Virus record (IMG/VR): IMGVR_UViG_3300032245_000124 | Span: 1 to 38,323 of that record | Direction: 5' to 3' (one strand) | DNA length: 38,323 nt | Source of the DNA: a virus | Part shown: positions 1 to 38,323 of the stretch, piece after piece | Numbering within the stretch: position 1 is the first letter of the stretch | Layout of the letters: each line of letters opens with the position of its first letter | Position numbers and translations under genes: made by a program | Notes under the pieces: model-generated | Told to the model about the DNA's origin: nothing | Databases searched by the model: none | Seen by the model: the letters and a program-made list of their open reading frames with translations, nothing else

Positions 1-1
1 A

Positions 2-157
2 ATGGTAATTCAACGCCAACAGCTACGGTTTAAATTTAACAAGGTAGTGCGGCATTTCAAACTTTCACCGGCTGAGATTGACGCCGCATGGGAGTCTGCG
101 CTTGCTGATCCAGTTAATGCATACCGCTGCTATTCCGCGATTGTCAGGACGCTATGA
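2..157 (+). CDS. Small hypothetical protein, possibly 5'-truncated
   Basis: An open frame of 51 codons from an ATG at position 2 to a TGA at 155-157. The product is basic at the N-terminus and then reads FKLSPAEIDAAWESALADP, which looks like a short helical protein. No family is recognised. The true start could lie outside the window because the ATG is the second base shown. Its stop overlaps the next start as ATGA, the same coupling seen between the following plus-strand genes, and this supports it as the first visible member of a small operon. Function is unknown. Confidence 0.5.
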   Translation: MVIQRQQLRFKFNKVVRHFKLSPAEIDAAWESALADPVNAYRCYSAIVRTL

Positions 158-315
158 CCGGCAAGTTATGCCAAAGCTGTCAACGCCGGGAAGCCGTGAA
201 GCTTGTCCCTATGACGAGGCTCAATCGTAAACTGTGGAAGTGCCAAGTCTGCATCGACAGGCAAAACGCTCCCGGCGAAGGTGTGGGAAATTTTAAAAGG
301 AAAAGTCATGATTGA
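154..315 (+). CDS. Small four-cysteine zinc-finger-like protein
   Basis: A 53-aa frame starting at the ATGA overlap with the preceding gene. Cysteines 6 and 9 (LCQSC) and 30 and 33 (KCQVC) form a CxxC-x20-CxxC pattern typical of a treble-clef or zinc-ribbon knuckle, so zinc binding is likely. The chain is basic (RR, RLNRK, KRK), which would suit nucleic-acid binding. The 3' end overlaps the start of the next gene by 8 bp. It belongs to the plus-strand small-gene operon, not to the virion module. Function is inferred only from the cysteine pattern. Confidence 0.55.
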   Translation: MTGKLCQSCQRREAVKLVPMTRLNRKLWKCQVCIDRQNAPGEGVGNFKRKSHD

Positions 316-535
316 ATGGGCTGAAGTAAACGAGAAGGGCGACCTTGTGATCGACTGGAATGAAGTCTTCGATAACTCACAAGACTACGACCACGGACTG
401 AAGACCTACGGGACCTCCCTTGGGAAGCTCATTGCCTTGGTCCAGAAGACCTCATTTGAAAAGGGATTCTTGGCGGGTATCGACGCAAAGCATCCAGACC
501 ATAGACTACTTGCCTACACCGGAGGAAACTCATGA
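308..535 (+). CDS. Hypothetical small acidic protein
   Basis: A 75-aa product starting at the ATG at 308. An in-frame GTG at 281 would add nine residues, but the ATG has AAAGG at 296-300 about 7 nt upstream, so it is preferred. The N-terminus is acidic and strand-like (IEWAEVNEKGDLVIDWNEV) and is followed by a helical segment. No known domain is recognised. It overlaps the upstream zinc-finger gene by 8 bp and the downstream gene by the ATGA junction, so it is translationally coupled to both. Confidence 0.6.
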   Translation: MIEWAEVNEKGDLVIDWNEVFDNSQDYDHGLKTYGTSLGKLIALVQKTSFEKGFLAGIDAKHPDHRLLAYTGGNS

Positions 536-753
536 CAAAGAATGAATTTGAAGACCTCGTAAAGCAGGTTTACTTCTACTGCGAAAACAGGGACCCGAAC
601 GGTCTATACCCAGACAGAGACATCGACCTGCGCGAGTTTGCGTCGAAGCTGATTGCGGTCTATGAGGCGAAAAAGGCTATCGCAGGAAACAAAGAGCCTA
701 TCTGCTCGTTGCTGGCCTCATCCGCTCATAAAAAGCAATCTCTTCCGGAGTAG
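532..753 (+). CDS. Hypothetical small protein, convergent end of plus operon
   Basis: A 73-aa product starting in the ATGA overlap with the preceding gene. The first ~55 residues look helical and charged (NEFEDLVKQVYFYCEN, REFASKLIAVYEAKKA). The last ~20 residues (from about GNKEP) are encoded by DNA that also encodes, in antisense, the C-terminus of the minus-strand gene ending at 698. Both frames are intact, so this appears to be a 56-bp convergent overlap. No family is recognised. Confidence 0.55.
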   Translation: MTKNEFEDLVKQVYFYCENRDPNGLYPDRDIDLREFASKLIAVYEAKKAIAGNKEPICSLLASSAHKKQSLPE

Positions 754-1801
754 GCGCTCCAAGAGACTCAAATTTTTTCCTAGCAGCAACATTTTCCATT
801 TGCTCTTTAGGAATGCCTTTGTAGGCTTCATACATAAATTGAGCGGGAATTGAGGCGAGTCCAGCAGCGCCACCAATAAGCCTTGGTGCTACTTTGGGAA
901 TTAGTGAAGCAAGCGATCCAAGTCCGCCAACGCCTTGAATTGCTGCTGTTGGTATATCGCCAGCTTTCGCCGCTTGCGCAGCGCCAGCAAGCTGAAGTCC
1001 ACCAAGCCCTCCCATTAGCGCACCTTTAAATGGCCCGCCACCAAACAAACCAGACAATCTGCTAATTGCTTCAGCTTTTCTGCCTCTAAAAATTAGTTCT
1101 TCAATTTCTTTAATTTGCTTTGAAAAATCAGGTCTGGTTGATGGTGCCGCTTTGGCGGAATATTCATTTGGTAATTGCAATTGACCGGGACCTCGCCCGG
1201 ACAGTTCGTAATTTCCATACCCAAGACGTTTAATTTTTTCTTGGTTTATTAAATCTTGCTCAATTAACCGCTTTCCGCCAGTTGGAGAATCTTTTGTTTT
1301 GTCTGTAGCAATATCAAGAATTGCCTCAGGCATCTGATGCCTTTGACCGGCTTCAGCAATTGTCCAATTTCTTACTCCAGAAGCGCCTTCAATTTTAGGG
1401 CCAGAAGCTCTACCTTGAAGATCATTAACGTCCGTCATCTTTGAAATACCACCACCAAACTCAATTTGGGAGAGACGTAATGCCTCGTCTATATTTCCGG
1501 AAGCAGCAAGTTTTTTTATTTCATTGATAACAGCAGAGCTAGATTCTTTTTGAGGAAAACGCCTTTCCGCTAATCCAGTTGCAAAACCAGCAGCAGCAGT
1601 AGTAGCTGTTGGCGTAATTAAATCAAATAAATTTAAATACGATTTATTTGATTCTTTGTTTTCATTTGTATTGCTAGGCGGTTTTATCTCAAATTCTTGA
1701 GATGTATTAACTTCATTTATAGAATCATCTTTCTCATTATTGAAAAAAACAATAGGAGCGCCTGATACAGATGGACCTTTAATTTCAAATTCTTCAGACA
1801 T
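698..1801 (-). CDS. Putative ejection/internal virion protein
   Basis: A 367-aa product, the last gene of the minus-strand late array. The N-terminal ~60 residues are acidic, Asn/Ser-rich and apparently disordered. The middle carries IAEAGQRHQMPEAILDIATD and ELSGRGPGQLQLP, which resemble proteins often seen beside ejection proteins in environmental podoviruses (recalled, not searched). Residues ~255-335 form a long Gly/Ala-rich glycine-zipper stretch (GGLGGLQLAGAAQAA, GGAAGLASIPAQF) suited to membrane insertion. With the three genes upstream it forms a cluster of large tail-end proteins, which suggests a role in DNA entry. The coding sequence is visibly AT-rich compared with the lysis and portal genes. 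It overlaps the convergent plus-strand gene at its 3' end. Confidence 0.6.
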   Translation of the reverse strand: MSEEFEIKGPSVSGAPIVFFNNEKDDSINEVNTSQEFEIKPPSNTNENKESNKSYLNLFDLITPTATTAAAGFATGLAERRFPQKESSSAVINEIKKLAASGNIDEALRLSQIEFGGGISKMTDVNDLQGRASGPKIEGASGVRNWTIAEAGQRHQMPEAILDIATDKTKDSPTGGKRLIEQDLINQEKIKRLGYGNYELSGRGPGQLQLPNEYSAKAAPSTRPDFSKQIKEIEELIFRGRKAEAISRLSGLFGGGPFKGALMGGLGGLQLAGAAQAAKAGDIPTAAIQGVGGLGSLASLIPKVAPRLIGGAAGLASIPAQFMYEAYKGIPKEQMENVAARKKFESLGAPTPEEIAFYERMRPATSR

Positions 1802-1803
1802 AA

Positions 1804-3432
1804 TTATTTTCCGTATGCATCACGAAGTTTATTAAGAGCATCATCGTATTTTTGATTTATAACACGGAAATTATCAGAATCTTTATAGTCTTCAATGTCG
1901 CCTTTATTCGACTTTTCAAATTCTCTCCAAGACTTATAAAGCTCTTTTGCCCTGTGTCCTGAAACCCTTAATAGTTCAGCTTTATATTGAATCATTTTAG
2001 GATTGTCGGATGTGTTAATTACAGCTTGCGCGAACAAAGCTCGCTCAAGGTTTGATGCTGATCCTTTTTCTCCTGCAGCAATAGCTAATTGCTGTTGAAT
2101 TGCCAACTGCTCAACCTGACTTACTGCGTTAATTTCTTCTTGAGAAAATTCTCCGGAACGAAGCATTGCCCCTCTAATATCAGCAATTGATACATTATAA
2201 GGACCAACTCTAATCCCAGTTTCCGCAAGCTGACCAATAGCAGACTGCCAACCCGGCTTTGAAAAAATTCCAAAACCACCGGGATTTTTTTCTACAATTT
2301 TATAAATTTGATCGGCAGTTCTAATGTTTGAAGAAGACTGATCATTTTGATCAGAAAAAGATTGAACACTTTTTGCTTTTCGTTCAACGTCAGCTTTGGC
2401 TTTAGTTTCACCAGTTACTCTCTCTACAGCAAGTTGATTTTCTGTTTTTGGAACAAATGGAGTTGCTGGCTTTTGTTCAGACAATTGGCGAATATAAGCC
2501 TGCCTCATTTCTTCACGTATCGCAGGGTCTGGATGCTGATCAATTTGAGCAAAAATATTTCGCGGATCGCCTTGTAAATTTGCAGAAGGTAGATTTGCAG
2601 GAGTTGAAGGCGCGGATGGTGCGGCAGAAGGAGCGCCTTGACCACGGAGGCTTGCTATTCTTGCATTACCTTCTTCCGGACTAATTCGTTGAGCAGCAAC
2701 CAAATCACGAATGGTTTTTTCTGCAGTAACTATATCTGTCTCCCTGCCGTAGATGTTAGATCGTGCGGCAAACGCTTTTGCTTCTGCCTGCTGCTCAGGA
2801 GGAAGCATTGAAATGTAAGCGTTCAAAGCCTTAACAGCTTCAGCACTCTTAGACTCGTCGAGCGTGAATTTAAGCAAATTAGTAATGGCTGACTTTGGAT
2901 CAAGGACAGATGCTATGCGAACCATTTGTGCGGCCTGAGGAGACAGATTCATACCGCCTTGACCGCCTTGACCTCCTTGACCACTTAACTGGCTGATCGC
3001 GCCGCTGAGCATGTTATCTTTGCTTTGCTCAAGCTCTCTTGAACTAAGATCAAGCTTCATCTTCGCAAGATCAGTCTCAATTCCGCGACGCTCTTTCTGG
3101 ACAGCACTTACCCCACCCAACGCATTGCTCAGAGACTCACCAAAACTGCCGCCGCGAGTAGGTGCGCCAAAGCCCTGCGCCAATGCCATGAAGAGGTCCT
3201 GAGGGCCGGAAATACGAGCCTCAAGGCCTTCAATAAGACTTCTGATAGTGGCATTAATTTCACGCCTTTGACCGTCGTATTCAATCTTTGCCTTTGTCAG
3301 AGGGTCGATAGTCTCTTTTGTGACCATCCGCTCCGGAGCGATGGGAGCGGGCTGTGGCTGACCAAATTGAGCCGGTTTATTAGATAAAGACTGAAGACCA
3401 CTGGTAGGTTCATTGCCGTTTTCTTCATTCAT
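1804..3432 (-). CDS. Putative internal virion/ejection protein, coiled-coil rich
   Basis: 542 aa from the ATG at 3432. A TTG five codons further upstream is the alternative start. The ATG follows the stop of the preceding gene within 3 nt (TAATTATG), which suggests coupling. Features in order are a Pro-rich N-terminus, a helical region (DGQRREINATIRSLIEGLEAR), a small GGQGGQGG repeat near residue 155, Ala/Gln-rich helices, a Ser/Ala/Pro linker near residues 265-285, and a C-terminal helical domain (EEINAVSQVEQLAIQQQLAIAAGEK, HRAKELYKSWREFEKS). No enzymatic motif is visible. Length, composition and position among other large tail-end genes suggest a virion-internal protein. Base composition becomes markedly more AT-rich in the C-terminal half. 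Confidence 0.55.
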   Translation of the reverse strand: MNEENGNEPTSGLQSLSNKPAQFGQPQPAPIAPERMVTKETIDPLTKAKIEYDGQRREINATIRSLIEGLEARISGPQDLFMALAQGFGAPTRGGSFGESLSNALGGVSAVQKERRGIETDLAKMKLDLSSRELEQSKDNMLSGAISQLSGQGGQGGQGGMNLSPQAAQMVRIASVLDPKSAITNLLKFTLDESKSAEAVKALNAYISMLPPEQQAEAKAFAARSNIYGRETDIVTAEKTIRDLVAAQRISPEEGNARIASLRGQGAPSAAPSAPSTPANLPSANLQGDPRNIFAQIDQHPDPAIREEMRQAYIRQLSEQKPATPFVPKTENQLAVERVTGETKAKADVERKAKSVQSFSDQNDQSSSNIRTADQIYKIVEKNPGGFGIFSKPGWQSAIGQLAETGIRVGPYNVSIADIRGAMLRSGEFSQEEINAVSQVEQLAIQQQLAIAAGEKGSASNLERALFAQAVINTSDNPKMIQYKAELLRVSGHRAKELYKSWREFEKSNKGDIEDYKDSDNFRVINQKYDDALNKLRDAYGK

Positions 3433-3434
3433 AA

Positions 3435-4487
3435 TTATTCGCCCCAAGTTCCTGTAGCTGATTCAATAGCACCCCAATCAATTTGTCCAGTATTTTGATT
3501 CCAGCCGCCCAATGAATTGGCCCAATTTATAACCTCAGGATCAGTAATTGGTGTTGAACCGTTAGAACCAAACAACGTGCTTAGTCCGGGAATTTTTTGA
3601 ATTAAACTTCCAGCGCCCTTAATCAAGTTGCCACCAGCAGAAGGACCGGTTCCATCCCTACCCGTAGGACTTGCAAGAAGGCCAGCGGTAGAAAGAACTT
3701 GAAGCAACTGAGCAAGACCGGACTGCTGATACGCCCCCGGCATCGGACCCTTGAACGTCTGAGTTTGAGATGTCGGCACCTGAAAGCCTCTCATCACGTT
3801 CGAAGCCTTCGTCAGTGCGCTCATCGGGTAGTCAAGCTGAGCCTGCTCCTGCGCCTGCTGCTGAGCGCCAAGCTTAGACATCACATCAAGGCCACCTACA
3901 CCTTGCTCATAAGCGCGGCCACTGAGTTCGCCAAGCGTCTTTGATGCATTGAGATTAAGCTCAGCCTGCGCCTTCGCTGCAGCCGTTGCAGCGTCAAAGC
4001 CTTGCGCTAGATACTTAGCTTGAAGGCCGCTGGTATCGAGCGCGGATTCACGCGCCACGTTGCCGTAGACCTGCATGCCTCGCTTCGATCCGAACTGACC
4101 CGACCCTACCGCACCGGCAGTCGCTGCAGGAGCCAGCCTGTTCTGGAAGTTCTGAAGGCCAGTCCGCCCAATCTCACTGATGACCCGCTGCGTGTAGGGG
4201 TTCATGTATTGATCGATGTTCTGCATGAACGGCTGCGTCGCCACGTTCGTAGCGGTCTGCGTCGCCTGAGCCAATGCAGGCTGACCCGCCTGAATGGCTG
4301 TAGGCGCATTGGCAAAATTCTGCGTCTGCAGGGGGCTAAAGCCAGCAACGCCACCGGTATCGACGGCATTCATCGCACCACTGGCAAGCTGACTTTGATA
4401 GTTGTTATACCATTCCGGAGCAGTCGTCGCAGTGGTCTGCGTCGTCTGCACATCCGGCATCGGATCGCCTTGAGTGAAACTAGCCAT
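3435..4487 (-). CDS. Putative ejection protein, Ala/Gln-rich
   Basis: A 350-aa product that starts 8 bp inside the end of the 1318-aa gene, with AAAGGA about 8 nt upstream of the ATG. It has a Thr-rich N-terminus, the segment IDQYMNPYTQRVISEIGR, the short block VGSGQFGSKRGMQVYG near residues 125-142, and long Ala/Gln-rich helices (AATAAAKAQAELNLNAS, GAQQQAQEQAQLDY). The C-terminus has a hydrophobic Gly/Leu segment and an aromatic tail. The MNPYT...GSGQFGSKRG pattern recurs in phage proteins adjacent to ejection proteins (recalled, not searched). Function is inferred from this and from context. Confidence 0.55.
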   Translation of the reverse strand: MASFTQGDPMPDVQTTQTTATTAPEWYNNYQSQLASGAMNAVDTGGVAGFSPLQTQNFANAPTAIQAGQPALAQATQTATNVATQPFMQNIDQYMNPYTQRVISEIGRTGLQNFQNRLAPAATAGAVGSGQFGSKRGMQVYGNVARESALDTSGLQAKYLAQGFDAATAAAKAQAELNLNASKTLGELSGRAYEQGVGGLDVMSKLGAQQQAQEQAQLDYPMSALTKASNVMRGFQVPTSQTQTFKGPMPGAYQQSGLAQLLQVLSTAGLLASPTGRDGTGPSAGGNLIKGAGSLIQKIPGLSTLFGSNGSTPITDPEVINWANSLGGWNQNTGQIDWGAIESATGTWGE

Positions 4488-7400
4488 GTTTGCTTCCTTT
4501 CGGCTTTTGCGCCATTTTCAGGTATTCCAAAGGGCTTTTGGCCTTCGGGGGTATTTTATCAGTAGGCGCTGATCTTTTATGCGCCCGGATATTTTCACGA
4601 AACTTGTCCAAAGCCTGTGCGCCAGCCTTGGAAGAGCCGTCACCAAGGGCAGCGACCGTATCCGCGTCGATCACGTATTCGCCGTCCGCAAGCATCGTAG
4701 GAATGTCGTCCGACTGACCCGTCCCCGGACCATTCACCGCAAAGCCTCTCTTCATGTGGCGAGCGTAGTATCGATCCTCAGGGCCGGGAATGAACTCTAC
4801 AGGATTGTCTTCATGGCGAACTTCACCGCCGACCTTGTAGCCGCGCTTACCGAGGACCGAAGCAAGCTCACCAATAATCTGAGAGTAGTCTTTTTCCTGA
4901 GACGGCTGAGCCTGACCTGAATTAACAAAACTCGGCTGGAGATAAGACTTTAAAGGACTGTCATATTTCTGATTAGGCTCGGCTAAAATTTTTCCAAGCT
5001 TTTCCATCGTGTTTTGGTAATTTATGCCTTCAAGTTGCCTCTGAGTTTGAGCCTGTCCAGTCGCAACATTTTGCGAAAGTCCTGAAACAGTTCCACCCAA
5101 ACCTGAAACAGTTCCAAGTAAACCAGAAAGAGTGCCACCATAATTAGCAAGAGTTCCGCCCAAATTACTTATTTGATTGTTGACCTCTTCAAACTGAGTG
5201 CCGGTATCAAGACCAAGCTCGGTAAGTTGACGGTTAATGTCTTCATTGGACTGAGTGACATCTTCACTCAAGTCATCAATTGCCATTCTCGTCGCTGTAT
5301 CTCTGTCGATACCTGACTGCATGTAGGCATTAATGTTTGTTTGAAGAGAATTAATTTGAGTATTAACATCCTCAAACTGAGTTCCAGTATTAAGTCCAAG
5401 CTCAGTCAGTTGACGATTAATGTCTTCGTTAGATTGAGTAAAATCATTTCCAAGATCATCAATTGCCATTTGCATAGCCTGATCTCTTGTAAGACCTGAC
5501 TGCATATAGGCATTAATGTTTGCTTCAAGAGAATTGATATCACCAGACAAATTGGTTATTTGATTATTGACACCCTCAAACCGATTTCCAGTCTCAAGAC
5601 CAAGCTCTGAAAGTTGGCGGTTAATATCTTCATTGGACTGAGTGACATCGTAACTCAAGTCATCAATTGCTAATTGAGTCGCAGTATCTCTGTCAATTCC
5701 TGATTGAATATAAGAATTAATTTTTGTATCTAGTTCATTAATTCCTGTTTGAAGTTGACCGGTCAGTTCTGTCTTAACACTGTCAATAGCACTTTCAAGT
5801 GACTGCCCTTGGCTCAAAAAAGCCAATGCCTGATCTTTTTGAGCATCATTTAATTGATCAAACTGAGCTTGGAAATTACTTTCAAGACCTGTGATTTGCT
5901 CGGTTAAACCTGTTCGAACGTCACCAATCTGCTCAGTCAAACCTGTCTGGACGCTACTAATGGCCTGCTCAAGTGACTGCCCTTGGCTCAACAAAGCCAG
6001 CGCCTGATCTTTTTGTGCGTCACTTAGTTGATCAAATTGAGTCTGAAATCCTTGCTGAACTCCTGTCAATTCATTAGAAAATTGAGAGCCAAGATTTTCA
6101 AGTCCAGTTTGGAATTGATTCGTAAGTCCTGTTTGAACGCCAGTAAGTTGATCTGTAAGTCCAGTTTTAACATTGGCAAGAGCTTGCTCCAAAGATTCAC
6201 CTTGAGCAATTCGATCACTTATTTCCTGCTGCTGTAAAGCAGTCAAGTTGGATATCTGGTCGTTTACCATTGACTGATCCGGAGTGTTATTGACTGCCTC
6301 TAGCGGAGGCAAAAAATTTTGCGTTTGCCCCCCAACTGGCGGTTCTGTCGGAGGATTAACAATATTGTTTATTGCCTGATCGACAAAAAGAGACTCAGGA
6401 GATTGAGTATTTTCTTGAACCTCAGGAGCAATAACAGGAGCTTCTGTAGAAGTAGGCGGTGGCGATTCATCCGGAACAATGAATGCCATAGTTCCATCGG
6501 GAAGAACGGATGCCGAACCTCCAGAATCAATTAATTTATTTAACTCATCGTAAGAAGCAAGACGCATCCCATTTGGAATATCAAGTGTTTCAGCACCTTC
6601 GCTCTCCTTATAATAAGGAGAGCCTACAACATCAATTCTGGTTCCACCTAAACCTGATGCGTCAGCATATTTAACCGGCGACAAGTCGTTACCAGCTACA
6701 ACGGGAGGAGCTATGGTAGTCGGTGCTGCTCCACCGTAATATCCGCCAGCCTGAGCTTCAACGTCCCTTGAGTTCTGATTGGCAGTATTGATTGCCTCAT
6801 TGATCGTATTGCTTGCTAAATTAAAACCACCCTTGATCAAGGTATTTGTCAGAGCGGCAGAAACGTCACCACCTTGAATTGCTGTCGATATCACCGGAGT
6901 AGCAATACTGGTTATTGCTTTGGCAATGTCTTTAGGAACATCCGCTCCAGAAAGACCTTCAGATACACCGGCACCTACTCCGGAATTAACAAGGCTTCCA
7001 AGGACCGCTTGCCCAATGTCTCCGCCAGCAAGGCCGGTTTTAACCGCAACGGTAGTAGCTTTTACTAAGGCATCGGCAATAGGCTTGGGAAGACCTTCGC
7101 TAACAAGCGCAGCAGACATTCCGCTAGATAAGTTGGAAGCCTCTAATGCAGCACCAGAAAGTCCGCTTGCTCCTGACTCAACAATTCCAGCCGGGACTGG
7201 TGAAATATCATAAATTGGGTTTGAAGCTGTAGCTCCTAAGCCACCGCTCAGCGCACTACCAAGTCCGCTAGTAACGCCACCAGTCAATGCGCCTTTAAGG
7301 AAGTCGCCGCCGCCAATCTCTGTTGTCACACCGCCAATCAAAGCTCCAGCCAATGCGGCACCGCCTGCAGCGCCAAGAGTTCCAGCAAATGCTGCAGACA

Positions 7401-8436
7401 TAGGCCCAAGAGCAACTGCGCCAATGATCGCCGGAATCAGTGATCCGATATTAAATCCGCTGCTATAGCCTTGCTTCTCAAATACCTGCCAAGTCGGAAC
7501 TCCAGCCTGATGCGCAGTTCCAAACGCATCAATGTCAGCCATCTTCCCCTGAGGCGTCTGGTATGTCGTGCCTCGCGCTTGAATTACGTCCGGACTGTTC
7601 AGGAATTGATGCTTCACCGCCTCAGTAATCAGAGCAGTATTAGCGCCCGGTCCGTAGCCAAATTGATTGCCGTTCTGGCCTACGTTCTTGACGTAAAAAT
7701 CCAGCGCCACTTCATCGGGATTCTTCGCTGGCCTCACTCCTTGAGCGGTAAGCCGATCATACTCATTCCAAAGCTCGTTACGAGTATTCGCGGCAATGTA
7801 GTTTGCTTGGTATTGAGTAGGATCAAGATGATTCCAGTCAGTCACTCGACCTTGCGCATACTGAGTGCCACCCCACAGCGCATTAAGGTTAAACGGATGA
7901 CGATTGGAAAGTCCTTCACTTACATTGTCGATGTTCCACGGCACATACCCAGAGGAAAACGTATTCTTTGCGTTTTCGTATGAGTCATATCCGTAGGTCT
8001 TATCAAGGCCGAGAGACTGCTTTGTTATCGGATTGCCAGATGTATCACGAAGAAGATTCCAAACTCTGTCTTCTTCATCTCCAGAGTAGTATCCCAAACC
8101 GCCATCTTGTTCACCCAAAAATGGCATAGTCCCATTGGGAGCAAAATACCTTAGATATGGCCTATCATCTTCCGATGGATTCTGAGTGCTATATTGAATG
8201 CCGCCGCCGCCCTGAACACCTACATTCGCCCATCCAACAGAATCAGGAAAAATTGGATTGAATGCCTTACCAGAGTAAGTTTGGCGACCACCAAAAGCAT
8301 CTAAATCAGCCTGCCTTTTATATTGGTCATAAGGTCCAGCCCATAATTGCTTATAAGCTTGATCAGGCTCATATCCGCCATCCAAGTAATAAGCGTTTTG
8401 ACTCTTCAACCAATCATCAAGAGACATCGCAGCCAT
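4480..8436 (-). CDS. Giant ejection/tail-tip protein with tandem coiled-coil repeats
   Basis: 1318 aa. The start at 8436 has GAGGAA about 7 nt upstream. An N-terminal domain (~1-330) is Trp/Tyr-rich (DDWLKSQNAYYLDGGYEP). Residues ~330-500 form a glycine-zipper hydrophobic region (IPAIIGAVALGPMSAAFAG, AAGGAALAGALIGGV). A low-complexity Pro/Thr segment follows, then ~730-1125 holds tandem coiled-coil repeats of two kinds: a SQGQSLEQAISSVQTGLTEQ type and a QSGIDRDTATxxAIDDL...TQSNEDINRQL type. Near the C-terminus KVGGEV (1201-1206) precedes GQSDDIPTMLADGEYVIDAD (~1237-1256), a block widespread at the C-termini of environmental phage tail or ejection proteins (recalled). The domain order resembles a pore-forming ejection protein. 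The exact role is inferred. Confidence 0.65.
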   Translation of the reverse strand: MAAMSLDDWLKSQNAYYLDGGYEPDQAYKQLWAGPYDQYKRQADLDAFGGRQTYSGKAFNPIFPDSVGWANVGVQGGGGIQYSTQNPSEDDRPYLRYFAPNGTMPFLGEQDGGLGYYSGDEEDRVWNLLRDTSGNPITKQSLGLDKTYGYDSYENAKNTFSSGYVPWNIDNVSEGLSNRHPFNLNALWGGTQYAQGRVTDWNHLDPTQYQANYIAANTRNELWNEYDRLTAQGVRPAKNPDEVALDFYVKNVGQNGNQFGYGPGANTALITEAVKHQFLNSPDVIQARGTTYQTPQGKMADIDAFGTAHQAGVPTWQVFEKQGYSSGFNIGSLIPAIIGAVALGPMSAAFAGTLGAAGGAALAGALIGGVTTEIGGGDFLKGALTGGVTSGLGSALSGGLGATASNPIYDISPVPAGIVESGASGLSGAALEASNLSSGMSAALVSEGLPKPIADALVKATTVAVKTGLAGGDIGQAVLGSLVNSGVGAGVSEGLSGADVPKDIAKAITSIATPVISTAIQGGDVSAALTNTLIKGGFNLASNTINEAINTANQNSRDVEAQAGGYYGGAAPTTIAPPVVAGNDLSPVKYADASGLGGTRIDVVGSPYYKESEGAETLDIPNGMRLASYDELNKLIDSGGSASVLPDGTMAFIVPDESPPPTSTEAPVIAPEVQENTQSPESLFVDQAINNIVNPPTEPPVGGQTQNFLPPLEAVNNTPDQSMVNDQISNLTALQQQEISDRIAQGESLEQALANVKTGLTDQLTGVQTGLTNQFQTGLENLGSQFSNELTGVQQGFQTQFDQLSDAQKDQALALLSQGQSLEQAISSVQTGLTEQIGDVRTGLTEQITGLESNFQAQFDQLNDAQKDQALAFLSQGQSLESAIDSVKTELTGQLQTGINELDTKINSYIQSGIDRDTATQLAIDDLSYDVTQSNEDINRQLSELGLETGNRFEGVNNQITNLSGDINSLEANINAYMQSGLTRDQAMQMAIDDLGNDFTQSNEDINRQLTELGLNTGTQFEDVNTQINSLQTNINAYMQSGIDRDTATRMAIDDLSEDVTQSNEDINRQLTELGLDTGTQFEEVNNQISNLGGTLANYGGTLSGLLGTVSGLGGTVSGLSQNVATGQAQTQRQLEGINYQNTMEKLGKILAEPNQKYDSPLKSYLQPSFVNSGQAQPSQEKDYSQIIGELASVLGKRGYKVGGEVRHEDNPVEFIPGPEDRYYARHMKRGFAVNGPGTGQSDDIPTMLADGEYVIDADTVAALGDGSSKAGAQALDKFRENIRAHKRSAPTDKIPPKAKSPLEYLKMAQKPKGSKHG
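5170..6255 (-). repeat. Tandem in-frame repeats encoding coiled coils
   Basis: Two repeat families lie inside the 1318-aa gene. Family A, with a period of about 172 bp, gives two near-identical copies around 5778-5865 and 5950-6040 and a divergent third around 6168-6250 (core QAISSVQTGLTEQ). Family B gives three copies around 5184-5352, 5368-5545 and 5570-5725 (core AIDDLSxDVTQSNEDINRQL). Spacing between B copies varies from about 185 to 200 bp because one copy carries an extra NLSGDINSLEA segment. Such arrays may expand or contract by recombination. Confidence 0.7.
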
Positions 8437-8437
8437 A

Positions 8438-8689
8438 TCAGTTCCTCGGACTTATCGCGCCAATCATGGCGGTCGCCCAGCCCTGCCAATCCTCATACAA
8501 AGCAGGGTTCGGCATAGCGTCATTTTGAAATACGTCAATCGCCATAAGACCTGACGCCCAATCCTTCCACTGATCCTCAGGAACTCCAATTTCGAGTTGC
8601 TGGCCCGCATAAGCTTCAACCATAAGACTAGACCAATTATCCCAAGTCTGGTATCTCGGATCGTAGATAAGTGGAAGCTGGTCGTCCAT
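8438..8689 (-). CDS. Small conserved tail-module protein
   Basis: An 83-aa, Trp-rich product with seven tryptophans. Its start overlaps the stop of the nozzle-like gene as TGATG. Two similar halves can be seen: DPRYQTWDNWSSLMVEAY near the start and NPALYEDWQGWATAMIGAI at the end, both of the form x-W-x-x-W-[AS]-x-x-[ML]. Small proteins with this look sit beside tail genes in other podoviruses (recalled, not searched). No enzymatic motif is present. It may be a small connector or chaperone for the neighbouring nozzle or ejection protein; that role is inferred. Confidence 0.6.
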   Translation of the reverse strand: MDDQLPLIYDPRYQTWDNWSSLMVEAYAGQQLEIGVPEDQWKDWASGLMAIDVFQNDAMPNPALYEDWQGWATAMIGAISPRN

Positions 8690-10947
8690 CAGTAGCCCCT
8701 TACGTCGCCAACATCTGCGCTCAAAAGCAAGTTACCAAGCTGATAATTCCCGCCCTGCTCATTGCTGACAAAAATCAAGCGAAGCTGCCGACGCTGCTCC
8801 TTCATGTCAATCTTGTCCGTGGTCGAGTCAAATACATACGGATCGGAAACCTTGTCCTCGGACTGAGCATAAGGGCGTCCTGTGATATACAGGGACATCT
8901 CCCCTTCCATGATGAAGTCAGGCTCAATTCTTTCAAGTCTGAGCCAGTTGTTCTGACCTACCGGGGAAGGCTGCGTAGGACCTCCCGTAACAAGGCCAAG
9001 GTCATTGGTTTCAAATGAGCTATAGATGGCACTTTCAACCTGACCCTGAATCTTATTCACACCAATCTCATGCTGCCAGAGGCTGATCTTGTTCGGCTGA
9101 GTTTCAAAACTAGCCGATACCGTAGCACTCGCCGTGCAGGCCGCAGACAACACAATATTGTAAAAACCAGCATACAAGCTGTTGATCGTGACAGGAGCCG
9201 CTACCGTCTGACTGGTATCAAGCGTATACGTTCCAATGCCGCCAGTTCCGGAGACATACGCGGTGATCGTCGTGTTTGCCGTTATACCAGTCCCTGAGAT
9301 GTCTTGATTGACTTTGATCGTCCCTGACGTCACCGCAGATACGGTCAAAGTTGTTCCGGATATCGTTCCGGTAAACACAGCAGAGCAAGGCTGAATATCA
9401 ATGATTTCAGTGTCGTCAGGGACGCCGGTAGCAATAACCAACTGCTGAGTCTGAAGCTGCGAACTGATCGCTGTGACAACGACGTTGCTGGTATTCAGCG
9501 TCGTTATGTTCTGAGTCAAAACAACATCCTGCTCAGTTAAATCCTCTCCAGCCATAATAGGGAAGGCAAATACCTGAGAGAAGTATCCAGCAGTCCTGCG
9601 CGATCCAAGCGCCTCGCCAGCGTCATACCATGTCTGCTCACGAATGTTGTAGATGATCGCGTCGTTGCATTCTTCCGAGTCGCCTCGCGGATAGAACCAC
9701 CAGATTTCACCGAATCGCGGGACCTTCGTAGCCCACACCTTCTCACGCTGCGAATAGTTAAGGTTGTCGAAAAACCAGTTCTGGTTCATCGTGTTTGGAT
9801 TTTCTTTGATAGTTCCGTTGTATAGCAAGAACCTATCAACGCCAATCCAGTAATAGATGCCGTCATACTCAATGATGCACTGGCTAGACAGGACAGAAGT
9901 CCCGCCGATGATGTCATAACGCCAAAAAATTGTATCTACACCAATAGTGGTCGGTGCGTAGCTCACACGAATTAATGAATCGAGCGACCAGAAAAGACCA
10001 GAAGGAGAGTTTGATCCGCCGCGAACAGGAAGACCCTTTACAATCTTTTGGCTTGATATGTTTACTTCATTAGCGTCAGGGCTGTTCCAATCAAATACAT
10101 TGCCTGCTGAACAATTCTTGATAAGGCCATTATCTCCAAACGCAAAAACATATGGATGAAGTGACACAAAACCACCAGAAACTTCAATGTAATCATTTGT
10201 CGGAGAAATGCCTTGTGAGTCGCGCAGAGGATAGACAATATCGCCAGCAGGATCACCGGCAAGAATTACTGTGGCAGTTGTCCCGTCGATCTGGACAAGG
10301 TTCTGACCCGGATGCGCAAGAAGCAAGTTATTGTTTCCACCGGTAGAGTCAAAGAATCCGTCAAATTGCCACAGGTTCTTATCGCTTTGGATGAAATTAG
10401 AATTTACAGTTGCAACCGTAACGCTGAATCCAGAGCCAGTCCCGCCGATACTTGCAGCAGCAGCAGAGAGGATATCGCCAACGATATATCCGTTGCCTTG
10501 GGTCGTTATGGTGACTACGGTCACTACAGCGCCTGCAACGGTTATCGTAGCTAACGCACCAGTCCCACTGCCTCCGGTCAACGCAACGCTGGTATAGGTG
10601 CCGTTCGTATAAGACGATCCGCCAACAAGGCCGGATGTCGTAAGGATGGGACCGCCGAACCGATATTCAGTGATGCCGGAGCCAATGCCGTTGTTGTCGC
10701 AAAGAAACCTTTGAAGACCGTTGTTATACCCGTTGAAAATTCTGTTGTATCCATCTTCGGACTCAACGAAAATTCCTCTAGAGTATCCGTCGAATTGATT
10801 GCTCATCTCGCGGTATCCGCCGATCTTCCTCGGACGCCCGCGCTGAAACCTCACCCACTCGCCATCGTTGTAAAACTGCTTGTCGAGTATGGTCCCGTCC
10901 CGTTGAATGCCGGGCTTGGTATCAATCGATAATACTTTTTCGGTCAC
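8689..10947 (-). CDS. Tail nozzle/tubular-B-like structural protein with two beta inserts
   Basis: 752 aa, starting with GTG at 10947 (GTGA overlap with the preceding fibre gene). GGAGG lies at 957-961 of the 10,900s block, about 9 nt upstream. The N-terminus ([19 protein letters not shown], then [15 protein letters not shown]) is the hallmark start of the podoviral tail nozzle / packaged-DNA-stabilisation family (P22 gp10- or T7 gp12-like). The body is rich in propeller-like strands ([29 protein letters not shown]). Two foreign-looking Gly/Thr/Ser-rich modules interrupt it at residues ~103-183 and ~470-612. It probably forms the tail tube tip that gates DNA. The family call is from recalled motifs; the inserts are directly visible. 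Confidence 0.75.
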
Positions 10948-12197
10948 GTAAACGTGCCTCCAGAAACGCCACTGGTGAAGTTGCCTACTCCAGTAACATC
11001 AATTCCGGCAGCTTCAACCGTCAAAACATTAACGCCAAGAACGCTGACATTGAATTTACCAGCGCCACTACGATAGACGCCGGTCGAAGTCTCGCTACCA
11101 AAGTTAAGTGATGGAGCGCCTACAGTTCCATTGGAAAGGCTTATTGATGTATTACCCGCCTGAAAGGAATTGGCATTTACAAGATTTACGGAATCACAGA
11201 TCAATGTAACCTGCTGAGCGGCAGGAATAATTGCGTTTGCACCGCCAGCAACTCCAGTGCTAAGAGTAACCGTAAAGTTACTTGCGCTTCCTGATGTGGC
11301 ATTTTGGACGTAATAAACTTGAATTGTCGGAGGAACAATGATCGTCACGTTACCCGTAAGATCACCGACGCTCACATATTTCTGAATGACGTTAGAAGCC
11401 TCAGAGCTAGTAAGCGTGTATGTCCCTGTGCTTACGGTTTTGACTAACTGCGAGAAGTTGAACTGAGTATTCTTTCCAAGGCCAACGGTAAAAAACTCAG
11501 AGCCAGAGCAGGCAATAAAACAAGAGTCAGAAGGCTGAAGGCCAATTGAGTTTGAGTCATTGATTGTATCTGAGCCACCGCAAGCAATAGTCAGAAGACC
11601 TGTCCCTGAGTTCCTGACCTGAACAAACCAATTGTTACCAAGCGTAGCTGCAAGAGTAAGAGTTAAAGTTCCTGCGCCACCAATCCATGAAAGAAGCGAA
11701 GCTCTGTCGGTATCTATCGCTGTTCTGGCATTTGAAAACAAAGTAACCGGGGAAGACTGGTTAAGCGTAAGACCCGAAGCAAGTAGACCATAACCCGCAA
11801 GAGTCGCCGCATCAGCACTGGAAGTCCCTGTCCCAAAGGAAATGATTCCCCAAGTTCCCTCTTCATCCGGATTGTCGGTGACGTAGATGTATTTCGCCTC
11901 ACCGGCAGCAATTGAGATGATCGTCCCTACGCCAGCGTAGTCCTTGACCACAAACGTATTTGCGCCTACGTTGCGGATCAGCGCGTCGTTACCAACGGAC
12001 GTCTGATTGGCTGGCGGCATCCAAAGCTCAAGGCCAGCAGTGCTTGCCGTGACCTCCATAATCCGCGCAGAGAAATCATCGGTCGCGTTCCCGTTGATCG
12101 GCCACTGAAGCTGAGTGTCTGCCGTAATCGTAAACGCACGATACGAAACGTCAGTCGGCTGGATTGTATTTCCGGTGAAGGGTGAGTTATAGCTCAT
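10944..12197 (-). CDS. Tail fibre-like protein
   Basis: 417 aa starting [13 protein letters not shown]. The start codon lies 11 bp inside the 3' end of the GIY-YIG nuclease gene. The chain is Gly/Thr/Ser/Asn-rich beta repeats throughout, and the segment [20 protein letters not shown] near the C-terminus is a common motif in phage fibres (compare DPNTGIYFPAADTIGFAEGG in the S74 fibre of this window). No chaperone domain is seen at the C-terminus, which ends GVSGGTFT. It is translationally coupled to the nozzle gene by GTGA, which suggests assembly near the tail tip. A fibre or fibre-adaptor role is inferred. Confidence 0.65.
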
Positions 12198-12792
12198 GAT
12201 TTAATGCCTCTTTTTCGGCAAGTCTTTTTGCCTTCAAAATAGCTTTTGTTGCCAATACAGATGCTTTAATTTTTGCTTTATGTTCTTCTGATAAAACTTT
12301 TTTTGGAAGACGCGCCTTTTGTTCATCGGTCATTTTTTTACCCAATCGCGCCAATGAAATATTTTTTCTATGCTCTTCTGTAAACTTTCTTCCCTTTTGG
12401 GTTAAAGATATTTTTCTTTTTGTTTCTTCTGAATGAACTCTACCTAATCCAGCTTTTGAAATTTTTTTCCTTGTTTCTTTGGTAACAAAAATTCCGAGAC
12501 GACCTTCTCCACCATCAGTTAAATTATATCCGTTAGGAACTTTTGTGTTGTGCTGAGAAATTAACAAACGCTCAATTTCGCAAGCAAATTCAAAAGTAAA
12601 TGCATCGCATATATGAGTAAAAATGAAAGAATACACACCATATTTTTTTATGGCGTTTTTTAACGCAGGAGAATCGCTACTCAAACTTTGATGTCTTTTC
12701 CATCGTTTTTTCAAATCAACAGTTATGCCAACATATTGCTTGGCATTAACTTTATTTGTAATGATATAAACGGCTGTTTTCATATCAAACAT
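12187..12792 (-). CDS. GIY-YIG homing endonuclease with NUMOD3-type repeats
   Basis: 201 aa. The N-terminal GIY-YIG nuclease core is VYIITNKVNAKQYVGIT, with candidate catalytic Arg30 (KKRWKRH) and Glu74 (CEIERLL), followed by VPNGYNLTDGG. The C-terminal half has repeated basic motifs (KKISKAGLGRVHSEETKRK, KISLTQKGRKFTEEH, NISLARLGKKMTDEQ) of the NUMOD3 DNA-binding type. Start at 12792 (ATGTTTGATATG); a second in-frame ATG at 12783 is equally possible. The gene is much more AT-rich than its neighbours. It sits exactly between an adaptor gene's stop and a fibre gene's start and overlaps both by a few bases. It is paralogous to the nuclease at 23238-23849. It is likely a free-standing selfish gene. 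Confidence 0.9.
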   Translation of the reverse strand: MFDMKTAVYIITNKVNAKQYVGITVDLKKRWKRHQSLSSDSPALKNAIKKYGVYSFIFTHICDAFTFEFACEIERLLISQHNTKVPNGYNLTDGGEGRLGIFVTKETRKKISKAGLGRVHSEETKRKISLTQKGRKFTEEHRKNISLARLGKKMTDEQKARLPKKVLSEEHKAKIKASVLATKAILKAKRLAEKEALNHEL

Positions 12793-13420
12793 CTAAAACA
12801 TTAGCTTGTCTATCAGCAATACGCTGAACGTCTTCGGTCTTCAGTGAGGCAACAATCGCGCTATATTGCGCCTGCCACATGGGGAGCCTTGCATCGTTCT
12901 TCAGGAAGGGCATCGCCTGCAGCAGTGAGCCGTATAGCAGCGCCTGAGGAGCGTAGATCGTGAACCAGTTGGTCTGATTCGAAGAGTCGAGCGGCTGGAC
13001 GCGCTCGTAATAAACCACTTCGAAGGGATAATCGCCTGCAGGAGTCGGAGCCACCAGCCAGTGCGTGTAGTCGTAATCGCAGTAGAACTTCGGCCTATCA
13101 GTAGCAGTAGGGTCCGGAGCGTATTCCCGAAGATATTCATACTTGCGCAGGAAGACTGGATATCGTTGACCGGCCACGGTCACGTTCATCGATACCGTCT
13201 TGCGCCATCTGGCGGGCTTGTCGATGACCGGCTGGTTTAACGTCAACGTGCTGGTCTGGACTGTCAGATTACCAAGAAACTTGATATCGGCGGCGATGGT
13301 CTGCTCGGCCAGCATGATGAAGCTGGGAATCTTCTCGATGGTCGCGGTGTCGGTCCGTTCAAGGTAGGACTGGATGTCAGCAACCAAGCTATCGTAAGTC
13401 ATTACTGCGGCGACTGTCAT
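12785..13420 (-). CDS. Tail adaptor/head-tail connector-like protein
   Basis: 211 aa. ATG at 13420 with AGAGGA about 8 nt upstream. The opening MTYDSLVADIQSYLERTD and IPSFIMLAEQTIAADIKFLG, then VVYYERVQPLDSSNQTNWF and LYGSLLQAMPFLKNDARLPMW, match the layout of phage adaptor (gp6/gp4-like) proteins that join portal to tail (recalled family pattern). It stands just downstream of the lysis cassette, apart from the head genes, and is followed by a homing nuclease that overlaps its stop. A second, longer adaptor-like protein is encoded at 22171-23241, so the two may form successive rings or have distinct roles. Confidence 0.65.
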   Translation of the reverse strand: MTVAAVMTYDSLVADIQSYLERTDTATIEKIPSFIMLAEQTIAADIKFLGNLTVQTSTLTLNQPVIDKPARWRKTVSMNVTVAGQRYPVFLRKYEYLREYAPDPTATDRPKFYCDYDYTHWLVAPTPAGDYPFEVVYYERVQPLDSSNQTNWFTIYAPQALLYGSLLQAMPFLKNDARLPMWQAQYSAIVASLKTEDVQRIADRQANVLDV

Positions 13421-13464
13421 AACACAAATCCTCTTGATTTCACTGCATTTTCGCTATGTTAGCA

Positions 13465-13905
13465 TTATGCGAATGGACGCGCCCCATTTCGGTCAATGAT
13501 CAATTTCGATCCTCTTGGCTTGAATTCCGGCGTATTCGGCACCGAGATGTGCGTCCATGAGTCGAACTCAAGGATGATCTGGTCGAAAGGCACTTCCGCC
13601 TTAATACAGGCTTCCACAACCTCGCGGGGCTTCATCCCCGGCACACGGATATCAGCAGCACAACCAAGCCTGTGCTGGCTGCTGTCCTTTGACCCCACGG
13701 AGTCATTGACCTTCTTCGACCGGAATCCCGAGTTGATCATGACCGGCTTACCGCCAACTGCCGTCTTAACCTGCTGCAGAAGGCCCGCCAATCGCTTCAG
13801 GTTGGCCGTTTCCTGCTCGTTTGGGGTGTTGTCCCATCCGTTGCGATCCGCAGCCTCTGAGCGCGTCAGTTCCTCAAGGGAGAAGTTTGCTGTCAGTTGG
13901 GTCAT
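13465..13905 (-). CDS. Endolysin, M15A-type zinc D,D-carboxypeptidase
   Basis: 146 aa, a single Peptidase_M15_3-like catalytic domain without a cell-wall-binding domain. Zinc-ligand candidates are H78 and D85 in SSQHRLGCAADIR and H119 in SWTHISV, with E113 (ILEFDSWTH) as the likely catalytic acid. The N-terminus NFSLEELTRSEAADRNGWDN is the usual start of this family. It cleaves peptide stems of peptidoglycan at the end of infection. No signal peptide is seen, so it should depend on the holins encoded immediately upstream. It overlaps the 3TM holin as ATGA. The domain call is strong. Confidence 0.9.
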   Translation of the reverse strand: MTQLTANFSLEELTRSEAADRNGWDNTPNEQETANLKRLAGLLQQVKTAVGGKPVMINSGFRSKKVNDSVGSKDSSQHRLGCAADIRVPGMKPREVVEACIKAEVPFDQIILEFDSWTHISVPNTPEFKPRGSKLIIDRNGARPFA

Positions 13906-14423
13906 TCTTTTTTCGCCAGAGCTTCGTTCTTGGCGGCAGAGCCAGCCGAAGAACCGTAGTAGTAATACAGAACCGCCATCAAGGCGGCATCCAGTGTTCC
14001 CAGCAGGCGGGCTACCAGTTCACGCATGGTCGAATCCACCACGGCGGTCAGCAAGTGATATTGCACGATACCCCAAGTCAACAGCACCACGAAGGCCAGA
14101 ATCCGGGGAGTCCATACGTCACCCGTCCTTGCGGCCATGTCTCTTGCGCTGGCGCGATCTGCAGCGTGAACCTTCTCAATGTCGATATCCAGTTCACGGA
14201 GTTTGATGACAAGCGAGGCATCTGCGGTCTTCAGAGCGGTCATCTGTTCGGCGGTCAGAGTGCCAGTGGAAATCTTCTTGATGATCTGATCTTTGGTGGC
14301 TTCTGGCTCACCAATCGCACTCGCAATCGCTTCCACGGCCATACCAGCGAACGGGCCACCAATCAGGGTGGCGGCAGTCGGAGCAACGGATTTAAGCAGT
14401 GACTTCCAGTTGATGTCGCTCAT
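13902..14423 (-). CDS. Three-TM holin (GTA-type holin family)
   Basis: 173 aa with an N-terminal hydrophobic segment (~13-35, Gly/Ala-rich) and two stronger membrane segments (~106-125 ILAFVVLLTWGIVQYHLL and ~138-157 LLGTLDAALMAVLYYYY). The block VHAADRASARDMAARTGDVWTPR before the second segment matches the family of 3TM holins first described in gene transfer agents. It lies directly upstream of the endolysin gene with an ATGA overlap. It should make the inner-membrane lesion that releases the endolysin. Confidence 0.8.
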   Translation of the reverse strand: MSDINWKSLLKSVAPTAATLIGGPFAGMAVEAIASAIGEPEATKDQIIKKISTGTLTAEQMTALKTADASLVIKLRELDIDIEKVHAADRASARDMAARTGDVWTPRILAFVVLLTWGIVQYHLLTAVVDSTMRELVARLLGTLDAALMAVLYYYYGSSAGSAAKNEALAKKE

Positions 14424-14773
14424 TGCTCATCCTTTTTCATGGTCACAGTGTCATGTCCCTTGGATACGGTGACACGGCCTTCCTCGACGTCCACCTTCAT
14501 CGGCGGTTCCTTCTGGTCAAGGCGGTCGATCAAACCTTTGATGACTTCAAACTCCGGCTTCTCCTGCTTCGGAGTAGCGCCAGCGATGCCATTCATCATG
14601 GAAATCAAAGCCGTCAAGGAGGCACCAAGCAACCCCATAACAGCAGCCATCTTGGACTCCTCCAGAACGATGGAAGCACCAACGCCGACACAGACGATCA
14701 ACGTAATGTAAGCCAAACCCTGCTTGCCAATAGTCTTACCAGCGACTTCCTTGGCTGAATCGTTTTCGCTCAT
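14420..14773 (-). CDS. Putative holin or membrane lysis accessory protein
   Basis: 117 aa with two predicted membrane segments at ~19-37 (GLAYITLIVCVGVGASIVL) and ~42-64 (MAAVMGLLGASLTALISMM) and a charged soluble C-terminal tail that contains the strand-like segment MKVDVEEGRVTVSKGHDTVTM. ATGA overlaps join it to both neighbours. Its position between a coiled-coil membrane protein and the 3TM holin makes a second holin or antiholin likely. No family is recognised with certainty. Confidence 0.65.
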   Translation of the reverse strand: MSENDSAKEVAGKTIGKQGLAYITLIVCVGVGASIVLEESKMAAVMGLLGASLTALISMMNGIAGATPKQEKPEFEVIKGLIDRLDQKEPPMKVDVEEGRVTVSKGHDTVTMKKDEQ

Positions 14774-15054
14774 TTCGGAATAGCCTTAAATAATGCCTGA
14801 AGCTCATGTGAAACTGCATTGAGAACGAAGAGGATTACAGCACCAAGCGCAACGATTGTTCCGTGCTTGATGACGGCCCTTCGTAACTCAGCGCGTTCTT
14901 TCTCTCGTTCTGCCAGAAGCTTTAGATAGGGAAGATATTCATTCGTAAAATTATCCCAAGTTTCTAATATGCAATTGATATCCCTTGTCATTTCTCTCTG
15001 CTTCTCTCTTGCGTTTTGGATATCATTTTCAAGCTTCTGGAGTCGGTCATCCAT
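14770..15054 (-). CDS. Coiled-coil membrane protein (XhlA-like lysis accessory)
   Basis: 94 aa from the ATG at 15054. The frame is open up to 15174, but the extension would read into the upstream gene and looks non-native (MGRLSQEKRRSSED). The N-terminal ~60 residues are heptad-like and charged (LQKLENDIQNAREKQREMTRDI), and one membrane segment lies at ~62-82 (HGTIVALGAVILFVLNAV). This order (coiled coil, then a single C-terminal TM) resembles XhlA-type lysis helper proteins. It sits 8 nt after the preceding stop and overlaps the next gene as ATGA. A spanin is possible but less likely because no outer-membrane partner is visible. Confidence 0.6.
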   Translation of the reverse strand: MDDRLQKLENDIQNAREKQREMTRDINCILETWDNFTNEYLPYLKLLAEREKERAELRRAVIKHGTIVALGAVILFVLNAVSHELQALFKAIPK

Positions 15055-15062
15055 TTTATTTC

Positions 15063-15284
15063 TTAAATTTTTGCGATAGCTTGATGAAAGGGAATCAGGT
15101 CTTCGGTAGTCCAAAAATCTTTGGCAATCATGATCTTCAGATGATCGACGTTTCTCTTGCGACAGTCTACCCACTCGGCATCACTCATGTATTCCGGCTT
15201 GCCAGCATTGATAAGATTTACGCTATCAAGTGCTGCAGAGTAGTGCTTCGCAATTTGTTCAGCACTTGGTTTATCAACGGACAT
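15063..15284 (-). CDS. Small conserved phage protein, fibre-adjacent
   Basis: 73 aa with AGGAG 6-7 nt upstream of the ATG. Sequence features are KHYSAALDSVNLINAGKPEY and DHLKIMIAKDFWTTEDLIPF, an all-helical pattern. Similar small proteins follow fibre genes in environmental phages (recalled, not searched). It could be a fibre chaperone or a lysis-timing protein, but nothing in the sequence decides this. Its Shine-Dalgarno overlaps the end of the S74 fibre gene. Confidence 0.6.
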   Translation of the reverse strand: MSVDKPSAEQIAKHYSAALDSVNLINAGKPEYMSDAEWVDCRKRNVDHLKIMIAKDFWTTEDLIPFHQAIAKI

Positions 15285-15285
15285 A

Positions 15286-17841
15286 TTAAACTCCTTTCAA
15301 AGAGGCAAGTTCAGATTTAACAAGGTCGAGTTCGCTTTTCAATTCTTGGATTGCTTTAACAAGCACCGGAATTAAGGTGCCAGCAGAAGCCTCAAGTTTC
15401 TCCGGGTTCTCTTCATACACAAGATTCGGGACAGTAACACCAGCAGCAGACTGAGCTTCCTGCAGTTCTTGTGCGATAAATCCGAATTCTGGAATACCTA
15501 CCTTGCCACCATCACGCATATTCCAGACGAAGGAAACTGGACGCAACTTCTCAATAAGATTCAATCCGGCAGGGATATCAACAATATCTTTTTTATCTCT
15601 GCGATCTGACAGTGCAGTTATCGTCGTTACTTGGCAACGCAAAGTTCCAATCGAACTATCGCCTAAAGTAATTGCATTGTTTGAAGTAACTGAAGCGCCT
15701 TGAGCATTGTAGCCAATGAATGTGTTGTTAAATCCGGCGGTGTTAATTTGCCCTGCTGCATAACCTACTGCAGTGTTATTTGATGAAGTGTTTGCATTAA
15801 GAGCCTGAGAACCAAACGCCGAATTATTACTAGTGGTCGTGTTTGCATAAAGTGCCGCAGAACCTACAGCAGTGTTATTCGATGCATTATTATTATAAAG
15901 CGCCAAATATCCTAATGCTGCATTATTCGTTCCAGAAATGTTCTGGGTAATCGACAGATAACCTACTGCAGTGTTATTAGCTCCAGTAGTGTTTGCATTA
16001 AGAACGGCATAACCTACCGCAGTGTTATTTGATGCAGTGTTTGAAGCAAGTGTTGAAGAGCCTACTGATGTGTTTGCTGAGCCGGTAAGGTTACTGGCAA
16101 GCGCCTGATAACCAAATGCTGCATTATTACTGGCGGAAGTGTTTGCGGAAAGTGCTTGATTACCTACTGCGGTGTTATTATTTCCAGTGCTTTCAAAAAG
16201 CGCAGTATATCCTACTGCTGTGTTATAAGAGCCAGTAATGTTTGTGGCAAGCGCATTATCGCCTACAGCAGTGTTGTAAGAGCCGGTAGTGGTGTTGTAA
16301 AGCGCAACATTACCTACTGCGGTGTTACTACCTCCAGTAGTGTTATCTTCAAGGGCTTGAAAACCTAAGCCAGTGTTACCTGTTCCGGAAGTATTTTTAG
16401 AAAGTGCGGAATAACCAAATGCTGAGTTATAACTGGCAGTTGTGGTTGTTTGAAGAGCGTTAAAACCAAAAGCCGAATTACCAATACCACTTGTGTTTGA
16501 ATCAAGAGCGTTAGAACCTACTGCAGTGTTGTAGTCACCACCAGTGTTTGCGGTAAGTGCCGCATAACCTAATGCTGTATTGCTAAATCCATCCGTGTTA
16601 GAACCAAGTGCCGTAAAACCTACTGCAGTGTTTGTTGCAACTGATCCAGCGCCCTTACCCACTGTTAAAGTGTTAATCAGAGAGTCAGAATTAACTTGCA
16701 GAAGGTTAGTTCCTGATGCTGTCGTAGTTCCGACAAGAACGATACCAGAGGAGTTAATCCTCATCGCCTCTGCACCACCTTCAGCAAATCCGATGGTGTC
16801 AGCAGCAGGGAAGTAAATGCCCGTATTCGGGTCGCCTGTGGTCGTGATGGAGGGTAGCGGTGCGGTTCCAGCCGCAAAGGTCGCAGCGCCTGTTGCACTC
16901 AGCGTAGTAAACGCACCAGCAGCAGGAGTCGTTGAGCCTATTGTCGTGCTGTTGATTCCACTACTAGCACTCAGCGTAGTAAACGCACCAGCAGCAGGAG
17001 TTGTGCTTCCTATTGCTGTTCCGTCTACCGTGCCGCCGTTAATATCGACTGTCGTTACGCTACCGAGATTGGCTATCGTTCCAGAGAAAGTCTGCCCGTT
17101 GCTCGTTACCGTTCCGCCAAGCGTAAGCGCAGGTAGCGTCCAAGTAGCCGCCGCAGTCCACGTTCCACCAGCAGCAATAGGGCCGTTGATCGTTCCTGAT
17201 GCCTGAGTCGTTCCGTCTATCGTTCCGCCGTTGATGTCCGTAGTCGTAAGCACGGAAGAGGCTATCGTCATCACGCCAGTTGCGTTAGCAATCGATGCGG
17301 AGGCGGTCCCGTCCTTCGCCTTGATGTTCGTCACTTCAAGGTTGGTAAGGTCCAAGGCACCGGTAAGATCAATGTTTCCGCCAATCGTCGCATTACCGGC
17401 AAGGAACATATTGCGCGGTCGGGTAGCGCCAGATGCACCTATGTCGTAGGTGTTGTCGGTGAATATCAGGTTGCTGGTAATCGTCCCTGTGACGGTAACG
17501 GTATCAGCAGAGGCATTGCCAAGCGTCGTGTTGCCTGTCGTAGCGAACGGCGAGCTTACCGTCACGGCACCGGTAGCATCGGTCAGGACGATAGCAGCAG
17601 TGCCGTCCTTCGCCTTGATATTCGTGACCTCAAGGTTCGTCGTATCGACTGTCGTAAAGTTACCGGCTGCAGCGTCTGCGGAAGCAAGTAGCGTTACCGT
17701 CCCGCTAGAATTCTCCGTGTAGAGCTTCATGTCCGCAATATTCACCGCAAGCTCACCAGCCTGCAGATTTGCGTTACTCGGCACCGCAGCAGCTACGGTC
17801 GAGTGATAAGTGACAATCGGGGTCTTAGTTGGCTGAGCCAT
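15286..17841 (-). CDS. Tail fibre with YadA-head-like repeats and S74 chaperone domain
   Basis: 851 aa. The N-terminus (QPTKTPIVTYHSTVAAAVPS, LQAGELAVNIADMKLYTENS) is a common fibre attachment domain. Two copies of IGSTTPAAGAFTTLSA lie at ~277-316. Residues ~397-730 are tandem beta-roll repeats of the NNTAVGYxAL type found in trimeric autotransporter heads. The C-terminal ~107 residues form a peptidase S74 intramolecular chaperone beginning at Ser745 in ITALSDRRDKKDI, the usual self-cleavage site, and ending in a coiled coil (IQELKSELDLVKSELASL). It should trimerise and then release the chaperone. GAGG lies about 8 nt before the ATG. It is likely the main receptor-binding fibre. Confidence 0.85.
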   Translation of the reverse strand: MAQPTKTPIVTYHSTVAAAVPSNANLQAGELAVNIADMKLYTENSSGTVTLLASADAAAGNFTTVDTTNLEVTNIKAKDGTAAIVLTDATGAVTVSSPFATTGNTTLGNASADTVTVTGTITSNLIFTDNTYDIGASGATRPRNMFLAGNATIGGNIDLTGALDLTNLEVTNIKAKDGTASASIANATGVMTIASSVLTTTDINGGTIDGTTQASGTINGPIAAGGTWTAAATWTLPALTLGGTVTSNGQTFSGTIANLGSVTTVDINGGTVDGTAIGSTTPAAGAFTTLSASSGINSTTIGSTTPAAGAFTTLSATGAATFAAGTAPLPSITTTGDPNTGIYFPAADTIGFAEGGAEAMRINSSGIVLVGTTTASGTNLLQVNSDSLINTLTVGKGAGSVATNTAVGFTALGSNTDGFSNTALGYAALTANTGGDYNTAVGSNALDSNTSGIGNSAFGFNALQTTTTASYNSAFGYSALSKNTSGTGNTGLGFQALEDNTTGGSNTAVGNVALYNTTTGSYNTAVGDNALATNITGSYNTAVGYTALFESTGNNNTAVGNQALSANTSASNNAAFGYQALASNLTGSANTSVGSSTLASNTASNNTAVGYAVLNANTTGANNTAVGYLSITQNISGTNNAALGYLALYNNNASNNTAVGSAALYANTTTSNNSAFGSQALNANTSSNNTAVGYAAGQINTAGFNNTFIGYNAQGASVTSNNAITLGDSSIGTLRCQVTTITALSDRRDKKDIVDIPAGLNLIEKLRPVSFVWNMRDGGKVGIPEFGFIAQELQEAQSAAGVTVPNLVYEENPEKLEASAGTLIPVLVKAIQELKSELDLVKSELASLKGV
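15652..16653 (-). repeat. Tandem imperfect repeats encoding N-x-A-x-G-[YFS] beta-rolls
   Basis: In-frame imperfect repeats of roughly 42-72 bp inside the S74 fibre gene encode units such as NTAVGYTALFESTGN and NAAFGYQALASNLTGS. More than 15 units are visible. Third-codon positions differ between copies, so the array is old or under protein-level selection and was not copied recently. Confidence 0.8.
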
Positions 17842-17854
17842 TTCGTTACCTCAT

Positions 17855-18922
17855 CTATGCGGCGACTTCTTCCTCGCCTATGTAAAAACGCAGGTTTCCA
17901 GCAAGGCGAGCATCATCTGGAGCTAGTCTACATGCCTCTTTGCCCTGCTGAATAGAAGTATCTTTCAGCCCTAAATACCAAGCGGAAATTGCCGCCAAGT
18001 CGTGAGTCTTCCATCCCCAAACCTCAGGATCGCAGGTGTAAACCAATTTTTTGTCTTTGATTTGCAAGGCGCTCATCGCAGCCGAATGGCAGTCGTGCCA
18101 CATCTGTCTGCGGTAGCAATGCATAGAAAGGTCTACCCAAGGCTCCCTGACGCCGGAATCCTCTGCAATAGCCCGACGAAACCACTTCAAAGCCTCATCC
18201 CAAAGGCCAAGACCTTCGTTCGACTTTCCAAGCAGGCGCATGGCGTAGCAGCGTTCGTTGCCCCATGTCGCCTCAGGCATAGCCAGATACTTATTCAGGG
18301 CCTCTACAGCCTCGTCCCACTTGCTGTAGAACGTAAGCTCTCTTGCGTAATAGAAAGCATTCCGGGGGCAGCGCGGGTCCTCCGTAACGGCCAGCTTCAA
18401 TAGGTCAAGATACTGCCCTCTCGACTTTGCCGGATCAGGATGGTGGCTCACCAGAAGCATGTCGGTGTGCGCATAGACCTCCTGAACCCTAGCATCAGGA
18501 CGAATATATTCATGGCATGGATGATGCCAGTGGTAGCCATGACGAGAGTGAACCTTCTCAGAGTAAAACAATACTCCGTTGCCCCAATCAAACTTGTAAC
18601 GAAGGCGCGTAGTGTTTTCCGTCCATACCCGCTCAATCTCTTCACGCCAGCCCGTCTCCAGAATCTCATCCAGATCAAGGCTGATGCAGACGTCAACGTC
18701 GCTTGGAATAAGCGCCATAGCAGCGTCACGCGCCTTGTCGAAGCGCCAAGGGCTGATGCATATCTCCGAGACGGATATACCCCTTGCGCGAGCCTTCGCA
18801 ACCGTATCATCGGTCGATCCGGTATCGGCAATCATGATCAGATCAGCATCCTTGGCTGAGTCGCAGAACCTATCGACAAACTGCGATTCATTCTTGCTGA
18901 TAGCGTATACGCAGATTTTCAT
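17855..18922 (-). CDS. Family-2 glycosyltransferase with TPR-like C-terminus
   Basis: 355 aa from the ATG at 18922; a TTG two codons upstream is the alternative. The GT-A fold is indicated by the nucleotide-binding start KICVYAISKNESQFVDRF, then IADTGSTDDTV and the DxD-like DLDE at 83-86 (metal/sugar-nucleotide binding). Residues ~185-345 carry helical TPR-like repeats (ELTFYSKWDEAVEALNKYLA, EGLGLWDEALKWFRRAI). It resembles WaaE/KdtX-type transferases. It lies between the collagen-like fibre module and the S74 fibre gene and is intact. It could decorate a virion protein or modify host surface glycans to exclude other phages. The enzyme class is well supported; the target is inferred. Confidence 0.85.
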   Translation of the reverse strand: MKICVYAISKNESQFVDRFCDSAKDADLIMIADTGSTDDTVAKARARGISVSEICISPWRFDKARDAAMALIPSDVDVCISLDLDEILETGWREEIERVWTENTTRLRYKFDWGNGVLFYSEKVHSRHGYHWHHPCHEYIRPDARVQEVYAHTDMLLVSHHPDPAKSRGQYLDLLKLAVTEDPRCPRNAFYYARELTFYSKWDEAVEALNKYLAMPEATWGNERCYAMRLLGKSNEGLGLWDEALKWFRRAIAEDSGVREPWVDLSMHCYRRQMWHDCHSAAMSALQIKDKKLVYTCDPEVWGWKTHDLAAISAWYLGLKDTSIQQGKEACRLAPDDARLAGNLRFYIGEEEVAA

Positions 18923-18928
18923 CTTCAA

Positions 18929-19252
18929 TCAATTCCAAGGATTTGGAAGCGCAACAATTTCGGGAAATAACTTGTCTTTAATTTCTTCTGCAACTGCAGC
19001 CTCTACAAAAGCGCGGTCAAGGCCACTGGCAAAACACCAAGAAAGAACTTGATCTTGGGTAAGATGTTCGTAAGGGGTAAATTCACCTCCCCCAAAGTTC
19101 GCAAGCTCAACTTCTCCAAATTGAGTTCCGGTAGTTTCACCTTGCGTTCCGACGCATCGCCAAATTATTAAACAAACAACATTTTTATGTTCTGCAGCTA
19201 CCTTCTTTACAAGCATCTGATCAACAAACCATTCATAAGAAACGTCAATCAT
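18929..19252 (-). CDS. Small fibre-associated protein (DUF7936-like)
   Basis: 107 aa with AAGGA 7 nt before the ATG. The N-terminus MIDVSYEWFVDQMLVKK is strand-like and the C-terminal half, HLTQDQVLSWCFASGLDR then VEAAVAEEIKDKLFPE and PNPWN, matches a small family commonly encoded right after fibre genes in aquatic phages. The Shine-Dalgarno overlaps the stop of the collagen-like fibre gene, so translation is probably coupled. It is a possible fibre-assembly or attachment helper. The family name is recalled and not checked. Confidence 0.6.
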   Translation of the reverse strand: MIDVSYEWFVDQMLVKKVAAEHKNVVCLIIWRCVGTQGETTGTQFGEVELANFGGGEFTPYEHLTQDQVLSWCFASGLDRAFVEAAVAEEIKDKLFPEIVALPNPWN

Positions 19253-19261
19253 ATTTATTCC

Positions 19262-21292
19262 TTACACAAGAACCAGAGCAACAGATCGAACAATACCATC
19301 AGAGCCTTTTGCCTTGATGGTCAATGTTGTGTTGTTCGTCAGTTCAAATACAACGTCTCCGTTATCTACTGGAGTAACAGAAGCTCCGGGGGTAAATCCA
19401 AATGTTCCATTTACGTCTAGCTTGTAATCAGGGACAGATTCATTGATTCCAACATTTCCAGAAGATACGATACGGAGCTTTTCAATTCCGTTCGTTGATA
19501 TAGCAATTTCGTTAATGGTTGGAAACCATATTCCAGTATCAAGGTCTGTGCTTCTCGCAATAGATGGTAAATTTGCAGTTCCTGCGGCAAAGGCCGCAAC
19601 ACCGCCAACAGTTAAAGGTGCCGTGATATTCGCGTAAGTCGCGCCAATACCAACTCGTTGCGTGTCGTTCCGTATAACTATTGCATCGTTTGTTCCGAGA
19701 GTGGTGCTTCTGGAAATTTTAAAGGCTTTACTGTCACTTCCATCGCAGCCAACAGTCCAGTTTGCTGCAGTGGCTGATGAATTGTTAAATAAAACAAAGG
19801 CGTCAGATGTGCCTAAAATTCCAGCAGTTGATAAATTAAGTTTAGCCCCACCAGTGGTTCCATTCGTAATATTAACTAAAGTATTATCACTAAAATTTCC
19901 GCCAGTTACCGTCATCGGATTGCCACTTGCGGCGCTTTGAGTAACGGTAAGCACCCCTAAAGACAGCGAATTCAAACCAGAAATAGTCAGGCTTGAACCA
20001 TTTACATATGACCCGTTATCATCTACGCCGATACTTAAAGTATTAGAATTGCCACCATTATAAGAAAAATACCAAAACGCTCCTGCACTACTAAGTTGCC
20101 CTTCTATTTGACTGGTATAAGTTCCACCAACTACGTCAGAGTTATAAAAACTAGCAACATTTGAACCTAAACCTGTCGGCGCAACAACATCAAGAACATA
20201 ATTAGGCGCTGGATCGTTAATACCGACAAAATTATTTACGCTGTCTACATACAAAGTTCCCGGAGTAATGCTTGCAGGGCCAGTAGGTCCTGTAGGACCC
20301 GTAGGACCAGTCGGACCTGTCGGTCCTGTAGGACCCGTGGGACCAGCTACGGTTGATGCTGCACCAGTAGGACCAGTCGGGCCAGTGGGACCAGCAACGG
20401 TAGAAGCCGCACCAGTAGGACCTGTTGGTCCAGTGGGACCAGTGGGGCCTGTTGGGCCTTGAACGGTAGAGGCTGCACCAGTAGGTCCAGTGGGACCAAT
20501 AGGACCAGTGGGTCCCGTAGGACCAATAACGGTCGATGCTGCTCCGGTAGGGCCTGTAGGACCCGTAGGACCTGTCGGACCAAAGATGTCGCGCCATGAC
20601 CCACCTACGTAACCCTCGACGGTCTGATCGTCTTCATTGAAGCGGATCATTCCCGGCAGGCCAACAGGACGCTCTGCAGTCGTTCCTGAGGGCAGTGTTA
20701 CCGAACCAGTCCCCGGCAGGATGGGATCATCCGCAATCGAAAGAACAGGGCTTCCACCAACGCCATTGCCGTTTACAACGTCGATCTGATCTGCAGTCCC
20801 TTGGATCGTGACGCCGCCGATTGAGCCGCCGCCTTGAGCGACGAGAATTCCAACGCCTGAGTAATTGGCAAGTCCTTGCACGGTCCCGGACAAGCTCAGT
20901 GTCGGATCGCCTGCCTGACCACCTCCATTCGCAATTGATATCCCTGATCCCGTAACAGCGATCTGTCTCGGCGTGACAGTCGTGCCTCCGGTCTTAACAA
21001 CAATTCCGTTTCCAGCGTTTTCCAGTGATTCAGAAGCGCCATTCAATTCGATGGTAATTGCAGCCTGCGCACCGGCATCAACAATTCCAATACCGTTCTG
21101 ACCTGCAAGCGCCCTGCTGTTCGGTAGCGTAGGCTCTTGGTTGACCGTAATGAATGTCTGCGTCTGGTTCGGCGCAGTCGATATTGCCTGAGTCGTCGTG
21201 CGGACAGTGATGCCACTTTGAACGATTGGGACTATCTCTGTGCCATCCAGCGGCTGCGCTGCTGGCAGATCGGTGATTCTGGTATTTGCCAT
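19262..21292 (-). CDS. Collagen-like tail fibre
   Basis: 676 aa starting [19 protein letters not shown], a typical fibre N-terminus. Residues ~238-340 are Gly-x-y triplets dominated by GPT, broken by AASTV spacers, which predicts a collagen-like triple helix. The N-terminal part (~60-200) contains beta strands with [18 protein letters not shown]-like repeats. The C-terminal part has fibre motifs ([33 protein letters not shown]) but no S74 domain. Its ATG shares one base with the previous stop (TAATG). It probably forms a trimeric fibre or whisker separate from the S74 fibre. Confidence 0.85.
20273..20581 (-). repeat. GPT-triplet (collagen-like) repeat region
   Basis: About 100 codons made of Gly-Pro-Thr triplets in blocks of three to eight, separated by GAASTV-x interruptions. 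On the DNA this is a run of nine-base units (GGACCTACT and synonyms). Such low-complexity DNA is prone to slippage, so copy number may vary between isolates. The interruptions recur at five places and keep the triplet frame. Confidence 0.9.
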
Positions 21293-21621
21293 TACGGTGT
21301 TACCTCAAGGCCATCAAGATTGCCGTCATTTGCGCCCTGCTCTGTTGAAATTACTAAGCCGCCGTAGTCACCCGTAGTCAGATCATTCGGGTCCGTTGCA
21401 ACACTGACGTCAGGACGAGGAAAACGAAGCGCAATCTTCTCGGTTTGACGCGCCGGAAGACGATACGGGTCCTTCTGATCGGCGCATCCTTGGTCACATA
21501 CGCGAAGACCGGGGAAGTTCGGGTCATTCGTCATCGATGCATAGGGCCGCTTGCACTTACACCTATCACAAATTGCTATAGCAAGAGTTTCAAGACCTCT
21601 TGTATCAAGAAATTTTGGCAT
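21292..21621 (-). CDS. Small zinc-ribbon virion-module protein
   Basis: 109 aa. Cysteines 18, 21 and 23 (CDRCKC) and 42 and 46 (VCDQGC) form a zinc-ribbon-like pair, and the following [11 protein letters not shown] is a conserved signature of small phage proteins found between tail adaptor and fibre genes (recalled). The ATG at 21621 lies 17 bp inside the HNH nuclease frame and has AAAGG about 10 nt upstream, inside the nuclease gene. The C-terminus is acidic and probably disordered. Function is unknown; a structural or DNA-contact role is inferred. Confidence 0.7.
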
Positions 21622-22174
21622 TATTGATTACCTTTGATACAAAGCCAATCGAACACCCTACCTCTATAACAATCTCGTCGTATTTCTTCCCCTGCATACG
21701 CAAATCTAAAACTTTTTTGGCTTTAATTGCAGATTTTTCTCTGATTATATTAGAGCTTGCTTTTTGAGCCTTTACTTTTTTCTCTGATATTGATTTTGCA
21801 TAATCATGATCAGAAGAAAACTTTTCCTTGAATTTTTTACCGGCCTCTTTTTGATACCCTTCTTTTCTATTTTTAGTCGCATTTGATCTAACGGACTTCA
21901 TATGAAAATCAAATTCAGGGTCAATAGCCCTACGCTCTTTAATTTTTAACTCTCTTTGCTTACTAAAAACAGAATAAACCTCTGGGTCTACAATTTTTTG
22001 TAACCAATTGCTTGCCCATTTATCTCTGATGTCTCCATACATTTTATATCGAACCAAATGCGCTATTGCGTGATCAATAGGGTGCAACAATACGAGATTT
22101 TCAGGCGCATTAGTTCCCCCCATGTATCGAGGAATTATGTGATGTTTGTGAAAACCTGAAAGTAGTTGATTCAT
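21605..22174 (-). CDS. HNH homing endonuclease with C-terminal HTH
   Basis: 189 aa. The HNH core lies at the N-terminus: FHKHHIIPRYMGG (H11/H12), then NAPENLVLLHPIDHAIAH supplying the Asn and His ligands. The middle is Lys-rich. Residues ~150-185 (LRMQGKKYDEIVIEVGCSIG) read as a resolvase-type helix-turn-helix that would read the target. The gene is AT-rich. Its start overlaps the adaptor stop as ATGA and its last six codons overlap the Zn-ribbon gene. It is likely a free-standing mobile endonuclease. Confidence 0.9.
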   Translation of the reverse strand: MNQLLSGFHKHHIIPRYMGGTNAPENLVLLHPIDHAIAHLVRYKMYGDIRDKWASNWLQKIVDPEVYSVFSKQRELKIKERRAIDPEFDFHMKSVRSNATKNRKEGYQKEAGKKFKEKFSSDHDYAKSISEKKVKAQKASSNIIREKSAIKAKKVLDLRMQGKKYDEIVIEVGCSIGFVSKVINNAKIS

Positions 22175-23241
22175 CTGGTATATGGCGAAATATTCGGCGC
22201 AAAATAAATTGGCGAGCGATCTCGCTCCTCTTGCTCAGCTTCGTAGAGGAATTTTTCGGCCATTTTCTCCAGATACGCAACCTTTTCCATCGGCACGGCA
22301 GGCAATTCAAGCGACATCCTGTGCGCAAGCATGAAAATCGTTGCCTCATACCATCTTTGAGGAACTTCAAGCTGATTTTGGAGCGCACCAACGTCCTGAA
22401 TCTGCCGCGAACACCATACAGTCATCTGAACGAAGGGGTCTGACGGCACCGGCCACAGATAAAGCTTCGGTTGCGGGATCGTCCGGTCAAACCAGAACTG
22501 AAATGGCTGGTTTGCAGTGAAGTTTTTGTTCGGAAGGTTGGTGTAATCGTCTCGGTTAAGCCGCGCCATCGTGATTTCAGTGCTGTTGTTGCCAACGTAG
22601 AACTCACGAACAATCAAAGTCGCACCGCCAGTCTCGCGCATGCGGTAGTAACGCACATTCTGGCCCGGTTCAATGTCATACCAGAGCCATTCATTGTTCA
22701 CCCAAGTCACCTCACCGGGGTCGTAGAGCGTAGACCACGTAGAACCATCGGTCGAATACTCCAAAACCACGTTGAACGTCCCGCTCACACCCGGCAAGAT
22801 GCCAATCGATCCGGCATAAATCTCGTTGTATTCACCAAAATCGATAGCGATGTTGCCATTCGGAGATGTCTGCGTCGTCATCGTATCGACGTCGCTGTCG
22901 AACGCATTCGCAACAACGCCGGATGATGTCGTGTAACCACCGGTCGAGTTCGGAGTCGGTCGATTCATGCGCCGATACAGCGCATTCAAGACATCAACAT
23001 AGCCGACAGGAAGATCGTAGATGTATTGATTGGCCTTGAGGCCGAAGATTTTCTTCTCAATCGCCCAATACTGGATGCCTTTGTTGATGAGGCTTGAGAG
23101 AAGGAAGAACAGGCTTTCCCTTGCGGACACCTGTTGCTCTGAGGTTAGCTCTTCAGCAAGCTTTCCGCAGCGCCGCGCACCGTGATCAATCATAGTCATA
23201 ACGTCAATCACGGTTGTTCCAACAGTATTACTGTAACTCAT
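22171..23241 (-). CDS. Tail adaptor protein with discoidin-like insert
   Basis: 356 aa. The helical start (VIDVMTMIDHGARRCGKLAE, RESLFFLLSSLINKGIQYW, LPVGYVDVLNALYRRM) and the end (VPQRWYEATIFMLAHRMSLE) are the split halves of an adaptor/gp4-like protein that contacts the portal. Between them, residues ~97-222 form a beta domain (NIAIDFGEYNEIYAGSIGIL, VVLEYSTDGSTWSTL, VRYYRMRETGG) with the pattern of F5/8-type C (discoidin) carbohydrate-binding modules. Its start lies in ATGA with the GIY-YIG nuclease. The core role is head-tail joining; the insert may bind surface glycans. Confidence 0.7.
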   Translation of the reverse strand: MSYSNTVGTTVIDVMTMIDHGARRCGKLAEELTSEQQVSARESLFFLLSSLINKGIQYWAIEKKIFGLKANQYIYDLPVGYVDVLNALYRRMNRPTPNSTGGYTTSSGVVANAFDSDVDTMTTQTSPNGNIAIDFGEYNEIYAGSIGILPGVSGTFNVVLEYSTDGSTWSTLYDPGEVTWVNNEWLWYDIEPGQNVRYYRMRETGGATLIVREFYVGNNSTEITMARLNRDDYTNLPNKNFTANQPFQFWFDRTIPQPKLYLWPVPSDPFVQMTVWCSRQIQDVGALQNQLEVPQRWYEATIFMLAHRMSLELPAVPMEKVAYLEKMAEKFLYEAEQEERDRSPIYFAPNISPYTR

Positions 23242-23849
23242 ACTGTTTCAGCCTTTCTTTTTGCGATTGCAATTGCATGGGCAGCGACTCTTTTTGCAAT
23301 CATTTCTGAAGACTGTTTTTTACCAAACATGGGATTTTTATCACCAATTTTTTGGTTACTTAAATGCTTTTTTTGTTCAACAGAAAGAGTCCAAGATTTT
23401 TCAGTGTTACCTTTATGCCTACCTTCAGACCAAGCCTTTTTTAATGCTTCCGATCTTTTTTTCTTTGTAATATCTGATGGAAATTTTCCTTTATGAGACT
23501 CAGACATTTTATTTCTTAATTCTTTTGATGGCATAAATGTTCCATCACCACCAGATGTTAAATTGTATCCATTTGGGGAAATTGTGTTGTGTTCTTTAAT
23601 CAACATAATTTCAATTGATTTTGCGCTTTCGGAACAGAAAGCATCCGCATAATGCGTAAACACAAAATTTGATACGCCGTATTTTTTTATGGCGGCGTGA
23701 AGCGCGGGATTCCTACCGTTTGCGTTTTTATGTGTATTCCAACGCTTCGATAGATTGTTTGTAATGCCAATATACTGCTTGCCATTGGCAACATTTGTTA
23801 CTATGTAAATCTTATATAGAGATTTACCAACAGTTCCAGACGTAGCCAT
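23238..23849 (-). CDS. GIY-YIG homing endonuclease
   Basis: 203 aa with AAGGA 8 nt before the ATG. The nuclease core is KIYIVTNVANGKQYIGIT, with candidate catalytic Arg36 and Glu80 (KSIEIMLIKEHNT), then SPNGYNLTSGGDGTF. The C-terminus carries NUMOD-like basic motifs (NKMSESHKGKF, KHLSNQKIGDKNPMFGKK). It is a paralogue of the nuclease at 12187-12792. It is AT-rich and ends in ATGA with the adaptor start. Its first eight residues, MATSGTVG, precede the conserved nuclease core and resemble the adaptor's own start MSYSNTVG, as if part of the adaptor's 5' end had been captured. Confidence 0.9.
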   Translation of the reverse strand: MATSGTVGKSLYKIYIVTNVANGKQYIGITNNLSKRWNTHKNANGRNPALHAAIKKYGVSNFVFTHYADAFCSESAKSIEIMLIKEHNTISPNGYNLTSGGDGTFMPSKELRNKMSESHKGKFPSDITKKKRSEALKKAWSEGRHKGNTEKSWTLSVEQKKHLSNQKIGDKNPMFGKKQSSEMIAKRVAAHAIAIAKRKAETV

Positions 23850-23860
23850 TTAACATCCTT

Positions 23861-24382
23861 TCACCAGCCCGGACAATTCCACCGCTTCATCGATGCTCTT
23901 GCCCTGCTGCCGCGATCACTTTTACGAGCGACTGGCTCCATTCTCGCGCAGAAGGAATCTCTGCGAGGACCGCCTTGCGGTTGTGGAGCCTTCAAGTTAC
24001 TTCCAGTCTCACGATTATACTTCTCGCGGCCTTTAGCCGTAAGGCCAGCGCCACGTTCTACCGGCATCTTTTCGCCGCGACCGACAGCCAAGCTCGGACC
24101 ACCATCTTTCATCTTGGCTGTTTTTGCTGCCTGCCGAAAATCTTTAGCAGATGGCGCACCTTCGCTACCAACTTTGCGCATCTTTTCGCCAGAACCGCTT
24201 GCGATTCTTTCGCGCTTTTTATGGATGTTTTCGTAAAGACCGCCACCCTTAAAATTCTTTTTCTCATCAGCTTTGGCAAACTCTTTGCCGACCTTTTGAG
24301 AGATGCCTACCTTCTTGGCAAACTCAGGGTTGTGCGCGACCGCTTCCATCAATCGATGCTGGGAAAGTGATTTGCTTGGCAT
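23861..24382 (-). CDS. DUF6321-type small virion-associated protein (composite)
   Basis: 173 aa, strongly basic. Three blocks can be seen: ~8-40 (HRLMEAVAHNPEFAKKVG), ~45-90 (GLYENIHKKRERIASGSGEK, then MRKVGSEGAPSAKDFRQAA) and ~110-173 (GLTAKGREKYNRETGSNLKA, then PQGGPRRDSFCARM and MKRWNCPGW). The last block matches DUF6321. As far as I recall the three blocks are often separate small proteins in other phages, so this looks like a fusion. It may bind DNA or nucleotides. No clear Shine-Dalgarno is seen; the start lies 2 nt after the preceding stop. Confidence 0.7.
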   Translation of the reverse strand: MPSKSLSQHRLMEAVAHNPEFAKKVGISQKVGKEFAKADEKKNFKGGGLYENIHKKRERIASGSGEKMRKVGSEGAPSAKDFRQAAKTAKMKDGGPSLAVGRGEKMPVERGAGLTAKGREKYNRETGSNLKAPQPQGGPRRDSFCARMEPVARKSDRGSRARASMKRWNCPGW

Positions 24383-24384
24383 GG

Positions 24385-25158
24385 TTAGTCAGAATTTTTG
24401 ATAAGAACTAACTCAAAAAAACCAGCGGCTTCATTGTCAACAGCACCACCAATTGCTTCGCCTTGAATACGAGTCTTCTCAGCAATTGCAATAGGATAAG
24501 GAAATTCAATTGCAGAGATGCCGTTGTTGGTTACGATAACAGGGCCAGTCAATGCAATTCCGTTTGTGCCAACAAAGCGTGTTCGCGCAGTAATCAAAGT
24601 GGTTCCAGCATCTTGCGCCAAACCAATTCTAGCTATTGTTAAATAGCCAGTGTAACCAGCGGGAATGGTATATTGGCTTGAAGTTGCATTGTTAAAACCA
24701 GCAGCAATCACATTGTAAATGGTTGCTGGAACTCCAGAGGTCACAGTGCCTGTGCCAATGTAAATGATGCCTTCATTTGCAAAGCTTGAACCTGCAGTTG
24801 TCACCAACATACTGTTGATGCGCAAAAATGAATTTGTGGTCGTAACAGCCGTCTGACCATTCATAGTCACCGTCTCACTGATGACTGCATAGTTGGCATC
24901 CAAACCAGTAATCAACACAGTTCGTGCGCCAGTTCCTGCTGATGTGTCGTCTGCGTCAGATGAACTAACGGTCATCTGCAAAGCGGCGGCGGCATAAGAT
25001 AAATTGCCAACAGGGGTAATCATCTCCCATGCGGTGTCAACATCAGAGTTGTATCCAGCAATCGTTACGACAGAGTGTGCCTGAATTTGACCACGCGCCA
25101 CCTGTAACTCAAACGGCTCATATGCACCTTGGCGGGACACTGATGAATAAATTCCCAT
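24385..25158 (-). CDS. Beta-rich virion structural protein
   Basis: 257 aa from the ATG at 25158, which has GGAG 8 nt upstream. A TTG four codons further up is rejected. The N-terminus GIYSSVSRQGAYEPFELQVA followed by RGQIQAHS is common in head-adjacent structural proteins. The rest is Thr/Ser/Gly-rich beta (TVSSSDADDTSAGTGARTVL, AGFNNATSSQYTIPAGYTGY). It is the first gene after the terminator at 25171-25197, so its expression may need readthrough or an unseen promoter. It is a possible decoration or tail-collar protein; the role is inferred. Confidence 0.6.
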   Translation of the reverse strand: MGIYSSVSRQGAYEPFELQVARGQIQAHSVVTIAGYNSDVDTAWEMITPVGNLSYAAAALQMTVSSSDADDTSAGTGARTVLITGLDANYAVISETVTMNGQTAVTTTNSFLRINSMLVTTAGSSFANEGIIYIGTGTVTSGVPATIYNVIAAGFNNATSSQYTIPAGYTGYLTIARIGLAQDAGTTLITARTRFVGTNGIALTGPVIVTNNGISAIEFPYPIAIAEKTRIQGEAIGGAVDNEAAGFFELVLIKNSD

Positions 25159-25170
25159 ATTTTTCTCCAA

Positions 25171-25197
25171 TTAAAAAGCAGGGGCCGAAGCCCCCAC
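25171..25197 (-). terminator. Rho-independent terminator with UUCG loop
   Basis: On the minus strand the sequence reads GTGGGGGCTTCGGCCCCTGC followed by TTTTT. The stem is GGGGC/GCCCC closed by a UUCG tetraloop and followed by a five-T tract. It lies in the 40-bp gap after the KGG-repeat gene and before the beta-rich structural gene, so it divides the head module from the tail module. It probably sets the ratio of head to tail transcripts. Confidence 0.85.
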
Positions 25198-25198
25198 T

Positions 25199-25984
25199 TT
25201 AAACGCAACCGCCTTTTTTCCGCAGCCGGATGTTCTTCTGGAAGTTCTCTGCGCCCTTCTTCTCCATACGGAGAGGACGGTCGTAAGCATCCTCCAGCTT
25301 CTTCATCTCTTCTGCAGTAGGGGTAGATACCGATGCCTCTTTGCGCTCTACAGCCGCAGTGCGAGTCACCGGCATGCCACCATCAGCCTTTTTTACTACG
25401 CCACCCTTCTTGAAGGTGCCTGACAGCTTGCTGATACTCACAGGAGGAGTAGGCTTCTTCTTCCCCTGCGGCATCTCGACGGCGCGTCCATCGTCCTGCA
25501 CGGACCCACCGTCAGCAAACTTTTTTACAGCACCACCCTTCTTGAAGCCGCCCTGACCTTTGACAACGCCACCGGTCTTGTAACCACCTTGACCTTTGAC
25601 TACGCCACCGGTCTTCAGGCCCTTGTGGGCCTTCGATGCAGGCTTGTCGGCATGAGCCTTCAGTTCGGCTTTGGTAGCTTCCTTGGCATGCATCGCCTTG
25701 GATTCAACCTCGCCGCCCTTCTTAGCCATCATCGGAGCAGCCATGCCCTTGCGGCCCATCATTGCGCGGCGACGCTCAGCCAACGAAGGCTTTGCGGGAG
25801 CAGCGGCAGCGGGAGCGGGCATGCGCGAACGCATCGCAGGCATCGCGGGCATTGCGGACATATCACCCATCGGACCGCCATCCATCTTTTTGACCGGCTT
25901 GCAGACCGAACCACCTTTTTTGAGCTTCAGAACAACCGAAGGTTCGGTCGTCTGCATTTTCACCATCGGCTTAAATTGGCCCAT
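25199..25984 (-). CDS. KGG-motif repeat protein of unknown function
   Basis: 261 aa, low complexity and strongly basic. Seven copies of K-[KT]-G-G-x-V occur at residues 22-27, 88-93, 124-129, 136-141, 148-153, 192-197 and 256-261, the last being the exact C-terminus (RKKGGCV). Two further DGG motifs (ADGGSV, ADGGMP) follow some copies. A Met/Pro/Ala-rich stretch lies at ~40-87. No enzymatic motif is present. Shine-Dalgarno AGGAG lies about 9 nt before the ATG. The same motif marks domain boundaries of the polyvalent protein and precedes the C-terminal block of the 1318-aa protein, which suggests a shared docking role. It was not assigned to any family I know. Confidence 0.75.
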   Translation of the reverse strand: MGQFKPMVKMQTTEPSVVLKLKKGGSVCKPVKKMDGGPMGDMSAMPAMPAMRSRMPAPAAAAPAKPSLAERRRAMMGRKGMAAPMMAKKGGEVESKAMHAKEATKAELKAHADKPASKAHKGLKTGGVVKGQGGYKTGGVVKGQGGFKKGGAVKKFADGGSVQDDGRAVEMPQGKKKPTPPVSISKLSGTFKKGGVVKKADGGMPVTRTAAVERKEASVSTPTAEEMKKLEDAYDRPLRMEKKGAENFQKNIRLRKKGGCV

Positions 25985-25986
25985 GA

Positions 25987-26679
25987 TTAACGCTCCTTGG
26001 CAGCAAAGATGTAGTCAACGGTCATCGTCTTGGCGACAGCTTCACCGTTTTGGATCGCAAACGAAACAGTCATGTCTTCATCATCCGGCAGGTTGGTCAC
26101 AACAGACGCACCGCCGATCACGCCATTGACAAAGTATTGAATGCTCGACACGCCATCGTAGTAGAAGCCAAGGCTAATGAAGGTATTACTCACCATCGTA
26201 GCTACAGCAGAAGTCGTGGTTGCGGTGTTGTTCTTCTCAACCAACAGGTCAACGGTAGCAACACCGTCAGCTTTGATAAAGAACACGCCATCAGAGACAT
26301 CAAGCGGCGACGCGTCGGTAATCTGCAGGCCGACGACAACATCCGATTGCGTAGCATCACTGACCTTGAGTCGGGCTTCAAAGAACAGCTTCTTGCCAAC
26401 TTCAAATCGGAAAGACTCGCCCACCTTCTGCAACGCAACCAGATCGTTGTCGGCAGCGGTGTTGGTCAGCAGGAGCAGACCACCATCGCCATCCGTCAGA
26501 GCCTGAGTCGCGCCAGCTTGCGTCTCAGTCACGATCCAATTGGCAGCAGTGTAGTAGTCGAAATCTTCGAAGTAAGTGTGAAAAAGAGTCGGCACCGGGG
26601 CGATGAAGTCGGCAAAGGGCGAACCCTCGCCTACGTTCGTAACGCCTGACGGGAACCGAGTATTAGTGATATTAGGCAT
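25987..26679 (-). CDS. Beta-sandwich virion protein, possibly lectin-like
   Basis: 230 aa from the ATG at 26679 with GAGGAG about 8 nt upstream (a TTG two codons before is rejected). The central region has jelly-roll-type alternation (ESFRFEVGKKLFFEARLKVS, SDVVVGLQITDASPLDVSDG, ISLGFYYDGVSSIQYFVNGV) typical of concanavalin/LamG-like folds. It is encoded directly after the major capsid protein, which suggests a capsid-surface or decoration protein that could bind glycans. The fold is inferred from the pattern only. Confidence 0.6.
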   Translation of the reverse strand: MPNITNTRFPSGVTNVGEGSPFADFIAPVPTLFHTYFEDFDYYTAANWIVTETQAGATQALTDGDGGLLLLTNTAADNDLVALQKVGESFRFEVGKKLFFEARLKVSDATQSDVVVGLQITDASPLDVSDGVFFIKADGVATVDLLVEKNNTATTTSAVATMVSNTFISLGFYYDGVSSIQYFVNGVIGGASVVTNLPDDEDMTVSFAIQNGEAVAKTMTVDYIFAAKER

Positions 26680-26698
26680 AACCAAAACTCCTCAGTGA

Positions 26699-26724
26699 AC
26701 GGGAAGGGTTTTATCCCCTCCCGT
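26699..26724 (-). promoter_or_regulatory. Strong hairpin without U-tract after capsid gene
   Basis: On the minus strand ACGGGAGGGG-ATAAAA-CCCTTCCCGT forms a 10-bp stem with one G-U wobble and a six-base loop. It starts about 9 nt after the capsid stop and ends about 20 nt before the next ATG. No T-run follows, so full intrinsic termination is unlikely. Protection of the capsid mRNA 3' end or partial attenuation is more plausible. Confidence 0.6.
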
Positions 26725-26732
26725 AATTCCCG

Positions 26733-27647
26733 TTAGATACCCGGAGTGCCGTAAAGGGCGCGCCAATCGGTGAAGCCAGTGTCGTAACGCTCAGTTGCCT
26801 TGTAACGCATGGAGTCGGTTTCGAAATCACCTTCCATCGTTTTTTCAAGCTTCCGACGCATCATCAGCTTCATACCTTCCGGCGCATCAGTCTGCACCCA
26901 CCATGCGGTAGGCGAAGTCAAACGCGACAGAACAGCAGCGCCCTCATCCAGCAGCCCAATCGACTTGATCGGGTTGATGTCGTTGTTGGCGTTACCGGCG
27001 CGAAGGACGCTCTTCAGCAGAACTTCCGCTTGGAATACATTGCCCGGAGCAACAACCAGTTGCTTCGGCACCAGACGGATTCTCTTGCCGTTGTTGTCCA
27101 CAGCGTTACGGATTTGAATCAGCATCTGCTCCAGCGACGTTTGCGACAGGTTCGCCGCAGTCGCCAGCAGGTTGCTGGCAGTTCCGTTCACAATCGGATG
27201 ACTCACGCTGTTCAACGCAACGCCGTCGCCGCCCGGATAGGCGCTGTTGAAGCCACGGCTGATGACGTTTGCGCACAGCGTCTCTTTTGTCTCAATCAGG
27301 GACTGAGCCAAGTGCTTGGCGTAGACCTGACCGATACGGATGTGATCGCCGTCCTCGACCAGAACTTTGGTCAGCGCGAATGCAAGGCCGTAGACCTTGT
27401 AAACGTAACGCTTCAGGAACAGGACGCCGCCTTGCTGGTAAGTGACCGGGGTGCCGTCCGGGAGTTCCGGAGCAGCGCCAAAGCCATACAGCACCGGCTC
27501 TTCGTGGTAGTTGCGGGGAATGCCGTTCTGCTCGCGGAAAACACGCGACCATTCGTCGGCACGTTGATCGTAAATTCCGTCGAAACACTCGTTGAGGATA
27601 GGCTCAACAATCGAACGGAAGTCTGTGCTGCGCATCGGGGCTGCCAT
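26733..27647 (-). CDS. Major capsid protein
   Basis: 304 aa. The N-terminus STDFRSIVEPILNECFDGIY and DQRADEWSRVFREQNGIPRN, the middle YVYKVYGLAFALTKVLVEDG and GQVYAKHLAQSLIETKETLC, and AWWVQTDAPEGMKLMMRRKL near the end are features of HK97-fold capsid proteins of this phage type (recalled). It has the strongest Shine-Dalgarno in the head module (AAGGAGGG, 6 nt from the ATG), fitting its high demand, and it is followed by the hairpin at 26699-26724. Its place after scaffold and a probable decoration gene supports the call. Confidence 0.85.
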   Translation of the reverse strand: MAAPMRSTDFRSIVEPILNECFDGIYDQRADEWSRVFREQNGIPRNYHEEPVLYGFGAAPELPDGTPVTYQQGGVLFLKRYVYKVYGLAFALTKVLVEDGDHIRIGQVYAKHLAQSLIETKETLCANVISRGFNSAYPGGDGVALNSVSHPIVNGTASNLLATAANLSQTSLEQMLIQIRNAVDNNGKRIRLVPKQLVVAPGNVFQAEVLLKSVLRAGNANNDINPIKSIGLLDEGAAVLSRLTSPTAWWVQTDAPEGMKLMMRRKLEKTMEGDFETDSMRYKATERYDTGFTDWRALYGTPGI

Positions 27648-27660
27648 TTTTTAGCCCTCC

Positions 27661-28233
27661 TTAAATTGCGTTCACAACAGCAGTAAACTGATGCTTACTG
27701 ATTGTTGCGCGAACGATGGTGAAAGCGTCACCCCAAGCATTGTCGGGGTAGGGAGCGATGTCGATGATGCGCATCTGTGCCGTGGCACCAGCACCAGCTA
27801 GGGTCGTGGACAGAGTAGCTTGCGACAGGCCGGTTGTGGTCGATCCTGCGGTCGTGTTTGAAAGATTAGCTTGGTCGCCAATGGAAGTTTGCGCCAGCGA
27901 GCCTTCAGCTTGAATCTCATACACGATGTTGGGATCGCTGTAGAAATACGCCACGCACGAACCGGTCTGGAATGCGGTGCTTGCAGGCCAGTAGTTCGAT
28001 ACACGGCGACGACCGGTAGTGTCAGTCCACTCGACGCCAGCAAAGGCACCAATGAACGAATCACCAGCAGCAGCGACTTCAATTTGACCACTCGTATTAA
28101 ACTTGACGGGTTGCCCCTTCAGAATGTCACTCGCATAGCCACTAAGAATCCCATTAGCAAGCGCCACAGCGCGATCCAGACCGGAAGGGTGGAACGCAGG
28201 ACGCATACCGAAGGGAGTAGAAAGTGTAGGCAT
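27661..28233 (-). CDS. Probable head decoration protein
   Basis: 190 aa with AAGGAG 7 nt before the ATG. It opens TLSTPFGMRPAFHPSGLDRA, followed by LANGILSGYASDILKGQPVK, a sequence pattern common to proteins encoded next to capsid genes. The rest is beta-rich (GAFAGVEWTDTTGRRRVSNY, GSCVAYFYSDPNIVYEIQAE). It precedes the capsid gene and its stop overlaps the capsid Shine-Dalgarno. A capsid-stabilising or decoration role is inferred from position and composition. Confidence 0.65.
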   Translation of the reverse strand: MPTLSTPFGMRPAFHPSGLDRAVALANGILSGYASDILKGQPVKFNTSGQIEVAAAGDSFIGAFAGVEWTDTTGRRRVSNYWPASTAFQTGSCVAYFYSDPNIVYEIQAEGSLAQTSIGDQANLSNTTAGSTTTGLSQATLSTTLAGAGATAQMRIIDIAPYPDNAWGDAFTIVRATISKHQFTAVVNAI

Positions 28234-28250
28234 AATTTACTCCTTAATTG

Positions 28251-28790
28251 TTAGCCCTGAAAAATCGGGGCAGGTATCGGTTTGTCAATTTCGCCAAGTC
28301 CTTCGCCTTCTATCGCGCCCAAGCGTTTGCCTGAACTGTCGCGGCCTTGAATCTGCTCAGCTTGAATGCGAAGCTTGTTCGCATCTTCAAGTGGTGCGTG
28401 GTGATGCACTTGCGCCATCACATCCTGATAAACATCCATCGGGAGTTTGTAGAGCAGCATTTCATTGCATGCAACAAAACCCACATGCTCGCCAGCCTTT
28501 ACGCGGAAATTGTCGAACCCGGCCACTTCTTCTGCCTTCACAGGCGTGTATCCGAGACGCATCCGCTTGTCGATGCCGTCATAGCTGTTGGTAGTCGATA
28601 ACCAGCAAAGGTGCCATCCCGGAATCTCCGGAATACTTGGCAGCGCACTTTGTGTCCACTCTTCCTTCCACATCTTGCGACGTTCTTCGGCAGAGACGAA
28701 CTGATCTTCTGGGGCCGCACGTTCAGCATCTTCCGACGCACGATTGGTTCGGCCACCAGCAGAAAAATCTTTCTTAATTCGGGAATCCAT
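28251..28790 (-). CDS. Conserved head-module protein of unknown function
   Basis: 179 aa with AAAGGAG about 7 nt upstream of the ATG. It has a basic disordered start, then WKEEWTQSALPSIPEIPGWH, followed by LCWLSTTNSYDGIDKRMRLG, and a domain with GEHVGFVACNEMLLYKLPMD. The central block is shared with proteins found between scaffold and capsid genes of related phages (recalled). No catalytic motif is evident. It may assist capsid assembly or form part of the connector. Confidence 0.6.
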   Translation of the reverse strand: MDSRIKKDFSAGGRTNRASEDAERAAPEDQFVSAEERRKMWKEEWTQSALPSIPEIPGWHLCWLSTTNSYDGIDKRMRLGYTPVKAEEVAGFDNFRVKAGEHVGFVACNEMLLYKLPMDVYQDVMAQVHHHAPLEDANKLRIQAEQIQGRDSSGKRLGAIEGEGLGEIDKPIPAPIFQG

Positions 28791-28793
28791 GTT

Positions 28794-29870
28794 TTAGCTC
28801 CTTTGAGTGTTGTTTTTTGCTTCGTTCATGTAGCGACGGACCATACGTTCACGCGCCTTTGTGTCATCCCACATTCCGGCGTCTTTAATCGCCTTCACAT
28901 GCTCGGCAGAAAGAATGAATCGATTCTTCTTCCCGCTCGATGACGAACTTTCGCGTCCTGATCCCGTAACAACACTCCTCGGTCTGCTTTGCCGCGCACC
29001 TTCTGTGCGCCGATGAGAATTCCCATCCTCGCCCTCAGTATAGTGGTGCGGCAATCGTTTCTGCAAGCGTGAATCAAGCTCTTCCCAATACTCAGGAGTT
29101 TTGGGGTCCCAGCCCTCTTTTGCCATGCGACGATCAACCGCCAAAGCGATTGCGGAATCCTCGTCACTCTCGGCTGGGTCATACCACGGATTGCGCTCCA
29201 TCCACGACGCAGCAAGTCGTTGCAGCGTCTTGTCCGGACCGGCAGACGCCGCCCTCGGATTGGATGTAGCAGCTTGCCTCTTCAGATTGGTCAATGCCTC
29301 ATGAGCGCGACGGGCCTCATACAGCAGGTCCTGCGCATCAGTCATGGCGTCGCCGTCCTGATTCTTCGTGGCATCGGCAATCTTCATCTTGGCGTAGTTG
29401 ATGCGGACCTCTTGGTCCTCGATTGCCTTATCAATCCGCCCAAGCTCAGCGCCGTGTGTGCGCTGCTCTACAGACTGAAGTCGCTGAGACAGTTCTTGGT
29501 TCTGCTTCAGCAACTGATTGAATTTTAAGTCTTTTTCTTTCTGCTGCTGACGCTGGAACTGCTTTTTCGCCCGACGCCGGTCGCGCTTCGCTTGGCGGAT
29601 CGCTTCGGTGTCGTCTTCGTGGTCGTCGTCTTCCGCCGCGACTGACGATTCTGAATCGCCTGCTCCGGCATCGTCACCAGACCCGTCACCGTCATTGGCA
29701 GAGGTGTCGCCAGCTTGACTATCGCCTGCTTTATCGCTTGCCAGATTTTCATCGTTGCTCTCCTGTGAGCCTTCAACACCATCAACTACGATGCTGCCGT
29801 CAGCCTCCTCGATAATGCTCAGAGGGGCGGCAGTTTCTTCCTGTGCCGCAGCCTTGTCTGTTGCGTTCAT
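28794..29870 (-). CDS. Scaffolding protein
   Basis: 358 aa with AAGGAG 5-6 nt before the ATG. The N-terminal ~90 residues are very acidic and disordered (Asp/Glu/Ser/Gly). A basic turn (AKRDRRRAKKQFQRQQQKEK) is followed by a long coiled coil (LLKQNQELSQRLQSVEQR, RIDKAIEDQEVRINYAKMKI). The C-terminus is basic and Ser-rich and ends in a helix. This composition and the position just before the capsid genes are typical of podoviral scaffolding proteins. It should direct capsid assembly and then leave the head. Confidence 0.8.
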   Translation of the reverse strand: MNATDKAAAQEETAAPLSIIEEADGSIVVDGVEGSQESNDENLASDKAGDSQAGDTSANDGDGSGDDAGAGDSESSVAAEDDDHEDDTEAIRQAKRDRRRAKKQFQRQQQKEKDLKFNQLLKQNQELSQRLQSVEQRTHGAELGRIDKAIEDQEVRINYAKMKIADATKNQDGDAMTDAQDLLYEARRAHEALTNLKRQAATSNPRAASAGPDKTLQRLAASWMERNPWYDPAESDEDSAIALAVDRRMAKEGWDPKTPEYWEELDSRLQKRLPHHYTEGEDGNSHRRTEGARQSRPRSVVTGSGRESSSSSGKKNRFILSAEHVKAIKDAGMWDDTKARERMVRRYMNEAKNNTQRS

Positions 29871-29879
29871 GTCGTCTCC

Positions 29880-30320
29880 TTAGATGAAAGCTTTGATTGC
29901 CATCGGATCGCCAGTGAGCTTTCCGATAATTTCATGATCATTCAGAACCATGAAAAGTGCTGGGTCTTCAAAGTCGTCATCGCCGGGGACGCGAACTTCC
30001 CAACGATCACCGCCCCACTTTGGGACGCGAATGAAGTCACCCACTTCACACCATGATCCCTCAGGCCATGACTCCATCGTGTCGCGCTTCTTGAATGCCA
30101 GCGGACCGATGTCAATGACCTTTGCAACCATGTTGTTCCACTTCTCAGTCTCCTTCGTCTCTTCGACAAGGATGATTCCTGCAGATGTTGCTTTCTTCTT
30201 CGTGCGACGAAGCTGCACAAGAATTCTTGCGCCTAGCGGTTTAACTCCGGGATCAACGCTCGGAAATGCCCAAGCAATCTCAGCCGCGTTACCGGCTACC
30301 GGTTTACAGTTGTCGTTCAT
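29880..30320 (-). CDS. GroES-like co-chaperonin
   Basis: 146 aa from the second of two adjacent ATGs, which has AAGGAAG at better spacing. The Cpn10 domain begins VKPLGARILVQLRRTKKK. The mobile loop contains TSAGIILVEETKE, where IIL stands in for the GroEL-binding IVL tripeptide, and AKVIDIGPLAFKK and GDFIRVPKWGGDRWEV complete the barrel. It probably replaces host GroES on host GroEL for folding the capsid protein. No GroEL is in the window. It overlaps the preceding small gene by 17 bp. Confidence 0.85.
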   Translation of the reverse strand: MNDNCKPVAGNAAEIAWAFPSVDPGVKPLGARILVQLRRTKKKATSAGIILVEETKETEKWNNMVAKVIDIGPLAFKKRDTMESWPEGSWCEVGDFIRVPKWGGDRWEVRVPGDDDFEDPALFMVLNDHEIIGKLTGDPMAIKAFI

Positions 30321-30492
30321 CATCTTCCTTCAATAAGTTATTCAGGATATTCAGAGCCTTTTCAAGCCCTTGATGTTCGTAGACCAGCTTCAGGTAAGCC
30401 TCGTAATTCGCTGCATTTCCAGCAACCAAGGATGCGGCTATTTCAGCCTGCCTTACTTTGACTTTGCCTACGAAGTCTTCGACGTATCGCAT
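30304..30492 (-). CDS. Small helical head-module protein
   Basis: 62 aa with AAGGA about 8 nt before the ATG. It is predicted all-helical (KVKVRQAEIAASLVAGNAAN, YEAYLKLVYEHQGLEKALNI) with an acidic tail. Small proteins of this kind are frequent next to portal and GroES genes (recalled). It overlaps the start of the GroES-like gene, so coupling is likely. The role is unknown. Confidence 0.65.
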   Translation of the reverse strand: MRYVEDFVGKVKVRQAEIAASLVAGNAANYEAYLKLVYEHQGLEKALNILNNLLKEDDERQL

Positions 30493-30504
30493 GATTTTTC
30501 CTTT

Positions 30505-30765
30505 TTAGACTTCCCTCCAGTCTTCTGACATCAGATCGGTTTGGCTTGCGAGCCAAGGAACAATCATTCCGTCAGCAGTTCGCATATCAATATGCGCATG
30601 GTAGTTGACGACAGTGCCTTCAGGATAAATACCCAAAAGCGGTGGACGGTTCACAGTGAAGGTAGAGCCGGGGACAAGGAACAAAAACATTCCCTTTCCG
30701 TTCCAGCCCTCTCTGCAAACCTTTTTGCCCTCTTTGATAAGGGCAAGCGCATGTCCGAAGTCCAT
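30505..30765 (-). CDS. tad2: DUF2829 / Tad2-like anti-Thoeris protein
   Basis: 86 aa, the usual length of the family. Signature blocks are DFGHALALIKEGKKVCREGW, NGKGMFLFLVPGSTF, NRPPLLGIYPEGT and HIDMRTADGMIVPW, then SQTDLMSEDW. DUF2829 members include Tad2, which sequesters the cyclic-ADP-ribose-type signal of Thoeris immunity. The ATG lies 3 nt after the preceding stop (TGACCGATG) without a clear Shine-Dalgarno, so it is probably translated by coupling. The family call is strong; the anti-defence function of this copy is inferred. Residues that bind the signal cannot be judged here. Confidence 0.85.
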   Translation of the reverse strand: MDFGHALALIKEGKKVCREGWNGKGMFLFLVPGSTFTVNRPPLLGIYPEGTVVNYHAHIDMRTADGMIVPWLASQTDLMSEDWREV

Positions 30766-30768
30766 CGG

Positions 30769-30906
30769 TCAGGCGTTTTTCTTGTCAACACCCTTGCCCG
30801 AAGGAATCTCAGGCTGGGGAATCGACTTACCATCAGTTGCACCTTGCGCCAGCCGCTTGTGTTGCGGAATGGCTGCGCTTTGCTGCTCTTTGTCACCGGT
30901 TGCCAT
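30769..30906 (-). CDS. Very small hydrophilic protein
   Basis: A 45-codon frame with an excellent Shine-Dalgarno (AAGGAGG 5 nt before the ATG) that overlaps the portal stop codon. The product is hydrophilic and Lys/Gln/Gly/Pro-rich (ATGDKEQQSAAIPQHKRLAQ and a tail ending GVDKKNA) and likely disordered. It fills the gap between portal and the Tad2-like gene and would couple the latter's translation. No family is recognised. Confidence 0.65.
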   Translation of the reverse strand: MATGDKEQQSAAIPQHKRLAQGATDGKSIPQPEIPSGKGVDKKNA

Positions 30907-30915
30907 ATGGCCTCC

Positions 30916-33417
30916 TTATTGAGTCAAACCACGTTGCACTGCGTTTTGCAGGGCCACAACAGACTCTCCCTGCTCCTTTTTCAGTCTTGCCGCCTCAAGC
31001 GTCAATCCCAAAGTTTCCATGCGTTCTTTCGTGAGATTGTTTTCAGTGTTCATTGCCACATCAATCTCTTGGCCTCTCGACTTCAGCGCATTATCGCTCT
31101 GATCTTTCTGAGCGCGAAGGCCCAATTCAGCTTGATCACGCTTAGCCCTGCGCTCAGTCTCGGCCATCGAAGCCTTCAGGACGGCATGCGCATCCGGCGT
31201 CAGTTGCGGCTCCGGCTTCAGTTGCTGAACGATCTGCATCAGTTGCTGCAAGATCGGCATGAACGCCTGCATGTCTTCATTGGCGTCGATGTTCACATGA
31301 TCCGCAGCAATCGCCATCGCCTTGTCAATCTCCGGCACAAGCTTGCTCTCAGCGTATTTCTTGTCGCTGATCCCAGCGGGGACCGTGACGTAGCTGTTCA
31401 TCTTCTGCGTATACCAGAGCATCATGTGCTGCTTCACATGCTCAAGGACCTTCGGCACAAAGGCCGGCGCGATGATCGGATTAGAGCCAAACATCGGATT
31501 CTGCGCGAAGGACAGGTGAGCGGCGATGTGCGCAAGATGATCCTGACGCGGGTAGGCCACAGCAATCCTGCCCATAGCCATCGCAGAATTCTCATCAGCA
31601 GCATGCATCTCAATCGGCTTGCTGTATTCCGGCATCAGTTCCTGAATGTTCGGGATTTTCATCTGACGCAAGGCTCTGGCAATCGCAGCCCGCTTACTCA
31701 TGACGTCCGGATTCTTCTCAGCCAGCGCAAGCACAGCCTGCGTCTGGGCCATCCGTTGCGTCTCGCTGAAGATGTGCGGGTCAGATACCGGCAGGATGTC
31801 CGTGTTGCGCTTGAAGTCATCCTTGCTGATCGGCAGATCAATCACAACGTCGCCGCGCTTCTGCTCATCCAGATACCAGCGGTTGATACGCTGCAGGATC
31901 ATCAGTAGGCGGCGCTGCGAGTTATGCATGCGGGCATGGATGCTGGAGAATACAGCCGCACCCTGCTCGATTAGAGCCTGCGTCGTGCCTACCGGCGCAT
32001 TGCTGTTGATGTCGGCAATCTTCTCTTCCGCCGTGGTCACAACACCTTTGGCCGCACTCGACAGCCAGCCAAGCAGTTGGAACAGCACAGGGCTTGGCGC
32101 ATTGAACGGGAACGGCATCGCAATCTTGCGGATGTCGTCTACTCCCGGAGCGCCCTCAATCTCCGCGACCTGAGTGACTTCGACCTGCTGGGACTGTCCG
32201 GAGATTTTGGCTCCCTTGAGCTTGAGCATAGTGGCCGCATTGTTAATGTGCGCACTATCAAGCAAAGCACGAAGAGCGCCAGTAAGAGCAGCAGACATAC
32301 CACCAATAAGGTGGGGCAGGCCAATCGCATACGCACCTCGCCACGGAATGAATTTATACTCTACGATCCAGTCCATCTTCTGCATCGTCGTATCTTCTTC
32401 CTCCCAATTGCGATACAGGCCAAGAGTGCTGTTGTCGGCCTCATCAAGCATCAGGATATATGGAGCGGACTCACCCTTCGTCTTCGGGTCATCCTCAAGC
32501 TCCAGCCATGTGTAGATGTGATACACGCGACGCGGCACATCGTCGGCGTCTTGGAACTTCTTGCCTTCAATCTTCTCGTTCGCCTTGGCTGCTGCAGTCT
32601 GCTCCGGCTCCATCGTTGACTTGATGTAGCTGGAGTCGATATACAGGCCACGCGACACACGGTTCTTGAACTCCCACTCCGAGATGTCCTGCTGCTCGGT
32701 CACGCGCTGGGCTGTGTAGAAGTTCGCCGCCGTATAGGGCAGCAGAATGTTGTCAATCGGAATGAACTCAGCGACCGGACGCTTCTTCTGGTCGTCCCAA
32801 TAAAGCTTCAGGAACTGACTGCCACCCAGCGGCAACTGCGTCAGCAACTGCTCCTGCTCGTCACGGAACTCCTCGATCTGGTCGGTCAACTGCCAGTTCA
32901 TGTAGTCGCGCTTGCGGCTGGCAATCTCTTCCTTCTCGTCGTTAGTCTCACCGACGATGTTGATCCTTGTCGGACCCTCAGGCGGGAACATCTCCTTCGA
33001 GGCGCGGGCAGCGAAGTCGATGCAAGCCTCGGCCATGATCGGATGCACAACCTTCGAAGCGCCGGAGAATGAAGCGCCACCGGGGGCATCATTACCCATA
33101 CCCGTCCGACGCAAGCCTTCCTCGTATTTCTTGTCGCGCTCTTCCCTTGCGTCGCGGTCCTTGTCGATCAGGTCGAAGTAGCGGATGGCGATCTTGTCCA
33201 GATCGAATGCGTCAACCTTCTCAGCCAGATTGCCATAGAAGTCATCGTCATCCTCGGCCTCATCCTCACCTACCGTGACGACTACAGAGCCATCAGCAAG
33301 CTCCTCAAGCTCTTGCTCACCATCCTCGACCTCGACCTCGACGTCAATGTCATCAGGCAAGTCGCTTATCCCTTCGATGAACCGGTTAAATTCAGGATCA
33401 ATTGGCATCTCAGCCAT
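30916..33417 (-). CDS. Portal protein
   Basis: 833 aa. The ATG at 33417 has AGGAA about 8 nt upstream and lies within the last codons of the polyvalent gene. After an acidic N-terminus (~1-75), ASFSGASKVVHPIMAEACID followed by FAARASKEMFPPEGP is a hallmark of portals in this phage group, and QFLKLYWDDQKKRPVAEFIP belongs to the wing/stem region. The C-terminal ~150 residues are helical and Gln/Lys-rich (barrel or crown). It should form the dodecameric DNA entry ring that also nucleates capsid assembly. The long C-terminal helical part is typical of podoviral portals. Confidence 0.85.
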   Translation of the reverse strand: MAEMPIDPEFNRFIEGISDLPDDIDVEVEVEDGEQELEELADGSVVVTVGEDEAEDDDDFYGNLAEKVDAFDLDKIAIRYFDLIDKDRDAREERDKKYEEGLRRTGMGNDAPGGASFSGASKVVHPIMAEACIDFAARASKEMFPPEGPTRINIVGETNDEKEEIASRKRDYMNWQLTDQIEEFRDEQEQLLTQLPLGGSQFLKLYWDDQKKRPVAEFIPIDNILLPYTAANFYTAQRVTEQQDISEWEFKNRVSRGLYIDSSYIKSTMEPEQTAAAKANEKIEGKKFQDADDVPRRVYHIYTWLELEDDPKTKGESAPYILMLDEADNSTLGLYRNWEEEDTTMQKMDWIVEYKFIPWRGAYAIGLPHLIGGMSAALTGALRALLDSAHINNAATMLKLKGAKISGQSQQVEVTQVAEIEGAPGVDDIRKIAMPFPFNAPSPVLFQLLGWLSSAAKGVVTTAEEKIADINSNAPVGTTQALIEQGAAVFSSIHARMHNSQRRLLMILQRINRWYLDEQKRGDVVIDLPISKDDFKRNTDILPVSDPHIFSETQRMAQTQAVLALAEKNPDVMSKRAAIARALRQMKIPNIQELMPEYSKPIEMHAADENSAMAMGRIAVAYPRQDHLAHIAAHLSFAQNPMFGSNPIIAPAFVPKVLEHVKQHMMLWYTQKMNSYVTVPAGISDKKYAESKLVPEIDKAMAIAADHVNIDANEDMQAFMPILQQLMQIVQQLKPEPQLTPDAHAVLKASMAETERRAKRDQAELGLRAQKDQSDNALKSRGQEIDVAMNTENNLTKERMETLGLTLEAARLKKEQGESVVALQNAVQRGLTQ

Positions 33418-36400
33418 ATTTGCGCTTCCTCTGTTTATTCAGTGTGGCAAGACGCATGGCGTCCAGTGATGGAGCGGATTTTACTCTTCCGCCATTTTTC
33501 ATGTTGTTTGGATCACCATATTGCTTCAGCAGGTTCGTCAATTCGTCTTGCGTTACATAATTCTGCGCTTCCGCTCCAGCCGCTTTTATTTTTGCGGCCA
33601 GATCACTTTCTGTATCAATTCTCACCAATCCGGTATTTTGAAAATCACCAACATCACTCCATTGACCGCCTCTAACAAAATCCTGAACGAACGGCAGGTA
33701 TTTGTCGGCAGGTTTTTTGTTTCCTTTGCCTTTAATTTGATGGATGCTAGAAGGCAAATATTTTTGTAATTGCGACAGTACATGATTTAATGCAACGTCC
33801 CTATCTGCATCTGGATTATCAATTATATAATCCATAAGTTTATTATTAATTTTGTCTTTGTATTTGTATTGCAATTCTTCAGAAACATCCTGCGGAGGTT
33901 TTACCTCAATCGTCACATGCGGCTGGCCTTTAGAATCACGAAGGCTGTAGATTCTGCTGCTGCCTTCCTCAACATCAGGGCAGTAACCACCAACACAGTG
34001 GCCCATCTGTTCGCCTTCGTATTTCAGAGCATCTTCAAGCGCCCTACTTGGATTACCAGAAGTCTCAGGGTGTCGAGTGTAGATATTCTTTATAAGACTT
34101 GGCAGGTCAGCACCAAGAACGACATCACCATCCGGCGATACGGTTCTCAGCGAATTGCCCTTCATTACAGGCTCAGACCATCCTTTAGGAATTCCAGTGG
34201 GCATATCCGGTGTCTTCAGTTCTGCCCACCGATAACCTTCGGGATATTCCTTGAACGTAACGGTCGCTGGATTGTTCGCCCTAACAAGATCAGCCTCAGC
34301 CTTCTGTGCAGCCCTCCATTCATTGATCTTTGCCACTCGCTCAACAGCCTGCTGGACTGACAGCCTATCCAAAGATTCCGGCCTCAACTGAAGCTCTTTT
34401 GGCAAGCCTGATCGCGGGTTAATGGCGTTTTTAAGCTCATCAACCAAGTGGTCAAAGTGAACATCCCTTGGCAAACCTGTAGCGTAGTAGACCTCGGCTT
34501 CAGGATCGACTTTCTTCAGCCAAGGGTTTTGGGCGACGATATCTTCATCAAGGGAGCCGTGGACATAAGAGCCTGCCGATGCAGGCTTGATCGACCTATC
34601 GGTGATGTCTTCCCAATTCTTTGCGGCCTCGCTTTGCCCCATTCCCTTTGCTGGCATTCCAGCACCAACTCTCTTCGCCATAAGCTTCGATGCGTCGGAA
34701 GCTTGAAAAATCGACAGAAGCGGATCATCCGGATCATTAACCGCAGTGGGATTGAAGTGGATATTACCCTTCTCAGCCAAAGCTCTGATAGGGTCCTCAG
34801 GAGTTCCCATATCGTTTTTGATGTATCGCGTTAGCTGCTTATCAATCCAGTTATTCAACGCGCTGACTTCGTTCTCGTTAGTCCTTCCGCCACCAAAGTT
34901 TATGGCGCTGAATCGTTTAAGCTCTTTCAATCTGTCTTCAATGCCACCAGCCAGCCAGTTACCACCCTTCGGCTTTATGACATGAGAGGCAGTCGCCTGC
35001 GGGCCATAAGCAGCGGTCGCTGCCTTCATTACATCAGTCGGCAAATGCTTGATGGCGTTAGAAACTCGACTAGCAACAGGAGCAGCAAACGACGCAACAT
35101 CAACAGCCCTCGGATCGATGCTTGTTGTCATTCCGCTACCAGATAATAGCCTGCGATACGGATAGTCTTCCGTCGCATCTCTGGGTGTTCCGGTGTAGTC
35201 CTGAAGTGCAGTCCCAGCAGATTTCAGAGGCTCAGACACAACCATGTTCATCAGGAATGACTTGATAGGACTGTTGCCTTCCTGACCGACAATTTTCATT
35301 GCCTCCTCAAGCTTAATACCAAGCCTTTCAGCGGTCTGACCTAACCTGCCCAAGAATTCTTGTCCGGGCTTTGATGGTGAAGCTTTAATTGATCCGCCTT
35401 CTGCTATGCGCTTGACCTGACCGCCTTTTTTGTATCCGGCATCCTCAAGTCGCTGCAAAGTCTCCCTATCAATTTCTTGGGTAACTTTGTTTCTATCCCA
35501 ATCCATCACTCCGGGCTTTCTGCCCTTTGCTTTCTCAATGCGACTTACAAAGTCATGCATCAAAAGTTCTCTAGGAGTCATCTCGTAATGAACTCCAACA
35601 TCCGCGCCATGAATCATTTCCGGAAATGCACGATGCAAGTCAGGGCGGAATGAAGTATCGCCTGATATTTGGAATGCTCTTGGACCAACCGATCCAGTTG
35701 GTGCGTCAGCAAGCATAGGCTCAGTTGATTTAGAGATTATTTTGTCGTAATCAATAATCCGCCCCTTCTTCCCTCCAACACCTTCGCCACCCAAAACTTC
35801 AGCGATAGCGGCCCTTCTTGTAAATGTATTGCCCTCATTAAATAGATTCGATGTCGATACATCAAAGCCTTCATCAAACAAAGGCCGTCCAGCCTCATCC
35901 ATGTAAAACTTTTGGTTTGTCAGTCGCTCATTGTATGCATCACGCAACTCAGGAGTCAGCCTACCCTCTTTTACAGCCCTATTGAATGCCTTGCGTATGT
36001 CGTCGTAAACAACTTGATTGGATCGGTGCATTTGCGCAGAACCAATCTGAGGAGTGAATATCACGCCCGGAAACTCTTTCTGCAAATTGACCATCTTCGA
36101 AGCTGCTGCCTTACCTTTATTTGCCCACACGACATTTTCATAAGCTGGGTCAACGGTAGATAACCAAGGGAAAAGCGGGCCACCCTTCTTTGATCCGGGA
36201 CCGGGTATTGCAACCATTCTGTCGGCGGGGGCAGTCAAGGCAACCCTTTCGCCAAGGAACTGCTCAAAAGCCTTTGATGCCTTTTTAGGCTCAGGAAGTA
36301 TCTTGGGTATTGTGCTTCTTACATCCGCCTTATCAGCAGGCTTTAATGCCTTTGCGGCCTTCTTTGCAATCTCGCCAGCAATGCTTCCACCTACCGCAAG

Positions 36401-38323
36401 CCTCATCGCATCTAAAGATACGCGGCCACCTTTAGCCCTGCGCTTGACAATAATGTCTTCGGGCGCAACGTCATAGCCAACATTACCTTCATTATCACCA
36501 AGAGGAAAGTTTTCAAGACGCTGCTCAGGAGTTAGGTCGATACGGTTTTGCGCTGCTCTAGCTTCAGCCTCTCCAGCAAGTCTTTTATAGTAAAGGTTAG
36601 CTGCTTGAGTTTGAAATTCCCTGTCCATCTGCTTTGCCACTTTAGGAATAGCTTTTTTGTATTCCTCGTATATTTTCATTGCATCGCCAAGCGGCAAAGA
36701 TTCAAGGCCAGCACTTTTGACATACTCTTCGTATGGCGTAGGCTCAAGGGCTTGCTTTCTCAGATCATTCAGAATTTCATGAGCCTCTTTGTGCTGGAAG
36801 GCCATCTCCGGATTACCGCCTCGACCAAAATCTTCGATCCCTTGAATGGCGTGCTGCATTTCATGAACAGCACTGGATCGAGGATTATCTCTTAGTCCGA
36901 GATCGTAAACATTAACTAGCCCCGGATCGCTGCCCCCAATTCCCTCTAGGTATGAAGCTTTGGTTGAGCCAGAGCGTCCGCCCTGAAGAACATCCATTCC
37001 AGAAAGGTTCGGATAGGCTTTATAAAGCTCAGGATGCTCAAGGGCAAACTCCGCACGATTCCCCCGCTCGACTCTATATTCAGGTCCACCCTCCATCGTC
37101 CTGCGTTCCTTGATGTCCTTCGCTTGCTGCCGCATATCCTTCTGCGCTGCGGTCAGTTGCTTCGGGAATAGATCAGGGTAAAGCTTGCTCTCAGCAATCC
37201 TTCCCTTGATGTCTACCTCCTGCTGCTTCATCGAATCAGCAAGCTCCCTCATCTCCTTCTCGCCACGGAACTTAGACCCTACGTCAGATATCTCCTGACG
37301 CAACGAACCATCAGGACTACGGAACGTGCCAGTCTGCCTCCAGATATCTGCAGGAGCAACTCCAGCCTTCTCAAGCTGAACAGCCTTTGCCGCAGCAGGC
37401 TCGTCCCATATTTTTGATTTCTCGCCAATAAAGATTTCTGTCTTCTTATTTGGCTCAAAGCCCTTTGCATACTTTGCCAAGCGACGAGCAACACCGCCAC
37501 CAGCCTTGCGGACTGCACCGCCTTTCTTCATCCGCTCCTTGATGGTCAGGATGTCCTCGTTGCCGGGGAAGACTACGAAGTTGCTGGTGCCTTCTCCTGC
37601 ATCGCGGCTTGCTTCATCGAGATACTTGACGCCGGGGACGCCGCGCTCTCTCAGGTATTGGCTGGCCTGCTCTGCGCCGGGATATGCGGCGGTCACATCC
37701 TTCGCCTCATCTGAAGCAGCAATCATCTGATACAAAACACTGCCGGGGGAATCGTATTTCTTAGCAATGGACATATCCTCGGCGGATAGCCTTCCCCTCA
37801 TGATGTCTTGGATTTCTGCGGGCTGCTGGCTGAATGGCTTGTCCCAATCAATCATCTTCGCAACATGCTCGTCGGGAAGGTCTACTTTGTAGATGTGGCC
37901 TTTTAATTCAAGTGGCTTTGCAAAATCTCCGCTTTCTAAAAAAGCCAATGTCTTTTGAAGAAGTTCTTTTTGAGGATGATCTGGCTCGTTTGTTAATACA
38001 AAACGAACGTCATCAGCAGCATATTTTGGATCACCAGCAAGCGACGCTAATCGTTGAGCGTTTGCATGAGCGTTTAGTCTTCCCTGATTGGCAATGTCAC
38101 GGTTAGCAAGATTTTTTGCATAACCCTCTCCCGTTCCTCTAGCTTCAGCCAGATAATGTCCGTGACCATAAGCCTGCGCACCCTCACCAGTTCCAATCTT
38201 TGTCGGATCGAACTCACCCAGCGGATTCTTTTTGGTCGGCGGGAAACGATGCGGGCTTCCATGCCATGCATCCATCGGCAGCGCCATGCCTGTGCGCATC
38301 ATGTATTGCTCGGCAAGCTCTCC
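33410..38323 (-). CDS. Giant polyvalent protein (ART, HExxH, PcfJ-like), 5' partial
   Basis: At least 1630 aa. The frame is open to the window edge (GELAEQY precedes the first Met), so the start is missing. Numbering from the Met at 38302: ~12-250 is an ADP-ribosyltransferase-like domain (AWHGSPH, GTGEGAQAYGHGHYLAE, then GVKYLDEASR and NFVVF). Residues ~270-610 form a domain with DIWRQTGTFRSPDGS and the metal-binding motif HEMQH at 480-484, resembling large-polyvalent-protein domain 23. Residues ~650-950 are unrecognised. Residues ~1410-1580 are PcfJ-like (GHCVGGYCPDVEEGSSRIYS, IKGKGNKKPADKYLPF). Four K-x-G-G-x-V motifs separate these blocks. Polyvalent proteins are thought to be injected with DNA and to act early on the host; that role is inferred here. 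Confidence 0.8.
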   Translation of the reverse strand, partial: GELAEQYMMRTGMALPMDAWHGSPHRFPPTKKNPLGEFDPTKIGTGEGAQAYGHGHYLAEARGTGEGYAKNLANRDIANQGRLNAHANAQRLASLAGDPKYAADDVRFVLTNEPDHPQKELLQKTLAFLESGDFAKPLELKGHIYKVDLPDEHVAKMIDWDKPFSQQPAEIQDIMRGRLSAEDMSIAKKYDSPGSVLYQMIAASDEAKDVTAAYPGAEQASQYLRERGVPGVKYLDEASRDAGEGTSNFVVFPGNEDILTIKERMKKGGAVRKAGGGVARRLAKYAKGFEPNKKTEIFIGEKSKIWDEPAAAKAVQLEKAGVAPADIWRQTGTFRSPDGSLRQEISDVGSKFRGEKEMRELADSMKQQEVDIKGRIAESKLYPDLFPKQLTAAQKDMRQQAKDIKERRTMEGGPEYRVERGNRAEFALEHPELYKAYPNLSGMDVLQGGRSGSTKASYLEGIGGSDPGLVNVYDLGLRDNPRSSAVHEMQHAIQGIEDFGRGGNPEMAFQHKEAHEILNDLRKQALEPTPYEEYVKSAGLESLPLGDAMKIYEEYKKAIPKVAKQMDREFQTQAANLYYKRLAGEAEARAAQNRIDLTPEQRLENFPLGDNEGNVGYDVAPEDIIVKRRAKGGRVSLDAMRLAVGGSIAGEIAKKAAKALKPADKADVRSTIPKILPEPKKASKAFEQFLGERVALTAPADRMVAIPGPGSKKGGPLFPWLSTVDPAYENVVWANKGKAAASKMVNLQKEFPGVIFTPQIGSAQMHRSNQVVYDDIRKAFNRAVKEGRLTPELRDAYNERLTNQKFYMDEAGRPLFDEGFDVSTSNLFNEGNTFTRRAAIAEVLGGEGVGGKKGRIIDYDKIISKSTEPMLADAPTGSVGPRAFQISGDTSFRPDLHRAFPEMIHGADVGVHYEMTPRELLMHDFVSRIEKAKGRKPGVMDWDRNKVTQEIDRETLQRLEDAGYKKGGQVKRIAEGGSIKASPSKPGQEFLGRLGQTAERLGIKLEEAMKIVGQEGNSPIKSFLMNMVVSEPLKSAGTALQDYTGTPRDATEDYPYRRLLSGSGMTTSIDPRAVDVASFAAPVASRVSNAIKHLPTDVMKAATAAYGPQATASHVIKPKGGNWLAGGIEDRLKELKRFSAINFGGGRTNENEVSALNNWIDKQLTRYIKNDMGTPEDPIRALAEKGNIHFNPTAVNDPDDPLLSIFQASDASKLMAKRVGAGMPAKGMGQSEAAKNWEDITDRSIKPASAGSYVHGSLDEDIVAQNPWLKKVDPEAEVYYATGLPRDVHFDHLVDELKNAINPRSGLPKELQLRPESLDRLSVQQAVERVAKINEWRAAQKAEADLVRANNPATVTFKEYPEGYRWAELKTPDMPTGIPKGWSEPVMKGNSLRTVSPDGDVVLGADLPSLIKNIYTRHPETSGNPSRALEDALKYEGEQMGHCVGGYCPDVEEGSSRIYSLRDSKGQPHVTIEVKPPQDVSEELQYKYKDKINNKLMDYIIDNPDADRDVALNHVLSQLQKYLPSSIHQIKGKGNKKPADKYLPFVQDFVRGGQWSDVGDFQNTGLVRIDTESDLAAKIKAAGAEAQNYVTQDELTNLLKQYGDPNNMKNGGRVKSAPSLDAMRLATLNKQRKRKYG

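Follow-up and report, generated by a model that had tools for sequence, protein, structure and literature searches.

Only in a few phage systems is it known how the head is loaded with effector and ejection proteins. In T4, the capsid targeting sequence (CTS) is N-terminal and is removed by the prohead protease. This one short conserved sequence is common to anti-host proteins that are virion-internal and otherwise diverse (PMC3012670). The HK97 fold is common to encapsulin shells and the capsids of phages, and the cargo-loading peptides of encapsulins are short, terminal and carried on unrelated cargo (PMC7355545). Polyvalent proteins of phages have been inferred to be packaged and injected, as set out by Iyer et al. 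2017 (PMC5512222).

The window analysed here, a 38,323-base IMG/VR virus record, belongs to a large environmental phage group that looks to mark probable capsid-internal proteins with one peptide, apparently an undescribed cargo tag. The consensus improved from 497 sites in relatives is the seven-residue peptide [YFML]-[KA]-x-G-G-x-[VAIM], and no published account of this motif was found in the open-access literature. As with the T4 CTS, one short peptide is shared across unrelated families, which here are probably virion-internal, judging from gene family and position. In contrast to the CTS, most tags lie at C-termini and the ends of domains, they recur several times, and a separate many-copy protein bears them too. 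Their placement differs from the N-terminal one of T4: among 201 copies in proteins at the polyvalent position, 28 lie within 50 aa of the N-terminus and 45 within 50 aa of the C-terminus (10.7 expected for each), the rest being internal. No head-maturation protease family was present among the window proteins scanned. Set against the terminal loading peptides of encapsulins, copies are in excess near the C-terminus but most are internal; the sequence differs, and the shell is no encapsulin but a phage capsid protein of the Phage_capsid_4 / Mu gpT-like family, near whose gene lie those of the portal and terminase. Most likely, the tag would work in the manner of the T4 CTS or an encapsulin loading peptide while being a member of neither class by location or shell.

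The locus resembles the polyvalent systems of Iyer et al. 2017 in that LPD23 and PcfJ occur beside the portal gene and relatives carry ART-PolyVal and zeta-toxin domains. It differs in that the tag travels with the domains, no such motif having been found in text searches of that paper (PMC5512222). Lambda gpH likewise has a C-terminal GG region, with FATGGFTG / YATGGYVG near its C-terminus, and it is in the C-terminal region that the 1318-aa ejection/tape-measure-like protein of the window (4480-8436, minus strand) weakly matches a tape-measure PHROG (at 1224-1289); gpH differs in being a tail protein with one or two copies, and is not known to have tagged partners. A double-glycine (C39-type) leader, which has a hydrophobic residue at position -4 from the GG cut, is not indicated: K or A takes that position at 94% of the 497 sites, a figure partly biased by sampling because sites were chosen with K, A, R or M there.

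The minus strand carries all structural genes, and with them every tag, tagged protein and domain of the window located below. The head block runs in the order polyvalent protein (1630 aa, 33410-38302), portal protein (30916-33417), GroES-like protein, acidic scaffold-like protein (28794-29870), two conserved proteins and major capsid protein (26733-27647), followed by the 261-aa protein (25199-25984) and then the tail and ejection genes. The capsid protein is never tagged. The portal protein of the window is untagged, and the tag occurs in 2 of 101 relatives against 1.4 expected; the scaffold-like protein is untagged in the window, while 11 of 91 relatives bear a tag near residue 35-58. Among named relatives, MW202545, at 61% identity, and Caulobacter phage RW, at 45%, have the closest portal proteins, ahead of DSL-LC04 and Pelagibacter phage HTVC027P. 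For neither the capsid nor the portal protein was a relative of solved structure found. Matches in prokaryote genomes numbered three, two of them in Betaproteobacteria MAGs, which is too few for a host to be named. The GroES-like co-chaperonin gene (29880-30323) within the head block is present throughout this phage group.

The sequence-only reading had counted 12 copies of K-x-G-G-x-V in three proteins, and for the strict form this total was exact: seven in the 261-aa protein, including KKGGCV at its C-terminus, four in the polyvalent protein and one in the 1318-aa ORF (YKVGGEV, 4819-4839; strict core 4819-4836). Two entries for the polyvalent ORF required correction. The copy listed near 36420-36440 is not strict, since 36419-36436 encodes A-K-G-G-R-V with K at -1, and a fourth strict copy, KAGGGV at 37490-37507, had been overlooked. 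Over 5000 within-protein shuffles, copies exceeded expectation about a hundredfold in the 261-aa protein (7 vs 0.05, p = 2e-4, the floor) and the polyvalent protein (4 vs 0.06, p = 2e-4); the single copy of the 1318-aa protein (0.03 expected, p = 0.03) is weak alone. The core as first proposed, K-[KTVNA]-G-G-x-V, describes a real motif, but K does not define it. In polyvalent proteins the K/A position is occupied by A 179 times and by K 65 times, so that K is dispensable, and the third position of the consensus includes K, T and D ([YFML]-[KA]-[KTD..]-G-G-x-[VAIM], 497 sites). Many copies show a second element, DxM..L or FIK, after the tag, but its counts are small.

Across 24 phages or loci the consensus motif was found 185 times, compared with 18.9 in shuffled, 21 in reversed and 27 in swapped controls. 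A second, distinct portal clade gave 151 copies against 10.2 expected, and the Caulobacter RW clade 19 against 4.0, with no polyvalent gene seen in the seven RW-clade loci assessed. Mechanically called ORFs were grouped into 81 protein families, each with four or more proteins from related phages, so that family counts are not independent trials. No copy was present in 66 of these families, among them the major capsid protein, GroES, TerL and tail fibres. The 65 members of the 261-aa family together held 462 copies against 4.8 expected, a count that is partly circular because the consensus was learned on that family; this does not apply to the portal-adjacent polyvalent proteins (135 copies in 60, 3.6 expected) or the scaffold-like family (11 copies in 91 members, 0.0 expected). 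Copies were also concentrated in a few small late-protein and ejection-type families, whose counts are likewise not circular. The observation that one motif recurs in unrelated proteins thus stands, with the refinement that it is concentrated in few families. The reading had also offered background frequency or lack of conservation in orthologues as grounds for rejecting the motif; when this was examined the motif survived, given the empty families and the 4-10 strict-core copies kept by all 261-aa relatives examined. Replication in two clades and the domain-shuffling comparison described below constitute the stronger evidence. The motif is absent from CRP-901 and QDWS535, which have the same capsid family, and occurs at background only in T7, P22 and crAss001.

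Synonymous codon usage at the motif equals background, and 338 copies are specified by 291 distinct 21-nt encodings, from which it follows that selection acts on the peptide and not on the DNA. A DNA scan with one long variant, YKKGGxVKKYA, recovered this capsid lineage or fragments too short to place, the remaining match being one 39-kb contig in which no capsid gene was detected. The scan fits a putative lineage-specific partner.

The 261-aa protein is made up largely of the motif. Its near-invariant N-terminus, MGQFKPMVKM.TTEPS.xLKLKKGG in alignments of relatives (25910-25984), is a possible anchor, and the start MGQFKPMVKM is invariant in relatives. In order, the tags are KKGGSV (25904-25921), KKGGEV (25706-25723), KTGGVV, KTGGVV and KKGGAV in a 36-bp (12-residue) tandem repeat (25526-25615), the A form FADGGSV (25499-25519), KKGGVV (25394-25411) and the terminal KKGGCV-COOH (25202-25219). 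Relatives, found at no fewer than 577 IMG/VR loci and yet without an entry in Pfam or PHROGs, usually end in KKRGGxxC. Cysteine is the last residue in 53 of 61 complete relatives (L006-L085), where it is usually the sole Cys, and is second to last in the window. Counting all 65 members, a last-residue Cys is seen in 56, compared with 1.3% of other ORFs. AlphaFold2 gave no confident structure (pLDDT 54, pTM 0.17), scores that are consistent with disorder. Being composed of the motif, the protein is a multivalent tag bearer and not an obvious pocket that binds the tag.

LPD23 and PcfJ of the 1630-aa protein score above their Pfam cut-offs and the protein adjoins the portal, in keeping with a polyvalent protein. 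A tag stands after each domain unit. Domain A (37538-38302), for which the sequence suggests an ART-like fold, is followed by the pair MKKGGAV-RKAGGGV (37490-37531); domain B, the LPD23 region (36431-37447), is separated from domain C (35453-36382) by AKGGRV-SLDAMRLAVGGSI (36380-36436); YKKGGQV (35414-35434) follows domain C; and the PcfJ-like domains D and E (33509-35392) are followed near the C-terminus by MKNGGRV (33482-33502), then SLDAMRLA and a basic tail. Elsewhere the domains are reordered or occur alone: domain B precedes domain A in L128, and L070 and L006 have domain C as a separate protein with its own tag. Of 45 non-identical shuffled cases, 27 had the tag after the domain end, whereas the rate in windows drawn at random from those proteins was 7.3%. 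The GG after domain C is invariant in nine homologues, which mostly share 29-42% identity with the window, and the sequence beyond it is not conserved. AlphaFold modelled domain C at low confidence (pLDDT 48.7), and Foldseek returned no significant match for it. Of 124 non-redundant proteins at the polyvalent position, 92 were tagged and 32 untagged. A tag is missing from the homologous ART domain of Sulfitobacter phage phiGT1, and no copy occurs in the 1721 residues covered of the archaeal virus vir555 protein. Zeta-toxin and ART-PolyVal domains were found in tagged polyvalent relatives at L303:3538-9588 and L246:4551-9953.

Selection on the motif is at the level of protein, it is restricted to few families, and its sites are the domain ends and termini of otherwise unrelated proteins. 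Judging from gene family and position, the tagged proteins, namely polyvalent effectors, ejection proteins and sometimes scaffold, are probably virion-internal; for ejection and scaffold proteins an internal place follows from what they do. We give about an even chance to the motif being a short linear cargo tag that recruits virion-internal proteins to the procapsid or holds them there. Under such a mechanism the tag would bind one common partner, most likely the capsid inner face, the portal assembly or the scaffold, and cargo would be recruited to or retained in the procapsid through it. The major capsid protein may be proposed as a candidate receptor by inference only. The 261-aa protein, perhaps anchored by its invariant N-terminus, could link or concentrate cargo as a multivalent bearer, and every effector domain would carry its own tag, so that domains could shuffle and fuse with packaging kept. 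Against this reading stand the motif-free phages CRP-901 and QDWS535, the untagged proteins at the polyvalent position, and loci where tagged polyvalent proteins occur with no multi-copy protein visible. The docking function suggested by the sequence-only reading is the best supported, and is sharpened here to proteins probably internal or ejected and to sites at domain ends and C-termini. The dedicated hub that accompanied the suggestion is only half borne out, the 261-aa protein being a bearer; moreover, of 46 loci that have a polyvalent protein, 13 showed no multi-copy protein. Co-occurrence of the two proteins is modest (33/13/6/11, p = 0.018, relatedness not corrected). Strict co-dependence of the two was not found. 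Were the cargo tag real, sequence alone would allow prediction of the cargo injected by a large and little-studied group of environmental phages, the shuffling of polyvalent proteins with delivery kept would be explained, and the tag could be used as a loading signal for engineered capsids.

An unlikely alternative is that the motif binds itself: the tagged proteins and the many-copy disordered protein would form a condensate or fibre inside the capsid that collects all sticker-bearing proteins with no separate receptor, and effector domains would become packaged by gaining a sticker. The many copies in a protein of no confident structure would suit this, as would the general resemblance of an aromatic or hydrophobic residue, GG and V to kinked beta stickers and the terminal, usually sole Cys of complete 261-aa members, which could cross-link; tagged proteins are nevertheless also found at loci lacking a visible multi-copy protein. 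Cleavage by a protease at GG, which would release the effector domains of the polyvalent protein one by one, is rather improbable. It accords with the motif lying at domain boundaries, and where copies stand at domain ends inside a protein, cleavage of a polyprotein would explain them no less well than tagging. The motif is, however, also located 10-30 residues from C-termini, at N-termini and in stand-alone single-domain proteins, the V/A/I after GG is conserved, and the 261-aa protein would be shredded. Moreover, among the head and late proteins tested the only peptidase family match was an M15 endolysin, none being a head-maturation protease. The processing signal, offered earlier as the other option, is for these reasons the less likely.

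There is a small chance that the repeats are basic elements that bind or condense DNA in the head. The 261-aa protein is Lys-rich and its motif 12-mers have a mean net charge of +2.0, but 53% of the polyvalent-protein copies have a net charge of zero or below, with K mostly replaced by A, and the scaffold-like copies lie in acidic stretches. We attach a slight probability to a flexible handle that aids unfolding and threading through portal and tail with no role in packaging: ejection and tape-measure-like proteins do bear the motif, lambda gpH (YATGGYV) included, whereas scaffold-like proteins, not expected to be ejected, are tagged too, and the ejection proteins of T7 and P22 and the cargo genes of crAss001 are not. 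Least probable, and very unlikely, is a neutral linker or functionless DNA-level repeat. A single tandem array of 36-bp units in the gene of the 261-aa protein speaks for it, but the shuffled, reversed and swapped controls, the diversity of encodings at background codon usage and retention across clades all speak against it. Codon usage rules out a DNA-level repeat, and the same three controls rule out a composition artefact.

Several further features of the neighbourhood were recorded. Three endonuclease-like genes interrupt the structural block (12187-12792, 23238-23849 and 21605-22174); on inspection of their sequences two resemble GIY-YIG and one is HNH-like. A 173-aa protein (23861-24382) contains DUF6321, its N-terminal segment matches PHROGs of virion structural proteins, and near-motifs rich in GG, KDGGPSLAVGRGEK, are present in it. 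In sister proteins from the same neighbourhood (L328, L344, L346, L351, L358, L359, L361, L366, L367 and L372), YKKGGxVKKYAxGG precedes a C-terminal element that is conserved and resembles RADGCAxRGKTRGK.

Follow-up and report, generated by a model that had tools for sequence, protein, structure and literature searches.

A predicted Tad2-type sponge gene as apparently recurrent accessory cargo of a phage head gene cluster

The head gene cluster of a virus known from IMG/VR record IMGVR_UViG_3300032245_000124 contains a gene for a predicted Tad2-type sponge, which appears to be optional cargo that has entered this kind of cluster more than once. We analysed the complete 38,323-nucleotide stretch of DNA (hereafter the window) together with related records, and propose that the gene is probably an accessory that repeatedly enters the head cluster, where the site would bring a benefit of timing and dose. 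The recurrent placement, and not the protein, is the interesting part.

The tad2-like open reading frame (ORF) occupies exactly positions 30505–30765 on the minus strand and encodes 86 amino acids, bearing out the original prediction of a Tad2-like DUF2829 gene there. The protein matched the PF11195 (Tad2-like) profile over positions 1–73 of 73 (E = 1.8e-25; score 89.7 bits, cut-off 25), the single PF11195 match within the whole 38,323-base virus record, and also matched three PHROG families without known function. Its best sequence matches in the PDB were the ModTad2 entries 8v3e and 9eib (approximately 3.5e-19), with further relatives in HgmTad2/AcrIIA7 (8kbi), SptTad2 (8wjd), SPO1 Tad2 (8sme, 8wje) and AcrIIA7 (9kzr). 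An ORF at 30541–31908 (+) was interpreted as an open frame antisense to portal and tad2 and set aside. Comparison of the window gene with that of locus L002 revealed silent differences and an identical protein (pS 0.09, pN 0), and dN/dS was 0.03 for L035/L041, 0.02 for L030/L032 and 0.17 for L057/L058, pairs more distant than these being near or at saturation; tad2 appears to be under purifying selection.

A predicted monomer model of the protein, obtained with a 43-sequence alignment, had a mean pLDDT of 95.4. Foldseek searches with this model returned Tad2 chains for all 24 matches at E up to 0.001, the next match having an E value of 0.31, and a second structural aligner (VIA) placed ten Tad2 entries at Z 11.2–12.4, with the next entry at 5.0. 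The model also bore a weak likeness to the neck protein of phage 812 (8qkh_S; Z 5.0; 65 residues; Foldseek E 0.8), which was too weak and non-significant to be accepted as kinship. The 43 relatives all share residues F3, R18, G20, W21, G23, W71, D77, D82 and W83; R18, G20, W21 and G23 lie in the beta1-beta2 loop and W71 and D77 in the beta4-alpha3 region, and these six are also found in ModTad2, SPO1 Tad2 and SptTad2. Passages of a review describe the gcADPR pocket of Tad2 as formed by the beta1-beta2 loop, the beta4-alpha3 loop and alpha3 (PMC12043709), and most of the invariant residues fall in these elements, as compared by element and not by contact residue. Loss of ligand-pocket residues, which the original prediction had named as counting against it, was not seen at the level of these elements across the 43 relatives. 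Because profile, predicted fold and invariant residues agree, we placed the window protein with the verified Tad2 sponges, as what appears to be an ordinary, well-supported member of a known family, not unusual in itself.

The cyclic dinucleotides bound by some Tad2 proteins are held, according to the same passages, by a long insertion between beta2 and beta5 (PMC12043709). This long insertion was not found in the window protein by alignment, SptTad2 being approximately 10 residues longer in that loop, and by the insertion criterion the protein stands outside the cyclic-dinucleotide-binding subgroup (HgmTad2, SptTad2). SPO1 Tad2, which is short in the beta2-beta5 loop like the window protein, does not bind 3'3'-cGAMP, as stated in passages of PMC11722364. 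Because the insertion tied to cyclic-dinucleotide binding is absent, an ADP-ribose-type Thoeris signal would be the likeliest ligand. The window protein shares the S-Q-T-D motif with SPO1 Tad2 and SptTad2, whereas ModTad2 has S-V-S-D; since the motif is that of SPO1 and SptTad2, yet ModTad2 is nearest overall, gcADPR-type and His-ADPR-type signals are both possible.

The genes around tad2 run, all on the minus strand, in the order polyvalent, portal, 45-aa ORF, tad2, 62-aa ORF, GroES, scaffold-position gene, two conserved genes and capsid. The polyvalent protein (33410–38302; 1630 aa) has an LPD23 and a PcfJ-like part (PF18838, 7e-7; PF14284, 4.4e-6) and a putative ART-like N terminus. The portal (30916–33417; phrog_1216, 5.7e-18) is 61% identical to the 'head to tail connecting protein' of phage ctpbd312, and the major capsid protein (26733–27647; PF25209, 2.3e-11; PF10124, 2.7e-7) is 87% identical to the annotated capsid protein of the same phage. 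The GroES-like co-chaperonin (Cpn10; 29880–30323) matched PF00166 (8.1e-6) and phrog_3188 (2.5e-10), and the 358-aa scaffold-position protein (28794–29870; phrog_28737, of unknown function, 1.6e-7) is named by position only, its gene having a conserved place before the capsid genes in relatives. The two conserved head-module proteins have no assigned function; the one of 179 aa (28251–28790) is conserved among relatives and the one of 190 aa (27661–28233) matched phrog_37556, also of unknown function (3.9e-15). The original prediction set tad2 between portal and GroES, and it does lie within that gap, but not in direct contact with either gene: it is flanked by the 45-aa ORF (30769–30906), which gave no Pfam match and ends 3 nt ahead of the tad2 start codon, and by the 62-aa ORF (30304–30492), which overlaps the GroES start by 20 nt. 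Related head modules have a homologous small ORF at the place of the former, and homologues of the latter between portal and GroES. Short K-G-G / G-G-x-V motifs, seen by eye, recur in unrelated window proteins (33410–38302, 25199–25984 and 23861–24382) and in the small ORFs at the 45-aa-ORF position of L145 and L176; they may serve these proteins in common for processing or docking.

The stop of the polyvalent gene overlaps the portal start, and the genes then follow with gaps of 9, 3 and 12 nt, a 20-nt overlap and a gap of 9 nt to the scaffold-position gene. Promoter-like matches in 28000–34500 were at chance level (4 found against 4.3 expected) and the DNA immediately before tad2 had none; a promoter of its own was therefore rejected for tad2. 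Because the gene run is tight and promoter-like matches are at chance level, co-transcription of tad2 with the head genes would be the simplest reading, and the gene order points to late timing of its expression.

The polyvalent neighbour had been predicted to carry an ADP-ribosyltransferase-like domain, which would bring two proteins of NAD-derived chemistry close together. No Pfam match to such a domain was found in the window copy (33410–38302); the N termini of relatives match ART-PolyVal (PF18760) at up to 5e-7 and 31.0 bits, just below the cut-off of 31.2. A model of the N terminus (pLDDT 82.6) had ADP-ribosylating proteins as its top fold matches, at a non-significant E of 0.4 or worse. 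The 'ART-like' label is thus plausible by way of the relatives; a functional link to tad2 gained no support and was set aside, since L123 keeps an N-terminal ART-like domain upstream of the portal and has no tad2.

Scanning with an alignment of the lineage capsid yielded at least 80 loci (L102–L181), and 67 of the listed matches show both GroES and capsid; across these 67 the order of portal, small ORFs, GroES and scaffold-position gene is nearly constant. A PF11195 search of whole records was positive for 3 of the 80 listed capsid-selected records, many of which are fragments: L148 and L160, where tad2 lies in the module, and L159, where it lies approximately 20 kb from the capsid gene. Because tad2 occurs in 2 of the 67 listed relatives with GroES and capsid in view (L148, L160), is missing from the same gene order in the cultured Caulobacter phage KcrB (capsid 78% identical) and is represented in the environmental phage ctpbd312 (capsid 87%) by a Tad2-domain gene far from the head module, it appears to be optional accessory cargo of the module and not a head part. 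In L145 a 148-aa ORF, HNH-like by eye (L145:1726-2172), lies between GroES and the scaffold-position gene; the module therefore takes other cargo too.

The place of tad2 within the module differs among the records, with three insertion points in all: in the window and L002 it separates the 45-aa from the 62-aa ORF, in L005, L006, L022, L025, L026, L027, L079, L081 and L148 it follows GroES, and in L160 it follows the portal; a GroES-family gene also precedes tad2 in L078. The capsid gene of the lineage was present in 13 of 80 records selected for tad2, with tad2 in the module in 10 and far away in 3 (L010, L057, L058), a split in which short records favour the in-module class. On a tree of 86 Tad2 proteins, the 13 head-lineage copies need 10 label changes. 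A single clade for the head-lineage copies was rejected (p-AU 0.0016) by an AU test run on the reduced set alone, without the verified Tad2 rows and three other long rows, and the starred branches force 5 changes with the verified Tad2s in and 2 in the reduced set. Because the insertion points differ and the copies do not form one clade, tad2 appears to have been acquired or exchanged repeatedly in this head lineage; the Tad2 trees have few columns and many open forks, so we claim several origins and no number.

Beyond the head lineage, at least 28 of the 80 tad2-selected loci had a head, packaging or connector gene (or a GroES or scaffold-position gene of the lineage module) within two same-strand ORFs on either side, a lower bound, as the PHROG labels come from scans of 30 among the 446 neighbour proteins and were extended to the other members of each protein's cluster, with tad2 as anchor and same-strand ORFs only. 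These loci (L002, L005-L007, L011, L014, L022, L025-L027, L030-L032, L036, L038, L040, L044, L054-L056, L061-L063, L065, L066, L078, L079 and L081) span several unrelated portal or capsid families (phrog_1216-like, 332, 156 with 334, 3437, 12082 and 9953). Among 20 GenBank phages hand-picked for variety from 373 with a match, tad2 lies within two genes of capsid, portal or terminase in 5 and elsewhere or unclear in the other 15. It adjoins the capsid gene in Klebsiella phage NNA-G4, sits between terminase and a DUF1073 gene, which we take to be portal-like, in IME346, follows terminase by two genes in Vibrio phage 1.205.O, precedes the capsid gene by two genes in Vibrio phage 1.127.O and stands just before terminase in Lactobacillus phage Lb.

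Distance to terminase was assessed in 31 of the 80 tad2-selected records (approximately 29–74 kb; 46 shorter ones and 3 over 100 kb were left out), 18 of which yielded a terminase by two profiles, some matches being weak and positions being taken by hand from contig ranges. In 7 of these 18 long records tad2 was within 3 kb of terminase, against 2.15 expected (P 0.003); the radius was not fixed beforehand, and P was 0.051 at 2 kb, 0.015 at 4 kb, 0.094 at 6 kb and 0.133 at 8 kb. The control families (Lar-like, 4 loci; NinX-like, 16; dCMP deaminase, 1) were too few or too uneven to serve as a control. Close Tad2 relatives also neighbour ribonucleotide-reductase, primase, polymerase and lysis genes. 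Enrichment near terminase is therefore modest and radius-dependent, and placement of tad2 beside head genes appears recurrent, perhaps enriched, and not exclusive.

Several of the loci gathered in this survey had further features. NrdA lies just upstream of the tad2-like gene in L012, L048 and L050, with NrdB just downstream in L048 and L050. The order tad2, groES, groEL at L051:8001-10280 is a second Tad2–GroES association, outside the head lineage of the window. A Tad2 domain forms the C terminus of a Phage_gp49_66 fusion in Pasteurella phage Pmp13 (L088:5707-6264) and of a crAss001_48 fusion in Vibrio phage 1.205.O (L096:4217-4729), and several other Tad2 proteins have N-terminal extensions without a Pfam match.

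These data allow us to propose what tad2 might do in a head cluster. The sponge, small and probably tetrameric, would sequester the ADP-ribose-type alarm nucleotide of a TIR-domain (Thoeris-like) defence, so that the defence effector would not be switched on. According to passages of the published work, staphylococcal phages activate Thoeris ThsB1/ThsB2 through their major capsid protein, capsid proteins are recognised by streptococcal Thoeris as well (PMC12578639), and YonE, a portal protein, activates the TIR protein SpbK (PMC12847820); the passages on SpbK give ADPR and N1-cADPR as products and do not mention Tad2. Because capsid (Thoeris) and portal (SpbK) trigger TIR defences, a sponge read out with portal, GroES and capsid would arrive together with the head-protein trigger, as the alarm starts, and match it in time and in dose, a sponge being described as acting by amount (PMC12043709) and having to be there while the signal is produced. 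The late placement, which the original prediction found surprising for an anti-defence gene, becomes less so given TIR defences triggered by capsid or portal (PMC12578639, PMC12847820). The proposal draws on features read from sequence, namely the family, the predicted fold, the kept pocket regions, the tight spacing, the optional presence and what appear to be several origins; from these we infer the ligand, the protection, late expression and selection for the site.

The same sponge might occupy a head site that has no meaning, as mobile cargo that lands in many gaps and is tolerated there, like homing endonucleases. We rate this at somewhat below an even chance. Tad2 relatives adjoin many kinds of gene, the gene is far from capsid in 3 of the 13 tad2 records of the lineage and in 1 of the 3 tad2 finds among the 80 listed capsid-selected records, and the HNH-like ORF (by eye) fills a gap of the L145 module; as no control family was completed, this explanation stays strong. 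It fits less well with the count near terminase, 7 of 18 long records having tad2 no more than 3 kb away where 2.15 would be expected (P 0.003, with weaker values at the other radii), and with the repeated entry of separate origins into one small module. Alternatively, the protein could answer a different signal, such as CBASS cyclic dinucleotides or another nucleotide, or could inhibit Cas9, as the name AcrIIA7 suggests: HgmTad2/AcrIIA7 was deposited with 1',2'-cADPR and cGG (8kbk) and is named as an inhibitor of type II CRISPR-Cas. We consider this unlikely; the beta2-beta5 insertion described as binding cyclic dinucleotides (PMC12043709) is absent, SptTad2 being approximately 10 residues longer there, and SPO1 Tad2, also short in that loop, is without 3'3'-cGAMP binding in the passages of PMC11722364.

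Packaging of the protein in the virion, with action at entry, was put forward by the original prediction and now seems very improbable. Position among head genes is the one point in its favour; tad2 was not found in 65 of the 67 listed related modules, which retain the other head genes in their order, the family also occurs in non-structural clusters, the effect of a sponge depends on how much of it there is, and the triggers described in the literature are late products. The gene is optional in the module, and no sign of packaging emerged from the analysis. We give just as little credence to a head-assembly accessory that keeps the Tad2 fold and has lost nucleotide binding. The position would suit such a role, as would the non-significant likeness to the phage 812 neck protein (Z 5.0; Foldseek E 0.8), but the pocket elements are invariant, and the in-module copies group with copies from other clusters and not together.

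If a sponge that enters head clusters for timing and dose is the right reading, the silencer and the proteins that raise the alarm would share a transcript, and the identity of a head-sited counter-defence gene would predict which kind of defence senses that head. It is possible, though we hold this only tentatively, that the reading of portal and capsid by TIR-type defences is the reason why head clusters take up sponges for the alarm signal again and again. Counter-defence in head operons has a precedent in Pseudomonas phage JBD30 and related phages, whose head region contains anti-CRISPR genes with their own promoter. Counter-defence genes are usually sought in early regions, and the apparent repeated entry into head clusters suggests searching head operons for silencers. 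An oddity of gene order would become a testable rule, and a clean comparison is available in nature, in close relatives that have the same head cluster without tad2.

Phages in culture whose head module is related to that of the window have hosts that include Caulobacter, Roseobacter and Pelagibacter. In Phenylobacterium deserti, a locus (L195) with portal, GroES, tad2 and capsid matches L081, which puts this head module, tad2 included, in the genome of a bacterium, where it is probably a prophage. Among 149 genomes of the P. deserti family, 50 had a PF08937 (ThsB_TIR) match, many of the matches being in long proteins and not necessarily Thoeris, and the genome of P. deserti had none. TIR proteins are thus common in the family, which does not imply a Thoeris pairing with the window phage.

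We found no description of Tad2 in head operons as a pattern in the titles, abstracts and passages of the open-access literature. Two reported phages bear on placement in the passages that describe them. In the lytic Sinorhizobium phage AP-20-A (2026; PMC13299392), Tad2-like P015, likewise of predicted function, is close to portal P020 and tail P018 by gene numbering, and in Delftia phage RG-2014 the DUF2829 protein is gene 64 and a P22-type coat protein is gene 74 (PMC5735904). Among the Tad2 proteins of known structure, HgmTad2/AcrIIA7 (8kbi-8kbm) and SptTad2 (8wjd) share the fold and a W-L-A-S-Q-T-D motif with the window protein and differ in their longer cyclic-dinucleotide insertion, which the window protein lacks. 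ModTad2 from a Myroides odoratus prophage (9eib, 8v3e), which binds His-ADPR, is the best PDB match by sequence and fold (Foldseek 1.1e-9; Z 12.4), with a similar length and a short loop; its genome copy is 42% identical to the window protein, and because it has S-V-S-D where the window protein has S-Q-T-D, His-ADPR specificity is not transferable from one to the other. SPO1 Tad2 (gp34.65; 8sme, 8smf, 8smg), which binds gcADPR, is 40–45% identical to the window protein in structural alignment and resembles it in fold, in the S-Q-T-D motif and in having no long insertion.
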